A stretch of DNA of 64,000 nucleotides from Methanoculleus bourgensis MS2. Lineage in GTDB: Archaea; Halobacteriota; Methanomicrobia; Methanomicrobiales; Methanoculleaceae. Numbering within the stretch: position 1 is the stretch's first letter; each line of letters starts with the position of its first letter. The notes beneath the pieces are model-generated. The model saw only the letters and a program-made list of their open reading frames with translations. It had not been told where the DNA came from and did no database searches. Position numbers and translations under genes: made by a program. Location of the stretch: positions 1,116,001 to 1,180,000 of the forward strand of contig NC_018227.2 in the NCBI RefSeq assembly GCF_000304355.2, read 5' to 3'. Shown here piece by piece: positions 1 to 64,000 of this stretch.

Positions 1-299
1 ACGCCTTCGGCATCGGGGGCGCGATCGCAAACGCGCCGGTGATCGACTTCTCGCTGGACATCGTCGAGATCGAAGGGCGGCCGTATGCGAAGCGAGGGAA
101 GCGGAGCGGCGTAAAGCAGGTCTATGCAACGGCCGGGGGCGGGCGCGTCACGCTCCCCCTCACCGCCCCGGCGCCTGAAGGTGCGACGGCGCTCCTCTCG
201 CCCCATGTCAGGCAGGGCGCCATTGTGGCGCGCCCGAACATGGATGATGCGCGGGAGCGGGTGTTATCGCGGCTTTCGGGCCTTGCTCGCGAGGGATAG
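1..299 (+). CDS. Nicotinate phosphoribosyltransferase, C-terminal part (5' end outside window)
   Basis: The reading frame is open from base 3 and ends at a TAG at 297-299, so only about 98 C-terminal residues are present. The segment AFGIGGAIANAPVIDF, then LDIVEIEGRPYAKRGKRSG, is the conserved phosphate-binding and Lys/Arg-rich tail of archaeal nicotinate/nicotinamide phosphoribosyltransferases, which make nicotinate mononucleotide from nicotinate and PRPP for NAD salvage in the cytoplasm. The remaining tail is poorly conserved and Arg/Ala-rich. The true start lies upstream of the window, so nothing can be said about its promoter. tRNA-Ala follows 58 bases downstream on the same strand. The family call is fairly secure; substrate preference cannot be judged from this fragment. 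Confidence 0.8.
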   Translation, partial: AFGIGGAIANAPVIDFSLDIVEIEGRPYAKRGKRSGVKQVYATAGGGRVTLPLTAPAPEGATALLSPHVRQGAIVARPNMDDARERVLSRLSGLAREG

Positions 300-357
300 G
301 GGAGCGGCCGGCAGCAATCCTTTTTATGGGATCACGATCAACAGTATAGGGTAACAG

Positions 358-429
358 GGGCCGATAGATCAGGGGGAGATCGCTTCCTTGGCATGGAAGA
401 GGCCGCGGGTTCAAATCCCGCTCGGTCCA
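358..429 (+). tRNA. tRNA-Ala (anticodon GGC)
   Basis: The 72-base cloverleaf has acceptor strands GGGCCGA and TCGGTCC (one G-U pair) with discriminator A. The anticodon arm is CTTCC-TTGGCAT-GGAAG, giving anticodon GGC for the Ala codons GCC/GCU. The T arm is GCGGG-TTCAAAT-CCCGC. CCA is not encoded, as usual in many archaea. A TATA-like TTTTTATGG at 321-329 sits about 30 bases upstream and is a plausible promoter. No intron is seen. Confidence 0.95.
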
Positions 430-747
430 TCGTTTTTCTGAAAGTGTCGTTGCAGGCTTGAGTTCTGGAGACTGCGCCTTCTGACAACACGTTGATTCGA
501 CTGATGTTTCCCACACGGTTTACGGGAACCAGAGCTCGTTCATAAGGGGGCATCGGAAGCAGCCTTCCGGTGTTGATTGTTATGAAACCGAATGCGAGTC
601 TCTCTGGGGGACGGAGCCAGAGGTTGGATCGGAGCGCAAGAAACATGAGCACCCTCTTACAATATTTCGTACAGGACAAGCAGCATGACAGCCACCCCGG
701 GGTTCCTGGCGGTTTCGATCGTCGTGAGATAACATGGCAGGGAAAGA
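430..747. other. Intergenic stretch, no gene recognised
   Basis: About 318 bases between tRNA-Ala and hicA. Open frames here on either strand are short, overlap one another and match no family I recognise. AGGGAAAG just before 748 may serve as the ribosome site of hicA. Confidence 0.5.
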
Positions 748-933
748 ATGAAAGTAAAAGACTGCATAACGATGATCGAAGCGGATGGATGGTATCTGGT
801 GGCGACCCGGGGCAGCCACCGGCAGTATAAGCATCCGTCAAAACCGGGCCGGATCACCATCGCCGGGCACCCGGCAGATGTTCTTGCTCCGGGAACACTA
901 AACAGCGTTCTCAAACAAGCTGGACTAACATGA
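748..933 (+). CDS. hicA: HicA-family mRNA interferase toxin
   Basis: This 61-residue protein has the HicA double-stranded-RNA-binding-like fold signature. The N-terminal helix carries the DGW pattern, followed by the catalytic-histidine region RGSHRQYKHP (His at about 24) and the strand RITIAGH. The C-terminal helix PGTLNSVLKQAGL is typical. HicA toxins cleave mRNA and are neutralised by a partner HicB. The stop codon overlaps the first ATG of hicB (ACATGAGG), so the two are translationally coupled. The gene looks intact, but its cognate hicB is split by an insertion sequence. A second, intact hicB with almost the same sequence at 4415-4648 could supply antitoxin in trans. Its last 17 codons reappear at 4368-4418. 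Confidence 0.9.
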   Translation: MKVKDCITMIEADGWYLVATRGSHRQYKHPSKPGRITIAGHPADVLAPGTLNSVLKQAGLT

Positions 934-1134
934 GGAGAAAAATGATGTATCGATTCCTTGTCATCGTCGAGCAGACCGACGGCAACTACTCGGCATACTC
1001 CCCGGACCTTCCGGGGTGCGTGGCGACCGGAGCGACCCGTGAGGAAGCAGAGGAGCGGATGCACGAGGCAATCGAGCTCCACATCGAGGGACTCAGGGAG
1101 GATGGACTCCCAATTCCACCGTCACGATCTTCAG

Positions 1135-2218
1135 TAGGAGTTACGCAGATCGCTCGCAAAAAAAACTAGAGCGCATACCTTGGGTGCCGAACATACTCCG
1201 TAATGGCGGATCTGATAATCTCCCACTTCGCCTGGTAGATGGTCACATCCTGCTGTTGCTGCACCGCCTCTAATCGAATATATGCGCGCAGTGAGCAGTT
1301 GATATGGTTGCGTTGTCCTGCCTCCTTGCGGATTTTGCAGTCCTCCACGCAACAGAGTTCTTTCAGTGCTCGATGATAGTTCTCGATTGACCAGGCAATT
1401 GCTTGCAGGTTCCTTCTGTCGGTCGCATCCATAGTGAGGCAATTCGTCGCCCAGTACCGGTCTTTCCCCGCTTTATTGACTGAATGGAACAGTTTGATGA
1501 ATCCATATCTCTTCATATGGACCACCATCCCATCGTCCGGGATGGTCAGAGTGGCAACTGGTCGGTTTTCCGTATCATCCAGATTCACCATCCGGTTCTT
1601 TTTGACCCGGGAAAACCAACACCATCCTCGTCTATCGATGAATTTCAGATTCGCTGTACTGGCATACCAACTGTCAAACAACACGAAATATGGGCAGAAT
1701 CCTCGATCTGTTGCCGTCTGCAGCATGGCGCGGAAATGGTCATTCTTGGTGAGATGATCGCCGTCTTTGTCGTAAATGCGGTAATCGATGGGGAACGTAC
1801 TTACTCCATCGGTCCAGACCAGAGTGATCAGACCGATCCCTTTGATGACCTTATGCTGGTTGCCGCTCCACTGGAAATACGTCAAGGCGATCTTCTCGGA
1901 ATAGACTTTGTCGATGACGGTATCGTCCAGAATGAACCAGCCATGGCGTTTCTCGACGAAGGGTTCAACCTCAGCCCACAACGTCTCCGGGGGTAAGGAC
2001 TGTCTCGTGAGAAAGCGGTTGAACGCATCGTGAGTGATGACCAAACCATTGCCGGAAAAGCATTCGGCAGCTTTTACGCAAGAAACATCGCACTGAGCAG
2101 CGACAAGGAAATTGATGTAATCGCAGTCAGAGAGCGGCGGAGAGCGTACCACGAAGAATTATTTTGCTGTTATTATATATGGATCTTTTGGTCGAAACGT
2201 AGAAGTGCGTAACTCCTA
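1135..2218 (-). mobile_element. Complete insertion sequence (IS701-like) inserted in hicB
   Basis: The element is 1084 bases long. Its ends are a perfect 13-base inverted repeat, TAGGAGTTACGCA at 1135-1147 and TGCGTAACTCCTA at 2206-2218. It is flanked by a 5-base direct repeat TTCAG at 1130-1134 and 2219-2223, the target duplication: the uninterrupted sequence in the second hicB copy has TTCAG once. It holds one transposase gene on the minus strand. Identical ends and intact coding sequence suggest a recent insertion. Confidence 0.93.
1166..2152 (-). CDS. DDE transposase, IS701-like (IS4 superfamily)
   Basis: A 328-residue transposase that would catalyse cut-and-paste movement of the surrounding IS. 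The likely DDE residues are the first Asp in FILDDTVIDK (about residue 75), Asp in LFDSWYAS (about 160), and Glu in ENYHRALKELCC (about 265), which resembles the YREK region of IS4-superfamily enzymes. The block ITLVWTDG...DYRIYDKDGD...TKNDHF is typical of proteins usually labelled IS701 family. It starts at a GTG (2150-2152). The frame is uninterrupted and lies between both inverted repeats, so the enzyme may be active. The family label is from memory of motifs; superfamily membership is more secure than the IS701 assignment. Confidence 0.85.
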   Translation of the reverse strand: MVRSPPLSDCDYINFLVAAQCDVSCVKAAECFSGNGLVITHDAFNRFLTRQSLPPETLWAEVEPFVEKRHGWFILDDTVIDKVYSEKIALTYFQWSGNQHKVIKGIGLITLVWTDGVSTFPIDYRIYDKDGDHLTKNDHFRAMLQTATDRGFCPYFVLFDSWYASTANLKFIDRRGWCWFSRVKKNRMVNLDDTENRPVATLTIPDDGMVVHMKRYGFIKLFHSVNKAGKDRYWATNCLTMDATDRRNLQAIAWSIENYHRALKELCCVEDCKIRKEAGQRNHINCSLRAYIRLEAVQQQQDVTIYQAKWEIIRSAITEYVRHPRYAL

Positions 2219-2227
2219 TTCAGCTAT

Positions 2228-2326
2228 CTACGTAGCGGTCGGTAGAGGATAACCCCCTCCGGTCACCAACCTCATCTCCTGAATCACAATGGCTTCCTGG
2301 GGCGTGAGTGCCGGAAGTTTAGGCAT
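2228..2326 (-). pseudogene. Truncated hicA remnant (copy 1)
   Basis: The minus-strand frame starts at ATG 2324-2326 and reads MPKLPALTPQEAIVIQEM, then stops at TAG 2228-2230. KLPALTPQEAI matches the N-terminus of a common HicA subgroup (KLPSLTPKEVIKAL), but the catalytic His region is missing and the rest is unrelated. The same remnant recurs at 4624-4722, where it follows an intact minus-strand hicB-like gene, so it was once the downstream toxin of a second hicBA pair. Confidence 0.55.
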
Positions 2327-2500
2327 GGGCTTCGACGGTGAGGGTGTATTTTCCAGTGGCGGATACAGTAGCAGAATGTCTTAGTCGCAAGCCCTCAAGG
2401 TCAGGAGCGCCTTGGCATCGGTATATTTCACATGCTTAAAGTAGTCCAGACAAAATAACTCAACTCATCACCCTGCTATTCATCTTGAACTGTCCAGGAT

Positions 2501-3025
2501 GTGGAAAGGATGGATTACTTAGATCATGTTAGCCCAAAAGTATGTCTCACTCCCTATGAGGAGGGAATAACATCCCTTGAAATCGAGTCCCGCATCTGGG
2601 AAGAGGATACAGATGATTACCTTATAATCGGAAGAGGTTCGGGATACATATTCGAAAATCCATTTGACGATGATATATTGGATGATTTGCTGGATATGGT
2701 GAGTAGTGATACCTATGCATTGCATGGAGTGCTAACTAAAACGGAAAAGGGAAGAGAAGTTTTAGAGTCTGCAGTAACGATTGTGTATATTCATACACTT
2801 AAGTTAAAAGAAGAATATCGCGGGAAAGGAATCGGTCTTAAAACGATGAAATTTGTTGTCGACCAATTCGCCTGTGGACTTAATCTTATTCTGCTCCATC
2901 CAGCACCGTTGGGCATGTGTGTGGGTGAAGAAGGACGTGATATTGCCATAAAGAAATTAGAAGAGCATTGGAGTAAAATCGGCTTTCAGAGACTTGGGAC
3001 AAGTAATGTATACTACCTTTTCTGA
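2501..3025 (+). CDS. GNAT-fold N-acetyltransferase-like protein
   Basis: A protein of up to 174 residues (GTG 2501; an in-frame ATG at 2510 gives 171). The C-terminal half carries an acetyl-CoA pyrophosphate-binding motif, LKEEYRGKGIGLKTMKFV (R-G-K-G-I-G, about residues 102-119), preceded by the strand VTIVYIHTLKL, which is the GNAT motif A arrangement. The acidic N-terminal half (FENPFDDDILDDLLDMV) is not recognised. The gene is AT-rich next to GC-rich neighbours, which suggests transfer. It stands alone on the plus strand, about 250 bases after the hicB remnant and 120 before the wHTH gene. The substrate is unknown. Confidence 0.7.
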   Translation: MERMDYLDHVSPKVCLTPYEEGITSLEIESRIWEEDTDDYLIIGRGSGYIFENPFDDDILDDLLDMVSSDTYALHGVLTKTEKGREVLESAVTIVYIHTLKLKEEYRGKGIGLKTMKFVVDQFACGLNLILLHPAPLGMCVGEEGRDIAIKKLEEHWSKIGFQRLGTSNVYYLF

Positions 3026-3144
3026 GGGCTGCGGGTACTCTACAGGTAACAGTCATCTGGGCCACTTTTGGTGAAAAACCACAATTAGAATACCTGTTCC
3101 ACACCCGAAGTATTATCCCCTCTGACTCCAACATCTACTCAAAG

Positions 3145-3498
3145 TTGAAAGTCACTATGCCTGATGATCTTATTACTGTCGTGGAAGAATCCGAGGACGT
3201 GGACAGCACCATCATCTCCCGGGTGCGCCTGGAGATACTCTGGGCGCTCTCCGAGCTCGGCGAGGATGGGGCCACCGCACGGCAGCTCAAGGCCGGGCTG
3301 AACCTGGGCGACGGCGTGCTCTACGCAAACCTCAAAAAACTTGTCGAGATGGGATACCTCCGCTCTGAGAAAGTAACGCTTGAAGGGAAGGAACTGGAGC
3401 TCTACGCCATCACCCCGGAAGGACTTCTTGAGTGGCGGCGTGTCCGGAGCTGGCTCTGCAAACTCCTGGGCTGCGAGGGTGATACCTGTGAACGATAG
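3145..3498 (+). CDS. Winged-helix DNA-binding regulator of the MazF cassette (copy 1)
   Basis: A protein of up to 117 residues; ATG 3157 (PDDLITVVEESEDVD follows) is the more conservative start. The core VRLEILWALSELGEDGATARQLKAGL, then DGVLYANLKKLVEMGYLRSEKV and a beta-wing KELELYAITPEGL, is a winged helix of the ArsR/PadR type with a C-terminal helix. It overlaps the next gene by 11 bases (3488-3498), so the two are coupled. It most likely represses its own operon, as TA autoregulators do. It is nearly identical to the protein at 21729-22082, with changes concentrated in the recognition region (RQLKAGLNLG versus RHLKAGLNLS) and wing. The function is inferred from fold and context. Confidence 0.75.
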   Translation: MKVTMPDDLITVVEESEDVDSTIISRVRLEILWALSELGEDGATARQLKAGLNLGDGVLYANLKKLVEMGYLRSEKVTLEGKELELYAITPEGLLEWRRVRSWLCKLLGCEGDTCER

Positions 3499-4018
3499 AA
3501 GCAAAGTCATTGCCTGCTTCCGGGAAGCGGGCTTCCGGATGGATAAAGACCGGTTCGAGCACCGGCTCATCGCCCAGAAGTTCGTCTACCTGATGAAACT
3601 CAAGGGCGTCGAATTCGCGTATCCATTTCGCCTCTACGTCCGGGGGCCCTACTCGCCGCTCCTTGCACGGGAGTACTACCAGCACGCCGACGAGTTTTCC
3701 CGGTGCGAGACGGAGAGCACACTTTCGCCTACCGAAGCTGAACACGTTGCAGAACTCACCGCTCTCTTCGACAAGAGCCCGTCCCTGCTTGAGATCGGGG
3801 CCACCTACGGGTACCTGGCCTACGAGATGCATCAACCGCCGCAGCAGGCGTACCGGACAGTCCGGAGAATGAAGTCCTTCTACTCAAATGAGCAGATCGT
3901 CAAGGGCGTCAACCGGGCGAAGCAGTTCCTCTTCGTCCCCACCGAAGAGGAGAAGGCGGCGCTCGACGCCGAGCTAGGGGAGTGGCAGCGGGCAGGCATC
4001 CGGTCGATGAGGCATTAG
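3488..4018 (+). CDS. YwgA/SocA(Panacea)-like protein, putative antitoxin of MazF (copy 1)
   Basis: The 176-residue frame starts at GTG 3488, chosen because it gives the 11-base overlap with the regulator and keeps the conserved VNDRSKVIACFREAGF. The middle segment LIAQKFVYLMKLKG, then YPFRLYVRGPYSP, resembles YwgA and SocA/Panacea domains (pattern QK-x-x-YL...Y-x-x-GPYSP). Panacea domains are known promiscuous antitoxin domains. The stop at 4016-4018 is one base from the mazF ATG, which places it where a cognate antitoxin would be. Three-quarters of the protein is all-helical. The antitoxin role is inferred from position and weak domain likeness. Confidence 0.6.
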   Translation: MNDRSKVIACFREAGFRMDKDRFEHRLIAQKFVYLMKLKGVEFAYPFRLYVRGPYSPLLAREYYQHADEFSRCETESTLSPTEAEHVAELTALFDKSPSLLEIGATYGYLAYEMHQPPQQAYRTVRRMKSFYSNEQIVKGVNRAKQFLFVPTEEEKAALDAELGEWQRAGIRSMRH

Positions 4019-4019
4019 G

Positions 4020-4355
4020 ATGCGTCGGAGCAGGGGCGATATCTGGTTCGTCGATCTGGCCGACGCACGGGGGCACGAACAGAGCGGGCTGCGGCCCGCC
4101 GTGGTGCTCGCCGTCTCTCACGGGGGGATGACAATCGTGGTCCCGCTCACGACGACCCCGGCGGCTTTTTCGTTCCCGCATACCCATGGCATCGAGAGGA
4201 GCTCACAGAACGGGCTCTCCTCCAATAGTGCGGCGCTGGTCTTCCAGATCGTTGCCCTCTCACAAGACCGTTTCGTCCGGAAGATCGGGCGATGCTCGGT
4301 CGAGGATATGGAAGCGATACGCGTTCTTTTGAAGGATCTGTTATTGCTGGAATAA
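4020..4355 (+). CDS. MazF/PemK-type endoribonuclease toxin (copy 1)
   Basis: This 111-residue protein begins RRSRGDIWFVDLADARGHEQ, the classic PemK/MazF opening (G-D-[IV]-W with the G-x-E-Q-x-G-x-R-P loop seen here as HEQSGLRPAVVL). TIVVPLTTTP is the conserved Thr-rich strand. The core ends VALSQDRFVRKIGR and a C-terminal helix. MazF toxins cleave single-stranded mRNA at short motifs. It is last in the three-gene cassette, one base after the putative antitoxin. Catalytic-region Arg and Thr are present, so it looks intact. An almost identical copy lies at 22604-22939, and a 36-base copy of its start lies at 6649. Confidence 0.88.
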   Translation: MRRSRGDIWFVDLADARGHEQSGLRPAVVLAVSHGGMTIVVPLTTTPAAFSFPHTHGIERSSQNGLSSNSAALVFQIVALSQDRFVRKIGRCSVEDMEAIRVLLKDLLLLE

Positions 4356-4367
4356 CTGGCAAACAAA

Positions 4368-4418
4368 CTTGCTCCGGGAACGCTGAACAGCGTTCTCAAA
4401 CAAGCTGGACTAACATGA
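4368..4418 (+). pseudogene. 3' fragment of hicA
   Basis: Codons LAPGTLNSVLKQAGLT plus stop are the exact end of the hicA at 748-933; upstream the sequence switches abruptly to the end of the MazF cassette. The breakpoint is at CTTGCTCCGGG. It marks the left end of the hicB duplication. Confidence 0.85.
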
Positions 4419-4648
4419 GGAGAAAAATGATGTATCGATTCCTTGTTATCGTCGAGCAGACCGACGGTAACTACTCGGCATACTCCCCGGACCTTCCGGG
4501 GTGCGTGGCCACCGGAGCGACCCGTGAGGAAGCAGAGGAGCGGATGCACGAGGCAATCGAGCTCCACATCGCGGGACTCAGGGAGGATGGACTCCCAATT
4601 CCACCGTCACGGTCTTCAGCTATCTACGTAGCGGTCAGTAGAGGATAA
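4415..4648 (+). CDS. hicB: HicB antitoxin, intact second copy
   Basis: Encodes up to 77 residues (RRKMMYRFLVIVEQTDGNYS...), ending SSAIYVAVSRG at TAA 4646-4648. It has the HicB core SPDLPGCVATGATREEA and a DGLPIPPSRSS linker. Best start: ATGATG at 4427-4432, directly after GAGGAG. It lacks an intact hicA in cis, only the last 17 codons of one, but can be expected to bind the HicA at 748-933, whose own hicB is split. It has no separate DNA-binding domain and is short. It overlaps the opposite-strand hicA remnant at 4624-4722. Confidence 0.85.
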   Translation: MRRKMMYRFLVIVEQTDGNYSAYSPDLPGCVATGATREEAEERMHEAIELHIAGLREDGLPIPPSRSSAIYVAVSRG

Positions 4649-4722
4649 CCCCCTCCGGTCACCAACCTCATCTCCTGAATCACAATGGCTTCCTGGGGCG
4701 TGAGTGCCGGAAGTTTAGGTAT
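4624..4722 (-). pseudogene. Truncated hicA remnant (copy 2)
   Basis: Reads PKLPALTPQEAIVIQEM on the minus strand and stops at TAG 4624-4626. The start codon seen in copy 1 is ATA here. It immediately follows the minus-strand hicB-like gene, where the partner toxin would be expected. The catalytic His segment is missing, so it cannot be a working toxin. Confidence 0.55.
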
Positions 4723-4951
4723 GGGCTTCGACGGTGAGGGTGTATTCCAGAAGTCCTTCCTCGGTGGGAATCTCCTCGCCCTTCTCCTGGAGGTCTTCGA
4801 TGTAAACCTCGATGGCCTCCCGTGCCATCGCTATCGCCTCATCGACGGTCTCTCCGAAGGTGACGCAGCCGGGAAGCGTTGGCACAGTGACGGTATACCC
4901 GCCTTCCGGCTCTCTCCGGAGGAGGATACGGTAATTCAGGCTTCTCGTCAT
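4715..4951 (-). CDS. HicB-like antitoxin (YcfA/UPF0150 type), partner toxin lost
   Basis: A 78-residue protein from ATG 4949-4951: TRSLNYRILLRREPEGGYTV, then VPTLPGCVTFGETVDEA and a helix AREAIEVYIEDLQEKGEEIP. This is the standard small HicB-like fold, a different subgroup from the hicB at 4415. It begins about 65 bases inside a longer open frame; the internal ATG is preferred because it starts the conserved domain. It ends EYTLTVEAHT and is followed by a hicA remnant, so it is an orphan antitoxin. The 3' end of this gene is part of the block shared with 2224-2352. Confidence 0.8.
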   Translation of the reverse strand: MTRSLNYRILLRREPEGGYTVTVPTLPGCVTFGETVDEAIAMAREAIEVYIEDLQEKGEEIPTEEGLLEYTLTVEAHT

Positions 4952-5081
4952 ATCGCACCCCTGCTTGTGATGATACGTCACCCGATGAGGTATAAAGGGT
5001 ATCCGTGCGGGTGACACCCAGGGGTAGGATCATTTTTGACTCGACAAGAAAGCATATGAAGAATCGAAGCGAGCAGGTTGT

Positions 5082-5210
5082 ATGGCAAAGAACCAGCGTG
5101 CGGATGTTAAGAACCCCAACACCCCTTCACACAAAGCTGCAGTGGACAACAGGGCAAATCAACTCAACCCGAACAATAGAGCCATGAAATCCGGCAGAGA
5201 GGAGAAGTGA
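5082..5210 (+). CDS. Small conserved methanogen protein, 42 residues, function unknown
   Basis: ATG 5082 to TGA 5208-5210. The sequence MAKNQRADVKNPNTPSHKA continues as AVDNRANQLNPNNRAMKSGR and is strongly hydrophilic, rich in Asn, Lys and Arg, with a repeated N-P-N pattern (KNPN, LNPNN). It matches from memory a family of very small proteins in methanogens with the pattern KNPNNPAxxAAxDNRxNQxNPN; the function is not known. Low-complexity, probably disordered. An upstream GAGCAGGTTGT could serve as leader; no clear TATA box is seen. It is not in an operon. Confidence 0.65.
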   Translation: MAKNQRADVKNPNTPSHKAAVDNRANQLNPNNRAMKSGREEK

Positions 5211-5387
5211 ATTCCTGAAAAACGTCTTACCTTTCCCGGAATCAATTTACAACAGATAATTCAAACCCATTTTGGTAAAGTCTTCATCACCGATGGAGGC
5301 TCGGCAATCTCGAACAGGGTGCTCATCGAGGAGTGGCATTCACTGAAAAAGAGCAGTACGGCGGTTCTGGTACATTTCGCCCGACCC

Positions 5388-6155
5388 TTAGAGTCCATAT
5401 TTTCGTGAAATCTCAATGTATCGGGCAATATGATAATAACTGGCTGAATTTTTCTGGTAACTATGCAAATCTCTTGTATCAAACCATTCTTGGTATACAC
5501 CCTCAAATGATGCTCCATCACAGATGGGGATTAACTCAGGAATGGACTTAAGTTGGATGAAAGGAAACCCATACTGTTTAGAATTTACGTAATAGATTTG
5601 ATCGTCAGTTACCAGGTTAACTCCCGTTGTTTCAACAAACGCGTATTCTGTATGGCGATAGCCATATTCAGGGGGGCATTTAATCCCGACGGTCATGTGG
5701 TTTTCTTCATCAAAACGGAACAATGCAACCCCCAGGCCCAACTCCTTCAGGAGGAATGCTAGTAATAGAGACTTTTCAGAACAGATCCCTTTGTTATCGT
5801 AGATGACCTCGTATGGAAATCGAATGGGGCATTCCGGGTCGTATCTGAGATCGTACCTTACTTTGATGTCATCGTATGGGATACGTTGAACGATGTTGAT
5901 CGCGATTCTCGCCATGTCATCGATACTATCTGCTCCCTGCATGATCTGAAAGATGAGTTCGTCGAGGTATCGTCGTTGGAGAGAGTCATATAGGTAGTCT
6001 TGGTATGATCCTGGTCTATCGTAGTATCCTTTGTTCGCAAAATATGCTTTGACTTGTTTATAGACTCCTATTTGAATCTTATACCCGATTCCATTGAGGG
6101 TATAGTAGATAGCCCGGAGTTCCGCCCGTAGATCTTCATCCTCTGTCATACTCAT
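5388..6155 (-). CDS. Transglutaminase-like cysteine-protease-fold protein
   Basis: A 255-residue protein from ATG 6153-6155 (an in-frame ATG at 6206 would add 17 residues). The catalytic triad pattern of transglutaminase-like domains is visible: Cys in YDNKGICSEKSLLLA, His in DEENHMTVGIK, and an acidic residue in YAFVETTG where the third member normally lies. The N-terminal third is helical (LRAELRAIYYTLNGIGYKI). No signal peptide is visible, so it is probably cytoplasmic. Such domains in archaea can be proteases or crosslinkers; the substrate is unknown. The gene is AT-rich relative to its flanks. The small zinc-ribbon gene at 6178-6342 lies just upstream on the same strand and is probably co-transcribed. 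Confidence 0.72.
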   Translation of the reverse strand: MSMTEDEDLRAELRAIYYTLNGIGYKIQIGVYKQVKAYFANKGYYDRPGSYQDYLYDSLQRRYLDELIFQIMQGADSIDDMARIAINIVQRIPYDDIKVRYDLRYDPECPIRFPYEVIYDNKGICSEKSLLLAFLLKELGLGVALFRFDEENHMTVGIKCPPEYGYRHTEYAFVETTGVNLVTDDQIYYVNSKQYGFPFIQLKSIPELIPICDGASFEGVYQEWFDTRDLHSYQKNSASYYHIARYIEISRKYGL

Positions 6156-6177
6156 TATAGCAAATATCGGGTATCGC

Positions 6178-6342
6178 TTACCATCTGCGATTCTTCTTGG
6201 GTTCAACCCACCTCTTCACCTTGCCACATCGAAGACATTTCTGCTTCATATCAACCACATTGGAAGAGAATTGGTTGTAGCCGTGTGCTCTTCCCCACTT
6301 GTGGATGCCCACCCGACACAGAATCCTACCAAACCCACTCAT
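6178..6342 (-). CDS. Small zinc-ribbon-type protein, 54 residues
   Basis: ATG 6340-6342 to TAA 6178-6180. It reads MSGFGRILCRVGIHKWGR, then KQKCLRCGKVKRWVEPK. The pattern C-x4-H-K-W ... C-x2-C-G is common in small zinc-binding proteins of archaea and phages (GHKW...CxRCG). It ends 22 bases before the preferred start of the transglutaminase-like gene, so the two form a likely pair. Function unknown; a metal-binding adaptor is a guess. Confidence 0.6.
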   Translation of the reverse strand: MSGFGRILCRVGIHKWGRAHGYNQFSSNVVDMKQKCLRCGKVKRWVEPKKNRRW

Positions 6343-6830
6343 TTTCCCAGTCCCGGCCGTCTGTTCATCCGACCATCTTCGAAAACGAAGAAACTTGATT
6401 TATATATTGTCTCCCAAAAATGAATTAAATGAGAAAACGGGAATATTATGAATCTTTGAAGACCGTGTTTTCTCATCGCATTCACTTACAGGTGTAAATG
6501 TTTCCAAACATTATAAATATTCTAATTTTCGATCGCAACCGCTGCTGATCGCCACGTCATTCATCACCCCCCATATTTCCATCCAGACCTTTGAGACAGA
6601 AGCAGCACGTGCGGTCATTCCCACGGAGAACCTCTGGCTGGAAATGGGATGCGCCGGAGCAGGGGCGATATCTGGTTCGTCGACCATCGCTGTTAATCGT
6701 CATTTCCTTTATTCTTCCCACCCGGTGTCATGATATGTAACGACACAATGGGATGACCGTTGTTTAAGATGCCCCTGCGGTCAAACAAAAATTGCTATAT
6801 AACAAAAACGTAACATAACATTATTGTTAG
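6343..6830. other. AT-rich intergenic stretch with a mazF fragment
   Basis: No full gene is seen. It contains several TATA-like runs (TTTATATATTG near 6398, TATAAATATTC near 6509, TATATAAC near 6796) that could be promoters for the minus-strand zinc-ribbon gene and the plus-strand ATPase genes, and the 5' end of mazF at 6649. Confidence 0.5.
6649..6696 (+). pseudogene. 5' fragment of mazF (third copy of the cassette)
   Basis: ATG 6649 opens a frame RRSRGDIWFVD, then leaves mazF and stops at TAA 6694-6696. The first 36 bases are identical to the start of the mazF at 22604 and differ slightly from that at 4020. It indicates a third cassette once stood here or a short recombination tract. Confidence 0.8.
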
Positions 6831-7025
6831 GTGATTGACTTGTTACCCGTCGGAAGCCCTGCAACCGGAGACGACTTCATCGACCGCGAGTGCGAGACCA
6901 CAATCATCCCGAGTACCATCGAAAAAGATCATGTCATGCTCGTTGCCCCACGGCGAGTTGAAATTTTACTCAAAGATGCTCCGGGACTGGTGGAGGATAT
7001 ATTATGCCAGCGTCGAGTAATGTAA
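6831..7025 (+). pseudogene. Truncated archaeal ATPase, N-terminal fragment
   Basis: GTG 6831 opens a 64-codon frame starting IDLLPVGSPATGDDFIDREC, followed by HVMLVAPRRVEILL. This is the usual opening of archaeal P-loop ATPases (PVGPPV-TGDDFFDRE...LLAPRRVGKTS), but the Walker A lysine region is destroyed (APRRVEI instead of APRRVGKT) and the rest is absent. It overlaps the start of the intact ATPase at 7004 by 22 bases. Either it is a decayed gene or it now serves only as a leader for the next gene. Confidence 0.6.
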
Positions 7026-8704
7026 TCCTCTATCGATACTCTCCCGCGACCCTTGATCGGGAAACGCTCCAGTACCTCCTCGTCGGCCGCCAGAAACTCG
7101 CAGAAAGCCTGCTTGAAGAGATCGATCAGGCGTCCGGGAGCGGAACTCCGCGCTTTTTCCTCCTTGTCGGACCCCGTGGCATTGGAAAATCCCACCTGCT
7201 GACCCTGCTCTACCAGAGGATGCACGATGACCTCGCTGAGAGGATAATCCCCGTAAAACTTGCGGAGGAGGAGTATTCGATATTCAGGGCGTCGGACTTC
7301 TTCTTGAGGATACTGGAAGAGATGGGGATCGGCATCGCGGATGTAATTGCGCTCGAAGAAGACCGGCTGGTCCGTGACGTTGCAGTTGATATGCTCAAAG
7401 GTTTTGCATCGACTGAGGGGAAACAGATTGCAATATTCGTTGAGAATCTGCACGAAATCTTCAACCAGATGGACAAACGTGAGATCCAGGCGTTACGATC
7501 GATATTCCAGCAGACAAACACCTTCTCAGTAGTTGCTTCGGCACCGTCGGTCTTCCCCGGCGTATCGGATCATGATGAGCCCTTTTACAATTTCTTCCGG
7601 ATCTTTCATCTCCTGGAACTCAAATGCGCTGAAGTCAAAGAGTTGATGAAGAGGGTTGCACAGGTTAGCGGCAATACCGCCTTCATCGAGAACTTCCAGG
7701 ACTACGAACCAACAATCGAGGCGCTCTTCCATCTCATCGGCGGCAACCCGCGACTGGTTATCCTGCTGTATGAGACTATCTCGAGGGGCGGGATCGATGA
7801 TGCAGGAAAGATCTTTTTCGAAATGACGGACGAGCAGACGCCGTATTACCAGGAGGTGTTCCAGAGGCTTACTGGACAGCGAAGGCTTATCTTCGATACG
7901 GTCCTCGGTGCAGAAACCCCCCTTACACCAAAGGAGATCGCAGAACGATCCCGGCTGGACCCCGCAACGGTGAACGCACAGCTCAGGAGACTGGAGAGGG
8001 ACGGATACGTCATCTCTCACCCGATGGGGAGGAGGACATCATATGAGGCCCGGGAGCGCCTCTTGGGGCTGTGGCGGGCGATGCGGAGATCACCCGGAAG
8101 GAGTCGCGTATTCAGGTTCATCGAGTTCTTGAGAGACTGGTACAGCCCGGACGAGCGAGTGGCGGTTCTTGACATGGTATGCCGGGAACTATCGGGAGTT
8201 GCAGAGGGTGAAAACCAGATGGTCGCAATCGCCTCATATATTGCAACCGGGAAGCGGAATGAAGCACTGGTAGCGATCGAGAACGTGGAGGGGCCGTTTG
8301 CGGATCTAGACCAATTGATGCAGTTTGTGCATCTCTGCCTGACTCTTGCAGGAGAGGAACTGCTGGATGGGAACCGGACGAACGGCTTGCGCTTGATAGA
8401 CATTGCGTATACTCAGGCGGGCCGTTTAGAACCGGGTCTGGTGAAGAAGGTCACCGTGGATTTCCTGAAATGGATCATCGGGGAGGGAGAGATACCCGCG
8501 ATAAAGAGTGCCGTTGATGAGATAATCAGACTCAGGGGCACTGAATTTCAACGGTTCTTGAAACCGGTTGCTGATGCCGTTGAGATTGTCGAGACAAACG
8601 ATACGAAATTGTATTCCACGAGGATGCAACCGGAAGAGAGGGAGATCGTTGCCGGGATTGTCCAGAGAATTACGGGGTCGGAGGAGCTGGTGCCGGAACT
8701 ATAG
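7004..8704 (+). CDS. AAA/STAND-like ATPase with winged-helix domain
   Basis: A 566-residue protein. Walker A is GPRGIGKSHLL (about residues 53-63), and a Walker B-like strand is QIAIFVENLHEIF (about 141-153), followed by a sensor-like SVVASAPSVF. Residues about 303-350 form a winged helix (LTPKEIAERSRLDPATVNAQLRRLERDGYVI). The C-terminal 200 residues are helical. This is the layout of ORC/STAND-related archaeal ATPases found near defence and mobile genes. It lies immediately before the convergent defence island (60 bases from the DpdA-like stop) and after a truncated related ATPase. GC content is near the genome average. The function is unknown; DNA-linked ATP-dependent signalling is an inference. 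Confidence 0.75.
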   Translation: MPASSNVILYRYSPATLDRETLQYLLVGRQKLAESLLEEIDQASGSGTPRFFLLVGPRGIGKSHLLTLLYQRMHDDLAERIIPVKLAEEEYSIFRASDFFLRILEEMGIGIADVIALEEDRLVRDVAVDMLKGFASTEGKQIAIFVENLHEIFNQMDKREIQALRSIFQQTNTFSVVASAPSVFPGVSDHDEPFYNFFRIFHLLELKCAEVKELMKRVAQVSGNTAFIENFQDYEPTIEALFHLIGGNPRLVILLYETISRGGIDDAGKIFFEMTDEQTPYYQEVFQRLTGQRRLIFDTVLGAETPLTPKEIAERSRLDPATVNAQLRRLERDGYVISHPMGRRTSYEARERLLGLWRAMRRSPGRSRVFRFIEFLRDWYSPDERVAVLDMVCRELSGVAEGENQMVAIASYIATGKRNEALVAIENVEGPFADLDQLMQFVHLCLTLAGEELLDGNRTNGLRLIDIAYTQAGRLEPGLVKKVTVDFLKWIIGEGEIPAIKSAVDEIIRLRGTEFQRFLKPVADAVEIVETNDTKLYSTRMQPEEREIVAGIVQRITGSEELVPEL

Positions 8705-8764
8705 AATTTTTAATGGTCGATAGTCAACTTTAGTTCATTACTCGCCCTTGGATCATAAATACAA

Positions 8765-10216
8765 CTAAGAACTGAAGTTACTGCGACAGGTAGATGATAT
8801 CTGTTTTTGAGATATGGACATGCCCTCAAGTTCCGAAAGCAATTTTTTAATTTTCTTTTCTGATTGTCCCTGTTTCAGGCCTTTCGTCAAATGTTTAATG
8901 TTGTACCCCCCATCTGCTAGTGCAAGTTCAAGAGCTGTGTAATAGGCAGAAGGCCCCAAGAATATAATCTCTTCGGTCAACGCAAACTCTAGATAATGGG
9001 GGATTTGTTTTGCAATTTTTGTTGCAAGGTTTCGAGAGTCCGTTTTGGTACTGATGACCATATCATAATTGGGGTTGATGATATCGTCTGGTCTTATCAA
9101 ACCGTATTTGGCAGATAAAATAAACCAGGGACAATCGGAGATTTCAGCATATCTCCGCTTTAACAAAAAGGATCTGCCAATATATGCCTCCTTGGCTGCG
9201 CATGATGTTACCTCTATCTTAGATTTTCCGCATGATATAATCACAATGCTATTTGGCTCCTGCAGTTGGTGTGCAACGTCATCTTCTCTCTTAACTATCA
9301 CTTTTGTTTTTAATGGAAAAATATGATTTTTTACTCTCTCTGCGGCGGTTTTAATTGGGTCACACGAAGCTTCAACTCCGCTCATTCGAGATAATACATT
9401 TTCTTCAATGAAACCCCTTGTTTGAAACACTCGATCTATATGGTGACATTTAGGGTCCTCGAATCTTCTCTTGTATTGGAAGATCCACCCTTTGTAATCA
9501 GCTGCGTCTACGCCGAGTTCTTCTAAAAATTCATGCCGTTTTGGATTATATACTCCCAGAGTGAAACATCGTTCGTCAGGCCATTCGCTTTTAATACGTC
9601 TGACAATCTCAATAATATCCATTTTATTTGACGAAGCGTATCTCGCTGTATTTTCTTTCTTTTTCAATAGTCCTCCGATTGCAACTTCTTCGAAACCTAT
9701 CTTTTTAAGTTTTTCATAGCAGTACGCATATTCATCAGGGTTTTTTCCTTGGGCAACGCCTACCAGTTTAAAATTGCAATCGAGTTGCGAATATATGGTC
9801 ATCGCCAGGTCAGCACTTTCAAGTGTTTTATCACAATCTCTAAGAACATCTAGAATGATCCCTCTCTCAACGTTCATTTGATCGTATCTCTCAAACAGTT
9901 CTGGGTAACTGAGGGCTGCGCCTGCTTTGGTGAAAACACCGCTATCAGCAATAGTTGTAATACTGTTCCGTACTGCCAAACCTCCTGTGCATCTACTTAT
10001 GTCGCCATCAAAAGGGCATTCTCCATCAGCAACACCACAATATTCTAGGTCCCCACAAGGAAATTGTGAAGCCATCGCACGGAAGTTCTCGGTTGTGCAA
10101 GCTTGGAACATGAGACCAACCTTTACAGGATGCCTTTCGAAAGGCAGACCCGCAAGTATTCTTAAACTCATCGGACGGTCAGCCACAAAATGGGGTATTA
10201 TGTGTGAGTAGGTCAT
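8765..10216 (-). CDS. TGT-superfamily (DpdA-like) transglycosylase with C-terminal DUF6884-like domain
   Basis: A 483-residue protein. Residues about 20-270 follow the tRNA-guanine transglycosylase barrel: DSGVF with D91 at the place of the first catalytic Asp, then GIILDV, the substrate motif GVAQGKNPDEYAYCYEKL plus VAIGGL (about 153-183; TGT has QGG...AIGGL), and LGVYNPKR...GVDAADY with D240 at the nucleophile position. Four cysteines (54, 60, 67, 76) near the N-terminus could bind a metal. There is no PUA domain or the usual TGT zinc motif, so it is not the tRNA archaeosine enzyme; it resembles DpdA, which inserts 7-deazaguanines into DNA. Residues about 322-460 (SIVIISCGKSK...FILSAKYGLIRPDD) look like DUF6884. 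Its start overlaps the herA-like stop by 4 bases. Confidence 0.7.
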   Translation of the reverse strand: MTYSHIIPHFVADRPMSLRILAGLPFERHPVKVGLMFQACTTENFRAMASQFPCGDLEYCGVADGECPFDGDISRCTGGLAVRNSITTIADSGVFTKAGAALSYPELFERYDQMNVERGIILDVLRDCDKTLESADLAMTIYSQLDCNFKLVGVAQGKNPDEYAYCYEKLKKIGFEEVAIGGLLKKKENTARYASSNKMDIIEIVRRIKSEWPDERCFTLGVYNPKRHEFLEELGVDAADYKGWIFQYKRRFEDPKCHHIDRVFQTRGFIEENVLSRMSGVEASCDPIKTAAERVKNHIFPLKTKVIVKREDDVAHQLQEPNSIVIISCGKSKIEVTSCAAKEAYIGRSFLLKRRYAEISDCPWFILSAKYGLIRPDDIINPNYDMVISTKTDSRNLATKIAKQIPHYLEFALTEEIIFLGPSAYYTALELALADGGYNIKHLTKGLKQGQSEKKIKKLLSELEGMSISQKQISSTCRSNFSS

Positions 10217-12123
10217 GTGCCGTTATCTCTATTATACTCGTTTGCCGCACGAATAATCCTCTCGTTTGCATTGTACGCCGTTGTGGGAATTGGAACACCT
10301 TTTAATCCCGTTGCATCGTGACTAATTATAAGCCAGTGCCCGGGTCTAAACGTAAAAGTCGGACTTAACTCTTCTTCTCCTATTCCAAAAGCTTCAGCAA
10401 TCTTATCTCTATCATACCTTCTTGGTAATTTACTGACAAAGTAAGTGTGGAGGTTCCCCATGACTTGTGTATCGAGCATCGAAGCTCTCTGAGTCGAAAT
10501 CCCGATGCCTAAATTATATTTCCTCCCCCGTCTAGCGATCGTAATACAGGTTTCCTTTATCTGTTTTGTTACGTCATCGTCGACATCTGACGGAATGAAT
10601 AGATCTGCTTCATCTAATAATAAAACAGTATAAGGTTCAATATCTGTACCTGTTGCCCCAATGCGTCTAGACTCGTATAATTCATTACCTAAAATACTGC
10701 AAAACTGTTTAAGCACGAAATCTTGCTTTCCAGTAATAATGATAATGCGACTTCTATCACTAGAATTCAGTTCATGGATGATTTCGTTAAAGGACAATAT
10801 AGCATTGGGTGGTACATTGAGTAAATGGTCTCTATATCTTTCAAGTGCCCTGACGGTACGGTCTACAACCCCTTGTACAGTAGGTCTATTCCGTTCGGGC
10901 TGTATTCTCTGAATGGGTGCCCTAACAGGGCTTGAAAATTCGTTCTCTAAGTCGATAGCAATTTGGAGATTTTCTGGAGTAATGGGCAAATTTTCTACAG
11001 ATCCTGTCCATGCGGTTTCAATTTCCAATAATGCCTCTCTTCCGGCTGCGCCGGTATTACTGGGCGTCTGATTCCTTAACTCATTCCGTAGCCATGTTGA
11101 AAGGTCTTTCACTGGTAGGGCCAGAGATGTCCTTGTTAAAGCATTCCGCACACCAAATCTGATAAAATCCTGAATATCATAATTTTCTCGTAAGTTCAGA
11201 GGTAGGTGCATCTGCCGGTGCAGTAAATTCACATTATCAGTTGTTGGTTCATCCCCCTGTCCTAGGTTCGCCACTATAGATTGGGGAAGAGAATCGACAC
11301 CGACATGGATATATAATAACGAATCTGGTTCATATACGAATTTATCAATAAATAACCCTAGATATTCATCGTTAGGATCTATAATTACAATATTTACTGG
11401 ATTCGCCGCTCTATCTAATTGATCTCTTATCTCAAGTTGATCAGCCTCTCTATGATCTGAAGGTATAATAGAATCGACCAGTGAAGACACAAAGTTTGAT
11501 TTTCCGACACCTGTAAAACCAAAAATTCCAAAATGCGTTGTTAATAGAGCTCGGTTATCCAGTTTCACATTAATTGTTTCAAACTTTTTGTGAATAAGGT
11601 GAGATTCTGGCAGATTATCCATCTGGTAATTGATTATTGCATCAACCATATCTCGACTTAGCGGCCTTATCTCAGCCCCAACCATAGGCAGGCTTCTCTC
11701 TTCTTCAAGTGACGGGAGTTCGTCTAAAAGGTCGTTAAAGGTAAATTGCCATCCTGTAGAAACCGATTTGCATGATATCGTAGTTGTCGCTTGAAGTGGG
11801 TTATCCTTTTGGTTTTCCCAGTCTTCCTTAATAGATCGCATCGACTCAAACACATGTCCAGGATATGCTCCAAGACCTTCAGCCGCAAAATGGATCGGAA
11901 GAACTTGAGTAAGGGTTAGTACAGAATATGTCCTATTATGCTCATCCTCAGAGACGGAGTAATTTTCAACAGCTATCAGGTCTCCTACCTGAAGTTGATT
12001 TAATCCAAATCTCGTGTATTGGCAAGCCAGTTCAAATTCAAATCGCCCCTGCTCATCAGGAGTTATTTTCAATAAAGCGCTTCGTGCTCTATACAAACGA
12101 ATATCATCAAATGGAGATGTCAT
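10213..12123 (-). CDS. HerA-like hexameric ATPase/translocase
   Basis: A 636-residue protein. An N-terminal beta-rich part (about 1-130) fits a HAS barrel. Walker A is GFTGVGKSN (about 202-210) and Walker B TVLLLDEADLF in the last third, followed by the HerA/FtsK-type arginine block ITIARRGRKYNLGIGISTQR and the C-terminal signature FRPGHWLIISHD. HerA motors pump DNA to a NurA nuclease in archaeal end resection; here a NurA-like gene ends one base upstream, so the pair is likely a physical complex. It differs from housekeeping HerA by a long insert between about 250 and 450 and by the absence of mre11/rad50 nearby. AT-rich. Confidence 0.85.
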   Translation of the reverse strand: MTSPFDDIRLYRARSALLKITPDEQGRFEFELACQYTRFGLNQLQVGDLIAVENYSVSEDEHNRTYSVLTLTQVLPIHFAAEGLGAYPGHVFESMRSIKEDWENQKDNPLQATTTISCKSVSTGWQFTFNDLLDELPSLEEERSLPMVGAEIRPLSRDMVDAIINYQMDNLPESHLIHKKFETINVKLDNRALLTTHFGIFGFTGVGKSNFVSSLVDSIIPSDHREADQLEIRDQLDRAANPVNIVIIDPNDEYLGLFIDKFVYEPDSLLYIHVGVDSLPQSIVANLGQGDEPTTDNVNLLHRQMHLPLNLRENYDIQDFIRFGVRNALTRTSLALPVKDLSTWLRNELRNQTPSNTGAAGREALLEIETAWTGSVENLPITPENLQIAIDLENEFSSPVRAPIQRIQPERNRPTVQGVVDRTVRALERYRDHLLNVPPNAILSFNEIIHELNSSDRSRIIIITGKQDFVLKQFCSILGNELYESRRIGATGTDIEPYTVLLLDEADLFIPSDVDDDVTKQIKETCITIARRGRKYNLGIGISTQRASMLDTQVMGNLHTYFVSKLPRRYDRDKIAEAFGIGEEELSPTFTFRPGHWLIISHDATGLKGVPIPTTAYNANERIIRAANEYNRDNGT

Positions 12124-13977
12124 TTATCCACCACCTCTTAATTGCCGTAATGTCCGGTGTAACGGGTTAGCACGGTTTAACCGTTCAGATGAGTAAAGCA
12201 TTGGTTCAACCATTTTCAACACTGATTTCGCTCCTCTATCAGCGTGATGAAGAGGATCAGGATAGCCAATCACTTCAGGGAATACATTTCGCGTCAGTAC
12301 GGATAACAAATAAATTATGTACTCCTGCTCTCGATTTCTCACAGAAGCATCACGAAACCAAAACGGTTCTACAGTCCCTAAGTCTCTATCGCCCGAGATT
12401 ATGTGGATTCGTGGTGGGATATTATTTGGATGGACAAGGCGGTCAACAAAGATCACATGCCCCATCGACGGCTCCATTGGGGGATCCCTCACCAAATGGA
12501 ATTGTACAAGAGTCCTCATGATAAGATTTGGTTGAATAAGGACGTCCCCTCTGACCCCTTGCAAAGTAGGCTCATCAGCCTCCCATTCTTTTCTCATCCG
12601 CAATGTCATGAAAACGGCATCAAACTCCGTAGAGGCCCATGGCCCTCTCAATGAGTCGTCAATAAACGGAATTCGCTCAAAAGTGAGGCGATCAGTAGTC
12701 GGTATCCGTCTAGGTGTAAAGTTGAAAACTCCTTTGTGTTTTAACACCCCGAGGTAATGATTAGTAAAGTATGTTGAGGCTGAGTCTTTGACCACTCCGA
12801 TTAACATAACTCCATTTCGCCAGCAGTTCTCAAAGGTCAATCGGAGCCCAATGGCTAATAGAAATGAGATCTCATCGGTGGATAAAAATCGCTCTCTCCT
12901 ATTATTCGTTTCATCAACTCGATCGTAGAGAAGAACAGATGGATCCTTATAGACAAAAAATCGGTTACAAAAGAACTCGTACATTCTTCTGATCTTATCC
13001 GAAGAGTGAAGGTATTGTGGATTTAATGTAAGAATATTGCCTTCTTTTTTCACGAGGGCATCATCTGGATTCTTTCCTTCAAACTTTTTCCCATACTTAT
13101 TACATTCCCATATCAGCCTAATTTGAGTCTCAACAACTGGTTGGCTTAAGCCAACATCAATTGAGAAGTCTCTAATATTCAGAGTGTAGTTAGGCGACTC
13201 AAATATTTTTGCTATTGCCCTTTCCCACAATCTATGTGATTTTTTTGAAGGAACACCCAACTCGCTATTCCATGGTTTAGAGTACCCAACGAGAAGATCT
13301 GGGTACCATATTCGTTCGCCAGCAATTTCTGTTCCTGCAAATCTTAATTTTCTAATATTTGGCGTCGCATTTGCCAAGACTGAAGATAAGGAGTGATCCC
13401 AGAGGAGTATATGTGGATGGTCAATGTTGGATGCACCACGGTATAACAGAAAAATTTCTGCAAGAAGCATGAGTGAAGTATCCAATCCCGAGAGAGAGAT
13501 CCTCTCAGCGTCGTTTACAACAAACCTATCCTCCGGATCGATCATCGTCAGTTCTTCGGAGCTAATTGGAAGGTATGCAACCAAACTCGAATCATCTTCA
13601 GGCTCTGACTCTTCGTATTGTATTATTGGTGGCGTATCCTGTAGTTCTAATCTGCCCTTGACAACATATGCACCGCCATAAAAAATGACGATGTCTGTAG
13701 TTTCAACCTTTTTACAGGTTCCGTCAACAGCCCAAAAACGTAATGTACTACTTCTATGCCTCTGTTGAAGATCTCGATGCATTTCTCGTCTAAAAGCCTC
13801 GCTGTCAAAGCGATCAGCGTAACGTATAACATGGTCTTTCATAAACCCATCGTAAAAGAGTTCCAACTCATTGGTGGAATCGAGAAGACTCCTCTCCAAC
13901 TTGTTACGAGTTTGAGAAAGGGCTTTATCATAAAGAGAAAAGACGTCAGAAATAGTTGACCTGCCGGCCATGTCCAT
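12124..13977 (-). CDS. NurA-like nuclease, enlarged
   Basis: A 617-residue protein, longer than typical NurA (about 300-450). NurA motifs are visible: FWAVDGTCK (D85) after a helical N-terminus, the strand-acid motif HILLWDHSLS (D194), and the C-terminal signature FPEVIGYPDPLHHAD. The middle (about 250-450) carries extra helical sequence including a winged-helix-like region, which might recognise DNA ends or modified bases. Predicted activity is a manganese-dependent DNA nuclease driven by the HerA-like partner. It is first of a three-gene unit; the next gene starts one base after its stop. It lies 113 bases downstream of hsdM on the same strand. AT-rich. Confidence 0.72.
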   Translation of the reverse strand: MDMAGRSTISDVFSLYDKALSQTRNKLERSLLDSTNELELFYDGFMKDHVIRYADRFDSEAFRREMHRDLQQRHRSSTLRFWAVDGTCKKVETTDIVIFYGGAYVVKGRLELQDTPPIIQYEESEPEDDSSLVAYLPISSEELTMIDPEDRFVVNDAERISLSGLDTSLMLLAEIFLLYRGASNIDHPHILLWDHSLSSVLANATPNIRKLRFAGTEIAGERIWYPDLLVGYSKPWNSELGVPSKKSHRLWERAIAKIFESPNYTLNIRDFSIDVGLSQPVVETQIRLIWECNKYGKKFEGKNPDDALVKKEGNILTLNPQYLHSSDKIRRMYEFFCNRFFVYKDPSVLLYDRVDETNNRRERFLSTDEISFLLAIGLRLTFENCWRNGVMLIGVVKDSASTYFTNHYLGVLKHKGVFNFTPRRIPTTDRLTFERIPFIDDSLRGPWASTEFDAVFMTLRMRKEWEADEPTLQGVRGDVLIQPNLIMRTLVQFHLVRDPPMEPSMGHVIFVDRLVHPNNIPPRIHIISGDRDLGTVEPFWFRDASVRNREQEYIIYLLSVLTRNVFPEVIGYPDPLHHADRGAKSVLKMVEPMLYSSERLNRANPLHRTLRQLRGGG

Positions 13978-14089
13978 CAGTGGTGTATGATTTTTAAGGA
14001 TCCATAAACTTTACGATTCTATAATATTGTTGTATGACTGTAGATTGAAGAAATATGGTATAGCTTTGCTCCATGGGAGCAGGTATCCC
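13978..14089 (-). promoter_or_regulatory. Possible promoter of the nurA-herA-TGT unit and hsdM hairpin
   Basis: On the minus strand the gap holds a small hairpin TGCTCC-CAT-GGAGCA soon after the hsdM stop, then AT-rich sequence with TATTATAGAATC and CTTAAAAATC about 25 bases before the NurA-like start. It could both weaken read-through and start a separate transcript. Weak evidence. Confidence 0.35.
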
Positions 14090-15601
14090 CTACCCCCTCC
14101 CCAACAACGCCTTCAACTCACTCAAATTCTCCAGGATCTCCCTCTCCAGATCCTCAATCTTTCCGATGATAACCTCCGGCGGATCATACTCCACCTCCTC
14201 ATACTCGATCTCTTTGTACCGGGAGATCGAAAGGTCGTAGTTGTTCTCCCGGATCTCCTCGACCGGCACATAGAAGCACTTCGCCTTCCGGTCGGTCGGG
14301 TCTGCCTCCCGCCGCTTCCGGAACTGCTCGATGATATCGGGGATGTCGCCCCTGCCGTCGATGAAGGTCCTCTTGTCATCGAGCGAGTAGCCGTCCGCCT
14401 CCATGTCATAGAACCAGACCTTCTCGGTCTTCCCGCCCTTCGTGAAGATCAAAACAGCGGTCGAGACGCCTGCGTAGGGCTTGAAGACGCCGGAGGGCAT
14501 GGAGACGATGCCTTCGAGTTGGTTCTCTTCGAGGAGCATCCGGCGGAGCCCCTTGTGCGCCCTGGAACTCCCAAAGAGCACGCCGTCGGGCACGATAACG
14601 CCGCATTTCCCGCCTATCGTCAGGAGCTGGATCATCCGCTCGACGAAGAGCAGTTCGGTCTTCTTCGTCTTGAGGGTCAGGGCATCGTTGATGTCGCTCT
14701 TGTCGATGCTGCCCTTGAAGGGCGGGTTGGCAAGGACAACGGTATAGCGCTCCTCTTCATCGTAACGTTTGGAGAGGGTGTCCTTGAGTTCGACGCGGGG
14801 GGCCTTGATGCCGTGGAGCATCAGGTTCATGAGCGATATCCGGGCCATCGTGGAGTCGAAGTCGAATCCGTAGAAGGTATCGTTCCAGAGTTTCTCCCAA
14901 TGTTTCTGGTCGGTGATGTTGTCGCCGATGAGGTTGCGGTACTCGCCCTCGCTATCGATCTCTAGGAGGTCGGGGCTTGTGTACTTCCTGATGATATACT
15001 CGTAGGCGTTGATAAGGAAGCCGGCCGTGCCGCACGCAGGGTCGCAGATCCGGTCGGTGATATCGGGGTCGACCAGTCCCACGATCATCCTGATGATGTG
15101 GCGGGGGGTGCGGAACTGTCCGTTCTTCCCGGCGGTGGAGAGCTGGGAGAGGAGATACTCGTAGATGTCGCCCTGGGTGTCGCGGTTCTGTGCGGTGATG
15201 TCCATATCGTCGATGATGGCGACCGCTTCCTGGAGGAGGGAAGGTTTCGGGATGATGAAGACGGCGTCCTGCATCTGCCGGGCAAAGAGCGTCTTCTCCC
15301 CGTTGTGGAGCGACTTGATGAAGGGGAAGACCACGTCCCGGACATGCTCAAGCATCTGCTCGGCGGGGTAGTGCTTCCAGGTCGACCACCGGCACTCCTC
15401 GTGGTCCTCGAAGACAGAGGTATACGGCACCCCCCGCAGCCGTGCACGTTTCTGCTCGACGACATCCATGTCCTCAAGCCGCTTCATGAAGATGAGGTAG
15501 GACATCTGCTCGATGGACTGGAGCGGGTTTGACATCCCGCCGCTCCAGAAGCGGTCCCAGAGGGTGTCGATCTTTGATTTGAGTTCGGGAGCGAGTTTCA
15601 T
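14090..15601 (-). CDS. hsdM: Type I restriction-modification system, DNA methyltransferase subunit
   Basis: A 503-residue protein with the N-terminal HsdM helical domain ([20 protein letters not shown]...[14 protein letters not shown]), the SAM-binding motif [17 protein letters not shown] and the catalytic adenine-methylase motif ANPPFKGS (N-P-P-F). The C-terminal helical tail ([18 protein letters not shown]) contacts HsdS. It would methylate adenine in the bipartite target chosen by HsdS. It starts at ATG 15599-15601, overlapping the stop of the SEC-C gene by 4 bases. GC-rich, unlike the two genes just upstream. Nothing looks damaged. Confidence 0.95.
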
Positions 15602-16506
15602 GTTATCATTTCCTGCTCCAGGACAAATCCTTCAACAAGTCCGTATTTTTCCATTATTTCCTGCAATAATGCTTTCACCTTCTCTGGCGTGTCGTAACCT
15701 ATTGATTCAATCATATCGATGAGTATGTCTCCCTCTTTCGCAATATTCGGGAAAATTTCTTTGAAGTCATCACAATATTGATTGAAGTAAGTCTTATCCT
15801 CACCGAGGATCATTTTCCCCTGTAAATTGGCTAAAACAAATTCAAATAAGGTCAATAATGTGTTTATTCTATCTAATGACGCTTCAGACTCGCCTTTGTA
15901 CGACCTAATATGGCCTAAATATTTGGCTTTCAAGAGGTCATTGTAATCGAATCCGTAATTCAGTAGTCTTGAGTCAACGAGAATATCATGAAGCATACTG
16001 GTAAGTTTTGCTGCAATAACTGCGTTCGCTCGCTGATATTCATATGGAATGTCTTTCGTATTCGCTACACCTACTCCAGGGTAACTCTCATCAAAAACAA
16101 TGCAGTGCATCAACTCATGGGCAATGGTTACTATATCTTCGACTTTTGGAGGGATATTATCCAGGATTAGTAAGTAATCTGTTTTTCCTTTAGTAGTTAA
16201 TCGTGCAAATTTTCCCTTTTGGCCTATACAATATGATAATGAGGTAGCAATTGCTGGATTCGCTTTCAGCCAAAAAAGTCTACTGGGTAGTTTACCCTTT
16301 TCTGAGTCATAAAAATTCCTAAATTCCTTTGATTTCTTATATATGTCTTTCAGAATTAAATCTCCTGGATACGTGTCAGTGACAGCACCGAAGGGCAATC
16401 TGTATACACCGACTGGAGCTATGTCATCTTCTGGACGCAAGCAGCATTTTTTATATTTTTTACCACTCCCACATGGGCATGGATCGTTTCTTCCAGTTTT
16501 TGTCAT
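15598..16506 (-). CDS. SEC-C motif protein with HExxH zinc-peptidase-like motif, embedded in the type I R-M operon
   Basis: A 302-residue protein. The N-terminus [20 protein letters not shown] is a textbook SEC-C zinc-binding motif. Around residue 145 the segment [16 protein letters not shown] contains HELMH, the HExxH motif of zinc metallopeptidases (zincins), followed by a predominantly helical C-terminal half. No signal peptide, so cytoplasmic. It sits between hsdS and hsdM and overlaps hsdM by 4 bases, so it is translated with the methyltransferase. Function unknown; an effector or a regulator turning over a subunit is possible. The third metal ligand is not identified. AT-rich, in contrast to hsdM. 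Confidence 0.75.
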
Positions 16507-16525
16507 AGCAATTAACCTCTGAGAT

Positions 16526-17692
16526 TTAGTTTGATATTAGTTCTCCGATGAAGGCTTTGCTCATTAGCGCATTAAGGAGAGACGAGACCTCGTATGTGGA
16601 TTCATGCTGCTGATTTCTAATTTCTTCAATTTGTTGGGCGATACTTGCGAAAGAATTTTGTATCTCTACTGGAGGTAGAATAAGTGGAATTGAGCTTAAG
16701 ACACCTTTACTGATCATACCTTTCATCGAATGGGTAGAAAATTTCTGGATATACCCCTGCGAATTCCTGAATAAGTGGTACAAAAAAACCGGATTAACAC
16801 TCTTATTTGGCACGATAGCATTGATTTGTTGATTGAATGCAACCTCTCGATCTGCTATAGCAGTGTTACCGATGCAGGAAATACTGCCCGCAATACAGGT
16901 TATTAGCACCGATCCCTTTGGCGCAATCCGTCCAACATCTGCTCCTTGTTTTGACAGCATTTCTTCGCTTCTCGTTAAGTAAGTAAAGGGGGTGTTGATA
17001 TTATCCGATTTAATCCACTCTATATGGTTGCCATAATACTCTGCTCTCTCTCTCGGCGGAGTATTCCCAGTGATTATCTCACCAAATTCACGGAGGGGCT
17101 TTTTTATCCATCCCTTCTCATTCTTTACAGGATTTCCAAAGATCTCTAAAAAGGCACTTCTTTGTAACTCCTGAGTCAGCGCATCCGCCTCTGCCCGCAG
17201 GCGTTGCGTTGCCTCTGCCTTATCGAGGATGGCGACGATTTTGCGCTGGGTGTCGAGAGGGGGGAGAGGGACAACAAGATCTTCTAATGTCGTTTTTGTT
17301 ATAGATTTAAAGGTAGAACCTGTCCCTTTTTGTTCAATGCTCGGTTTTAGGTACCGTAGAAGGTAGTAAAGATATTTATTGTCGCCACGATGTAACGAAA
17401 CCGAGGAAAGTCCTCTCCCTATGCAATAGTCCGTATTAGCAATATTTACAGCACCAATTGGTGCTCTGACCGAGAATAGGACAGACCCTTTTCGTGCCAT
17501 TTTTCGTGGCTCTGTAGTCCAGTAGGACGGAGCAGGCGATTCGACTCCAAATTCTGCGTTACCCTGTAAAAACGGGCATCCATCACTTATCTGATTATAT
17601 GAGGAGCCAGGAGGAGACTGCCCCATTGTTATATCAGCAACCTCGCCAAGTGCCCTTGACTCCCACGTTTCAGGTAACCCTTTCCATCTCAC
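16526..17692 (-). CDS. hsdS: Type I restriction system specificity subunit
   Basis: A 388-residue protein with two target-recognition domains joined by conserved helices. TRD1 (about 8-150) starts [20 protein letters not shown]; the central conserved helix is [20 protein letters not shown] through [16 protein letters not shown]2 (about 205-345) starts [14 protein letters not shown]; the distal helix ends [16 protein letters not shown]. The two halves choose the two half-sites of the DNA target. It begins 7 bases after the hsdR stop. The recognition-domain stretches are AT-rich while the central helix codons are GC-rich, a pattern expected from recognition-domain exchange. The target sequence cannot be predicted. 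Confidence 0.93.
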
Positions 17693-17698
17693 TATACC

Positions 17699-20536
17699 TC
17701 ACGCCTCCACCGCAAACAACTCCCGCTCCAGCCCCTGGCAGATCCCGATAAACGCCACGAGATCATCCTCATCGAACATCGGCACCGGTGCCGTGCTCCC
17801 GAAGTTCGTGAACGGGGCAAGGAAGAGATCGTCCATAACTATGTGCTTCTTCCGCATAAAAACGGTCTGAATCGTCCGGATGAAGTGGAGTTGGTCGGCG
17901 GAGTAGCGCTTGTTGTTCTCGATCATGTAGGTCCGAAACGCCTCCTCAATCTTCTTCCTCGGGTCGGGCGCCTCGTAGAGACCGAAGAGGGACCGGATAA
18001 ACTCAATCAGCGTGCCATGCGGATGCCGCGGCGAGGCCTGCAGCATCTCATCGGTGACGTTCACCCCGGCCTCAGAGAGCGCCTCCTCGAGGCCGCGCAG
18101 GTCCTCTTCGCTGATCGGCTCATCCCGGAGGATCTTCTGGATGGCCGGGCTGTGGTCGGCAAGGTCCGTGACCCTCCTTTCGACCGTCTCCCGGAACGCC
18201 ACCTCATACTCGGGCGCCTCCTCGGCAAGCGTCCAGAATGTGCGCTCCTTGATGATGTCCCCCATATCAATGACAATCGGCTCATACGCCTCCTTTGACA
18301 TGTACCGCATCAGCGGGGCGACATCCTCGATGAGCCCGGCAGCGCCCTCAAACGAGAGGCCCTTCCAGAACGCACGAGAGAGCACCTCGTCCAGCTGCTC
18401 CTCCTTCTCTCTCACGACGTTGAGCGTCCGGGGCAGGTGGTCGACCATTCCCCCGATCTCCGGGGCCAGCCGCTCGATCTCCTTCTCGTTTCCCTCCAGC
18501 ACCGCCAGCCCCAGTCGTTCCGCCTTGAGCGTGAAGGACGCCACGTTCAGGTTCACGCCGGTCTGGAAACGCATCAGGGGCATGATCGTGCTCTTCAGGT
18601 ACTCCAGGGGGTCCACGCCCACATTATCCCAGAGGTTCGGGGAGAGCGCCTTTGCGATCTCCTGCTCGTGTTCCCTGACGCTCACCGAGTCCATCGGGAG
18701 GGCGCGGATATCCTCCTCGATCCGCTGCCGGACAAGCCCGAGTCGCTCCTCATCATCCTGCTCTCGAAGGCGCTCCAGCTGCTTCAGCCGCAGGAGGAAG
18801 ATCCGGCTCGTAATTGCCTCGGTCGGCTCGTTCTTCACCCCCTCGGGGTTCATGTTCCAGTACTCGAAGTTGTTCCAGAAGTCAAAGACCTTGAAATACT
18901 CTTTATGCCCGTCTGGCAGCCACTCCCGGTGCTTACACGCCGAATCTGACCGCGTCCCGCGCCCGAGCATCTGCCAGAACTTGATCTTCGAAAAGACCGG
19001 TTTTGCAAAGACCAGATTGCAGACCTCCGGCACGTCGATACCGGTATCGAGCATATCCACCGAGATTGCCACGCGGGGGAAAGACTCGTGCTCGAAGTCG
19101 TGGATGAGCGCGTCGGCGCGGGGGTCGTCCGAGACGATGATCCGCGCCAGCCTTCCTTTGTACTCGGGATACAGGTCGTCGAACGCCTCGTGCAGCCGTC
19201 GGGCGTGCTTCTTCGAGATAGCAAAGAAGATCGATTTTGCCGGAAGCGTCCCGGCCTGGTCCATCAGGCCGTTCTCCATGAACTCCCGGACTATCGCCTC
19301 AGACGTGCCCTTGACGGCGACCTTCTTCTCCAGTTCCGTCCCCTCGAAGTCGATATCGTCAGGGTCGATCCCCTGCTCGATCAGCCGGTCGCGTTCGCTC
19401 TCCGTCAGGTCAGAGGGGCGGATGCCCTCGATCTGGAAGTGCGTCTGTGCGCCAAGAATGCTCTTGCGGAAGTCGACCAGCACGCCATCCCGCACCGCCT
19501 CATCATACGAGTAGAGCGCGGTCGGCATGGCTCCGTCGCACTGGAAGAACCTGAAGGTGTCGCGGTCGACCAGTTCGGCGGGGGTCGCCGTCAGCCCGAT
19601 CTGCACGGCGTCCAGGTACGTGAAGACATCTCGCCACTTGTTGTAGATACTCCGGTGCGCCTCATCGGAGATGATCAAGTCGAACTCTCCGGGAGAGATG
19701 AGGTACTGCCCGTGCCCGTCTTTCTGGGTGTAGATCTCCTGAAACGTCTGGATCGTGGAGACATAGAGCCGTTTTTCCTGGTTGAACCTGCCGTGCAGGA
19801 TCTTGTCCTTCGCCTCGTGGGGAAAGAACTCGAGGAACCCCTTGTTCCACGCCTGGTCGCGGAGAGCCTTCCGATCCGTGAGAAAGAGCACCCTCTGTGC
19901 ACGGTTCTCCCGCAGGAGGGCATCGATGATCGCCATCGCCACGCGGGTCTTCCCCGTGCCGGTCGCCATGACGATCAGCGCCTTCCGGTGACCTTTATAG
20001 AGGTGCTCAAGAACCCGCTTGACGTTCTCGATGCTCTTGGGCCGATCGACGATACGGGTGTTGACCTCGATCAGTCTTTCAGGGTCGATCCTCGCGTTCT
20101 GGAACCGGAGCCGCTCAAGGTCTTTCTGTGCGTAGAAGCCCTTCAATTGTCGAAGAGGATAGCGCTCCCGGTCCCAGAACCATATCTCGTAGCCGTTGGA
20201 GAGGAAGATGAAGACGTCCTTACCAGTCTGCCACTTGATGTCGTCGGCATACTGCTCCGCTTGCTTCTGCCCGATGAGCGGGTCTTTTGAGGTGCGTTTG
20301 GCCTCGATGATGGCGAGCGGAGCGCCGAGACTGTCGAGGAGCAGGTAGTCGACGTACTTGCTCTCCAGGTCGTTCTTCAGTGTCTCGGCTACGGTCTTGT
20401 AGGAGTATGCAAGAAAGTCGGACTGTCTGGTATCGACTTCGAGGATTACAGAAGCGCGGTCGGTGACGTCCCAGCCCTGCTCGGCAAGGTAGACGTCTAT
20501 CTTCTCTTTCCGCGTCCGTAATTCGTTTAAGTCCAT
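17699..20536 (-). CDS. hsdR: Type I restriction endonuclease, motor/nuclease subunit
   Basis: A 945-residue protein of the EcoEI-like kind. Order of parts: N-terminal PD-(D/E)xK nuclease (DYLLLDSLGAPLAIIEAKRT, about residues 61-80), SF2 helicase domain 1 with Walker A VMATGTGKTRVA (about 189-200) and DEAH box LIISDEAHRSIYNKW, domain 2 with DMLDTGIDVPEV and QMLGRGTRSD, and a long helical C-terminal region that joins HsdM/HsdS. It translocates DNA by ATP hydrolysis and cuts at a distance. First gene of the island transcript: GTGAGG lies a few bases upstream of its ATG, and a TATA-like CTTATGTATA (minus strand, about 20598-20607) about 65 bases upstream. Intact. Confidence 0.95.
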   Translation of the reverse strand: MDLNELRTRKEKIDVYLAEQGWDVTDRASVILEVDTRQSDFLAYSYKTVAETLKNDLESKYVDYLLLDSLGAPLAIIEAKRTSKDPLIGQKQAEQYADDIKWQTGKDVFIFLSNGYEIWFWDRERYPLRQLKGFYAQKDLERLRFQNARIDPERLIEVNTRIVDRPKSIENVKRVLEHLYKGHRKALIVMATGTGKTRVAMAIIDALLRENRAQRVLFLTDRKALRDQAWNKGFLEFFPHEAKDKILHGRFNQEKRLYVSTIQTFQEIYTQKDGHGQYLISPGEFDLIISDEAHRSIYNKWRDVFTYLDAVQIGLTATPAELVDRDTFRFFQCDGAMPTALYSYDEAVRDGVLVDFRKSILGAQTHFQIEGIRPSDLTESERDRLIEQGIDPDDIDFEGTELEKKVAVKGTSEAIVREFMENGLMDQAGTLPAKSIFFAISKKHARRLHEAFDDLYPEYKGRLARIIVSDDPRADALIHDFEHESFPRVAISVDMLDTGIDVPEVCNLVFAKPVFSKIKFWQMLGRGTRSDSACKHREWLPDGHKEYFKVFDFWNNFEYWNMNPEGVKNEPTEAITSRIFLLRLKQLERLREQDDEERLGLVRQRIEEDIRALPMDSVSVREHEQEIAKALSPNLWDNVGVDPLEYLKSTIMPLMRFQTGVNLNVASFTLKAERLGLAVLEGNEKEIERLAPEIGGMVDHLPRTLNVVREKEEQLDEVLSRAFWKGLSFEGAAGLIEDVAPLMRYMSKEAYEPIVIDMGDIIKERTFWTLAEEAPEYEVAFRETVERRVTDLADHSPAIQKILRDEPISEEDLRGLEEALSEAGVNVTDEMLQASPRHPHGTLIEFIRSLFGLYEAPDPRKKIEEAFRTYMIENNKRYSADQLHFIRTIQTVFMRKKHIVMDDLFLAPFTNFGSTAPVPMFDEDDLVAFIGICQGLERELFAVEA

Positions 20537-21065
20537 CGGAGAACCTCACGCCCGGGAGAACCGGGAACCCTATTCATTAGTTACTCAAAACAGGCGTATA
20601 CATAAGGCTTGTGAAATCTCCATGACCGCTATCGGCGCGCCCTGCGGTAAAGGCTCGTCTTCCCTACCCGGAACGGCGTTCTCCTGCGGGTTTTGCGAGT
20701 TTGGTCTGAATGACCGGGGGACGCCTGTGCATGGGAGATCCTGGAGACTGGCTCAAAACTCTCGCCGCACCCCGTTATTCGGTAGTGCCCGATGAAACAA
20801 CCGATAATGGAAACACTCTCGCCGTGTGGTTTTTGTCATGAGTGCGGGTTGTTGCTCAACGTAATTCGGTCGGATCCTCTGAAATCAATAGTCAGTCATA
20901 TGCCGGAGCACTACCTGACTCTGGACAAGAACTTACAGCAAATGCTGCACTGTGCTCTGTGAGGATAGAGAGGCACGAGCCATTTTTTCTTAGCACCCCT
21001 AACGCTGCTGGATTATCGAATTAACAGTAGTCTACCATCCTGCACACATTGTAAATACGACAATC
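20537..21065. other. Intergenic stretch upstream of hsdR and the relBE-like module
   Basis: No gene recognised. The left edge holds the hsdR promoter region. At the right edge ATTGTA (21048-21053) and TACAAT (21069-21074) form a spaced inverted repeat around the presumed start region of the antitoxin gene and might be its operator. Confidence 0.4.
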
Positions 21066-21080
21066 ATGTACAATACTACC

Positions 21081-21284
21081 ATGGCCGCGACGAAGAGAAT
21101 CCCCGTCTCGGAGCGGGTTTGGACAGAGGTCTCCGAGCTGAAGCGCCCGGGCCAGACGTTCGACGACCTTCTCTCTCATATGGTAGAGCAGGAGAAGAAG
21201 CGCCGGTTCATCGAGGATATGGACCGCATCGAAGCAGAGGGGGACTTCGTGGAGTTGGACTTTGACGTACCGGATACCGATTAA
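21081..21284 (+). CDS. VapB/RelB-like antitoxin, 67 residues
   Basis: From ATG 21081 the protein reads MAATKRIPVSERVWTEVSEL, then PGQTFDDLLSHMVEQEKKRR, an archaeal antitoxin type with a short N-terminal DNA-binding strand (KRIPVSERVW) and an acidic toxin-binding tail (EDMDRIEAEGDFVELDFD). An upstream in-frame ATG at 21066 is less likely because it lies inside a possible operator repeat. The stop overlaps the reconstructed relE start region by 23 bases, the usual coupling. The partner toxin has a nonsense codon, so the antitoxin may now be alone. Confidence 0.75.
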   Translation: MAATKRIPVSERVWTEVSELKRPGQTFDDLLSHMVEQEKKRRFIEDMDRIEAEGDFVELDFDVPDTD

Positions 21285-21552
21285 CCGCAAGGCCCTTGGG
21301 AGTATCCGGAGCCTCCGCCCGAAGAGCCGGTGAATCGTCATGGAAAAACTCAAAACCCTTCAGGAGGATCCGTTTCCCGGCAGCGGGAGCGATAAGAAGC
21401 GCCTATACGTTCACGGGCGGGATGACACCCGCCTGCTCTATATCGGCCGCACATTCACGGCATTTTACCGCATCCATGAGCCGGAGAAGGAAGTGCATGT
21501 TCTTGCCGTGATGTCAATCGAGCAGGCGCACAAGAGATACGGATGGTTTTAA
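21262..21552 (+). pseudogene. RelE/ParE-type toxin gene with an in-frame TGA
   Basis: The frame from TTG 21262 reads LTYRIPINRKALGSIRSLRP, KSR, then TGA at 21331-21333, then IVMEKLKTLQEDPFPGSG and on to IGRTFTAFYRI, HVLAVMSIEQAHKRYGW. Read through the TGA, it matches a full-length RelE toxin of about 95 residues, including the usual LQEDPFPG and the C-terminal Arg/Tyr segment. A single CGA-to-TGA change would explain it. Internal initiation at ATG 21340 would give only the C-terminal 70 residues. Most likely an inactivated toxin. Confidence 0.8.
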
Positions 21553-21728
21553 CGCAGTTCTTAGGACATCCGGTATTGCACCTACTCAAACTGTTTTCAG
21601 CTCTTCGCAGATTCGCGGGGGTTTGAGATCTGCAGGAAGATTGCTCTTCAGATGTTCCATCTCCTTGCCCAGAGGGGTTCCCCCGCACCCGAAGTCTTAT
21701 CCCCTCTCACTCCAACATCTACTCAAAG

Positions 21729-22082
21729 TTGAAAGTCGCTATGCCTGATGATCTTATAACAGTCGTGGAAGAATCCGAGGACGTGGACAGCACCATCATC
21801 TCCCGGGTGCGCCTGGAGATACTCTGGGCGCTCTCCGAACTCGGGGAAGACGGAGCCACCGCCCGGCACCTCAAAGCCGGGCTGAACCTGAGCGACGGCG
21901 TGCTCTATGCAAACCTCAAGAAACTCGTCGGGCTGGGGTATCTCCGCTCCGAGAAGGTGACGCTCGAGGGGAAGGAGCTCGAACTCTACGCCATCACCCG
22001 GGAAGGGCTTCTCGCATGGCAGCGTGTCCGGAGCTGGCTCTGCAAACTTCTGGGTTGCGGGGGTGAACTCTGTGAACGATAG
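21729..22082 (+). CDS. Winged-helix regulator of the MazF cassette (copy 2)
   Basis: A protein of 117 residues from the first ATG (113 from ATG 21741, PDDLITVVEESEDVD). Same winged helix as at 3145-3498, with substitutions in the predicted recognition helix (ATARHLKAGLNLSDG) and after it (VGLGYLRSE), and in the wing (ITREGLLAWQ). These may let the two copies recognise different operators. The C-terminus CGGELCER overlaps the next gene by 11 bases. Probably the autorepressor of the operon. Confidence 0.75.
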   Translation: MKVAMPDDLITVVEESEDVDSTIISRVRLEILWALSELGEDGATARHLKAGLNLSDGVLYANLKKLVGLGYLRSEKVTLEGKELELYAITREGLLAWQRVRSWLCKLLGCGGELCER

Positions 22083-22602
22083 AAGCAAAGTCATTGCCTG
22101 CTTCCGGGAAGCGGGCTTCCGGATGGATAAAGACCGGTTCGAGCACCGGCTCGTCGCCCAGAAGTTCGTCTACCTGATGAAACTCAAGGGCGTAGCATTC
22201 GGCTACACCTTTCACCTCTATGTCCGGGGGCCGTACTCGCCGCCCCTTGCACGGGAATACTACCAGCATGCCGATGAGTTTTCCCGGTGCGAGACGGAGA
22301 GCACACTCTCGCCTACCGAAGCTGAACACGTTGCAGAACTCACCGCTCTCTTCGACAAGAGCCCGTCCCTGCTTGAGATCGGGGCCACCTACGGGTACCT
22401 GGCCTACGAAAGGTGCTATCCACCGCAGCAGGCGTACCGGACGGTGAGAAGGATGAAGTCCTTCTACCCGAGCGAGCAGATCGTCAGGGGCGTCAACCGG
22501 GCGAAGCAGTTCCTCTTCGTCCCCACCGAAGAGGAGAAGGCGGCGCTCGACGCCGAGCTAGGGGAGTGGCAGCGGGCCGGTATCAGGTCGATGAGGCATT
22601 AG
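22072..22602 (+). CDS. YwgA/SocA-like putative antitoxin (copy 2)
   Basis: A 176-residue protein from GTG 22072, nearly identical to that at 3488-4018. Differences cluster at LKGVAFGYTFHLYVRGPYSPP (versus VEFAYPFRL) and at AYERCYPP (versus AYEMHQPP), places that could be toxin-contact surfaces. It keeps the QKFVYLMKLKG and GPYSP features of the YwgA/Panacea group. One base separates it from mazF. Antitoxin role inferred from position. Confidence 0.6.
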   Translation: MNDRSKVIACFREAGFRMDKDRFEHRLVAQKFVYLMKLKGVAFGYTFHLYVRGPYSPPLAREYYQHADEFSRCETESTLSPTEAEHVAELTALFDKSPSLLEIGATYGYLAYERCYPPQQAYRTVRRMKSFYPSEQIVRGVNRAKQFLFVPTEEEKAALDAELGEWQRAGIRSMRH

Positions 22603-22603
22603 G

Positions 22604-22939
22604 ATGCGCCGGAGCAGGGGCGATATCTGGTTCGTCGACCTCACCGACGCACGAGGGCACGAACAGAGCGGGATGCGGCCTGCTGTGGTGCTCGCCGTCG
22701 CCTACGGAGGCATGACGATCGTGGTCCCGCTCACGACGACCCCGGCGGCGTTCGGATTCCCGCATACCCACAGCATCGAGAAGAGTTCGGAGAATGGACT
22801 CTCCTCTGACAGTGCGGCGCTGGTCTTCCAGATTGTTGCGCTCTCACAAGACCGTTTCGTCCGAAAGATCGGGCGATGCCCGGGCGGGGACATGGAAGCG
22901 ATCAGCGTTCTCTTAAAAGACCTCCTGTCACTGGAATAG
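22604..22939 (+). CDS. MazF/PemK-type endoribonuclease toxin (copy 2)
   Basis: A 111-residue protein with the same motifs as copy 1: RGDIWFVDLTDARGHEQSG, RPAVVLAV, TIVVPLTTTP, VALSQDRFVRKIGR. Scattered substitutions (SHGG to AYGG, SFPHTHGIERS to GFPHTHSIEKS, CSVEDMEAIR to CPGGDMEAIS) show the copies have diverged at the protein level without frame damage, which argues both are kept functional. It should cleave mRNA; the sequence specificity may differ from copy 1. Confidence 0.88.
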   Translation: MRRSRGDIWFVDLTDARGHEQSGMRPAVVLAVAYGGMTIVVPLTTTPAAFGFPHTHSIEKSSENGLSSDSAALVFQIVALSQDRFVRKIGRCPGGDMEAISVLLKDLLSLE

Positions 22940-23370
22940 CGACTCTTTGCGGATGTGCGCATCCATCCCATCTGGATGTATGCTGTCCCGGCCAGAACCC
23001 TTCTCGTGGCATCAGGTTCGTCCATCAGCGGCACGAACGGGCAATCGCCGCGGAGAAGGGTTACCAGAGTGCGGCGGTGCCGCAAATCCCGGTCTCCAGC
23101 ACTCCACTCTTTTTTGCAGTTGATGTTCTGGTTCGATTGAACCCGAAAAAGTTGCTGCTTATGTATTTCTCACTTTGGAACGTGCGGGCCCGTATGTTCC
23201 CGGAAGAGATGCTTGCACCCGTCGCCCGCTCGACCCCGGCTTTCAATCGTCCCCGGGAGCATGAACGGGGTTCATCGCACAGCTCCGCCGGGACTGACCG
23301 CCGGCGAACCTCGGAGCGCTCATCCAGTCGTTTGCGGAAAGGATAACTCTCCCCGTGGCGAGAATATAGT
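22940..23370. other. Intergenic stretch, nothing recognised
   Basis: No conserved frame is seen on either strand. The final 40 bases (GGATAACTCTCCCCGTGGCGAG) resemble the sequence just before the paralogous small gene at 24073, so this is the shared leader of that pair. Confidence 0.4.
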
Positions 23371-23679
23371 ATGGAACATACCGCTTCCGGGGCGGACAGG
23401 AGTCCCGGTGCTGTGAGGAGGGGTCAGATAAACCTCATTGCGGAGATCACCGCGTTCGCAGAGGAGTATGAGGGTATCCTTGCCCGGTATCACAAGTACA
23501 CGATGGACGACCTCGACCGCATCGAAGGGGAGTGCCGCCGGCTGCAGGATGAGGCCCGCCGCAGGGAAGCCTGGGGGATCGCCGACGAACTCGCGAGGCT
23601 CGAGTATCTTATCGATCGGGCGAAGGCGATGAAAGCAAAGAGAATGAGCGAGGAGCGATCTTCCGGATCATCCGGGTGA
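23371..23679 (+). CDS. Small helical protein, paralogue A
   Basis: A 102-residue protein, not recognised by family. Residues about 20-90 are charged and helical with a coiled-coil-like pattern: LIAEITAFAEEYEGILARYH, KYTMDDLDRIEGECRRLQDE, and LARLEYLIDRAKAMKAKRM. The first 20 residues (EHTASGADRSPGAVRRGQ) look disordered. No signal peptide. The protein at 24073-24399 shares the core ILARYHKYTMD-LDRIE-EC and the leader sequence, so the two arose by tandem duplication about 700 bases apart. Function unknown. Confidence 0.6.
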   Translation: MEHTASGADRSPGAVRRGQINLIAEITAFAEEYEGILARYHKYTMDDLDRIEGECRRLQDEARRREAWGIADELARLEYLIDRAKAMKAKRMSEERSSGSSG

Positions 23680-23762
23680 TCATGCGGCACATGCTGACTG
23701 GTATGATCATCAGCAGACCCTGCACCGGTACATGTCGTCCAGCACGAGCGGAGTTGGATCAC

Positions 23763-23888
23763 ATGGATTCCCATGAACGTGCCCGCCTGGAGAGGGAGGC
23801 GCTCCGCCGCGGCACCAGCCCTAAAAAACTCGCCGGGGTCTACCGGGGTTCCCCGTTCTGGCCCGGTGGACCTTACGAGCGAGCGTAA
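23763..23888 (+). CDS. Possible small basic protein, 41 residues
   Basis: ATG 23763 to TAA 23886-23888: MDSHERARLEREALRRGTSP, then KKLAGVYRGSPFWPGGPYE. It could be a genuine small protein because it has a plausible helical start and a compact Pro/Gly tail, but there is no family match from memory and no strong ribosome site. Confidence 0.25.
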   Translation: MDSHERARLEREALRRGTSPKKLAGVYRGSPFWPGGPYERA

Positions 23889-24072
23889 CGTTACTGCTCC
23901 CGGCGGCGAACCCCGTCCCCTCCGTCACGGTGGCTTCTCAAAGAGAGACAGGAGGAAGGTTGCCCCACGGTTGACATAGCCGTTGAGGATCGCATTTTAG
24001 CCCGCGAAGCGGATTCCGCGGTTTTACATCAGTTCCGGAAGGAATAACTCTCCGCATGAGGAAGGTGATATC

Positions 24073-24399
24073 ATGGAGCGCACTACCCCCGGGAGAGACC
24101 GGTGCATCAATACAGCAGGATCGCCGTCACCGGACCGGATGGCAAGAATGGATCGGATGGACCTCCTCAAAGAGATCAAGGCGTTCGTCCGTGAGTATGG
24201 AGATATCCTTGCCCGGTATCACAAGTACACGATGGACGAGCTCGACCGCATCGAAGAGGAGTGTCGCGGACTGCATGACGAGGCATGCTCCAGGGGCGCC
24301 TGCGGGACCGCCGGCGAACTTGTGGAACTGGAATATCTCATCGGCCAGGCGAAAGCAATGAAAGCGAGGAGAATGGGGGAGAAGCGAGCTTTGGAGTGA
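24073..24399 (+). CDS. Small helical protein, paralogue B
   Basis: A 108-residue protein starting at ATG 24073 after AGGAAGGTGATATC, a good ribosome site. It has a disordered N-terminus, then the helical core DLLKEIKAFVREYGDILARY, HKYTMDELDRIEEECRGL and ELEYLIGQAKAMKARRM shared with the protein at 23371. Charged, soluble, predicted coiled coil. The genomic context (next to MazF cassette copy 2) gives no firm role. Function unknown. Confidence 0.6.
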   Translation: MERTTPGRDRCINTAGSPSPDRMARMDRMDLLKEIKAFVREYGDILARYHKYTMDELDRIEEECRGLHDEACSRGACGTAGELVELEYLIGQAKAMKARRMGEKRALE

Positions 24400-24472
24400 T
24401 CCGGATCGCATCTCTGAATATCGCAACCCCGATCTCTGGCAAAGGACACGGCGACAGAATCCTCGATAATCT

Positions 24473-24840
24473 CTATCGGTTTACGGAGCTCCGCATGCGG
24501 CTCCCGGTCGAACCGGTACGATGTAAGCCGCCTCGTCCCGGGCCGAGAGGGGCGGTGTACCCATCCGTCGCCCACCACGCCCATCCCTGCCGCTCCAGGG
24601 AATCCACCAGTCTACCATTGTGATCGTAGAGTGAGGCAGTATCCCCGTCATTGTTCCAGATGGGCCTTTTGCTCCCCCAGTAGAGGTCGGTCGCCGAGTT
24701 CGTCCCGTCCCCGGTATGCAGGGTCACCGTCGCTCCCGGTGCAAGCGTAAATGACGGGAAGGTGTAGGTATGCTTGGTGCCTTCGTCAGAGATCCGCCAA
24801 CCGGTCAGGGAGACCGCCGATGTTCTTGACAGGCTCCGGG
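24473..24840 (-). pseudogene. Remnant of a lamin-tail-domain (LTD) protein
   Basis: The minus-strand frame reads SLTGWRISDEGTKHTYTF, ATVTLHTGDGTNSATDLYWG and IWNNDGDTASLYDHNGRLVD, the hallmark of LTD domains of secreted archaeal and bacterial proteins. Only one domain is present. Upstream, VKNIG (usually the preceding strand) lies in another frame, which indicates a frameshift, and no start or signal peptide is seen. Downstream the frame runs on in unrelated sequence to 24473. A decayed surface protein gene or IS-exposed fragment. Confidence 0.65.
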
Positions 24841-24883
24841 TACGCTACCAATCATGTCAGGGCCATGACGCTGACTCGTTCAA

Positions 24884-26047
24884 TTAAGTTGGTTTATAAT
24901 GAAGCAACTGGAACACCTGGAACGCTATTGCCACGAGCGGCGGTATATATGCCACGAAGATCTTGATTGCTGTCCCGACATTGATCCCACTGCAATCTGA
25001 ATGCCACCGCAGTAATTTTTCCCGTTCGTTACTGAGGATCTCGACAACCGATTTCAGGTTGTTTATTTCTTCCTCTGGAATATCTAACTCGTCAGGCGAA
25101 ATAGCGAAGAGTTTTTTCTGGAACACGCGATACCTCTCATTTATGCCCATTATCCGCTCTTCAATCTTCTTCAAGCAAAAGGAGCAGAGCCTATTCAACC
25201 CAATGACAGTTAAAACAACTCCTAAAATTGAAAAGAGCGATAATACACAGAATTCTGCAATGGCGCGAGAGTAAGGACGAAATAATCCATGGCCAAGGGC
25301 ATGAGTAATAAAACTGGGCAGTAAAGAGATGTGACCGATCATCAGCATTGTAATGCTCATCAAAAATACATAGAGAATGCTGAATAAATACTTCTTAACC
25401 GGAGAAAGGCCCCCGACCCGATCAGGACAATAGATATCAACGATATCGTATATCCCGTACCTGGCGTTCTTGATCTCCCCAATTGCAGATACCATACTGA
25501 TGAGGATCCATAGAATTGCCCCAAGTAGAACATAATTGGTGAAAATCACCCCATAAATAAAAATATCGTATAGGACCCTTGACAAGATACTTGATGGCGA
25601 TATGGACGTCAGAGATAAGAGGTTTATATTGCCCATCAGAAAGTTGATGGTATATATAATGATAAACGGCGAAAGGAATGCGGCGATGAATGTGATAAAG
25701 TACTTACTATTATACAGAATCCGCTTCACCGCTGTATACGGACTATCATCACCTTGGTAACAGGTCGTTGACGGAAAATCATCCTTAAATACCCTGTTTA
25801 GCTGGGAAAGAAGATATAATATACCAATGAGCTGGAACCCGATTGCTCCACTCCGCAAAGCGAATGCAATGGCATCATACAACTCCACCAGCGAACCAAA
25901 AATCGTTATGATAAATCCGCAGTATATCAAAAAAACGAGGAGAGTAATGGTAATTGCGATACATATCTGTTTTTTAGACAGATATAAGAGCATCAGGACT
26001 CTCCACCTTTTCAGACATATTTTGCCGGCAACATAAATTCGTCTCAA
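24884..26047 (-). CDS. Multi-pass membrane protein, unknown function
   Basis: A protein of up to 387 residues (ATG 26045-26047; MLLYLSKKQ at residue 19 is another possible start). Predicted membrane segments include ICIAITITLLVFLIYCGFII, AFALRSGAIGFQLIGILYLL, FITFIAAFLSPFIIIYTINF, FTNYVLLGAILWILISMV, LFSILYVFLMSITMLMIG, FCVLSLFSILGVVLTVIGL and a last one near the C-terminus (AYIPPLVAIAFQVFQLL). A cytoplasmic charged loop (KKIEERIMGINERYRVFQKK...SNEREKLLRWH) precedes it. It overlaps the preceding PEGA gene by 4 bases, so the two are co-translated. AT-rich: probably acquired. Confidence 0.65.
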   Translation of the reverse strand: MRRIYVAGKICLKRWRVLMLLYLSKKQICIAITITLLVFLIYCGFIITIFGSLVELYDAIAFALRSGAIGFQLIGILYLLSQLNRVFKDDFPSTTCYQGDDSPYTAVKRILYNSKYFITFIAAFLSPFIIIYTINFLMGNINLLSLTSISPSSILSRVLYDIFIYGVIFTNYVLLGAILWILISMVSAIGEIKNARYGIYDIVDIYCPDRVGGLSPVKKYLFSILYVFLMSITMLMIGHISLLPSFITHALGHGLFRPYSRAIAEFCVLSLFSILGVVLTVIGLNRLCSFCLKKIEERIMGINERYRVFQKKLFAISPDELDIPEEEINNLKSVVEILSNEREKLLRWHSDCSGINVGTAIKIFVAYIPPLVAIAFQVFQLLHYKPT

Positions 26048-27645
26048 TCCATCCCGTTCATTTCAGGGTTCAGGGTAACATTGACCACATTAGCCAGCCC
26101 AGACGGTTTCATGGTTGTGCTGTTGGGTTGATAGCCTTCAAGGGTTACCTCAATCGGATAGTCACTGGCAGGCAGGTCAGCCACAGTAATCAGCGTAGTC
26201 CCGTAATGCGCTCCACCTATTGAGACATTCGCACCCCGCGGGACTGAGTCTACGGTTATATCAATTGGTGGAATGCCGGCGATATCATAGTGGGGAGCGC
26301 TGGGTCCAGCAGGCACCTCTTGTTCGAGGTTTACCACATATGTCATCGATGCGGAAATACCAAGCGTCGCCATATAAGGCCTGAAGCCTTTCTTTACAAA
26401 CTTGATATGACAACTGCCAGGTCGATCGAAGGATAACGTCGATGGTGTACGCCCCCATGGCACGTTGTTTACGTAGACATCAGCCCCCTGGGGGATGGAG
26501 TTTAACTGGACTGTATAAATTTGAGGTGCGGTTTTTGATTTATTTTCTAGCGTGCATAAGTAAATCTCAGAGTTGCCGGTGCAGTTATCGGACCAGACGA
26601 TCTGGTTGGCAGATATCTGCGGGGGGGTCGGGAAGGCGTTGTCGTTTATGATCTGTGTTTCAATCTGTGTTGATAAATCATATACATAGATCTCAATATT
26701 ACCACTTCGGTTATCAGTCCAAACAATAAAATCACCGGAAATATCTGGCCAGATTTGATTTACTGAGTCATTTGTGATCCAGGTTGTATTGCCAGATGAG
26801 ATGTTGTAGCAGCAGATATCATAATTTGTATCTCTCAATTCTGCCCATACAATATGGTCTCCTGATACTCTCGGGTATTCTCGAACAGCAGGGTAATCGG
26901 TGACCCGTCTCCGCTCACCTGAGGTAAGATTGTGGAGAAAGACGTTTTCGTATCCTTCCTTGGTTTTTTCTAGCCAGACAATTAAGTTGCCTGAGGTTGA
27001 CGGGGAAATCTGATCAGCTGGGGAGGTAGTTATCTGCTCTTCATCCCAGGATGAGAGATTAAAGTAGAAAATATTCATGTTCCCGTTCAGGCTGTCCTGC
27101 CAGACGACTCCGTTATTCGACATGCTTAACGTCGGCATATAATCAAATATTGCATACTCTGATGGACGACCCATCCACAATAGCATGGCATGGAGGCTGG
27201 TAACCTGAACGGTTGTGTCATTAAGAATGTCATATACACAGACGGAGTTGTTTTGATTCTCAACCCAGCCAATCCAGTTGTCGGATATCTCTGGAAATGT
27301 CCAGAAGGGGGAACAATCAAGGATTCTTTTCTCGGACCTGTTTGCAATGTCGTATAAATACAGCCCGCCTCCGTCACTCTCATTTTCAAATCCTATCCAT
27401 ACTATCCAGTTACCTGATATACGCGGGGACACTTGTTCTCCTGTCTGGTTAGTTACCTGCACTACCTGGAGGTTGCTTATGTTATCCCCGGTCTGGGTGG
27501 CCATTGAAAATGCGGGGTTCCAGCCGTCGACTGAAGAGACATTACCAGTGGAACCGGGCTGTATGCCCTGCGCGATCATGGAGATCGCCGCTATGAGGAG
27601 AAACAATCCGGCAATGCGGCAAATTTTGGTCATGCCGTTCTTCAC
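26044..27645 (-). CDS. Exported beta-propeller (TolB-like) protein with C-terminal PEGA domains
   Basis: A 533-residue protein. The N-terminus has a hydrophobic signal segment (KICRIAGLFLLIAAISMIAQ). About residues 55-380 hold six or more repeats of the form [IV]SGNWIVWxxxxxGxxxIYLYDI, for example GNLIVWLEKTKEGYENVFLH and GDFIVWTDNRSGNIEIYVYD, the TolB/DPP-like propeller blade. Residues about 380-530 hold two PEGA modules (SIPQGADVYVNNVPWGRTP; SVPRGANVSIGGAHYGTT). No membrane anchor at the C-terminus is visible. Probably cell-surface binding or architecture; overlapped 4 bases by the membrane protein gene that follows. Confidence 0.82.
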   Translation of the reverse strand: MKNGMTKICRIAGLFLLIAAISMIAQGIQPGSTGNVSSVDGWNPAFSMATQTGDNISNLQVVQVTNQTGEQVSPRISGNWIVWIGFENESDGGGLYLYDIANRSEKRILDCSPFWTFPEISDNWIGWVENQNNSVCVYDILNDTTVQVTSLHAMLLWMGRPSEYAIFDYMPTLSMSNNGVVWQDSLNGNMNIFYFNLSSWDEEQITTSPADQISPSTSGNLIVWLEKTKEGYENVFLHNLTSGERRRVTDYPAVREYPRVSGDHIVWAELRDTNYDICCYNISSGNTTWITNDSVNQIWPDISGDFIVWTDNRSGNIEIYVYDLSTQIETQIINDNAFPTPPQISANQIVWSDNCTGNSEIYLCTLENKSKTAPQIYTVQLNSIPQGADVYVNNVPWGRTPSTLSFDRPGSCHIKFVKKGFRPYMATLGISASMTYVVNLEQEVPAGPSAPHYDIAGIPPIDITVDSVPRGANVSIGGAHYGTTLITVADLPASDYPIEVTLEGYQPNSTTMKPSGLANVVNVTLNPEMNGMD

Positions 27646-27861
27646 CAGCCCTGGCTATATTCCTCTTATTATAAACCTATCTCAATAAATTCAGGATGAC
27701 GCGTAAGTGCTACTGAATTATCTTGATAGTAACTTACGCGGGTCATAATTCTCTTCGCCGACTTGAATCTGCGAGAAAACATCAAACATGGAGTTAACCC
27801 GTCCGGATTGGGGCGATAGATGAAAGGGTACTGACAAGAGAGACCGCTCTACCACTCCCGT
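27646..27861. other. Short intergenic with inverted repeat resembling IS ends
   Basis: GCGTAAGTGCTA near 27702 and TAGTAACTTACGC near 27731 form an imperfect inverted repeat and resemble, imperfectly, the 13-base ends of the IS at 1135-2218. They may be leftover ends of a related element. Confidence 0.3.
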
Positions 27862-28221
27862 TCACCTTTTTATAACAATCTTCATCGGTGAGACATTTCG
27901 CTTCGCCTGGGCTGGCCCGGTACCAGTCGCACTGTGCGAGGGAGTGACTCTCCGGATCTCATAACCTGACCGGAGGAGGTCGAGAAAGATCGCCTGGTAT
28001 GCGCCCATCTCACATAACTCAAGGTGGTAGCGGTGCACCGTCGATTTCGTACCGTACTTCGCCGGGACATCCGCCCAGGTGCACCCAGTGGAGAGGACGT
28101 ACAGGATACCGTTGAACAACCTGCGGGGGTCACACCGGGGTCGGCCGACGTGCGGCTTCGTTGAAGGGAGATGGCTCTGGACGATCGCCCAGAGGTCATC
28201 ATCAATTTCCCGGAATACCAT
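27862..28221 (-). pseudogene. IS5-family transposase, N-terminal part (DUF4096) only
   Basis: 119 codons from ATG 28219-28221: FREIDDDLWAIVQSHLP, GRPRCDPRRLFNGILYVLST, GCTWADVPAKYGTKSTVHRY, which is the DNA-binding front half of IS5-type transposases (DUF4096). After SGYEIRRVTPSHSATGTGPA, QAKRNVS the DDE catalytic half is missing. The element is therefore truncated and cannot move by itself. Inverted repeats were not identified. Confidence 0.8.
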
Positions 28222-28431
28222 GACCCTGGGTATTATCTGTGAGTTATTATAATTTTAGCAAACTAAGATGAGGCTGATCATGAACCCCCGCTTAAAACGG
28301 AGATCAGATCGTTCTTCGAGATACTCGATCTGATACTCCCATAGTAAATTCAGACCTCGCAGAATTTGAGACCATACAAAAAGCGTCGATGCGCACCCTC
28401 ATCCACACGGCCTATCCACCCCATATTCTGC
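28222..28431. other. Intergenic with hairpin
   Basis: Contains a 9-base inverted repeat (ATCAGATCG and CGATCTGAT, about 28302-28335) that may be a terminator or a decayed element end. Confidence 0.3.
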
Positions 28432-28703
28432 CTAGTAGAGCATTTCATCTAAAATTTCCCATGAAAACCGCCCCGATATGGTGAGTGGGAGACCCCCTGC
28501 TCTGGTGCATCGTGCCCGGGGTCCGGCTTGTGGGGGGAGGGGGCTCGCCCCCTCCCCTGCCCCCACCCCCCGGGTGATAGCCACCACGGTCCACTGCTCG
28601 GGCGAGCCCGGGGAATGGGTCGTGTTCATGGGTACCATCGCCTCACGCGAGGGGCTGGCGATCCGCATCAGGACCCGCAACATAAGGTGAAACGGTCCAC
28701 TAG
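28432..28703. repeat. Non-coding MITE-like unit bounded by CTAG inverted repeats (single copy)
   Basis: Left end CTAGTAGAGCATTTCATCT (28432-28450) and right end AAGGTGAAACGGTCCACTAG (28684-28703) are inverted relatives of about 22 bases. The interior is GC-rich with a strong palindrome (GGGGGAGGGGGCGAGC region) and has no credible gene. Same family as the arrays at 33161-34023 and 35640-36400: all share the ends and interior blocks such as CATCAGGACCCGCAACATAA. Confidence 0.75.
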
Positions 28704-28931
28704 AGTTATCGCGCCCAAACCCGGCCTATCGATACCCCGTCTCTGCTGCGACCGATTGGCCGCCCCCCTCATGAGAGCCTTCATACCCGCTCCGAGATGA
28801 GTCGCACAAAAAGGAGTGGGTCAGCATGCAACCCAACGTGGTAACGGCTCCCCGTCTATTGTGCCGGGGTCGCGCCGGAGGCCCGTGGCACTACCCTGCC
28901 GGGTCTCCGGCAAGGGCTGCTACTCTGTGTT

Positions 28932-29432
28932 CTACCGTGCCGGTGCCGCACGCTTCTGTGATGCCCGGCTCTCCACAAGTTCCTCGAGAAGGTCCATAAT
29001 CTCGACCATCTCTTCCTTCATCCCTGACTGGAGCATCGCATCGCGGTCCTCGACTGTCTGGAAGGCCAGATGGGTCGTCATCCTCGTCCTGTCTTCGAGG
29101 TCCTCGAACGTATCCGTCTCAAGCAGGACATGGCCCGGCATGGCTTCGTACTCGAAGGTGTAGATAAGCCGCTTGGGCTGCGTAACCTCGTGGAAAAAGC
29201 CACGAAATGCATACTCGTTGCCCTCGGCGTCACGCTGGACGATGCGCCACAGACCGCCCGGTCTCGCGTCCATCTTCTCGACCGTAGTCTTGAAGCTCTT
29301 TGGCCCCCACCACTGTGATACCAGCTCCGGGTCCGTGCACGCCTCCCATACGATCTGGCGCGGCGCATCAAAGACACCCGTGGCGATGATCGTCGATCTT
29401 CCCGGTTCAGCGGTAATTTTCATCTCTACCAT
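28932..29432 (-). CDS. SRPBCC (AHSA1-type) domain protein
   Basis: A 166-residue protein beginning after AGGAGGAGAAACCGAT, a strong ribosome site. The START/Bet v1-like fold signature is clear: VFDAPRQIVWEACTDPELVS, QWWGPKSFKTTVEKMDARPG, GLWRIVQRDAEGNEYAFRG, then a helix GMKEEMVEIMDLLEELVESR. Proteins of the AHSA1 group are small hydrophobic-ligand or cochaperone-like domains; the ligand is unknown. Single gene, no operon. Ordinary length for the family. Confidence 0.88.
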   Translation of the reverse strand: MVEMKITAEPGRSTIIATGVFDAPRQIVWEACTDPELVSQWWGPKSFKTTVEKMDARPGGLWRIVQRDAEGNEYAFRGFFHEVTQPKRLIYTFEYEAMPGHVLLETDTFEDLEDRTRMTTHLAFQTVEDRDAMLQSGMKEEMVEIMDLLEELVESRASQKRAAPAR

Positions 29433-29639
29433 ATCGGTTTCTCCTCCTCTGTTTTTCGGGTTCCAGATCCCTCCCTGCTAAAAATACTTTCCCGTGCGGC
29501 AACGTGCAGGGCGTCTCCTGCCCCCATATTCCCCGCGGGCTGAAGAATGAAGTTGATTGCGCTCGCCGCTCACTTCAGGAATAACATCAGTGCCGGATAC
29601 CGGTAAAACAGTGCCGGGGCTCAAGAACCCCGTCCCCAG

Positions 29640-29712
29640 TACCCCCGGGCGGATTCGAACCGCCGTCGCCGGATCCAAAGTCCTGCATGATTGACCTCTA
29701 CACTACGGGGGT
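29640..29712 (-). tRNA. tRNA-Gln (anticodon TTG)
   Basis: On the minus strand: acceptor ACCCCCG paired with CGGGGGT plus discriminator A, D arm beginning AGTGTAGAGGTCAATCAT, anticodon loop CTTTGGA (TTG), T arm GGCGG-TTCGAAT-CCGCC. CCA not encoded. The anticodon stem has one apparent mismatch. A TATA-like GATATAATCC lies upstream on the same strand at about 29776-29785. Confidence 0.88.
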
Positions 29713-29800
29713 AAGAAATGAACCCGGGGTCTCGCAGGGGTACCCCGGGTGTCCACCTATCATTAGGTTCGCGGGATTATATCGGTTTTGTAGGTGCCAC

Positions 29801-31153
29801 TCATGCCCGCTCGAAGTCGTCCTCGAACCTGACGATATCGTCCTCGCCGGTATACTCCCCGATCTGCACCTCGATCAGTTCGAGCGGCAGGAGGCCGGGG
29901 TTCGCGAGCCGGTGGACCGTCCCTGCCGGGACAAAGGTGGACTCACCGTTCCTGAGGAGGTAGGTCGCATCCCCGTTCGTCACCTCGGCACAGCCGGTGA
30001 CAACCACCCAGTGCTCGGAGCGGTGGTGGTGCATCTGCAGCGACAGCCGCCGCTTCGGGGGGACGGTGACCCGCTTGATCTTGTACGACCGCCCCTCCTC
30101 AAGGTTCGTGTAGGAGCCCCAGGGCCGGTGGACCCGCGTGTGGAAGAGCGCCCGTGAATCCCCCTTCTCGCGAAGCGCCTTTGCGATCTCGCCTACCCGC
30201 TGGGCCTCGTCCCGGGTGGCGACCAGGATTGCGTCTTTTGTCTCGACGATGGCAAGGTCATGGATGCCGACGGTGGCGACCAGTCGATCGGCGACGATCA
30301 GGTTCCTGGAGGAGTCGATCCCGATATGCTCGCCCCTGACGGCGTTTGCGTCCCCGCTCTTCGGCAGGACGGCATAGAGCGCGTCAAAGTTCCCCAGGTC
30401 GTTCCAGTCGGCATCGAGCGGCACAACCGCCGCCCGCCGGGTCTTCTCCATGATCCCGTAGTCGATGGAGAGGGCGGGGGTTGCATCGTATGCCTCCTCG
30501 ACCGGGCGCTCAAACGCTCTTACCACCTCGGGTGCGCAGGTTTCGCACTCGGCAAGGAAGAGGTCGGCGTCAAAACAGAACATACCGGAGTTCCAGAGGT
30601 AGCCATCGGTGATATACCGCCCGGCGGTTTCAGGGTCAGGCTTCTCCACGAAGGCGTCCACGAGCGACCCCTCCCCCAGGGACTTGCCCGGGCGGATATA
30701 GCCGTATCCGGTGTGGGGCGAGGTCGGCCGCACCCCGAAGACCACGAGGTAGTCCTTTGCAAGCCGTTCCGCCCGGAGGAAGGCCTCCTGGAACGGCCCG
30801 TTTGCGCTGATCAGGTGGTCCGAGGGGAGCACCGCGACCGTATCGGAGCCGTCTTCCCGGGTGACCTCCCGAACACCGTAGTAGATCGCGGGCAGGGTGT
30901 TCCTGCCTACCGGCTCCACGAGAACCCGGCAGTCGCACCCGATAGTGGCAAGCTGGTCCCTGACCAGGAACCGGTGGTCCGTGTTGGTGACGATGGCGAT
31001 CTCTTGCGGGGAGGAGAAGAGGAGCGACCTCTTCACTGTCTTCTGGAAGAGTGATTCGTCATCGACCAGCGGGATAAACTGTTTCGGGTAGTGTTCCCTC
31101 GAGAGCGGGAAGAGGCGGGTGCCGCTCCCGCCTGCAAGAATAAGTGTCTTCAT
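29801..31153 (-). CDS. Mannose-1-phosphate guanylyltransferase / mannose-6-phosphate isomerase (ManC/AlgA type)
   Basis: A 450-residue protein from ATG 31151-31153, chosen because the domain starts MKTLILAGGSGTRLFPLSRE, the nucleotidyltransferase signature (GGSGTRLFPLSR). Residues about 1-280 are the GDP-mannose pyrophosphorylase domain (LVEPVGRNTLPAIYYG, VAVLPSDHLI, YIRPG, DYGIMEKT); residues about 330-445 are the cupin isomerase domain (HRPWGSYTNLEEGRSYKIKR, LSLQMHHHRSEHWVVV, GTVHRLANPG). It makes GDP-mannose for surface glycans. It lies with a TPR gene and a UDP-sugar epimerase on the same strand. Full length, intact. Confidence 0.93.
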   Translation of the reverse strand: MKTLILAGGSGTRLFPLSREHYPKQFIPLVDDESLFQKTVKRSLLFSSPQEIAIVTNTDHRFLVRDQLATIGCDCRVLVEPVGRNTLPAIYYGVREVTREDGSDTVAVLPSDHLISANGPFQEAFLRAERLAKDYLVVFGVRPTSPHTGYGYIRPGKSLGEGSLVDAFVEKPDPETAGRYITDGYLWNSGMFCFDADLFLAECETCAPEVVRAFERPVEEAYDATPALSIDYGIMEKTRRAAVVPLDADWNDLGNFDALYAVLPKSGDANAVRGEHIGIDSSRNLIVADRLVATVGIHDLAIVETKDAILVATRDEAQRVGEIAKALREKGDSRALFHTRVHRPWGSYTNLEEGRSYKIKRVTVPPKRRLSLQMHHHRSEHWVVVTGCAEVTNGDATYLLRNGESTFVPAGTVHRLANPGLLPLELIEVQIGEYTGEDDIVRFEDDFERA

Positions 31154-31337
31154 GAGGATCGACTCCGTGCCGCAGGCACTCGTTTGTATTCTATTGCAGC
31201 AGGGTGGATAAAAACATAAGGTCTCCGCGATGATCCGGGCAAACCGGGTGATGAGCGGCCGATCATATCGCACCAGGCGGTGTATCGGCACCCTGTCGCG
31301 TTCCTTGCCCGGCCCTGCAAAAAGAGAGAGTTCCTCC

Positions 31338-31781
31338 TCACGCCCGGGTCATCGTCAGATTTCCGGGGTAGAGCGCCCGGGCCTGCGGGTCGAGATCCTC
31401 TGCGACCGCAAGAGCCATCTCAGCCTCCCGGTACTTCCCGAGCCTCCCAAGCACCATGCCGTAGGTGACCCAGGCGAAGATGCACAACCGGTCGAGGGCG
31501 AGCGCCCGGATGCAGGCGAGCACCGCTTCCTGGGGGCGGCCGAGCCTGGTGAGGATCACTGCACGGTTGTTCCAGGCGTAGACGTCATTGTTGTCACAGA
31601 GGAGCGCCGCACTGAATGCGGCCAGCGCCTCCTCGTAGCGGCCCTGCCGTTCGAGCGTCACGCCCATGTTGTTCAGGGCCGCTGATTCATGCAGGTTCCC
31701 CGCTGTTACGTCGTTGTACGCCCGTAACGCATCTCCATCATCCTCTTTACGGGGAGACTCCGGTATAACCAATCTGGGCAT
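31338..31781 (-). CDS. TPR-repeat protein
   Basis: A 147-residue protein from ATG 31779-31781 (PRLVIPESPRKEDD follows); the frame extends further upstream but that part looks non-coding. Three tetratricopeptide repeats are visible: AALNNMGVTLERQGRYEEAL, VYAWNNRAVILTRLGRPQEA and IFAWVTYGMVLGRLGKYREA. TPRs make protein-protein contacts. It has no signal peptide, and it lies between two nucleotide-sugar genes but with gaps of over 130 bases on both sides, so a link to glycan synthesis is only positional. Confidence 0.8.
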   Translation of the reverse strand: MPRLVIPESPRKEDDGDALRAYNDVTAGNLHESAALNNMGVTLERQGRYEEALAAFSAALLCDNNDVYAWNNRAVILTRLGRPQEAVLACIRALALDRLCIFAWVTYGMVLGRLGKYREAEMALAVAEDLDPQARALYPGNLTMTRA

Positions 31782-31916
31782 ACGAATGTTACCTCGGACT
31801 CCATACCGCGGAGCAAAGATATATAGGTTCCTGCAGATCCTGCTCCAGGATTGGAGCAATCCGGGATCGGCCTGCAGGCTGCCCTCCGGGGAGGATTATG
31901 GATCATCGCGCCCCGG

Positions 31917-32849
31917 TCAACCGCTGCGGTCCCGGAACCATGTTACCGTCTTGTAGAGCCCCTCATCGAGCGTGCAGCCGGGGGAGAAACCAAATGCGTC
32001 CCTGGCCCGGGAGATATCTGCGAGCGAGTCCCGCACATCCCCCGGCCGCGGGGGTTCATATAGCGGCCGGCGGTGTATGCCGGTGATCTCCGAGAGGACG
32101 GACGCAAGTTCGTTGAGGCTGATCCGCCGCCCCCCGGCGATATTGAAGACGCCTGAGGCGTCGCTTTCCATCGCGAGGATGTTTGCCCTGACGACATCCC
32201 CGACAAAGATGAAGTCCCGGGTCTGCTCCCCGTCGCCGTAGATGGTCGGTGGTTTCTCGTCGAGCAGCCGGGTGATGAACTTCGGGATCACGGCCGCGTA
32301 CTCGGACTTGGGGTCCTGCCGGGGGCCGAAGACGTTGAAGTAGCGCAAGAATACTGTCCTGATACCGTAGAGGTCGGCGAAGACCTTCCCATAGTATTCG
32401 CCCGCAAGTTTCGAGACCGCGTAGGGGGAGAGCGGTGTCGGCGCCATCGTCTCACATTTGGGGAAGGTCGGGTCGTCGCCGTAGATTGCAGAGGTGGACG
32501 CCGCCACGACCGCCGGAACGCCGCACTCCTTTGCGGCCCAGAGGACATTCATGGTTCCGCCAACATTTACTGCGTTCGTCTCCCGGGGCATCTCCACGGA
32601 GCGGGGCACAGAGGCGATTGCCGCCTGGTGGAAGATGCCGTCCGCCCCGGCAAAGGCATCGATGAGCAGGTCAAAGTCGGTGACGCTCCCCTCGACGAAC
32701 GTCACCCCCGGATGGTCGATGAGGTTCTTGAGGTTCTCACGCCGCCCGGTGGAGAGGTCGTCGATGATCACGACCTCGTGGTCGCGTGCCAGCCGCTCTG
32801 CGAGGTTGGAGCCGATGAACCCGGCCCCGCCCGTGACGATGTAGCGCAT
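31917..32849 (-). CDS. NAD-dependent nucleotide-sugar epimerase (UDP-glucose/UDP-GlcNAc 4-epimerase type)
   Basis: A 310-residue extended-SDR protein. It has the Rossmann glycine motif TGGAGFIGSNLAERL at the N-terminus, IDDLSTGRREN after strand 2, the catalytic YAVSK (Tyr, Lys) near residue 146, with AASTSAIYGDD supplying the catalytic Ser/Thr, and the substrate part RYFNVFGPRQDP plus YGDGEQTRDFIFVGDVV. Such enzymes interconvert UDP-glucose/galactose or UDP-GlcNAc/GalNAc; which one cannot be decided here. Probably feeds surface glycan or N-glycan synthesis together with the ManC-type gene. Intact. Confidence 0.9.
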   Translation of the reverse strand: MRYIVTGGAGFIGSNLAERLARDHEVVIIDDLSTGRRENLKNLIDHPGVTFVEGSVTDFDLLIDAFAGADGIFHQAAIASVPRSVEMPRETNAVNVGGTMNVLWAAKECGVPAVVAASTSAIYGDDPTFPKCETMAPTPLSPYAVSKLAGEYYGKVFADLYGIRTVFLRYFNVFGPRQDPKSEYAAVIPKFITRLLDEKPPTIYGDGEQTRDFIFVGDVVRANILAMESDASGVFNIAGGRRISLNELASVLSEITGIHRRPLYEPPRPGDVRDSLADISRARDAFGFSPGCTLDEGLYKTVTWFRDRSG

Positions 32850-33160
32850 ACCGGTATGGTTAGGCGCTCCAGCGATTTGAGCGTTGCCGGAGGTGCCGGA
32901 GGTATAGCAGCATGGGGTGTATGGGGGTGGGATCTCTGGTGGGTAGCCGTGCCTGGATGTAGTGAACCGGCTGCCGGGGATGAGGATCAGTGCGTTTGCT
33001 GCAGGTCCTACAGCTGGTATGCTGGCCTTTCCCGGAGCTGGAGTTTATGAAATATCAATGTTCACGCTCCTGGAGCGGGGCTTCCTTTGGGGGAGGGGGA
33101 GTGATGTCTACCACGGTCCACTGTCCGGGCCGCCCCTGAAAAACTGGGGTCCGGTCTACT
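32850..33160. other. Intergenic stretch preceding the repeat array
   Basis: No gene seen. The end (GTGATGTCTACCACGGTCCAC, 33102-33122) is related to interior blocks of the CTAG-unit family, so a decayed unit may begin here. Confidence 0.4.
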
Positions 33161-34023
33161 CTAGTTCATTGTATCACCTTATTTCCGAAGATTTTGATGC
33201 GTGAGATGTAACGTCAATAACCACATGTAAAGACGGCAATACGACCTCACGCGGAAGCACGCGGGAGGGCGCGAAGAGGGACAGGGGGGACCCCCGAGGA
33301 TCTCTAAATTTAAGATGACAACGAGCAGTAGTGGACCATTTCACCCTATCTTGAGGGTGCGTGGGAGTGATCGCCAGCCGCACGCGAAGGCGCGAAGAGC
33401 GCGAAGGGTTCCGGTTGGGAGGAGCTACACAGACTTCGCGTCTTCGCGAACTTCCGCGTAAGGCGATACTGCATAGGCAGAATTAGATGAAATGCTTCAC
33501 TAGTGCTCGTTGTCCTCTTCAATGTAGAGATCTCCCGTCTCTCTTCGCGCACTTCTGCGTGAGACGTTGGTACTCTCGATTACCCCTCACGCGAAGCCGC
33601 GAAGCACACGAAGGGGTGTTGCAGGGGATTATACCGAACTTCGCGTGGCTTTCCGCGTGAGACCAGAGTGCCCATCCCGGCACGTTCCAAAAATCTCTAA
33701 AATAAGATGACACGGTGCACTAGTAGACCATTGCATCTTATTTTGCGGGTTCCGGTGCAGATCACCAGCCTCTCGCAGAAAGCCGTGCGGGAGCATTCAT
33801 GGGGCAGAGCGAGAGGCTGTACGCAGAAAAACACTCCATTCCCCAGGCTCTCACCCCATGCTGTGGACCGTGGTGGCTATCACCCTGGGGGGGTGGGGGC
33901 AGGGGAGGGGGCTCGCCCCCCCCGCACGGAAGCCATGCCCGGGGCACAAACAGAGCCATGATTCCCCCACCCGCCAGACCTGGGCAGTTTTCATGGGAAA
34001 TGTTAGCTGAAACGCTCTACTAG
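33161..34023. repeat. Tandem array of about four non-coding units joined at CTAG-centred palindromes
   Basis: Unit junctions lie at CTAG 33161, TAG 33329 (degenerate), CTAG 33500, CTAG 33720 and CTAG 34020. At a junction the arms read AAGATGA-N-ACGGTCCACTAG followed by CTAGTGGACCATTTCACCTTAT or a variant, making an imperfect palindrome of about 46 bases. The units of 160-300 bases hold no credible gene. Two kinds of interior occur: runs of the CGCGAAG theme (for example GCGAAGAGCGCGAAGG) with its complement, and GC-rich blocks containing GGGCACAAACAGAGCCATGA. Confidence 0.75.
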
Positions 34024-34063
34024 CGCCGCGGTAACTCTCTGGTTTGGGCAGTTACCGCGGCGC
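34023..34063. terminator. Perfect 14-base-stem hairpin at the end of the repeat array
   Basis: GCGCCGCGGTAACT (34023-34036) and AGTTACCGCGGCGC (34050-34063) are perfectly complementary around a 13-base loop. It abuts the final CTAG of the array and lies about 115 bases beyond the xerA stop, so it could end the xerA transcript, although there is no T-run. It may instead be a protein-binding or recombination site. Confidence 0.55.
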
Positions 34064-34178
34064 AGCGAATATCACCACAGGGGGCTGCCGGGACCACCCC
34101 GGCCGGTCAGCGCCTCAGATAGAACGCCTGTTGGTATATAGCATCATACGGTTTATTGGGATCGCCCGGCGGCCCGGA

Positions 34179-35093
34179 TCACTCGTCCTTCTTCCCGTTT
34201 GAGAGCGGGAAATACTGCTGATAGACCCGTTTGCGCTCCTCGAGGTCCGTGTGCAGGTAAATCTCGGTCGTCTTGATGGAAGAGTGTCCCAGGTTCTCCT
34301 GCACGACGCGGAGGTTCTTCGACCGCCGGTAGAGTTCGCTTGCGTAGGAATGCCTGATCTTATGCGGCGTAATCCCGTCCGGGGCGTTTTCCTTGAAGAT
34401 GTGCTGGACGGTCCGCGGCGAGATGTGGTTTCCCTGCTGGCCTATGAAGAGCGGCCCCTCAATCTTGTTGCCGATGAACTCGTCGATCTCGTCGAGAGTC
34501 TCTTCGTCGACGAAGACCGTCCGTATCTTGTCGCCCTTTCCCTTCACCCGGATCGTCTGCTCCTCAAAATCTATATCCTCGACATTGATCGCACAGAGTT
34601 CTGAGACGCGGACGCCGGTGGCGTAGATCAGGCGGACGATCAGTCTGTTCCGCCTGTCCTCGATGGACCTGAGCAGGCGGATTACCTGGCTATGCTTGAG
34701 GTATTTCAGCTCCTGGTTCTTGATCCGCGGCCGCTCCACCCCAAGCAGGGGGTTTGCGACCACAACTCCCTGGGTGTAGAGGTAGCGGTAGAAGGAGGAG
34801 AGCGTCGATATCATCCGGTGCAGGGTCTTTGGCTTGTACTCTCGTCTTTCCGTGATGTATGAGAAGAAATCGGTGACGAGGGCCGAAGAGACGTTGACGT
34901 CCGCATCCAGCGGGGCACTGTCGAGCTCCTCCTCGCTAAACGGGTCGCGGCCAGCCTGCTGCCTGACCCAGGCGTACCTGGCGAAGCGCTGGACGGTCTG
35001 CTCGTACTTTTTGATGGTCCGCGGCGAGTAATTCCGCATCCTGAGGTAACTGCTGAAGCGTTCCAGCCATTCCGGGAAGAGCGTGTTTTCCAT
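34179..35093 (-). CDS. xerA: Tyrosine recombinase XerA/XerD type
   Basis: A 304-residue protein. The N-terminal SAM-like domain is LRMRNYSPRTIKKYEQTVQR through LSSFYRYLYTQG (about 15-115). The catalytic domain carries the pentad: Arg in ATGVRVSELC (about 164), Lys in VKGKGDKIR, His-x-x-Arg in HKIRHSYASEL, His in LGHSSIKTTE, and the nucleophile Tyr in TTEIYLHTDL (about 279). Archaeal XerA resolves chromosome dimers at a dif site. Length and motifs are those of the housekeeping enzyme rather than of a phage integrase. It is flanked on both sides by arrays of CTAG-centred palindromic units. No dif site was recognised. Confidence 0.9.
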   Translation of the reverse strand: MENTLFPEWLERFSSYLRMRNYSPRTIKKYEQTVQRFARYAWVRQQAGRDPFSEEELDSAPLDADVNVSSALVTDFFSYITERREYKPKTLHRMISTLSSFYRYLYTQGVVVANPLLGVERPRIKNQELKYLKHSQVIRLLRSIEDRRNRLIVRLIYATGVRVSELCAINVEDIDFEEQTIRVKGKGDKIRTVFVDEETLDEIDEFIGNKIEGPLFIGQQGNHISPRTVQHIFKENAPDGITPHKIRHSYASELYRRSKNLRVVQENLGHSSIKTTEIYLHTDLEERKRVYQQYFPLSNGKKDE

Positions 35094-35639
35094 TGGTTAA
35101 TAAGTAGAATAGCGAAGCATATCAAAATTGCGGTAAATCACTATTCCCCGCAATAGGGATTTGACCCGCGAAATCCCTGCCGGACCCCGTATCATCCACG
35201 GGGCCCGGCCCCTGCCAGAATACCTGCTCCGGGTGCTGCCTGGTACTGAATACCTTGTGCGAGCGAACCGGAATCTCATACCGGCCCCGAAAAAAGAGTA
35301 TTCTGGTGATGCAGGAGGTATTGGTGTTAGGAGGTATTGGGGCTGCCCTCCCGGGTGGGCGGGAGGCAGACCCTGATGTATATGTTCTCCTCTGAGTATA
35401 TGAACCCCATACCGTGCGGTGTGAAAGTGAACGGCGTGGGGTTATCGCCGGTCCTATGCGGGCTGGAGGGGGCGCCCATATATAAATGAATGCCCCAGAG
35501 GGGCGTAGGCGCCCGATCGCCTCGCCGGGCATATGTTCATACGTGAAGGAGGGCGATCCGCGCTTTAACGCATGATATGGAGGTCCAAAAATTAGGTGGT
35601 TTCCGGGGATCTGTTTGGAGGACCGGCCCTGCACATTGG
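35094..35639. other. Intergenic region upstream of xerA, no gene recognised
   Basis: Includes the xerA leader and several GC-rich short inverted repeats (for example GGGGCGTAGGCGCCC near 35494). Open frames present are not credible: they are Pro/Arg-rich, cross one another and lack known motifs. Confidence 0.4.
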
Positions 35640-36400
35640 TAGTGGAGCAATTGCATCCAATATTTCCATGCGGTGGTTGCGTCACGCGGAAGAGCGTGGA
35701 AGGGCACTATACCATTCAGCAACCGAACTTCGCGTCCTTCGCTGGAGAGCAATGGGTGGTGTCGCTCCCACGCATCAGGACCCGCAACATAAGGTGAGGT
35801 GGTCTAGTAGTTGGCCATTTCGTCTTATTATTACGGTTCTAGTGTATCATTTCATCTAATATTGCCCATGCAATACCATCTCACGCGAAGGGCGCGAAGC
35901 CGCGAAGTTCGGTTGCTGGGCGGCAGAGTCCCCTTCGCGTTCTTCGCGTCTTCGCGTCTTCGCGTGCGGTGGCGATCGCTCGCCCCGCATCAGGACCCGC
36001 AACATAAGGTGAAACGGTCCACTAGTGGACTATTTAACCTTATTTTGCCGATTCTGGTGTGTGGGAGTGATCGTCAGCCATACGCAGAAGTGCACGAAGA
36101 GGATGTGCAGAGGTCCCGCGGACTTTGAGACAACGCGTGAGGCAACGTCGTGTGAAATTTTAGTTGCAATGGTCCACTAGTATGGATCGCCGGCCTCTCA
36201 AACGACCATGAAACGACTAATTCCCCGGGCTCCCCGGGCAGTGGGCCGTGGTGGGAATTGCCCCCCTCCCACAAGCCGGACCTGGGGCACAAACAGAGCC
36301 ATGATCCTCCTGTCGTCAAACCGGCGATCTCTCCATGGAAAATTTCGACGAAATGCTCCGGTAGTGAAGCGATTGCGTCGAATATCTCCATGTGGACGTC
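35640..36400. repeat. Second array of CTAG-palindrome units
   Basis: Junctions at TAG 35640, CTAG 35804, CTAG 35839, CTAG 36022, CTAG 36177 and GTAG 36361. The clearest junction, around 36003-36047, reads ATAAGGTGAAACGGTCCA, then CTAG, then TGGACTATTTAACCTTAT. Interiors repeat the CGCGAAG theme (ACGCGAAGGGCGCGAAG near 35883; CTTCGCGTCTTCGCGTCTTC near 35941) or the GC-rich GGGGCACAAACAGAGCCATGA block (36281-36303). A truncated unit may continue past 36364. Confidence 0.75.
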
Positions 36401-36816
36401 CCCGGTTTGGGTAATCGGGAGTCCTCTGCCGAATTCGCGGTCGCATCAACGGGGAAAGCACGCCGGAGAGAAGGTCCCTCCATGGTCCGCTGCCCGGGGC
36501 GAGCCTGGGGGAGTAGGTCGCTTTCATGCGTACAGCATGAGGATCTGGCTCATGAGTTTTTTGCACCCCTTCGCGTGAGACCATCCTGCATCTCCGCACC
36601 CCCGGACCTGCCTTCCCCGGCCTACTCCCCTGGAATTCTGGTATTACGCCCCCGGCGATATGAAATCTGACCAAACATCCTGGCCGGGCCTGGGAACAAA
36701 GAGGCAGGTATAAACCATATGATGCTATATTTACAAAGGGCAGGCCGGACTCCGTAGCAGACGCCGTTCCATCTCCTGTAGATTGAAATACCAAAACCAA
36801 CAAGAGGATATGCAAA
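36401..36816. other. Intergenic with promoter of the 36817 operon
   Basis: The first part is GC-rich and related to the unit interiors. From 36700 AT-rich sequence holds TATA-like GGTATAAACC (36704-36713) and GCTATATTTAC (36723-36733). AGAGGATATGCAAA immediately precedes the ATG at 36817 and is a good ribosome site. Confidence 0.5.
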
Positions 36817-37344
36817 ATGGAAGAGCCTGATTATCGCAACGACCCAAACAAGTACCAGAAATTCAAGAAAGTTGACGGCGCCACCTACCAGCGGGTCAAC
36901 CAGTTCCTGCGCAAACACACCCACATCACCGCCCGCGAATGGGCGATCGCACGTCTCTGCGCGGACTTTCGGACCACCAGCGGCTCGGAGATGACGTTCA
37001 TCGGCGAAAACCTCCCCGACCTCTGCCCGTTCATGGTCGACACCTACACACCGCAGGCAGTCAACCAGGCGAGGAGTTCGTTCAAGAAGAAGGTGAAGAA
37101 GGCGGGGGCCACATTCTTCTACGGCGCCATGTGCGGCTTCTTCACCGCCGAAGAACTCGACGAGATCCTCTTTGAGGCGAGCGAAGTCGCCCGGTTCCTG
37201 CTGGAGGTCGAAGGCACAAGCCTGACCATCGACGACGAGATCGAGATCGAGGACCGGATCACCGAGGTGATGCGGGGCGTGGCCGAGGCTGCGTCGGTCG
37301 TCCTGAAGACCAGGCCCGGCCAGGAGGGAAGTGAGGACCCATGA
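36817..37344 (+). CDS. Conserved archaeal protein, DUF5806-like, unknown function
   Basis: A 175-residue soluble protein: DPNKYQKFKKVDGATYQRVN, then THITAREWAIARLCADFRT and VNQARSSFKKKVKKAGATFF, ending in a variable acidic tail. I associate the start with the DUF5806 family of methanogens and haloarchaea, but this is from memory and uncertain. The arrangement (an ARLCADFRTTSG helix-turn region and a Lys-rich helix) would allow DNA contact. It overlaps the MobB-MoaE gene by 4 bases (ATGA at 37341-37344) and is first of a likely three-gene operon with glmM. Confidence 0.65.
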   Translation: MEEPDYRNDPNKYQKFKKVDGATYQRVNQFLRKHTHITAREWAIARLCADFRTTSGSEMTFIGENLPDLCPFMVDTYTPQAVNQARSSFKKKVKKAGATFFYGAMCGFFTAEELDEILFEASEVARFLLEVEGTSLTIDDEIEIEDRITEVMRGVAEAASVVLKTRPGQEGSEDP

Positions 37345-38096
37345 AGATCATCCAGATAGTAGGCCGTTCAAACTCCGGAAAGACCACATTCATAAAGCGC
37401 CTGATCCCGGCGCTCTCAGCGCACGGGACCGTCGGCGTGGTCAAGCATCTGGGGCACCACGGCTTTGCGCTCGAGCCCGGAAAGGATACCACCATATTCT
37501 ATGAATCGCATGCCGCTATATCCGGCGGCGTCGACGACGACAAGTCGGTCATCGTCAGGCGCGAGAACGACCTCGACTCCACTCTGGAGGTCCTCTGCAA
37601 CGCCGGGATCGACTATGCTATACTTGAGGGGTTCAAGTCGCGGCTGTTTCCAAGGATCGTGATAGGCGACCTCGAGAGTGAGAACGTCGTCCTCCGCAAC
37701 CCCTCGGTCGACGATGTGATCGCCGCGCTCCCGGAGTTTGAGGATTACTACACTGTTGAGGGGCTGGTCAGGGAACTGAAGCGCGAGTACGGCGTCTCGC
37801 ATGCCGGGGCCGTCCTCACGTTCAACGGAATCGTCAGGGAATGGACCGGCACCGAACGGACCGAGTACCTGGAGTTCGACGAGACCGTCGATGCCCTGAC
37901 GGAGAGCCTCAGGCGGGAGATCGAGGCTGTCCCCGGGATCATCGGCGCACGGTTCCACCACCGGAAAGGCCGGCTCTATGCCGGGGAAGATATAACCTAT
38001 GTTGCTATACTCGCAGAGCACCGCCAGGAGGCGTTCGCTGCAGCCGGCAGGGCGATCGACCGACTGAAGCGGGAACTGCACGACGTGGAGAAGTGA
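37341..38096 (+). CDS. MobB-MoaE fusion: GTP-binding MobB domain plus molybdopterin synthase large subunit domain
   Basis: A 251-residue protein. Residues 1-145 are a MobB-type P-loop domain: IIQIVGRSNSGKTTFIKRL, then VGVVKHLGHHGFALEPGKDT, and DYAILEGFKSRLFPRIVIGD. Residues about 150-251 are a MoaE-like domain: HAGAVLTFNGIVREWTGTER, ARFHHRKGRLYAGEDITYVA, ILAEHRQEAFAAAGRAIDRL. The first domain helps attach the guanine nucleotide to the cofactor; the second is the catalytic half of molybdopterin synthase. The fusion joins two steps of Mo/W cofactor making, as needed for formylmethanofuran and formate dehydrogenases. The final MoaE lysine segment is short. Coupled by overlap to the upstream gene. 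Confidence 0.88.
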   Translation: MKIIQIVGRSNSGKTTFIKRLIPALSAHGTVGVVKHLGHHGFALEPGKDTTIFYESHAAISGGVDDDKSVIVRRENDLDSTLEVLCNAGIDYAILEGFKSRLFPRIVIGDLESENVVLRNPSVDDVIAALPEFEDYYTVEGLVRELKREYGVSHAGAVLTFNGIVREWTGTERTEYLEFDETVDALTESLRREIEAVPGIIGARFHHRKGRLYAGEDITYVAILAEHRQEAFAAAGRAIDRLKRELHDVEK

Positions 38097-38101
38097 CTGA
38101 T

Positions 38102-39463
38102 ATGCGAAACGGGAAACAGATGTTTGGAACAAACGGCGTCCGCGGCGTGGTCGGGGAGATGATGACGCCGACCCTCGTCCTCAAGATCGGCGCCGCGCTC
38201 GGATCGATGCGGAACGGAACCATCGCCGTCGGCAGGGATACAAGGACGTCCGGCGAAGCCCTGGCCCACGCCCTCAAGGCCGGGCTCCTGATGACCGGGT
38301 GCGACGTGGTGGACATGGGCGTCCTCCCCACACCGGCCCTGCAGTACATCATAAAGACCGATGACCGGTTTGCCGGCGGCGCGATGATCACCGCGTCCCA
38401 CAACCCTCCCGAATACAACGGTGTCAAGATCATCGAGGCCGACGGCACTGAGATGGCAGACGACGAGATCATCAGGCTCGAAGACCGGTTCTTCGCCGGC
38501 GAGTTCGACGCGGCTGCCTGGGACGGCGTCGGCACAGAGACCGCCGCACCCGACCGGCTCGAGGAGTATATCCAGGCAGTCGTGGGGCACTTCCCGGCAG
38601 GCATCGGCAAGGACATGACCGTCGTCGTCGACCCCGGTTCCGGCCCCGCGGCCCTCACCACACCCGCCATCCTCGAGAGGATGGGCTGCCGGGTCCATAC
38701 CATCAACGCCCGGCTCGACGGCACCTTCCCGGGCCGGATGCCTGAACCGACCCCCGAAGGGCTGCAGCCTCTCTCGGAGATGGTCATCGCCACAGGCGCC
38801 GACTTCGGGGTGGCGCACGACGGCGACGCCGACCGGGCGGTCTTTGTTGATAACAAAGGACGCTATATAGAAGAGAACTATGAGTTCGGCCTGATCGAGG
38901 ACTACGTCTGCAGCAGGAACCGCGGCGGGCTCGTCGTCACCCCGGTCGCCACCTCCCGGCTGATCCGGGACATTGCCGGGAAGCACGGGTGCACCGTCGA
39001 CTACACCCCCGTCGGGAGCATCTACGTCGCAAGGCGGATGATCGAGCTCATCGGGCAGGGGAAGAACGTCTCCTTCGGCGGCGAAGGAAACGGCGGCCTG
39101 ATCTATTCCGACCACCAGTTCTGCCGGGACGGGGGCATGACTGCCGCAATGATGGTAGCGGTTCTTGCAAGCCATAATGGGAGAGACCTCTCCGATATCA
39201 TCGACGAACTCCCGGTCTACCACCTGGTCAAGGAGAAGTATCACGCCCCTGACCCGGCCGCGCTGGTCCGTGCCGTCGAGGAAGCGCTCCCGGAAGAGAC
39301 CATCGAGAAGATCGACGGTATCAAGATCATCAGGGACGACGCCTGGGCCCTGGTGCGGGCGTCGGGCACGGAACCGATGATCAGGATTATGGTCGAGTCA
39401 AAGGACCCGGGCGTCGCAGATACCATGTACCGGGAGATCATGCAGGTGGTCAGGCAGGCCTGA
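38102..39463 (+). CDS. glmM: Phosphoglucosamine mutase (archaeal GlmM) / phosphomannomutase family
   Basis: A 453-residue protein from ATG 38102, six bases past the upstream stop; a GTG at 38093 in frame would overlap it. The alpha-D-phosphohexomutase signatures are all present: start KQMFGTNGVRG, active serine loop GGAMITASHNPPEYNGVKI (Ser at about 98), metal loop FGVAHDGDADRAVFVD (D-G-D-A-D), sugar loop GGEGNGGLIY and the phosphate-binding end VRASGTEPMIRIMVES. GlmM makes glucosamine-1-phosphate for UDP-GlcNAc. Intact and normal length; it is third in a three-gene run. Confidence 0.94.
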   Translation: MRNGKQMFGTNGVRGVVGEMMTPTLVLKIGAALGSMRNGTIAVGRDTRTSGEALAHALKAGLLMTGCDVVDMGVLPTPALQYIIKTDDRFAGGAMITASHNPPEYNGVKIIEADGTEMADDEIIRLEDRFFAGEFDAAAWDGVGTETAAPDRLEEYIQAVVGHFPAGIGKDMTVVVDPGSGPAALTTPAILERMGCRVHTINARLDGTFPGRMPEPTPEGLQPLSEMVIATGADFGVAHDGDADRAVFVDNKGRYIEENYEFGLIEDYVCSRNRGGLVVTPVATSRLIRDIAGKHGCTVDYTPVGSIYVARRMIELIGQGKNVSFGGEGNGGLIYSDHQFCRDGGMTAAMMVAVLASHNGRDLSDIIDELPVYHLVKEKYHAPDPAALVRAVEEALPEETIEKIDGIKIIRDDAWALVRASGTEPMIRIMVESKDPGVADTMYREIMQVVRQA

Positions 39464-39611
39464 TCCTTCCCGCTTGCACAGTGAAGCCAACCCCACATTA
39501 AGTGTTCTATTCACGGTGATGCGAAGGACACTTACCTTCCCCCATATTTCACGCATTTGCGAGGATCTCTCGAAATTCCATCAAAGTACGCTCTTGTGGG
39601 GAGGGAGCAAC

Positions 39612-39620
39612 CTATATATA
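39612..39620 (+). promoter_or_regulatory. TATA box of the 1191-residue repeat-protein operon
   Basis: CTATATATA lies 41-49 bases before the GTG at 39661, after GGGAGGGAGCAAC, with a plausible start of transcription near 39643. Confidence 0.6.
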
Positions 39621-39660
39621 CGATGATCGATATGCATGATACAGAACCTGCTGGAGAGCG

Positions 39661-42600
39661 GTGATCAAAATGAACGGAAAGCCACAGATGAAACAGAAGA
39701 TATCCTCCGCCATCTCTTCCGGTGATCCGCGTGAGGTTGAGAAGATTGTTTTAGACATCTCAGAGACGCGGACGCGAAAAGAGAAAAAATCCCTCTATGA
39801 GCAGATGAACGCAGCCCTGGTAAAGGCGGCGTTCGAGGAGAACCAGCCGGAACTCTTAAGCCAGCTCGTCGAACCGCCAAAAGAAGAAGTTTTTGGCCTT
39901 GCAAGACGCGTTGCCGGGCTCTACCGCGAGAATAAAGATGAAGCGTGGTTCTCCGCAATATTTACCCTGGTCGGCAAACTCGACCGCAAGAGCCACCAGT
40001 CCGATATCCTCGCCGAGGTATCCTGTGACCTGGTCCAGGCCGGGGTCGACACCGGGGACATCCACTTTATCGAGAAAGGAGAGGAAGCCTTCGACCAGAT
40101 CAGCATCCGTAAATACCGCTCGGCAATCCTCTCTGATATCATCCCGCTCTTCATCCAGTACGGGCAGAAATACCAGAACGTCGATATCATGCATCACGCT
40201 CTCCAGGCGCTCTCCGAGATCGGCGACATATCAAAACAGTCACAGCTCCATGCTGATGTGGCCCGGGCGATCGCTGGTTTTGGTATCGAGTCAGGCGACA
40301 TCCGCCTGGTGGTCAGCGGTATTTTAAGCGCCACCGAGATCAACCAGAAGATCCGGCGCACCAACTCGATCGCCGACATCGTAGATGCCGCCTGGAAATC
40401 TCCGCTGAAGAAGGAGATCTCCGATATCGAGCAGATCATAGACTCCCTCTCCGGGGTCCCGGAAGAACGGATCACCGAGGTCCTTGCGATCCTGACCGAG
40501 CACCTCCTCGATCGCCAGCGGGACAAGAAACAGGTCTACACCAAACTGCTCAGGCTCGACGACGAGAAACCCTGGGCAGGCCAGACCCTTGTCCTCGAAC
40601 TCCTGAAGAAGGCGGAGCGTAGCGGGGAGCGATGGTACCTGGAGAAGGCGTTTGAGTTCAACGCCCGGAGCACGGTGGAGACCCAGCTCCCCATCGAGGA
40701 GATCGTCCTCTCCGGCATTGCGGTCGTCGAGAAGAGCGGCAACCCGACCATCCTCCTTGATATCGCGCCGCTGATCGACGAGTCCTGCGATGTTGCGAAG
40801 GCGGCTCAGCTCTACCGGCAGATCACCGACGCACTCTCCCGGATGGGCGACTTCTACCACGCAATCGAGGTCATGAAGAAGGCCAGCACCACCGCCCAGA
40901 GGATCAATGCCCAGTTTTTCGATACCAGTGTCCGCCTGATCAAGGAAGGTATCCGGCGTGACGAGACCGGACTCGTCCGCGAGAACATCCTTGCCGCACT
41001 GGAGATCGATATCGCCGACTCGCTGGTACACCAGGCGGTGACCGACTTCTGCAAGGAGTACGACTTTGACGAAGTCGTCGGGCACATTCCAGCGATAAAG
41101 GAACTTGCCGGGTCGCACCAGGCACAGGATACCCTGCTCTTTGAGTGCAACACCATCCTGATCGAGCGCGGTTTCGTCCGCGAGAAAGACCCGTCCGGCC
41201 TCGTGAGCCTGGTTAGCGAGATCGAGGACCAGACCCTGCGCGAGCAGGCCATCTCGGCGATCGTCGTCGAGATGGCACGGATCGGCGTCGCCCGGAAAGA
41301 CCGGGACCTCCTCCGGCGTGCGACCGCGCTCACCTGCGAGATCATGGACCAGCAGGCGCGGGCCGAGGCACTGGGCGGCATCGTGGACCAGGCGGCCGTG
41401 CTCGCTGTGGAGGACGGTGACCTTGACCTCCTCCATGGTATGCGGGTCCTCTCCGCGTCCCTGCTGGAACCGGATTACTGCCTCTTTGCGATGGGCAAGG
41501 TGATCCACGGCCTGATCATGTACGGGATCGAGCAGCTCTCGCTCCGGGCACTCGACGAGGCGACCCAGATCCTCTCCCAGATCACCGACCCGTCGCTGCA
41601 GCGGCAGCTCGTGGACCCCCTCATCGAAGGCTACATCCGCGTCGGAAGCCTGCAGGCGGCAGACCAGCTCTCCCGCGGCGGGGCCCGGATCTTCGAAGGC
41701 ATGATGGAACCCTTCGAGATCGCGCTCGACCTCCTCAAGACCAGCACCCCGCGTGAGGAGATCTCGATCAAGATAGCAAGTTACGTCGACATCATGCTCG
41801 AGTATACGCAGGTCTACGCAAGCCCGATCTTTGCTGTCCCGATGGCTCTCCTCTCTCTGGAGATCGAGGGCGAGTACGAGCGGACCGCCATGATCCAGCG
41901 GATCCTCACCTTCTTCACCGAGTACGTCAGGGAGTTTGACTCGGCCGACCCCTACGAGGTGATGGCCTACCTGCTGGAAGGGATCGAGGGAGCGACGGCG
42001 GCACCGCAGGTGCTTGAACTGATGTACCGCCTCTTCGAGCACACCGGTGATGTCTACGCCCGGTATTCAGGTATGTACCGGATCGTGAGCGCCTACTCGG
42101 CTCTCGAAAACGTTGAGCGGGCCGAGGAGATCATCAGGAGGCTGCATGAGACCATCGGCACCATCACCGACCCGTCCATCCACGCGATCATGCTCTCCGA
42201 CCTTGCGGGGCTCATGGCCGGGATCGACCACGCTGAGGCCAGGACCTACCTCGACGAGGCCCAGGAGATGCTTGAGTTCGTCGACCCGGACCGGGAGGCG
42301 TTCGTCAGGAAGAACCTGATCTACGCCGCAAGGAACCTCAGTGCGGTCAACCGGCAGGAGAAGGATGTCGATTGGGCGGTTGAGCAGGTCGGCAGGATCG
42401 AGGACCCCGTGGAGTACGTGGACGCCCTGGCGGCGGTCTTTGACATGATCAGCGAGCCTGCTCAGAGGAAGGAGATCCTCTCGGCCATGTGCCATACCGT
42501 GGTGAGCATCCCCTCCCCCTACATCCGGCTCTCGATGCTCTTTGATGTGGCGCGGTTCGCTGAGACCTACGGCGACGAAGAGGAGATCGATGAACTACTG

Positions 42601-43236
42601 AAGGGTATGGAGAGGACGGCCGGAAGCATCCAGATCCCGTTCATCACCGCCATGACGCGGCAGCGCATGGCCCGGATGCTCTTCTCGTTCTACCGGAAGA
42701 CCGGGAAGCCGGCCGTCCAGCAGCGGGCTATCGATGTCGTCTCCACCATCGATGATGATCGGATCCGCTACAGCATGATGGTCCAGCTCGAGCAGGCGAT
42801 GCCCCAGTCCTGGATGAATACGGTCTTTGGCAGGATCCTCAACTGCCGCGAGAAGATCCGGCGCGGCGAGTATACCACAAAGGATATGGTCGCGCTCGAC
42901 CGGACCATCAGGGCGGCACCTGACCGGGCAAAACGGGCGATCTACTACACCGAGCTCTTCCTCATCGCCAGGAACGCGGGGCAGCATGAACTTGCGGACC
43001 GGATGCTCCTCTGCGCGCTCGACGAGGCGCGGATCATCAGACCGCTCTCCCGGCGGGCCTTCGTGCTCGGGGATATGGCGTGTCGGATATACGCGGAGCG
43101 TTACGATGATCGGTCCAGGGAGATCCTTGATATGGCCGTAAGCGAGGCCCTCAACATCCGCGACACAGCGGTCCGGGACGAGGTATACGACGAACTGGAT
43201 ATGTCCATACGGGTCGTCCAGGAGCACTGGCTGTGA
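39661..43236 (+). CDS. Very large helical-repeat protein (TPR/HEAT-like), unknown function
   Basis: A protein of 1191 residues from GTG 39661; ATG 39670 after GGTGATCAAA is also possible. No signal peptide and no membrane segment. Almost the whole length is alpha-helical with irregular 35-45-residue repeats such as HHALQALSEIGDISKQSQLH, ADVARAIAGFGIESGDIRLV, IYTELFLIARNAGQHELADR. They resemble tetratricopeptide or SEL1-like solenoids, so it is likely a scaffold. The last stretch ends EVYDELDMSIRVVQEHWL and overlaps the acylphosphatase gene by 4 bases (43233-43236). The function is not known. Codon use looks like the host core genes. Confidence 0.7.
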   Translation: MIKMNGKPQMKQKISSAISSGDPREVEKIVLDISETRTRKEKKSLYEQMNAALVKAAFEENQPELLSQLVEPPKEEVFGLARRVAGLYRENKDEAWFSAIFTLVGKLDRKSHQSDILAEVSCDLVQAGVDTGDIHFIEKGEEAFDQISIRKYRSAILSDIIPLFIQYGQKYQNVDIMHHALQALSEIGDISKQSQLHADVARAIAGFGIESGDIRLVVSGILSATEINQKIRRTNSIADIVDAAWKSPLKKEISDIEQIIDSLSGVPEERITEVLAILTEHLLDRQRDKKQVYTKLLRLDDEKPWAGQTLVLELLKKAERSGERWYLEKAFEFNARSTVETQLPIEEIVLSGIAVVEKSGNPTILLDIAPLIDESCDVAKAAQLYRQITDALSRMGDFYHAIEVMKKASTTAQRINAQFFDTSVRLIKEGIRRDETGLVRENILAALEIDIADSLVHQAVTDFCKEYDFDEVVGHIPAIKELAGSHQAQDTLLFECNTILIERGFVREKDPSGLVSLVSEIEDQTLREQAISAIVVEMARIGVARKDRDLLRRATALTCEIMDQQARAEALGGIVDQAAVLAVEDGDLDLLHGMRVLSASLLEPDYCLFAMGKVIHGLIMYGIEQLSLRALDEATQILSQITDPSLQRQLVDPLIEGYIRVGSLQAADQLSRGGARIFEGMMEPFEIALDLLKTSTPREEISIKIASYVDIMLEYTQVYASPIFAVPMALLSLEIEGEYERTAMIQRILTFFTEYVREFDSADPYEVMAYLLEGIEGATAAPQVLELMYRLFEHTGDVYARYSGMYRIVSAYSALENVERAEEIIRRLHETIGTITDPSIHAIMLSDLAGLMAGIDHAEARTYLDEAQEMLEFVDPDREAFVRKNLIYAARNLSAVNRQEKDVDWAVEQVGRIEDPVEYVDALAAVFDMISEPAQRKEILSAMCHTVVSIPSPYIRLSMLFDVARFAETYGDEEEIDELLKGMERTAGSIQIPFITAMTRQRMARMLFSFYRKTGKPAVQQRAIDVVSTIDDDRIRYSMMVQLEQAMPQSWMNTVFGRILNCREKIRRGEYTTKDMVALDRTIRAAPDRAKRAIYYTELFLIARNAGQHELADRMLLCALDEARIIRPLSRRAFVLGDMACRIYAERYDDRSREILDMAVSEALNIRDTAVRDEVYDELDMSIRVVQEHWL

Positions 43237-43520
43237 AGACGATCGAGATCAGGATCTCAGGAAGGGTGCAGGGTGTCGGGTTTCGTGCATGCGTAAGGAA
43301 GATCGCCACCGACCTCGGCATCGGCGGCGAGGTCATGAACCTCCCTGACGGGAAGGTGCTCATCACCGCAACCGGCGAACCCGTCGTCCTGGATAAGTTC
43401 GCGTCCATGCTCTACGGGTGCCCCCGGGTTATTATCAGGGATCTCTCCCTGCAGGAGATCCCCCTTGTCCGCTTCCCCGAGTTCACGATCCAGCGGGGCG
43501 CCTACCAGTACAGCACGTGA
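43233..43520 (+). CDS. Acylphosphatase
   Basis: A 95-residue protein of the usual size. It has the motif RVQGVGFRACVRKIA with the catalytic Arg of GxVQGVxFR, and the catalytic Asn in GEVMNLPDGKVLI. Acylphosphatases hydrolyse acyl phosphates such as acetyl phosphate or carbamoyl phosphate. The gene starts inside the last codons of the helical-repeat gene (ATGA overlap) and its 3' end overlaps the 3' end of the opposing cas1 gene by 19 bases (43502-43520). Intact. Confidence 0.93.
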   Translation: MKTIEIRISGRVQGVGFRACVRKIATDLGIGGEVMNLPDGKVLITATGEPVVLDKFASMLYGCPRVIIRDLSLQEIPLVRFPEFTIQRGAYQYST

Positions 43521-44437
43521 AACTCGGCGTTCGTAAGAAGTGCATCCCGCAGGATCTGCACCTGTGTATCGACGCGGGACTGGTCGATAGAGTCACGGAA
43601 CTCCTGCACGAGCCGGGTTGAGAGGTTTGCGTCAAGGTAACATCTCTTTTCGCTGCATTCGTAATCATCCTCCGAGATCTCCTCGCTGGCAAACCTGATG
43701 ACGGTGTGGTCCACCATCACCGCCTTCTGCGGTTCGATGAGGTCGTAGACAAGGCTCCCGGCTCCCTCGTGGAGCATGCCGAGGTCGGGGTCGAGATGGG
43801 CGCCGACCAGGGAGACGCAGCAGTTGCCGTAGAGCATCGCGTAGCCGAGCGAGAACATGGCGTTGACCGGGTCGCGGTAAGGGCGGTTCGTCCGGCGCCG
43901 GAACCCGAGTTCCGGCGGGAGCGTGCGGGAGAGGATCTCGTAGTACATATCGCCGGTCAGGCGGGAGAGTCTCCGCAGTCCCTCCATGGTGACCGAGACC
44001 GCGAGTTCCTCCCGGGCCTGGTAGAGGAAATCAAGTTCCCCGGTGTAGAAGATATCCTGCCCGGTGCAGTCACAGAGTTCCTCGAGGAGGAGGAGTTTCG
44101 ACTGCAGGCCTGCTGTTGCGAGCGGCTGGGCGAACCGGTGGGGGGCGGCGTGTTCCTGGGCGGTGCGCACCCCGCTCTCCGGCCGGTAGCCGTAGGGGTA
44201 GAGGTAGCCGACGGGCGTGCCGTCGATATCAAAGAAGGTGATGACAGCGCCGGCTTTGAGGAGGTTTGTCACTGCCGAGGTGTGCAGGGTATGGCCGCCG
44301 ATGACCAGGAGGTGCTTCACCGCCTGGAGCGGGTAACGCCGGGTGGTGCTCCCGTGCGCGATGACCAGTTCCTGTGTCGTCGCCTTGATATGCCCCCCGT
44401 AGCCGAAGACGGGGAGCCAGGGTTGCGTCGCTGTCAT
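43502..44437 (-). CDS. cas1: Solo Cas1-family integrase/endonuclease, catalytic residues kept
   Basis: A 311-residue protein from ATG 44435-44437; the longer frame upstream (Pro/Arg-rich) looks non-coding. It matches Cas1: AVKHLLVIGGHTLHTSAVTN, VITFFDIDGTPVGYLYPYG, then the catalytic E152 (VTMEGLRRLSRLTGDMYY), H223 (DLGMLHEGAG) and D232 (SLVYDLIE). The block RPYRDPVNAMFSLGYAMLYG is the Cas1 Asn-containing helix. No cas2, cas4, effector gene or repeat array is in the window, and no family B DNA polymerase as in casposons. It belongs with the stand-alone archaeal Cas1 proteins described in methanogens. The role is unknown; DNA integration or structure-specific cutting is inferred. Confidence 0.88.
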   Translation of the reverse strand: MTATQPWLPVFGYGGHIKATTQELVIAHGSTTRRYPLQAVKHLLVIGGHTLHTSAVTNLLKAGAVITFFDIDGTPVGYLYPYGYRPESGVRTAQEHAAPHRFAQPLATAGLQSKLLLLEELCDCTGQDIFYTGELDFLYQAREELAVSVTMEGLRRLSRLTGDMYYEILSRTLPPELGFRRRTNRPYRDPVNAMFSLGYAMLYGNCCVSLVGAHLDPDLGMLHEGAGSLVYDLIEPQKAVMVDHTVIRFASEEISEDDYECSEKRCYLDANLSTRLVQEFRDSIDQSRVDTQVQILRDALLTNAEFHVLYW

Positions 44438-44945
44438 CCTATCACTCTGGAAAGGAGTAGTGGGCGCCTTTTGGTGATGAATGCATCGATTGGGCCGGAT
44501 ACGGAGAGGTTTCCGTGGGGGTAGGTAGGGAGAGGACCGCGGGTTCACTTACCTGCGGTTTAAGCCCGCGGGAGTTACCCGACCACCCTCTTTGGGTTAG
44601 CGTCCGGGCCGATGGCTGTGGCACTCCGATACGACGCGCGCCTGATTTCCCGTAGGTGTTTTTCTGGGCGGATTGCCTGCAAGCGCATCGACCTGTGATA
44701 TATACGCCGCGTCGTGAGCGCCATTGACCGGGATCCCGATCGGCCTGCATTCATCAGTCCCGCCTGTGGCCGCGTTTGGCCACATGGGGGGGTTCTTATG
44801 AGATAAGTATAAAGTTAATCTGAAAAAGTTAAGTTAACCTTACCAACTAAATGCAACCTTTATCTATACTTATAGCGCTATTTTTAAATGTTCGTTAGGT
44901 CAGCGGACTGCTGAGAAAGAGTATGAAGAAAAACCAGGTGATTAT
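44438..44945. other. Intergenic region: promoter region of the surface-protein operon
   Basis: Left half GC-rich without a gene. The right half (44795-44945) is AT-rich. Direct copies of AAGTTAA at 44812-44818 and 44826-44832, the second running into AAGTTAAC, form a possible operator. CTTTATCTATACTTATAG (44858-44875) and TTTTTAAATG (44881-44890) are candidate TATA regions. AGGTGATTAT just before ATG 44946 is the ribosome site. Long leader, so regulation is plausible. Confidence 0.5.
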
Positions 44946-47900
44946 ATGAGTTATTTGGGAAAAAAGATTCAGTATGTCCTGTTCATACTGATGGTATGCT
45001 TGCTGCTGGTACCGCCGGCAGCGGCGGAGACACTCGATAATGCGGGTGTGAACCAGACAGGGAGCTTCGTAGATGATACGGTTCTCCCTGAAGCGACTTC
45101 TTCTGTAACTCTCTCGGAAGAGGTGACTGCGACACCTACAGAGGTGCCTCCTGCAACAGCAACCGATGAGGTGGCAGCAGAACCAACAGAAGAGGTGGTT
45201 GTGGCAACTGTGGAAGAAGATCCGGCTGAATCATCGGTGCAGACTCTGGTGCAGGCCACAGAGCCGGTGATACTCTTTAACGGCACAGTCGCACTGACGG
45301 ACGGTACGTTTGAGTGCACGGCCTACGAGTCCGGTACCGCCTACACCGTCCAGAATAAGACCCCACTCGGGGCCCTCCAGGCGGTGGCGGAACGCAAGGG
45401 CTTCACGTATGAGGTTACCGATAAGCGATGGACCGAAGATGAGGTCCTCCTGCTCGACAATGTCGGCGAATTCTCAAGAGGCACCTCCAAGTGGGTCTGC
45501 TACGTCAACGGCATCAAGAAGGATGGGTACAAGAACCATGATGCCGGCCTCAACGTCATAGCGCTTGCTGACGGTGATGAGATCATCTTCTGCTACGGCG
45601 CCAGCCCGACGCCAGAGGATGCAACTGCGCTGATCAAGATCACCGTGGGTGTTGAGGACTCAGAAGAGCCACCCGTGGAGCCCACCGGCTGGACCATCAC
45701 GCTCAAGGGCGCGTTGACCGATACCGTCAACCAGGATTTCTTTGAGAGGGGTATCACCCACGGGCATACCGCCACCTACACCGATGAGAACGGTGAGTGG
45801 AAGGGCATGCCCCTCTGGTATCTCGTCGGCCTCGTCGACGATGACCAGGGGCACGGCTCCGGGACATTCAACGAAGCCCTCGCCGAGAAGGGCTACTCGA
45901 TCAAGGTCACCGGTAGCGACGGCTACGGGGTCAACTTTGACAGTGCAAGCGTCTCAATGAACGACAAGATCATCGTCGCAAACACCCTCAACGGCACTCC
46001 GCTCCCGGAGACTATCGGCGAGAAGAACAAAGTCTGCTGGCCACTCCGAATGGTCGGCTCTGACGTGAGCGCCGGCCAGTTGGTCGGCGGCGTCGCCACG
46101 ATCGAACTCGTCGGCCTCCCCGAGCCCTCCGAAGGGTGGGAGATAACACTCGCGGGCGCGTTCAACCGGACGGTCTCGCAGGCAGAGTTCGAGGAATGGG
46201 TCAACTGTCACGGTAAGAGGTATACCGACTCCAAAGACCGAGTCTGGACCGGGATGCCGCTCTGGTACCTCGTCGGCGCCGTTGACGACATAGATTCAGG
46301 CAGCCACTGGAAATTCAACGACGCGCGGGTGGACGAGGGGTACACCGTGCGGGTGACCGCGGGTGACGGGTTCAACGCCACCTTCGAGATCGCCGACATC
46401 GCCCGGAACGACTCGTTCATCGTTGCAAATAAACTGAACGCAACAGCGCTTACCGCAGATAACGGCGGGCCGCTGAAGTTTGTCGGCCCCGGTCTCTCCG
46501 GGAAACAGCAGGTCGGCGGCATCGCATCGATTGTCCTCGAGGGGCTGCCGGGCGAGAGCACCGAATCTGAGTGGACGCTCTCCCTCGAGGGGCCGAAGGT
46601 TACGGATCTCTTCACGAAGGAGGAGTTTGAGGACTGCGAAGCGTGCAGTCACCACACAGTGACCTATGACGATGGGGTCAGCACCTGGACCGGCGTCACG
46701 TTAAAGACTCTCTGCGGCTGGGTCGACGACGATGTCATGCACGGCTCCGGGGCGTTCAACACCGCCCTTGCCCAGGCAGGCTACACGGTGATCGTCTCCT
46801 CGGGTGGAGAGAGCCCCTACAGCAAGGAGTTCTCCAGCGAGGATATCCTGGCAAACCCGGAGAACTACATCGTCGCAAGCAAGGTCAACGGCACGGCGAT
46901 CACCGGGGACAAGGTCTACCCGCTCCGCCTCGTCGGCAAGGGTGCAACCGGGAGCCTGAGCGTCGGGAACATCCAGAGGATCCAACTCGTCGACTTCCAG
47001 AAACCGACAGAGCCCCCGGCCATCCGGATCGTCAGGTACGCCTCCGACGGCAAAACAGTCGTGAACGAGACGAAGAAGACCTGCGAGTGGATGGAGAAGA
47101 ACCTGAAGGTCTACGGCGAGCCGGACGGCATCCGGCTCAAGTTCCAGGGTCCCACGTTCAAGCCTGACGACCTCTGGAACCCGGCCAAAGACATTAACCT
47201 CAATAAAGTCGACGAGGTCGTGAAAGGAACCGCAGTCAGGGATCTCTGTGACCTTGTGGGAGGGGTCCCCGAGGGAGGAGAAGTCAAGCTCCTCGCACCC
47301 GATGGTTTCGAGACTAAACTCAACTACACCAACCTCTACACCCCGCTTGAGCGGCAGGGAGAGGCAATCATCGCCTGGTGGAACGAGCGGCAGGGCTACG
47401 TGCCCGACTACAGCGACGGCCCACGCAACTTCTTCACTACTCCTGGCGGCGTCTTCGGCGCCGAAGACATGCGGACATGCCTTGCTGAAGACTACTGGCA
47501 CTACTACTGGGCCGACGGTATCCAGTACCCCTCGGCAGCCGGCGTATCCACAAAATACATCGCGACCATCGCGATCTACCCAGGCACGCGGGAGGACTGG
47601 AGCCTTACCCTGACCGGCGCCATCACCGATACCATGAGCAGATCCTACTTTGAGTCGGCCAAGGCCTGCGCCATGGCAGGCAGCCACAGCGCAACCTGGA
47701 CCGATGGTGAGGGGCAGGTCTGGTCGGGGATGCCGCTCTGGGTCCTCTGTGGCTGGGTTGACGATGCCAACAAACACGATTACGGAACAAACCCCTTCAA
47801 TGACGACCTTGCGGACGCGGGTTATGAGATCACCGTCATCGACTACGGTCCGGACGGCGTGAAAGGCACCGATGATGACTTCTCCACCACGTTCAACAGT

Positions 47901-48590
47901 TCGTTTGTCAAGCGGAACAACAATATCATCGTCGCCGATGAGATCGACGGTGCACCGCTGCCGAATGACGGAAAAACCTGGCCGCTGAAACTCGTCGGCT
48001 CCGCCCTGACCTCGAACAAGCAGAGAGTCGGGAGCATCGATGAGGTTGTGCTGACCGGGGTGCCGGTCGTTGCCGACGCGACGATCTCCCTTGAGCAGGG
48101 CTGGAACTTTGTCTCGGTACCCAGGGTGCTCTCTGCCGGAAACGACAATGCTACAATCTTTGCTAACGTCAACCGGGAGAAGCACAGCATCTGGCAGTAT
48201 GATGCCGCGATAAAGGACTGGAAGAGAGTGACGGAGACCGACCCGATTCTCCCGCTTGAGGGTTACTGGATCTACTCTGCCGGCAACGTGGAAGTTCCAC
48301 TCCAGTTTGACACCGGCGTGATCAGGACTCCTCCAGCAAAGGCGCTTGCAAAAGGCTGGAACGCTATCGGGTTCAGCGACACCGAACCGGCCACGGCACG
48401 CGACACCCTCCTCTCGCTTGGAGATGCGTGGACGCAGGTGATCGGGCATGACGCCAGCACACAGCGGTACGAGACATCCATCATACGGGGCGGGTCGGGC
48501 AACCACGCTGACACGCAGGAGATGCTGCCGATGAAGGGCTACTGGGTCTACCTGCGCGGTGAGAGCGAACTCGCCGCTATCGGGGCATGA
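44946..48590 (+). CDS. Large exported protein: DUF4430 domain plus four SUOX-like (molybdopterin-oxidoreductase-fold) repeats
   Basis: A 1214-residue protein. Signal peptide about 1-27 (VLFILMVCLLLVPPAAA), then a Thr/Glu/Val-rich linker to about 105. Residues about 120-220 are a DUF4430 (transcobalamin-like) domain: LGALQAVAERKGFTYEV, WVCYVNGIKKDGYKNHDAGL, DGDEIIFCYG. Four repeats of about 140 residues follow (starts about 248, 398, 548 and 880), each WTITLKGALTD / WKGMPLWYLVGLVDDDQGHG / YSIKVTGSDGYGVNF / IVANTLNGTPL / LRMVGSDVSAGQLVGGVATI, resembling the sulfite-oxidase fold but without cofactor ligands obvious to me. Between repeats 3 and 4 lies the IRIVRYASDG domain shared with the proteins at 50406 and 54184. 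The C-terminus has two GWN-x8-GYWVY modules. No transmembrane anchor seen. First gene of the surface operon. Confidence 0.78.
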   Translation: MSYLGKKIQYVLFILMVCLLLVPPAAAETLDNAGVNQTGSFVDDTVLPEATSSVTLSEEVTATPTEVPPATATDEVAAEPTEEVVVATVEEDPAESSVQTLVQATEPVILFNGTVALTDGTFECTAYESGTAYTVQNKTPLGALQAVAERKGFTYEVTDKRWTEDEVLLLDNVGEFSRGTSKWVCYVNGIKKDGYKNHDAGLNVIALADGDEIIFCYGASPTPEDATALIKITVGVEDSEEPPVEPTGWTITLKGALTDTVNQDFFERGITHGHTATYTDENGEWKGMPLWYLVGLVDDDQGHGSGTFNEALAEKGYSIKVTGSDGYGVNFDSASVSMNDKIIVANTLNGTPLPETIGEKNKVCWPLRMVGSDVSAGQLVGGVATIELVGLPEPSEGWEITLAGAFNRTVSQAEFEEWVNCHGKRYTDSKDRVWTGMPLWYLVGAVDDIDSGSHWKFNDARVDEGYTVRVTAGDGFNATFEIADIARNDSFIVANKLNATALTADNGGPLKFVGPGLSGKQQVGGIASIVLEGLPGESTESEWTLSLEGPKVTDLFTKEEFEDCEACSHHTVTYDDGVSTWTGVTLKTLCGWVDDDVMHGSGAFNTALAQAGYTVIVSSGGESPYSKEFSSEDILANPENYIVASKVNGTAITGDKVYPLRLVGKGATGSLSVGNIQRIQLVDFQKPTEPPAIRIVRYASDGKTVVNETKKTCEWMEKNLKVYGEPDGIRLKFQGPTFKPDDLWNPAKDINLNKVDEVVKGTAVRDLCDLVGGVPEGGEVKLLAPDGFETKLNYTNLYTPLERQGEAIIAWWNERQGYVPDYSDGPRNFFTTPGGVFGAEDMRTCLAEDYWHYYWADGIQYPSAAGVSTKYIATIAIYPGTREDWSLTLTGAITDTMSRSYFESAKACAMAGSHSATWTDGEGQVWSGMPLWVLCGWVDDANKHDYGTNPFNDDLADAGYEITVIDYGPDGVKGTDDDFSTTFNSSFVKRNNNIIVADEIDGAPLPNDGKTWPLKLVGSALTSNKQRVGSIDEVVLTGVPVVADATISLEQGWNFVSVPRVLSAGNDNATIFANVNREKHSIWQYDAAIKDWKRVTETDPILPLEGYWIYSAGNVEVPLQFDTGVIRTPPAKALAKGWNAIGFSDTEPATARDTLLSLGDAWTQVIGHDASTQRYETSIIRGGSGNHADTQEMLPMKGYWVYLRGESELAAIGA

Positions 48591-48602
48591 TGGAGCGGAT
48601 CC

Positions 48603-50369
48603 ATGGATATCAGGTATATCATATCCCTCCTCATTCTCCTCTCTCTTGCCTGCACAGCAGCCGCCCTGCCGGTGCTCCCCGATGAATTTGCCGGCAGCGT
48701 CACGCTCGACGGGAAACCCGCACCCGCGGGAACCGTCATCACCGCCAGGATCGACTGGAACGAACGCGGCTCCACAGTCACCGCAAAGGCCGGGGAGTAT
48801 GGCCCCCTGGATTCTCCGGGAGTCCTCGCGGTCAGGGCGACTGAAGAGGATCTCCGGCGCTCTGGTTCCCCGATCATAACCTTCTGGGTGAACGGCCACA
48901 AGGCCGATCAGGAGGTCGCGTTTACCGGGGGAGCAACCCGGCGGCTCGACCTCTCGGCTGTCACCGGAGGGGAGGACGATCAGGTGCCGGTAGCGTCCGG
49001 CAGGAATTCGTTCGGAATCGAGGGTGTCGGCATCACGGACACCGACGGGGGGCAGCAGGTCGTCATCGATAACAGGACCGTTCAGGGCGGCATCACCACC
49101 AACGAGACCGCCATTACTCTGAGCAATGTGGACGGGTGGGAGGAAGTGGTCATCTTCACCAGGGAAAGACCTGCTGGAGATATGCAGCTCGCCGGCACCA
49201 TCGAGAGCGTCCATGCCCGAAGCAGTCCGATCAACACCGGATCTGCCTGGGCACAGGTCGACCTTGAGATGAGCAGGCACCCCGGCTCAACCGCTCAACT
49301 CGATACGACAATCTATCAGAACCCCAAAACCGACGAACAGGAGGCATTCGAAACCGTTGTTTACCAGATGACGGGCAAGAACATCAACAGCTTTGCCTAT
49401 GTCCTGAACGTACAGAAGACCAACGTCGCAAACGAAGGGGATGGTGGCATCATCAGGGCCGCAACGATCAGGATGGCGGCCAGCCCCGAATGGGTTACCA
49501 GCATGGGCGGCGTGGATAACGTCGTCATCCTGCGGCGGGCCGACGATGGTACAACGACTGGACTGGAAACGCACTGCCTCAAAGAACGCGATGCTGCCGG
49601 GAACTACATCTTTGAGGCCGTATCCCCGGGCGGCCTCTCAGCATTCGCGCTGGTTGCTACAAAAGCCCCGAGCAGCAGTACAGGAGGCGGTGGCGGGTCC
49701 GGCACCACGTCTGGCGGAGGATCCTCCAAAGACCCGGGATCGCAGCTGGTCTATGACCCCAGTGCCCCCGAGGTGCATACCGGGCGCGTATCCCTTGCCA
49801 CATCATCGACCGGGGTGGTGCTTGAGTCCGTGACGGTCAGGACTGCTGATGAGGCCTGTGCCGTGGCGATACGGGAAGGCACCACCGCGCGCGACGCGGA
49901 CGGCAACCCGCTCGGCGAGGTGACCACTACGAGGATTGCCCCAGCCGACGTTCCGGCGGCTCCGCCGGGAACGACGGTCGCTATTGCGCTCTCGTGCGGC
50001 CCTGCGGGCGCCACCTTCGACCCGCCGGCCGTCCTCACCTACGCCCTCTCCGGGGAAGAGTGGGCGAAGATCGACAAGGGTGCCACACCGAAAGTGATGT
50101 GGTACAACCCTGAGACCGGGAAGTGGCAGGATGTTCCCGCAACGGTGGACCCCGCCACACGGACGGTCACTGCAGAGGTATCGCACTTCAGCATCTATGC
50201 TCTGGCATGGGCCGTCTCAGGGACGACAGCACCAGAAACACAGGACACTCCGACCCCTGAGCAGGAACCGGCCGGGGAACCCGGGGCTGCGTTCCCAACC
50301 TGGGCGCTGGCTCTTGTCGTGGTACTGGTCGCCGCACTTGCAGCATTCCTCGTTATGAGGAAGAAGTAA
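48603..50369 (+). CDS. Exported, C-terminally anchored surface protein with PGF-pre-PGF-like region
   Basis: A 588-residue protein. Signal peptide IIISLLILL-type (RYIISLLILLSLACTAAA). Residues about 1-100 include a carboxypeptidase-regulatory-like beta domain (FAGSVTLDGKPAPAGTVITA). Residues about 140-370 resemble a PGF-pre-PGF region (VVIFTRERPAG, EAFETVVYQMTGKNINSF, VVILRRADDGTTTGLETH). A Gly/Ser linker SSSTGGGGGSGTTSGGGSS follows, then a second beta domain with STGVVLESVTVRTA and EVSHFSIYALAWA, a Thr/Pro/Glu stalk and the final membrane segment FPTWALALVVVLVAALAAFL, then VMRKK. So it is membrane-anchored with its bulk outside. It lies 12 bases after the large SUOX-repeat gene. Confidence 0.72.
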   Translation: MDIRYIISLLILLSLACTAAALPVLPDEFAGSVTLDGKPAPAGTVITARIDWNERGSTVTAKAGEYGPLDSPGVLAVRATEEDLRRSGSPIITFWVNGHKADQEVAFTGGATRRLDLSAVTGGEDDQVPVASGRNSFGIEGVGITDTDGGQQVVIDNRTVQGGITTNETAITLSNVDGWEEVVIFTRERPAGDMQLAGTIESVHARSSPINTGSAWAQVDLEMSRHPGSTAQLDTTIYQNPKTDEQEAFETVVYQMTGKNINSFAYVLNVQKTNVANEGDGGIIRAATIRMAASPEWVTSMGGVDNVVILRRADDGTTTGLETHCLKERDAAGNYIFEAVSPGGLSAFALVATKAPSSSTGGGGGSGTTSGGGSSKDPGSQLVYDPSAPEVHTGRVSLATSSTGVVLESVTVRTADEACAVAIREGTTARDADGNPLGEVTTTRIAPADVPAAPPGTTVAIALSCGPAGATFDPPAVLTYALSGEEWAKIDKGATPKVMWYNPETGKWQDVPATVDPATRTVTAEVSHFSIYALAWAVSGTTAPETQDTPTPEQEPAGEPGAAFPTWALALVVVLVAALAAFLVMRKK

Positions 50370-50405
50370 CCAACACCCCTTTTTCGGACATTCAAGAGTA
50401 AAACC

Positions 50406-52976
50406 ATGGTATCAACGCACATACGAGGCTCCATTCCGCACCTGGTTGCCCTCTCGCTCTGCCTCCTGCTGGCACTGGCGGCCCCGGTTGCCGCATCCCC
50501 AACGACCGAGCTCCACATCAAAAAGATCGCAGCCGATGGAGTTAGCGTCATAGACGAGAAGACCGTCGATTACCGCTGGCTTGAGGCAAACCTCCCGGTC
50601 CAGGGAGACGGCAAAACCCACTACTATCATCAGGGCCCGGTCTTTGAAGGAGATCCCTGGAATCCCGGGGAGGACACAAACATCAAAGATAAGGATATGG
50701 GCGCGGTGAAAGGAACCGACCTCAAAGACATCTGCGAACTCGTCGGCGGGATGGGCGAGGAGGATATCGTCATGCTCCGGGCGGCAGACGGGATGACAAA
50801 GAGGTTCCCCTACAAAAACGTCTACGAGCCGGAACCCCGGCAGGGGCCGATGGTCATCACCTGGTACCACGCTGAAGACGGGTATGTTCCTGATTATCGC
50901 AGCGGAATGAGGCTGGTCTTCTTTGCAGACACATCGACTAACCCGAACGGCACCCATGTCTTCGGTGTCTGGGATATGCACGAGTGTTTCGACCCCGAAT
51001 ACTGGTACTTCTACAATGGTGAGTATCCAACCACCACAGGTCTCTCCGTGCAGTTTATCAGCGAAGTCATCATCGAGAGCGAAGAAGAGGCCACCGGGAG
51101 CATTCACGTAAACTCGACCCCTTCCGGGGCCACCGTCTTCATCGATGACGAAGAGACCGGTGACGTGACCCCCTGCACCATCTCCGGGATTGAGGTCGGC
51201 AGCCATTCTGTCCGGGTCGAGTTGGAGGGGTTCGTCCAGCCGGATGAAGAGTGGGTCACGGTCGATGCGAACGCTGTCACAGAGGTCGAGTTCAACCTGA
51301 CTCTGGAGGCTGAATCAGGTGGCGATAGCAGTAGTGATGGCGGTGGCTCCATAAACGGGAGCATCGCCATCACTTCAGTCCCGATGAACGCGAGTATCTA
51401 CCTCGATGGGAATATGACTGGGCTCTTTACCGATGCGACCCTGAAAGATGTCCCGCCCGGCGAGCATACGATCGAACTCGTGCTGCCCGGTTACCCGAAT
51501 ATGACCCGGACTGTCACCGTCGAGGTGGGACAATGCAGCCTCCTCGATCTGATCTTCGAGAACATTACCACAGGCAACGCCGCCGCCGGGACCGGGAGGC
51601 TTGTCGTCTCTTCGGTCCCGGCGAACGCGAGCATCTACCTCGACGGAAACGCGACGGGGCTTTGGACCAACGCGACCCTGGAAGCGGTCCCGGCCGGCAG
51701 GCATACGATCGAACTTGTAGTGCCCGGCTACCAAAACACCACCAGGACCGTCACCGTCGTGGGGGGTGGGCATACCGCCCTTAATCTGATTCTCTCCCCG
51801 GTAGATTATGAGACCGGAGCGAACACCACGGGCCGGGGTGAACCCACATCCGGGCGTCCGGCACCGAGCAACCCCATAGAGGCTTTCATCGAAGCTATCC
51901 TCACTTTCGTGGGCAGACTGTTCTCGTTCCTCGGGATGGGGGAGAGTACGATAACCCCGCTGGAGCCGGAGAGCACATCGCCCCCCAGCGAGGGTGCGAT
52001 AACCCCCGTGCCGACCGATACCCCGGTGCTCCCCGAACAGACGCCGGGTGAGGTGCGGAGCACAAAAAACCACTCTGGCGGACTCTACATCGACTCGTAC
52101 CCCCCGGGCATGACGATCGTCGTTGACAACAAAAAACTGGTCTGGAAGACGCCCCAGACTGTCTACGGCCTCCGTGAAGGTCTGCATAACATCCGGGTCG
52201 AAGAGAGCGATTCCGATGGGAAAAGAGAAGACTCCGGCTACCAGTTTGAGGCACTCCAGGCCTGGGTCTACCCCGATGCGGTCGCACCGGTCCTCCTCGA
52301 CGGCCTGACAAACCGGTACAAGAAGACCATCCGGATAGACTCAGAGACCTATCAGGGCGCGAAGTTTACGGTGAACGGAGTCTTCCCGGTCGGCACCATC
52401 CCGGGCGATGCTGCAATCGAGGGGGCAAAGTCCTGGATCACCGTCTTCTGGAACGGGACGTACCGCTCACACGCGATCCCCCCGGGCATCGCATCAGGTG
52501 AGACGTACACGGTAGAGCCGCAGAGCGAAGGTATCGTCTCGATCAGCATCCGATCAAGCCCCCCGGGTGCCCTGGTCTTCATCGACGGATTCCCCACCGA
52601 CAAGGTCACGCCGTGCCGGGTGGACGGCCTCTCACCTGGCCAGCACCGGATCCTGGTCTCGATGCCCGGCTACCTCCCCGCCGAGGAGGTCATCAGGATA
52701 CCAGAGGAAGCCAGAACCGGCGGCTCTATCACCTGTACGCTCCGGGAGTACCCCCATGGTGACCTCCTCGTCGAGAGTACGGTCCCGGATGCAAAGATCT
52801 ACCTCTACGGTCGGTATACGGGCGAGAAAGCACCGCACACCTTCCCCGGGATGAGCATCGGCACCTACGAGGTCCGGGTCGTCTCCGAGAACGCCTCAAG
52901 GACCGTCGATGATGTGCTGGTGACGCCGGGAGGAACGACGCAGCGCACGGTGGTCCTGAAGGAGGAACGCCGGTGA
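50406..52976 (+). CDS. Exported protein: IRIVRYASDG-type domain plus multiple PEGA repeats
   Basis: An 856-residue protein. Signal peptide IPHLVALSLCLLLALAAPVAA. Residues about 30-220 are the shared domain (TTELHIKKIAADGVSVIDEK, DYRWLEANLPV, HYYHQGPVFEG, VKGTDLKDICELVGGM, EDGYVPDYRSGMRLVFFAD), which is also in the proteins at 44946 and 54184. Then come three PEGA domains (about 225-455; STPSGATVFIDDEETGDVTP, SVPMNASIYLDGNMTGLFTD, SVPANASIYLDGNATGLWTN), a Ser/Thr/Pro linker with a hydrophobic stretch (FIEAILTFVGRLFSFLGM), a further beta region and two or three more PEGA-like units (SSPPGALVFIDGFPTDKVTP; STVPDAKIYLYGRYTGEKAP). PEGA modules are surface or S-layer-associated. The stop overlaps the next start by 4 bases. 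Confidence 0.78.
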   Translation: MVSTHIRGSIPHLVALSLCLLLALAAPVAASPTTELHIKKIAADGVSVIDEKTVDYRWLEANLPVQGDGKTHYYHQGPVFEGDPWNPGEDTNIKDKDMGAVKGTDLKDICELVGGMGEEDIVMLRAADGMTKRFPYKNVYEPEPRQGPMVITWYHAEDGYVPDYRSGMRLVFFADTSTNPNGTHVFGVWDMHECFDPEYWYFYNGEYPTTTGLSVQFISEVIIESEEEATGSIHVNSTPSGATVFIDDEETGDVTPCTISGIEVGSHSVRVELEGFVQPDEEWVTVDANAVTEVEFNLTLEAESGGDSSSDGGGSINGSIAITSVPMNASIYLDGNMTGLFTDATLKDVPPGEHTIELVLPGYPNMTRTVTVEVGQCSLLDLIFENITTGNAAAGTGRLVVSSVPANASIYLDGNATGLWTNATLEAVPAGRHTIELVVPGYQNTTRTVTVVGGGHTALNLILSPVDYETGANTTGRGEPTSGRPAPSNPIEAFIEAILTFVGRLFSFLGMGESTITPLEPESTSPPSEGAITPVPTDTPVLPEQTPGEVRSTKNHSGGLYIDSYPPGMTIVVDNKKLVWKTPQTVYGLREGLHNIRVEESDSDGKREDSGYQFEALQAWVYPDAVAPVLLDGLTNRYKKTIRIDSETYQGAKFTVNGVFPVGTIPGDAAIEGAKSWITVFWNGTYRSHAIPPGIASGETYTVEPQSEGIVSISIRSSPPGALVFIDGFPTDKVTPCRVDGLSPGQHRILVSMPGYLPAEEVIRIPEEARTGGSITCTLREYPHGDLLVESTVPDAKIYLYGRYTGEKAPHTFPGMSIGTYEVRVVSENASRTVDDVLVTPGGTTQRTVVLKEERR

Positions 52977-54178
52977 GCAGATACCGAAACCTCTTCCCGG
53001 TGGTCGTGCTCCTCCTCGCCCTCCTCATCCCGGCAGCATCAGCTGCTATCGTCTGGGGCCCGTACGTCACCAACACCACCGGAGACTCGGCGATGGTCAC
53101 CTGGAAGACAACCGACGAGGGGCCAGGATGGGTCGAGTACGCCCCCGAGGGCGGCGAGGTCTGCCGCGTGACCTCGTCCGGGGAGGGAAGCATGCACCGC
53201 GTGCTGCTCACCGGGCTTCTACCGGCGACCACCTACCGCTACCGGGTCGGCACCGGAGATGAGATGATGGGGGACTGCAGGTTCCGGACATTTGGGGACC
53301 AGACGTTCACCTGCATCATATACGGCGACACCCGGGGGCAGAAACCCTTCTTTACGCAGGCCGAGCGGCATGGCCTGGTGGCAGAGAGGATAGCCGAAGA
53401 GGAGGATATCCTCTTTGTCGTCCACACCGGCGATTTCGTCTGCGACGAGTCAGAGTGGGACGAGTTCTTCGCCGTAGCAGGGCCGGTGCTCAGGAACACA
53501 ACCCTGGTGCCGGTGGCAGGCAACCATGACGGTTCAGCGGAGGCCTTCTCCGCCATCTTCGGCCTCCCGCCCTACTACTCCTTCGATGCCGGCAACCTCC
53601 ACGTGACCATCCTCGACAGCAACGACCGGGCATGGGCGGATATGGAGACACAGACCGCATGGCTGGAGGAAGACCTCGCATCCCCTCTGCCCAGGAAGGT
53701 CGTGGCGTTCCACCACCCGCCGTTCAGTTCTGACCGGAAACGCCCCGGAGGGGACCTGGCGATCAGGGCCGAGTGGTGCGATATCCTCTCGCGCAGCGGT
53801 GTTGACGCCGTCTTTAGCGCGCACACCCATGCCTACGAGCGCTACCAGGCAGGCGGGACCGAGTATTTCGTTGTCGGGTGCGGCGGCGCCCCGCTCTATC
53901 CGCTCGCCGGGGAGAAAACCGGGGGGCACCAGGTGAGCCACGAGGGGACTCTCGGCTACGTCAGGGCCACCGTCAGCCCGAAATCGATTGTTATGGAGAT
54001 GGTAGCGGTCGCAGAGGTCACAGAGGAGGGTGAGGTGACAATGTATCCGGCAGGGACCGTCATCGATACCGTCTGTCTCCCCCAGGATACTGCACCGCCG
54101 GAGAACGTGGCTGCCGGGTGGTGGGGCGCGCCGGCAGCCCTTCTCAGCGTAGCGATGTTATTCAGACTAAGGAGATGA
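52973..54178 (+). CDS. Exported metallophosphoesterase (purple-acid-phosphatase type)
   Basis: A 401-residue protein starting at GTG 52973 with the overlap GTGA to the previous stop. Signal peptide FPVVVLLLALLIPAASAA. Residues about 25-110 are an N-terminal fibronectin-like domain (WGPYVTNTTGDSAMVTWKTT, LPATTYRYRVGTG). Residues about 112-300 are the calcineurin-like domain with all metal motifs: IIYGDTRGQ, VHTGDFV, AGNHDGS, VVAFHHPPFSS, FSAHTHAYERY. It ends with AAGWWGAPAALLSVAMLFRL, which may be an anchor. It should hydrolyse phosphoesters outside the cell; substrate unknown. Fourth in the operon, directly before the gene at 54184. Confidence 0.9.
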   Translation: MSRYRNLFPVVVLLLALLIPAASAAIVWGPYVTNTTGDSAMVTWKTTDEGPGWVEYAPEGGEVCRVTSSGEGSMHRVLLTGLLPATTYRYRVGTGDEMMGDCRFRTFGDQTFTCIIYGDTRGQKPFFTQAERHGLVAERIAEEEDILFVVHTGDFVCDESEWDEFFAVAGPVLRNTTLVPVAGNHDGSAEAFSAIFGLPPYYSFDAGNLHVTILDSNDRAWADMETQTAWLEEDLASPLPRKVVAFHHPPFSSDRKRPGGDLAIRAEWCDILSRSGVDAVFSAHTHAYERYQAGGTEYFVVGCGGAPLYPLAGEKTGGHQVSHEGTLGYVRATVSPKSIVMEMVAVAEVTEEGEVTMYPAGTVIDTVCLPQDTAPPENVAAGWWGAPAALLSVAMLFRLRR

Positions 54179-54183
54179 TGATT

Positions 54184-55008
54184 ATGCAGAAGAAACTGAC
54201 ATGGACGCTGCTTACGCTTCTCTGCGTGAGTATGCTGGCGGTTGCCGCATCGGCGGCGCCGACAACCGAACTGCACATTGCAAAGATCGCAAGCGACGGA
54301 GTTACCGTCATAAACGAAACAACAGTAGACTACCGCTGGATGGAGGAAAACCTCCCGGTCCTCGGGGACGGCGTAACCCACTACTACCACCAGGGGCCGG
54401 TCTTTGAGGGGGACAAGTGGGACCCTCTGGAGACAACAAACTTCAAGGACAGAGGAGCCGTGAAGGGAACAGACATCCGTGACCTCGCCGAACTGGTCGG
54501 CGGCGCCGAACCTGGAGACGAGATCATGGTCCGGGCGGCCGACGGCTACCATGTTGAGTTCACCTACCAGAACGTCTACGAGCCTGACTCCCGCCAGGGG
54601 CCCATGGGGATCTGCTGGTACAACGGTGCCGAGACAGGGGCCGGAGAGCGGCAGGGGACCGGCTATGTCCCTGACTACTACACCGGGATGCGCCTTGTCT
54701 TCTTTGCCGACAACTCAACCAACGAGGAAGGCCTCCACGTCTACGGGAACTGGGACATGCATGAGACGCTCCCTGAATCGGCGCAGCACTTCTACGACCT
54801 CTACCCCTCCACCGGCGGTCTCACGGTGAAGTGGGTGGATGAGATCCGTGTCTACACCGACGGGTTCACCGGCGAGCGGGGGGCGCTTGCGGGATCCCTC
54901 AACACCCCGGAGGGGACGACGGAACCAGCGGAAACCCCGCTCTCCCTGGTGGTGACACTCACCGCGGCCCTTGGAGCAGCGGCGCTCCATGCCCGGAGAG
55001 GAGCGTGA
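54184..55008 (+). CDS. Exported single-domain protein of the IRIVRYASDG/TTELHI type, membrane-anchored
   Basis: A 274-residue protein from ATG 54184, chosen because AAGGAG lies 9-10 bases upstream; two other in-frame ATGs at 54175 and 54178 lie inside or before that site. Signal peptide KKLTWTLLTLLCVSMLAVAA. It holds one copy of the shared domain: TTELHIAKIASDGVTVINET, DYRWMEENLPVLGD, THYYHQGPVFEG, VKGTDIRDLAELVGGA, GYVPDYYTGMRLVFFADN, HVYGNWDMHET. The C-terminus TPLSLVVTLTAALGAAALHA is a membrane segment. A minimal version of the domain found in two larger partners here. The function is not known. Confidence 0.72.
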   Translation: MQKKLTWTLLTLLCVSMLAVAASAAPTTELHIAKIASDGVTVINETTVDYRWMEENLPVLGDGVTHYYHQGPVFEGDKWDPLETTNFKDRGAVKGTDIRDLAELVGGAEPGDEIMVRAADGYHVEFTYQNVYEPDSRQGPMGICWYNGAETGAGERQGTGYVPDYYTGMRLVFFADNSTNEEGLHVYGNWDMHETLPESAQHFYDLYPSTGGLTVKWVDEIRVYTDGFTGERGALAGSLNTPEGTTEPAETPLSLVVTLTAALGAAALHARRGA

Positions 55009-55574
55009 TCCTGGTGCGCCAGGCATATCTCACCCTCCTCACCCTGCTCATCATCGGTGTTGTGGCTCTCGCACCCGGATGCATCGGCACGACAGGTGCT
55101 GACGACTACCCCGCCTGGAACCTGACGCTTGCCGGGGACCAGGAGCAGGTCCTCACCCATCCTGAGCTCAGGGCGCTCCCGGCCGTCGAGGGCTACGGCT
55201 ACTCGGTCTCGACGGTGGGTATCAAGTACGGCCCGAACCGCTTCCGCGGTGTGCTCCTCGCCGATCTCGTCGAGATGGCAGGCGGAGCCGGGGGAGACGA
55301 CCTGATCTATGTCTCTGCAGAGGACGGCTACCTCTGGGTCTTTGATACCGACCAGGTCAACGGAGAGGGATTCTTCACTTTCAACGAGGACCTCAAAGAG
55401 GTTGCGCCACCGCCGCTCCGCGTGATCCTGGCCTACGATCAGGACGGAAAACCGCTGGCCTATGAAGATGGCGGACCACTTCGCCTGGTTATCATTACCG
55501 AGAACCCCGATGTCATCACTGAAGGGAGTTCGTGGGTGAAGTGGGTCGATCGGATCGAGGTCCATAAGAAATGA
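55005..55574 (+). CDS. Lipoprotein with SUOX-like fold
   Basis: A 189-residue protein starting at ATG 55017 or, as given, GTG/ATG overlapping the previous stop by 4 bases. Lipobox-like LLIIGVVALAPGCIGT suggests a lipid-anchored Cys. Mature part: AWNLTLAGDQEQVLTHPELR, YSVSTVGIKYGPNRFRGVLL, ADLVEMAGGAGGDDLIYVSA, EDGYLWVFDTDQVNGEGFF, PLRLVIITENPDVITEGSSW, VKWVDRIEVHKK. This is the molybdopterin-oxidoreductase (sulfite oxidase) fold type found as repeats in the 44946 protein, but without an obvious cofactor-binding cysteine in the domain. It ends with a 4-base overlap to the binding-protein gene. Likely works with that transport protein. Confidence 0.72.
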   Translation: MILVRQAYLTLLTLLIIGVVALAPGCIGTTGADDYPAWNLTLAGDQEQVLTHPELRALPAVEGYGYSVSTVGIKYGPNRFRGVLLADLVEMAGGAGGDDLIYVSAEDGYLWVFDTDQVNGEGFFTFNEDLKEVAPPPLRVILAYDQDGKPLAYEDGGPLRLVIITENPDVITEGSSWVKWVDRIEVHKK

Positions 55575-56590
55575 ACCGTTCTGCGGTCCTCGTCGTGCTC
55601 GTCCTCGCCGTGCTCGCGACATCTGCAGGATGCACCGGTACCAGCCCCGAACAAACCATCCTCACTGTGATACCGGCAGGCAGCCTCCTCTACCCGCTCG
55701 AGAATATCGAGGCCGCTTTTGAGAGCCAGCACCCCGAGATCGATGTCCGCATCGAGGGGCACGGAAGCATCCAGGCTATCAGGCAGGTGACAGACCTCGA
55801 AAGGGAGGTCGACGTCGTCGCGGTCGCAGACGCATCGCTGATACCGGATATGATGTACAGACTGATGGGCGAGGGAGGAAGTAATTACACCGACTGGTAC
55901 GTCGCCTTCGCCGGGAACGAGGTGGTGATCGCCTACACCAACAAGAGCGCCGGCGCGGATGAGATCACGCAGGAGAACTGGTACCAGGTTCTCGCCCGCC
56001 CGGACGTGCGGGTGGGCTTCTCAAACCCCATGCTTGACGCCTGCGGCTACCGGGCGCTGATGGTGACAGCACTTGCCGAGGAGTATTATGGGGAGCCTGG
56101 ACTCTTTGAGGCGATCATCGGGAGCTCCTTTGACCCGCCCCTCACGGTAACCCGCGCCGACGGGATCAGAAAGATCACACTTCCGGAACGGATGAGGCCG
56201 GCAGACGAGAAGGTCGCCATCCGCGATGGGAGCATCTACCTCCTCTCGCTCCTGGATGCCGGCGGGATCGACTATGCCTTTGAGTACCGGAGTGTTGCAG
56301 AAGAGCACGGGCTCCGGTGGATTGACCTCCCGCCCCAGATCAATCTCGGTTCTGCGGAACACGCCGACGACTACCAGAAGGTGCACGTAACCCTGGGGTT
56401 CCGGCGATTCCAGTCTATCGGGAGCGAACGGGTAGGCCAGCCGATCGTCTATGCGATAACCATCCCCGCAAACGCGCCGCACCCAGACGAAGCGAGGATG
56501 TTTGTAGACTTTGTGCTGGAAGCATTCCAGGAGGGGAGACCTGGATGGCCCGCCCCGGAGACTGCCACGGTGTACCACGCCACGGGTTAA
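55571..56590 (+). CDS. Tungstate/molybdate-type ABC substrate-binding protein (WtpA-like)
   Basis: A 339-residue lipoprotein-like protein: VLVVLVLAVLATSAGCTGT is a signal with lipobox Cys. The core resembles the WtpA/ModA group: ILTVIPAGSLLYPLENIEAA, VDVVAVADASLIPDMMY, FAGNEVVIAYTNKSAGADEI, TQENWYQVLARPDVRVGFSN, PMLDACGYRALMVTALAEEY, GSIYLLSLLDAGGIDYAFEY, PIVYAITIPANAPHPDEARM. WtpA binds tungstate or molybdate outside the membrane for an ABC importer. The permease and ATPase genes are not in the window, so either they lie elsewhere or this is a sensor-like receptor. It is the last gene of the surface operon. Confidence 0.85.
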   Translation: MNRSAVLVVLVLAVLATSAGCTGTSPEQTILTVIPAGSLLYPLENIEAAFESQHPEIDVRIEGHGSIQAIRQVTDLEREVDVVAVADASLIPDMMYRLMGEGGSNYTDWYVAFAGNEVVIAYTNKSAGADEITQENWYQVLARPDVRVGFSNPMLDACGYRALMVTALAEEYYGEPGLFEAIIGSSFDPPLTVTRADGIRKITLPERMRPADEKVAIRDGSIYLLSLLDAGGIDYAFEYRSVAEEHGLRWIDLPPQINLGSAEHADDYQKVHVTLGFRRFQSIGSERVGQPIVYAITIPANAPHPDEARMFVDFVLEAFQEGRPGWPAPETATVYHATG

Positions 56591-56756
56591 CAAACCTTTT
56601 CCGCACCGACCGCCCACATAAAGGTAGATAGGCCCGGCGGTATCGTCGTTTGCGAACGCAACTTCAGGCCGCCGGGAGCATTGGCAACCATATACCAACG
56701 TACGGCCGGTGGGGGGGCTGCCCCTCCCCGGCCGGCGGCATACCGATGGGATATTT

Positions 56757-58046
56757 ATGTTCTGGAACAGGGCGATGGAGACAATCCGGCCTGAGGAACT
56801 CGCGGATCTTCAACTGAAGCGGCTAAAATGGACGCTCAGTCAGGCACAGGAAGTAGGGCTATACCAGAGAAAATTCAGGGAAGCAGGCGTCTCGCCGGAC
56901 GATATCAGGACGCTTGACGATGTGGAGAAACTCCCCTTCACCTATAAACCGGAACTCCGGGCCGGGTACCCGTTCGGCCTCTTTGCGGTCCCGCTCAAGA
57001 AGGTCGTGCGGATCCACACCACCTCCGGCACGACCGGGAAACCGACGGTCGTCGGCTACACCCGCAAGGACCTGGACAACTGGTCGGAACTGGTCGCGCG
57101 GAACATGACCATGATTGGCCTTCGGGAAGACGATATCTTCCAGAACGCGGTCAATTATGGTCTCTTCACCGGGGGTCTTGGGTTCCACTACGGCGCCGAG
57201 AAGGTCGGCATGACCGTGATCCCGAGCGCGACCGGGAACACGCGCCGCCAGATCGAGATGATCGAGGACTTCGGGGTGACCGCCATCCACTGCACGCCCA
57301 GTTACGCCCTCCACCTCTCTGAGGTGGCTGAGTCTATGGGAAAGACCCTCGATACCCTGCGGATAGGGATCTTCGGGGCCGAACCCTGGTCGGAGAACAT
57401 GCGGGCTGAACTCGAGCGGCGCCTTGGGCTGAAGGCCTACGACAGTTACGGGCTCTCTGAGATGTACGGGCCCGGGGTGGCGTTCGAGTGCCCGGAGCGG
57501 AACGGGCTCCACCTCTGGCACGACTGCTACCTGGCAGAGATCATTGATCCAGAGACCTGTGAACGGCTCGCTCCCGGCGAGCGGGGAGAACTGGTCATCA
57601 CGCCGCTCGTCAAGGAGGCCCTGCCGCTCGTCCGCTACCGCACAGGCGATGTGACACGGCTGATCGAGGGCGAGTGCGCCTGCGGGCGCGGCCTGAGGAT
57701 CGAGAGGATCACGGGCCGTAGCGACGATATGCTGGTCATCCGGGGGATCAACGTCTTCCCGTCGCAGATCGAGCACGTGCTCCGGTCTCTCCCCGAGGTC
57801 GGGGAGCAGTTCATGGTCTACGTCGACCGCGCAAAACACCTCGATGAGATGACCATCGAGGTGGAGATGACCAGGGCCGGGTTCTCCGGGGAACTCCAGG
57901 ACCTCGCCCGCGTCCAGAAGAAGATTGCCGGCGAACTCCACAACACCCTCGGACTCCGGACCGCGGTGAAACTGGTGGAGCCCGGGTCGCTGCCCAGGTT
58001 TGAGGGGAAGGCGAAGCGGGTCATCGACCGGCGGAGGATCCTGTGA
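56757..58046 (+). CDS. Phenylacetate-CoA ligase (adenylate-forming), copy 1
   Basis: A 429-residue protein from ATG 56757 (an upstream in-frame start at 56709 is less likely). It has the PaaK signatures: the AMP-loop HTTSGTTGKPTVVGYT, the Tyr/Gly segment VNYGLFTGGLGFHYGAEKVG, TAIHCTPSYALHLSE, the adenine motif YDSYGLSEMYGPG, and the C-terminal GRSDDMLVIRGINVFPSQIE with the lysine-bearing end LPRFEGKAKRVIDRR. It forms an acyl-CoA from an aryl acid, ATP and CoA; in methanogens it is used for indolepyruvate- or phenylacetate-linked metabolism. It overlaps its paralogue at the stop (58044-58046). Intact. Confidence 0.93.
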   Translation: MFWNRAMETIRPEELADLQLKRLKWTLSQAQEVGLYQRKFREAGVSPDDIRTLDDVEKLPFTYKPELRAGYPFGLFAVPLKKVVRIHTTSGTTGKPTVVGYTRKDLDNWSELVARNMTMIGLREDDIFQNAVNYGLFTGGLGFHYGAEKVGMTVIPSATGNTRRQIEMIEDFGVTAIHCTPSYALHLSEVAESMGKTLDTLRIGIFGAEPWSENMRAELERRLGLKAYDSYGLSEMYGPGVAFECPERNGLHLWHDCYLAEIIDPETCERLAPGERGELVITPLVKEALPLVRYRTGDVTRLIEGECACGRGLRIERITGRSDDMLVIRGINVFPSQIEHVLRSLPEVGEQFMVYVDRAKHLDEMTIEVEMTRAGFSGELQDLARVQKKIAGELHNTLGLRTAVKLVEPGSLPRFEGKAKRVIDRRRIL

Positions 58047-59347
58047 TGGGATGCTGGAACCAGAATGTTGAGGCGATGCCGCCTGAAGAACTCCGGCAGG
58101 TCCAGTATAGGCTCGCAAAAGCGCTGGTTTCCCGGATCTACGAGACAAGCGAGTTCTACCGGCGGCGGATGAAGGAGCAGGGGGTCAGGCCCGACGATAT
58201 CAGGTCGCTTGCAGATATCCGGAAACTCCCGTTCATGTACAAGCAGGACCTCCGGGACAACTACCCGGACGGGCTCTTCTGCGCGCCGAGGGATGAACTG
58301 GTCAGGTACCATGTCTCCTCCGGCACGACCGGGAAACCGACGGTCGTCGGCTACACCAGGCGCGATATCGAGAACTGGAGCGAGTCGCTGGCGCGTGCGT
58401 TCTCCTCCTGCGGTCTTGGGCGCGGGGATGTCCTCCAGGTGAGTTACGGCTACGGTCTCTTCACCGGGGGGCTTGGGGTCCACTACGGCGCCGAACGCGT
58501 CGGTGCGACCGTTCTCCCAACGAGCGTCGGGAACACCGAACGCCAGATCGAACTGATGCAGGACCTTCACACCACCGCCATCGCCTGCACCCCCTCCTAC
58601 CTCCTCCACATGGGAGAGGTGGCTGAGAAGATGGGCGTCTCTATCAGGGACGACACCGATCTCCGGATCGGGATCCTCGGTGCAGAGCCCTGGTCTGAGC
58701 AGATGCGGAGCCGGATAGAGGAATGGCTCGGGATCCGCGCCTACGATATCTACGGCACGAGCGAACTCTCGGGCCCGATGTTCACCGAGTGCTCAGAGCA
58801 GCAGGGCATCCACATCTGGGGCGACCTTGCCCTTGCCGAGGTCGTCGATCCCAAGACCGGTGAGGTGCTCCAGCCCGGCGAACGGGGGGAACTGGTCGTC
58901 ACCATCCTGCAGAAGGAGGCGTTCCCCATGATCAGGTACCGGGTCGGGGATATCACCATCATGGACGAAGCCCCCTGCGCCTGTGGGCGGACCCATCCGA
59001 GGATCCGGAGGATTCAGGGGCGCGTGGACGATATGCTGATCGTCCGGGGCATCAACGTCTTCCCCTCACAGGTGGAGCATGCTCTGCTTGAGATACCCGA
59101 GGTCGGCAGGCACTTCCAGATCGTCGTCGATCGGAAGGGTGCGCTTGATGCCATGCTCGTGCGGGTTGAGGTGAGCGAGGAGGCGTTCTCAGACAAGATC
59201 ACTGATCTTATGATGATCAGGAAGATGGTGGAGCACCGCCTCCGGGGCTCCCTGAACGTGGGCGTGGCCGTGGAACTGGTCGAACCTGGTTCCCTTCCGC
59301 GCTTCGAAGGCAAGTCAAAGAAGGTCGTTGACAGGAGGTCATTGTAA
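58046..59347 (+). CDS. Phenylacetate-CoA ligase, copy 2
   Basis: A 433-residue protein; GTG 58043 would add one residue and gives the usual 4-base overlap, ATG 58046 gives a 1-base overlap. Motifs equal those of the upstream gene: VSSGTTGKPTVVGYTRR, YGYGLFTGGLGVHYGAERVG, TAIACTPSYLLHMGE, YDIYGTSELSGPM, GRVDDMLIVRGINVFPSQVE, LPRFEGKSKKVVDRR. Roughly 55-60 percent of positions look alike between the two, so this is an old tandem duplication with possibly different substrates. Stop TAA overlaps the next ATG (59345-59349). Confidence 0.93.
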   Translation: MGCWNQNVEAMPPEELRQVQYRLAKALVSRIYETSEFYRRRMKEQGVRPDDIRSLADIRKLPFMYKQDLRDNYPDGLFCAPRDELVRYHVSSGTTGKPTVVGYTRRDIENWSESLARAFSSCGLGRGDVLQVSYGYGLFTGGLGVHYGAERVGATVLPTSVGNTERQIELMQDLHTTAIACTPSYLLHMGEVAEKMGVSIRDDTDLRIGILGAEPWSEQMRSRIEEWLGIRAYDIYGTSELSGPMFTECSEQQGIHIWGDLALAEVVDPKTGEVLQPGERGELVVTILQKEAFPMIRYRVGDITIMDEAPCACGRTHPRIRRIQGRVDDMLIVRGINVFPSQVEHALLEIPEVGRHFQIVVDRKGALDAMLVRVEVSEEAFSDKITDLMMIRKMVEHRLRGSLNVGVAVELVEPGSLPRFEGKSKKVVDRRSL

Positions 59348-59778
59348 TGGAGAAATCGTATATCATCAAACAGATCTCAATCTTTTCGGAGAATCGTCCC
59401 GGGAGGCTGGCTGCTATCGCCAGCGCGCTCCGGGATGCGAAGATCAATATCTTTGCGTTCAGTATCGCCGAGGCGAACGGGTTCGGGGTCGTCAGGGCGC
59501 TTGTCGACCGCCCGGAGGATGCCCATCGGACGCTGACCGATCTCGGGTTCCGCGTCTCGTTCACCGAGGTCATCGGCGTCAAGATGCGCGACGAGCCCGG
59601 CGGCCTCTCTGAGATCGCGTCGGTCCTCGGGGATGCCGGGGTCAACATCGAGTATGCCTACGCCTACTCGGGCAAGGACGGGGCGGTCCTGATCGTGCGC
59701 GTTGACCAGGTCGAGGACGCCGTCCGGCAGCTCCTTGACCACGGCGGGGAACTCCTCAAGGCGTCTCTCTTCCGGTGA
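59347..59778 (+). CDS. ACT-domain protein linked to PaaK genes
   Basis: A 143-residue protein consisting of two ACT domains: KSYIIKQISIFSENRPGRLA, AIASALRDAKINIFAFSIAE and GVKMRDEPGGLSEIASVLGD, AGVNIEYAYAYSGKDGAVLI. Such ACT proteins usually accompany phenylacetate-CoA ligases in archaea and bind small ligands such as amino acids to adjust activity. It starts within the stop of the second ligase (TAATG), so it is translated with it. Its 3' end overlaps the converging P-II-like gene by 23 bases (59756-59778). Confidence 0.93.
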   Translation: MEKSYIIKQISIFSENRPGRLAAIASALRDAKINIFAFSIAEANGFGVVRALVDRPEDAHRTLTDLGFRVSFTEVIGVKMRDEPGGLSEIASVLGDAGVNIEYAYAYSGKDGAVLIVRVDQVEDAVRQLLDHGGELLKASLFR

Positions 59779-60139
59779 CCGGGGCGGGAGCCCGGGACGC
59801 CTCCCCCTCGTCTTTCCTGAACATGTGAACCCTTCCCACAACCCGCCGGACCGGGACGACGAACGCAAGACCCATCCCCGGCTGGTCCAGTTCTGCGGCG
59901 GCGACGATCGCATCCAGCACCGCGTCGGTCCGGGCAGCTGCGACGACCGTCAGGATGATCTCTTTCTCAGGTTCGATGGCGATACCAAGGAGCGTCTTTA
60001 CCTCGTGGATTCCGGTCCCGCGGCCGAGGAGAATGGTCCCTCCTTCGGCCCCGGCCCGGCGGGCCGCCGCGATCACCGGCTCAGACCAGCCTCTCCTGAC
60101 AATCGTGATGATCAGTTCGTTATCGTACTCGCTCTTCAT
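59756..60139 (-). CDS. P-II-family regulatory protein (GlnB-like, short form)
   Basis: A 127-residue protein from ATG 60137-60139: NELIITIVRRGWSEPVIAA, RRAGAEGGTILLGRGTGIH, IEPEKEIILTVVAAARTDAV, LDAIVAAAELDQPGMGLAFV, VPVRRVVGRVHMF. The strand-helix pattern and GGTI, EKEIIL and GxGxAFV segments fit the P-II superfamily, with a short T-loop and without the modified tyrosine. P-II-like proteins of this type commonly stand next to DUF1538 membrane genes; here the two DUF1538 genes lie at 62865-64000 on the same strand, separated by a TA pair carrying a transposon. Last of the set, likely reporting an energy or nitrogen state to the membrane proteins. Confidence 0.82.
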   Translation of the reverse strand: MKSEYDNELIITIVRRGWSEPVIAAARRAGAEGGTILLGRGTGIHEVKTLLGIAIEPEKEIILTVVAAARTDAVLDAIVAAAELDQPGMGLAFVVPVRRVVGRVHMFRKDEGEASRAPAPVTGRETP

Positions 60140-60530
60140 CTCGAATGGGCAAACCCCCCGCGCAAGCGGGGGGGAGGAATTGCCCCCTCAGTAATTTTTT
60201 TGTATTCTGAAGTCGATACTTTGGTTGTTAGCGCACTGACGCCGACTCCTGAAGAGGAGTTTTCAACCACACGACCACTTGCGTATGATGTGCGCTGTCG
60301 GGTGAGGAGCAAGTAGCCGGTGATTCCGTGGGTCCACGGATAATCGGTAGGGGCCGCGTCAACCGGCCTGCACGAATAAGGCTGGCTAAAGCAACCTTCG
60401 TGCGAATTAAATTGCATCGTTGTGGTCTCCATGAGATCCTCGCTGCAAGCCCCCTGCGCAAGCGGGGGGTAGTTGACCGGAGTCCCACCCGTAACACGGC
60501 GATCTCCTCCGGAGCGTATCAAGGTACCTA
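60140..60530. other. Intergenic: short IS605-type relative
   Basis: Contains no gene. The hairpin element at 60154-60477 fills nearly all of it. The small leftover (60478-60530) is the flank next to the end of the split toxin gene. Confidence 0.5.
60154..60477 (+). mobile_element. Non-autonomous relative of the IS605-type element (PATE-like), opposite orientation
   Basis: Two hairpins mark it: CCCCCCGC-GCAA-GCGGGGGG (60154-60173) and CCCCCTGC-GCAA-GCGGGGGG (60450-60469). The second hairpin and its neighbours (AAGCCCCCTGCGCAAGCGG, then GGGGTAGTTGAC) match the right end of the tnpB element at 60675-62097. The left end resembles the left end of that element (hairpin, then GCCCC-x2-T plus a T-run). 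It has no coding frame but keeps about 300 bases between the ends. The orientation is plus, opposite to the full element. Exact ends are approximate. Confidence 0.65.
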
Positions 60531-60674
60531 TCAACGACGGTCGCTGCCATCGAAAACAGACCGGGGCGGACGCGTCCCCTTTCCGGCTTCCGGGTAGGAC
60601 CGATGGAAGTCACGATAGAGAGGGATCATGTCTCTCTTCTTTTTCATCAAGGCTCTCTGGAAGCCATATTTCAG

Positions 60675-60900
60675 GTGAACTACCCCCCGCTTGCGCAGGG
60701 GGCTTCCTGCGAGTGCCCGGGGACCACAGGGATCCTCGGACCTGTTTGTCGCAGATTACCGGCGAACTGTCGGTAGCCCGCCCACAGGGCATTCTGTGAT
60801 AGGAACCGTACCATGATATTGACCGCACTGTTGTGGTCGCGATCGATGCAGTTCCCGCATGCACAGTCCATAACTCGTTTCCAGAGCGGCATCTCGTGAA
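60675..60900 (-). ncRNA. Predicted omega-RNA region of the tnpB element
   Basis: Known tnpB elements make a guide-scaffold RNA from the end of tnpB across the right end. Here the last 220 bases of tnpB on the minus strand end in the GC-rich hairpin (60683-60702), the usual 3' hairpin of such RNAs, and the element ends at 60675. The first guide bases would be minus-strand sequence from 60674 downward, i.e. the toxin gene itself. Inference only. Confidence 0.45.
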
Positions 60901-61939
60901 CCGCTCCGCAGACACAGCAGGTCTTCGTCGTGTACTGTTCATCGACTTTTATTACTCTCTTACCTGCAAGGGCTGCCTTGTAGGTCAAAAATCCGATGAA
61001 CCGTGAGAGGTGTCCCGCGTTCTGGGTGGCGCGGTTGAGCCCGGGCGTAGCCTGCTTCGACTTCGGCATCTGCTTGACGGAGAGGTCACCAACCAGGATC
61101 GTGGCGGCCCGGGTGTTTTCCACGAGGTTCCTGCTCAGTTTGTGCTGGAAGTCGTTGAGCTGGTTGCTCCGCTTCCGCTCCATCGTCCGCTTGGCACGGT
61201 TGAGCCTCTGCCACTTCCGGCTCTTCTTCTTGCAGTGGTCCCTTCGGGCCTGCACGGCATCGATCTTTGGGTTCCAATACCTGTCCGGCCGGGCATTCCT
61301 GACTTCAAGGAACTTGCCAGAGGTGTTGACCGCGACATGCTTCGTGACCCCGAGGTCCCAGGCCTGATAGAACCCGTTGTCAACGTACTTCTGGTCCGGC
61401 TGAACCTCGTGGACGATGGAGACGTAGTACGCTTTCTTCAGGTCATCGTAGAAGAGATCCACTTGTTTGACGTTGAGGAACGTCTGAACTTCGGGCAGAT
61501 CGAACTCCAGCGGAACCTCGTTGTAGAAGTGCGAGAACCGGATCCGACCCCCGGCGATCGCAAACCCGCTCTGGTTGTAGCGGAGCGTGCAGAAATGATC
61601 TTTCCCCTTGAACCCCGGGGGATTGGCGTCTTCGTCGCCGTTCTGTCGGAGCGCAAAGAACGACTTGAAGTTGTCGTCCAGAGATTTGAGGGTGGTCTGC
61701 AGAACTTTGGAGTAGACCCACCGGTACTCGGGGTACTTCTTCTTCAGGTCGGGAAGGGCGTTCGCCTGCTGCACATACCCGATGTACTGCTTATCGGGCC
61801 GATCCTTGTTCTCCTGATAGTTCTGGTTTCGTTCGGCAAGAGCAAAGTTGTAGAGTAACCGGCACTTCTCGGAGAGGTGCCAGAGCACATCGGCCTGATC
61901 GGGTGTCACCTGAATCTTGATCTTCGTGGTGATGTGCAT
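60680..61939 (-). CDS. tnpB: TnpB RNA-guided nuclease-type protein (IS605 OrfB), rearranged RuvC glutamate
   Basis: A 419-residue protein. Parts: N-terminal helical domain (DVLWHLSEKCRLLYNFALAE), beta-barrel part (LPEVQTFLNVKQVDLFYDDL), and the RuvC domain with D195 in AWDLGVTKH and D368 in CIDRDHNSAVNI, with the zinc ribbon CCVCG ... CACGNC between them. At the RuvC-II position where most TnpB proteins have VVEDL there is VGDLS (G284), but a Glu is present in KVDEQYTTKTCCVCG (E334), the alternative glutamate location seen in some TnpB and Fanzor proteins. So activity is plausible. The RNA guide should come from the 3' end overlapping the right-end hairpin. The last residues are encoded by that hairpin. 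Confidence 0.88.
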   Translation of the reverse strand: MHITTKIKIQVTPDQADVLWHLSEKCRLLYNFALAERNQNYQENKDRPDKQYIGYVQQANALPDLKKKYPEYRWVYSKVLQTTLKSLDDNFKSFFALRQNGDEDANPPGFKGKDHFCTLRYNQSGFAIAGGRIRFSHFYNEVPLEFDLPEVQTFLNVKQVDLFYDDLKKAYYVSIVHEVQPDQKYVDNGFYQAWDLGVTKHVAVNTSGKFLEVRNARPDRYWNPKIDAVQARRDHCKKKSRKWQRLNRAKRTMERKRSNQLNDFQHKLSRNLVENTRAATILVGDLSVKQMPKSKQATPGLNRATQNAGHLSRFIGFLTYKAALAGKRVIKVDEQYTTKTCCVCGAVHEMPLWKRVMDCACGNCIDRDHNSAVNIMVRFLSQNALWAGYRQFAGNLRQTGPRIPVVPGHSQEAPCASGG

Positions 61940-62525
61940 CAGAACCTCTCCTGTCGGTTATCACATGAGTAATCTCTTGTTCTTTGGTATAAAGAAGAGC
62001 CATGCGGGGTGAAAGTGAAACAAAACGAAGGGGCGCCGCTCCCATCCCCCAGCTTGCGCAGGGGGTCTTCCCGCTCTGCCCCTTCAACCCCGCAGAGATA
62101 AAATCCCTCCGATTTCGGTTTGGCATCGACCGTGATCATGCGGCACCCCACATACTGCGAGAGTCGCATGGCGATGGCCACCGTCTTCAACAACATGGCC
62201 CGACCGATACCCCGGCCTTCAAACTCCCGGTGCGTTGCCAGTCGTGCGATCTTCAGCGCCGGATAGTGGGGGTATGGATACCATTCTTCACCGTCGTTGT
62301 CGCTGATCCCTTTCCTGATGATGCAGTCATTGGTGAGTGTAAAAAAACCGACGATCTGCTCTTCATATGATACGATCCGCGTGACCGACAACCGAGCGGC
62401 CTGGTTTTCGAGTGCGTCTTCGACCAGAAACTCTGTCAGATCCAGCTCTCTGCACTGGAATAATGAAACATCAATGTCTTCGGTGAGAAGAGAAAAAGAT
62501 AGATTATCGAAGGGTATTTTTGTGT

Positions 62526-62672
62526 TCAAAGTCGCATCTCACGGGCGAGTATGGCGGCTTCGCGGATCAACTCGCGGCCGTCATCAGTGTCTGTGGGGCA
62601 GTCCAGATAGCGTTGGAACCGCCGGGCGTCTTCCCCCTCCAGGACAAGCCCAAGTTCAATCGGTTTTGCCAT
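62526..62672 (-). CDS. Small antitoxin of the GNAT toxin-antitoxin pair
   Basis: A 48-residue protein from ATG 62670-62672 (further upstream codons look non-coding): MAKPIELGLVLEGEDARRFQ, RYLDCPTDTDDGRELIREA, then AILAREMRL. Pattern D/E-rich with L-x-x-E-G-E-D-A-x-R-F and a C-terminal helix; seen with GNAT toxin genes in methanogens. Its stop overlaps the start of the toxin gene by 4 bases. It probably binds the toxin; no DNA-binding domain is obvious. The toxin is currently split, so it may be idle. Confidence 0.75.
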   Translation of the reverse strand: MAKPIELGLVLEGEDARRFQRYLDCPTDTDDGRELIREAAILAREMRL

Positions 62673-62864
62673 CTCCCTTTCCTCTGAATATACTATAATA
62701 TCCCGACATACATAAAATAGGTTTCCCTTGGTGCCGGATTCAATCTCTCCACCGTTCTTTATCGTCTGGATCCGGTTGATCCCGGTGAGATCTCCCGGCA
62801 CGGCGGGATGTGCCGCCGGACGCTGAAAAGGATAGACATGGCCTTGAATGCCAGAATAGGTACT

Positions 62865-63578
62865 TCACTTCTGCATTCTTCGGTAAAGGATGCCGAGCAC
62901 CAGTACCGAGAGGATGGGTGCAAGCGCTATCAGCGCGATCAGCCCGAAACCGTCGGTGACGGGGTTACGGCCCTCGATCCCGGCCGCGACCCCGACAGCG
63001 AGAGAGAGGAGGAAGGTGACCGCCATCGGGCCGGTGGCGACACCCCCTGAGTCGAACGCGATACCGATAAACTCCCGGTCCGAGAAGGGGAGAAGGAGTA
63101 TGGCGGTGAGGTAGCCGGGGATGAGGAAGAAGAGCAGCGGGATTGCGTAGGCGAGCCGGGCCATGCCGAGCGATACCGAGACCGCGACACCGAGGGAGAG
63201 GGTGTAGAGAATGAGAGACTCCCCGATGTAGCCGCTCGATGATTCCCCAACCTGGTAACAGAGGACCCGGACCGCAGGCTCTGCGTAGGTGACAAGGAAC
63301 CCAAGGAAGAACCCGAATGGGATCAGCAGCCACCGCTGGTCGATCGCGGCGACGGCCTCCCCTATCTCCCGGCCGGCCGGAAGGAACGCGACGCTGACAC
63401 CCTGCAGGAAGAGGACCATGCCGAGGAACGCGAGCAGGATGCCCTTCGCGAGGTTTGCGATGTAGACCCGGGGGAGTTTCAGGTAGAGCGCCTGGAAGGC
63501 CAGGAAGAAGATGAGCAGGGGGAGGAGCGCCCCGGCAACCTCGATGGTGATCCGGCCCATGCCGTCGAGGAGCGCCAT
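62865..63578 (-). CDS. DUF1538 integral membrane protein
   Basis: A 237-residue protein with about six to seven membrane segments: VAGALLPLLIFFLAFQALYL, GILLAFLGMVLFLQGVSVAF, WLLIPFGFFLGFLVTYAEPA, LILYTLSLGVAVSVSLGMAR, AIPLLFFLIPGYLTAILLLP, VTFLLSLAVGVAAGI, LIALIALAPILSVLVLGILY. The conserved DUF1538 parts FVTYAEPAVRVL, FDSGGVATGPMAV and GFGLIALIALAPI are clear. The same segments recur in the next upstream gene, so two DUF1538 genes form a pair five bases apart. Transport is suspected but not known; the P-II-like protein nearby would regulate it. Confidence 0.88.
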   Translation of the reverse strand: MALLDGMGRITIEVAGALLPLLIFFLAFQALYLKLPRVYIANLAKGILLAFLGMVLFLQGVSVAFLPAGREIGEAVAAIDQRWLLIPFGFFLGFLVTYAEPAVRVLCYQVGESSSGYIGESLILYTLSLGVAVSVSLGMARLAYAIPLLFFLIPGYLTAILLLPFSDREFIGIAFDSGGVATGPMAVTFLLSLAVGVAAGIEGRNPVTDGFGLIALIALAPILSVLVLGILYRRMQK

Positions 63579-63583
63579 AAGAG

Positions 63584-64000
63584 TCAGGAGTAGATCACCC
63601 CCATTACCATGACGCCGAGGATGGGGCCGAGCGAGGCGAGCCCGATCAGCCCGAAACCGTCCGCGAGGGCCGACCGCCCGGCAAGGACCGCACTGACCCC
63701 GACCCCGAGGGCCAGGATGACCGGGACCGTCAGCGGCCCGGTCGTCACGCCGCCGGCGTCAAACGCGATTGCCATGAAATCTGGCGGCGTGAACGGCGCA
63801 AGGAGAAGGACGGTGCCGTATCCGGCGGCGAAGAGGTAGGCAATAGGGACCCCGAGGACGATCCTGAGGACCGCCGCGGAGACGAAGAACCCGACGCCGA
63901 CCCCGATAACGATGACCAGGGGTTCCTGCGGGACGCCACCCGCGGAGACGGTATCGACCATGCCTGCAAGGACGCGGACGTCGGGCTCGGCGACGGTGGC
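63584..64000 (-). CDS. DUF1538 membrane protein, C-terminal part (5' end outside window)
   Basis: The frame is open to the right edge of the window and ends at TGA/TAG near 63584; about 139 residues are seen. ATVAEPDVRVLAGMVDTVS, VIVIGVGVGFFVSAAVLRIV, AAGYGTVLLLAPFTPPDFMA, FDAGGVTTGPLTVPVILALG, DGFGLIGLASLGPILGVMVM repeat the DUF1538 motifs (F-D-[AS]-G-G-V-[AT]-T-G-P, D-G-F-G-L-I). It is five bases upstream of its partner gene and probably co-transcribed. The N-terminal half is missing only because the window stops. Confidence 0.88.
   Translation of the reverse strand, partial: ATVAEPDVRVLAGMVDTVSAGGVPQEPLVIVIGVGVGFFVSAAVLRIVLGVPIAYLFAAGYGTVLLLAPFTPPDFMAIAFDAGGVTTGPLTVPVILALGVGVSAVLAGRSALADGFGLIGLASLGPILGVMVMGVIYS

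Follow-up and report, generated by a model that had tools for sequence, protein, structure and literature searches.

A NurA-like nuclease, a HerA motor and a DpdA-like TGT-DUF6884 protein in one archaeal operon: a candidate compact 7-deazaguanine restriction-modification system

INTRODUCTION

Several described systems share parts with the operon analysed here. In the Dpd islands (dpdA-K; S. Montevideo), dpdA, dpdB and dpdC are separate genes accompanied by dpdD-K, and dpdC is annotated with DUF6884 (PMC11888242), a domain for which Pfam's authors proposed an active site made of the CxxxK and LSAxxG motifs (PMC11701544). BREX-related capture (BRC) systems have a HerA/FtsK motor and sometimes a TGT in one defence locus, together with PglZ, DUF6079, a STAND NTPase, DUF4007 and often GNAT; as described they have no NurA, and their authors reported no DpdC homologue (PMC12839542, 2026).

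HerA and NurA are also known as adjacent genes of the archaeal end-resection machine. In the anti-phage pairs SIR2-HerA and HerA-DUF4297, a HerA hexamer is coupled to an effector enzyme, and we know of no such HerA-based pair with a TGT. In DISARM, the self mark is normally written by a methyltransferase.

The window is the whole stretch of DNA that was analysed, 64,000 nucleotides of the archaeon Methanoculleus bourgensis MS2, the genome of which is one contig of 2.79 Mb. Its initial annotation proposed that a NurA-like nuclease, a HerA-like motor and a relative of the tRNA-guanine transglycosylases (TGT) form an undescribed defence operon linked to DNA modification.

RESULTS

The operon is intact and lies on a discrete insert

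The list of open reading frames confirmed the operon as described. The NurA-like, HerA and TGT-DUF6884 genes are all intact and occupy 8765-13977 of the window on the minus strand, in agreement with the coordinates first given (Table 1). Their reported AT-richness was also found (∼42% GC in the three-gene segment versus 55–63% across most of the window), as was the 4-base overlap between herA and the TGT gene. The spacing between the first two genes had been given as 1 base; we measured 0 bases, the stop of the NurA-like gene abutting the ATG of HerA.

Table 1. Features of the operon and its surroundings (window coordinates)
Feature	Position	Strand	Details
NurA-like nuclease	12124..13977	-	617 aa; first operon gene
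HerA-family DNA translocase	10213..12123	-	636 aa; second operon gene
TGT-DUF6884, probable fusion (DpdA-like barrel + DpdC-like tail)	8765..10216	-	483 aa; third operon gene
TGT barrel	9377..10207	-	residues 4-280; D91 codon 9944-9946, D240 codon 9497-9499
DUF6884 (YaaA/DpdC-like) domain	8855..9247	-	residues 324-454; C329xxxK333 and LSAKYG
Inserted segment	8691..14088	.	5,398 bp; exactly three genes; empty site in G003 (L111)
Type I R-M genes	14090-20536

The operon is located directly downstream of a type I restriction-modification (R-M) set, as noted initially. In the relative G003, homology to the window ends at 8690 and starts again at 14089, the two edges being only 174 bp apart in G003, and homologues of the window's AAA ATPase and hsdM flank this empty site. 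Since the segment is absent from G003 while the ATPase and hsdM remain, the type I R-M genes are neighbours of the operon and not members of it. A functional link between the two is not supported, and the idea that the type I R-M genes are part of the system was rejected: G003 and G020 carry hsd genes but no triplet, and at most other triplets hsd genes are not among the neighbours.

The third protein combines a DpdA-like barrel with a DpdC-like tail

AlphaFold predicted a TGT barrel for the third protein (pLDDT 75.7; low at residues 56-66, 286-321 and the C-terminus). The top solved match of this model in Foldseek was DpdA (7ui4; 1.4e-9), which was also the only PDB entry that the family profile matched by sequence (0.0014). 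VIA-align likewise placed 7ui4, a DNA preQ0 insertase, first (Z 17.5 over 231 residues, 3.1 Å), with the Z. mobilis TGT practically level (Z 17.0). The fold proposed in the initial annotation was thus recovered, with DpdA as its nearest structure.

At the level of sequence, the Pfam TGT match (1.5e-4) was under the curated cutoff, the PADLOC DpdA profile matched the barrel at 9e-10, and the NCBIfam DpdA equivalog score was 35 bits versus a cutoff of 200; being under this cutoff, the protein is classed as a divergent relative. NCBIfam gave no match to the ArcTGT family (TIGR00432). Among 16 aligned relatives, D91, D123, G181/G182, D240 and the DYKGW motif were invariant, and Q156 nearly so; both Asp positions (D91 and D240) that had been pointed out at the start are therefore retained throughout. 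The D91/D123/D240 region aligns with 7ui4, and the catalytic set of the TGT superfamily (two Asp, the preQ0-pocket Asp, Gln and GG(L)) is present. A zinc site after the nucleophile is a feature of tRNA TGTs. The same alignment had neither a C-x-C-x2-C...H motif nor conserved Cys or His after D240. Sequence and model together point to a TGT-fold protein closest to DpdA, with predicted DNA-transglycosylase activity.

The C-terminal tail matched Pfam DUF6884 (PF21818) at 4.9e-23, well over the curated cutoff, and contains both the CxxxK and the LSAxxG motif. PADLOC DpdC also matched the tail, at 8.5e-7 for the window protein and in up to 5 of 7 family members, by one single DpdC model. In two cyanobacteria (loci L045 and L053) the unit comprises four genes: DUF6884 has a gene of its own, immediately upstream of those for NurA-like, HerA and TGT, and the TGT is without the tail. 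The occurrence of DUF6884 as a fused domain in archaea and as a separate gene in these two loci ties the tail to the barrel as a fusion/fission pair. Given the tail motifs and the annotation of dpdC with DUF6884, the best interpretation is that a single chain unites DpdA and DpdC, the protein probably being a DpdA-DpdC fusion. The DUF6884-like tail of the initial annotation thus stands, as a DpdC-like domain and not an incidental extension.

A search of plasmids and phages yielded stand-alone DUF6884 matches and, once, a distant TGT; no full-length TGT-DUF6884 relative was found there, and two scans of viral contigs found no TGT relatives. The neighbours of DUF6884 in Caulobacter phages are hypothetical genes; a link to deazaguanine genes was looked for, and none was shown.

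The HerA assignment is clear and the NurA assignment is at the level of motifs

The HerA motifs reported for the second gene were readily found, and the assignment is clear from the sequence: Pfam DUF87 matched at 4.7e-15 (56.7 bits versus a cutoff of 23.2), PADLOC HerA at 3.4e-44, and both Walker motifs, A (GFTGVGKSN) and B (DEAD), are intact and invariant. The HerA profile also matches the solved HerA hexamers 9x1l, 8j4u and 8wiv (PDB).

The NurA motifs claimed for the first gene are present, four of them in NurA order: VDGT (D85), LLWDHS (D194), LIGVVKDSAS (K397) and GYPDPLHHAD (H577). In the family they take the forms VDG(T/S), LLWD(H/Q)S, LIGxVKDSxS and GYPDPLHxAD, with largely invariant residues. 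The Pfam NurA (PF09376) score of the window copy, on the other hand, is weak (E 0.014; 15.4 bits versus a cutoff of 21). Each of the six aligned members matched PF09376, the best at 2.5e-4, and no other Pfam family is common to them; one cyanobacterial partner is over the curated cutoff (21.9 versus 21 bits). Comparison with 20 bona fide NurA proteins by hhalign was too weak to establish kinship by itself (5–12% probability), a PDB profile search with the NurA-like alignment gave no match, and the structure model, being of low confidence (pLDDT 43.9), was set aside. We named the first gene NurA-like, with predicted nuclease activity; this is the weakest call of the three.

The triplet recurs as a unit across lineages

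The co-occurrence anticipated in the initial annotation was observed. The same-order triplet is present at nine further archaeal loci, 10 counting the window: in Methanoculleus (L032/L040), Methanosarcina (L041), Methanoperedens (L042 and L043), a Euryarchaeota archaeon (L033/L044), Methanophagales (L035/L052), Methanoperedenaceae (L037/L049) and Methanomicrobia (L048), and at L034. A Thermoplasmata locus (L051) has HerA-TGT at a contig edge. When 84,980 species were scanned with the TGT only, 14 loci were obtained; HerA adjoins the TGT in 11 and other defence modules do so in 3. Within 393 genomes of the same phylum, the NurA-like subfamily was found in eight, of which five have intact triplets, two have remnants and one, with herA interrupted by an IS, no longer has a TGT; every intact copy of the subfamily sits with HerA. 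The recurrence at nine further archaeal loci is far beyond chance, and supports the view that the three genes are one conserved unit.

The TGT and the nuclease pair are exchanged against each other and against other modules

The TGTs of the window and L032 share 67% identity, whereas the NurA-like and HerA proteins of the two loci are only 33–34% identical. The reverse holds for L042/L043, where the NurA-like and HerA proteins are 72–73% and 56–57% identical to those of the window and the TGT 37%. The trees are in strong conflict. In AU tests, the grouping found for NurA/HerA did not hold with the TGT data (p 1e-90), nor did the TGT grouping with the data for NurA (p 1e-6) and HerA (p 3e-31), L032 being a long branch in these last two. 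These sequence comparisons show that NurA-like and HerA move as a pair, that the TGT moves alone and that partners have been swapped. Such incongruence is as expected for separable modification and restriction modules.

The relatives of the window TGT also occur beside other defence genes, each context being represented by one locus (two for the BrxC-like one), mostly in draft genomes. In a Heimdallarchaeota MAG (L050), the TGT is the last gene of an operon with DrmA (1.3e-77), DrmB and DrmC; the 35-kb contig, one end of which lies ∼290 bp upstream of this operon, showed no methyltransferase, and 195 genomes from the same phylum gave no second DISARM-TGT locus. In Archaeoglobus (L047), the TGT leads an operon with a Druantia DruE-like helicase, which is split and has a PLD domain. 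In Thermoplasmatota (L046), it follows, again in operon, a SIR2-ORC gene and a second gene, and homologues of this pair are convergent to the triplet in L034. More distant TGT-DUF6884 proteins lie beside BrxC-like AAA genes in L038/L039. We tentatively suggest that TGT-DUF6884 could be an exchangeable, methyltransferase-like self-marking cassette based on 7-deazaguanine that serves four or more restriction modules unrelated to one another (NurA-HerA, DISARM DrmABC, the Druantia-like helicase/PLD and SIR2-ORC), with NurA-HerA recruited from DNA repair as the reader.

That the TGT is exchanged while the NurA-HerA pair remains, and vice versa, could fit a targeting role of the TGT equally well, a point against self-marking. 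The TGT would then modify invading DNA or open glycosidic bonds in it, HerA-NurA would enter at the marked or abasic site, and TGT exchange would shift specificity like HsdS does in type I systems; the pairing of the TGT with many unrelated effectors is in line with such a role. We consider it unlikely, as the self mark that the known DpdA and DpdC of bacterial islands write is a stable one (PMC11888242) and, without a mark, there is no evident distinction between host and foreign DNA.

Hosts supply preQ0 and have separate housekeeping enzymes

Full-length QueC, of preQ0 synthesis, was found in 12 of 13 hosts, the remaining one (G163) giving weak matches only. The precursor is thus available to the operon TGT, as had been supposed. 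All 11 archaeal hosts tested have an ArcTGT of their own (in this genome at 2086208-2087488), so that the TGT of the operon is distinct from the tRNA enzyme. A separate, shorter NurA (871366-872130) is likewise encoded in this host, and with the separate ArcTGT this indicates that the operon copies are dedicated ones.

These observations bear on whether the operon serves defence at all. HerA-NurA is a DNA-end-processing machine, TGT relatives modify tRNA, and the DUF6884 member YfjM binds DNA lesions (PMC11701544), so that an accessory cassette for end processing or RNA modification could be envisaged, with the extra HerA-NurA and TGT paralogue used in repair or tRNA changes. Its patchy spread (5 intact triplets in 393 genomes), the clean empty site, the low GC, the type I R-M and SIR2 neighbours and the DISARM, Druantia-like or SIR2 modules that elsewhere take the place of NurA-HerA all argue against this, as do the separate housekeeping enzymes, and we regard it as very unlikely. 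Housekeeping end resection as such is made unlikely by the separate NurA and the patchiness. The defence setting assumed from the outset was upheld.

DISCUSSION

Two mechanisms had been proposed for the operon, modification coupled to cutting of unmodified DNA and cutting of foreign deazaguanine DNA. We favour the first over the second because the catalytic residues are fully conserved, the tail is DpdC-like, and the nuclease module is exchanged while the marking enzyme stays. With moderate confidence, we propose that the operon is a compact (minimal Dpd-like) 7-deazaguanine R-M system, in which TGT-DUF6884 would mark host DNA and HerA-NurA would destroy DNA that is unmarked. The preQ0 made by the host for tRNA archaeosine would be the starting point. 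The TGT barrel would swap G for preQ0 at particular sites of host DNA, with D240 as the nucleophile and D91 as the acid/base, and the fused DUF6884 would, like DpdC, flip out the inserted preQ0 and convert it, most likely to the amide (dADG). A HerA hexamer and the NurA-like nuclease would then load on unmarked viral or plasmid DNA, pump it and degrade it.

The second mechanism would resemble type IV restriction, TGT-DUF6884 recognizing 7-deazaguanine in viral DNA that HerA-NurA then destroys. Archaeal viruses with DpdA or deazaguanine genes are known (PMC6884629, PMC8651126), and DUF6884 has been modelled as a base-flipping reader (PMC11701544). However, reading does not need fully conserved transglycosylation residues, and the DpdC-like tail resembles a modifier of host DNA. 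In L050, the TGT is found in an operon of DISARM, for which a methyltransferase is the normal writer, on a contig that ends close by, and TGT relatives were absent from both viral-contig scans. We judge this mechanism to be quite unlikely.

Other observations speak against self-marking. Neither Pfam nor PADLOC detected a DpdB (DndB/ParB-like) homologue among the operon genes or their immediate neighbours. The host without full-length QueC and the weak NurA assignment also belong here.

If the self-marking reading is true, archaea would have a 7-deazaguanine self label that needs three genes, compared with up to eleven in the bacterial dpd islands. The operon would then offer a minimal system for studying how DpdA-type enzymes choose their sites and how a nuclease senses the absence of a mark. 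The HerA-NurA repair machine would be recast as a restriction effector, and the marking enzyme would be traded among DISARM-, Druantia- and SIR2-type modules in the way known for methyltransferases. Among the hosts are methanogens and anaerobic methane oxidisers, in which DNA modification has been little studied.

Compared with known systems, the triplet differs from the end-resection complex in being extra to the housekeeping NurA, in its link to a TGT and in the size of its nuclease (∼617 aa versus roughly 300–430 aa), and from the HerA anti-phage pairs in having a NurA-like effector. With DISARM it shares a TGT relative, and no Drm gene is present in the window. The likeness to Dpd lies in the TGT fold closest to DpdA, the DpdC-like DUF6884, the host preQ0 and the defence setting. 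The differences are the fusion of the DpdA and DpdC parts, the hosts (archaea and cyanobacteria) and the partner genes, NurA-like and HerA standing in place of the dpdD-dpdK restriction genes, as the initial annotation had held. Its description of the system as undescribed is partly sustained: the open-access literature that we searched gave no description of NurA-HerA-TGT, but BRC pairs HerA with a TGT (PMC12839542). The operon and the adjacent genes scanned have no PglZ, BrxC-like DUF6079, STAND NTPase or DUF4007, and the BRC-like loci L038/L039, unlike published BRC, carry the DUF6884 tail. BRC systems are the closest published idea to NurA-HerA-TGT.

The defence block and its flanks

When the left end of the window was compared with G020, a relative that carries hsd genes without the triplet, homology was observed to end at position 441, which is also the end coordinate of the tRNA-Ala gene. 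Therefore, the region adjoining this tRNA gene looks like a variable defence hotspot. The whole defence block is bracketed by two direct copies of a three-gene cassette, one on each side, that are 90% identical to each other; at least 10 genomes of the same genus have a single near full-length copy.

G003 (locus L111), another relative with hsd genes, retains the homologue of the AAA ATPase beside hsdM in the absence of the triplet, and its hsd operon is devoid of the SEC-C gene. The triplet is degraded in G081, a genome of the same phylum (L063 8076-12003), where an insertion sequence interrupts herA and the TGT is lost.

Features of the window and of TGT-associated loci in other genomes
Locus	Positions	Feature	Remarks
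Window	358-441	tRNA-Ala	
Window	3099-4354	Cassette, copy 1 (1.25 kb)	winged-helix, antitoxin-like, MazF-like
Window	7004-8704	Winged-helix AAA ATPase	adjoins triplet, opposite strand
Window	15598-16506	SEC-C gene	between hsdS and hsdM; weak IrrE-like peptidase match
Window	21683-22938	Cassette, copy 2 (1.25 kb)	winged-helix, antitoxin-like, MazF-like
L034	9681-14488	SIR2-ORC/CDC6 gene, partner of unknown kind	convergent to triplet
L038	733-6731	BRC-like locus	TGT with C-terminal DUF6884
L039	1127-7185	BRC-like locus	TGT with C-terminal DUF6884
L046	4466-9284	SIR2-ORC/CDC6 gene, partner of unknown kind	operon with TGT
L047 (Archaeoglobus)	7983-14645	TGT-DUF6884, Druantia DruE-like split helicase	helicase bears MZB and PLD domains
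L050 (L095)	2104-9470	DISARM core DrmA-DrmB-DrmC, then TGT	

The TGT and its partners in other genomes

Shortly N-terminal to the catalytic D91, the window TGT has a four-cysteine insertion (FPC-YC-CP-C, residues 57-79) that is possibly a metal site. In the alignment of its relatives, this insertion is common to ten and absent from six.

TGT genes also lie beside other defence modules. No methyltransferase was seen on the contig of the DISARM-TGT locus, L050. The SIR2-ORC/CDC6 gene and its partner are conserved between L046 and L034. A DpdC-like domain has been reported to be absent from BREX-related capture (BRC) systems (PMC12839542), whereas in the BRC-like loci L038 and L039 the DpdC-like DUF6884 is present on the TGT C-terminus.
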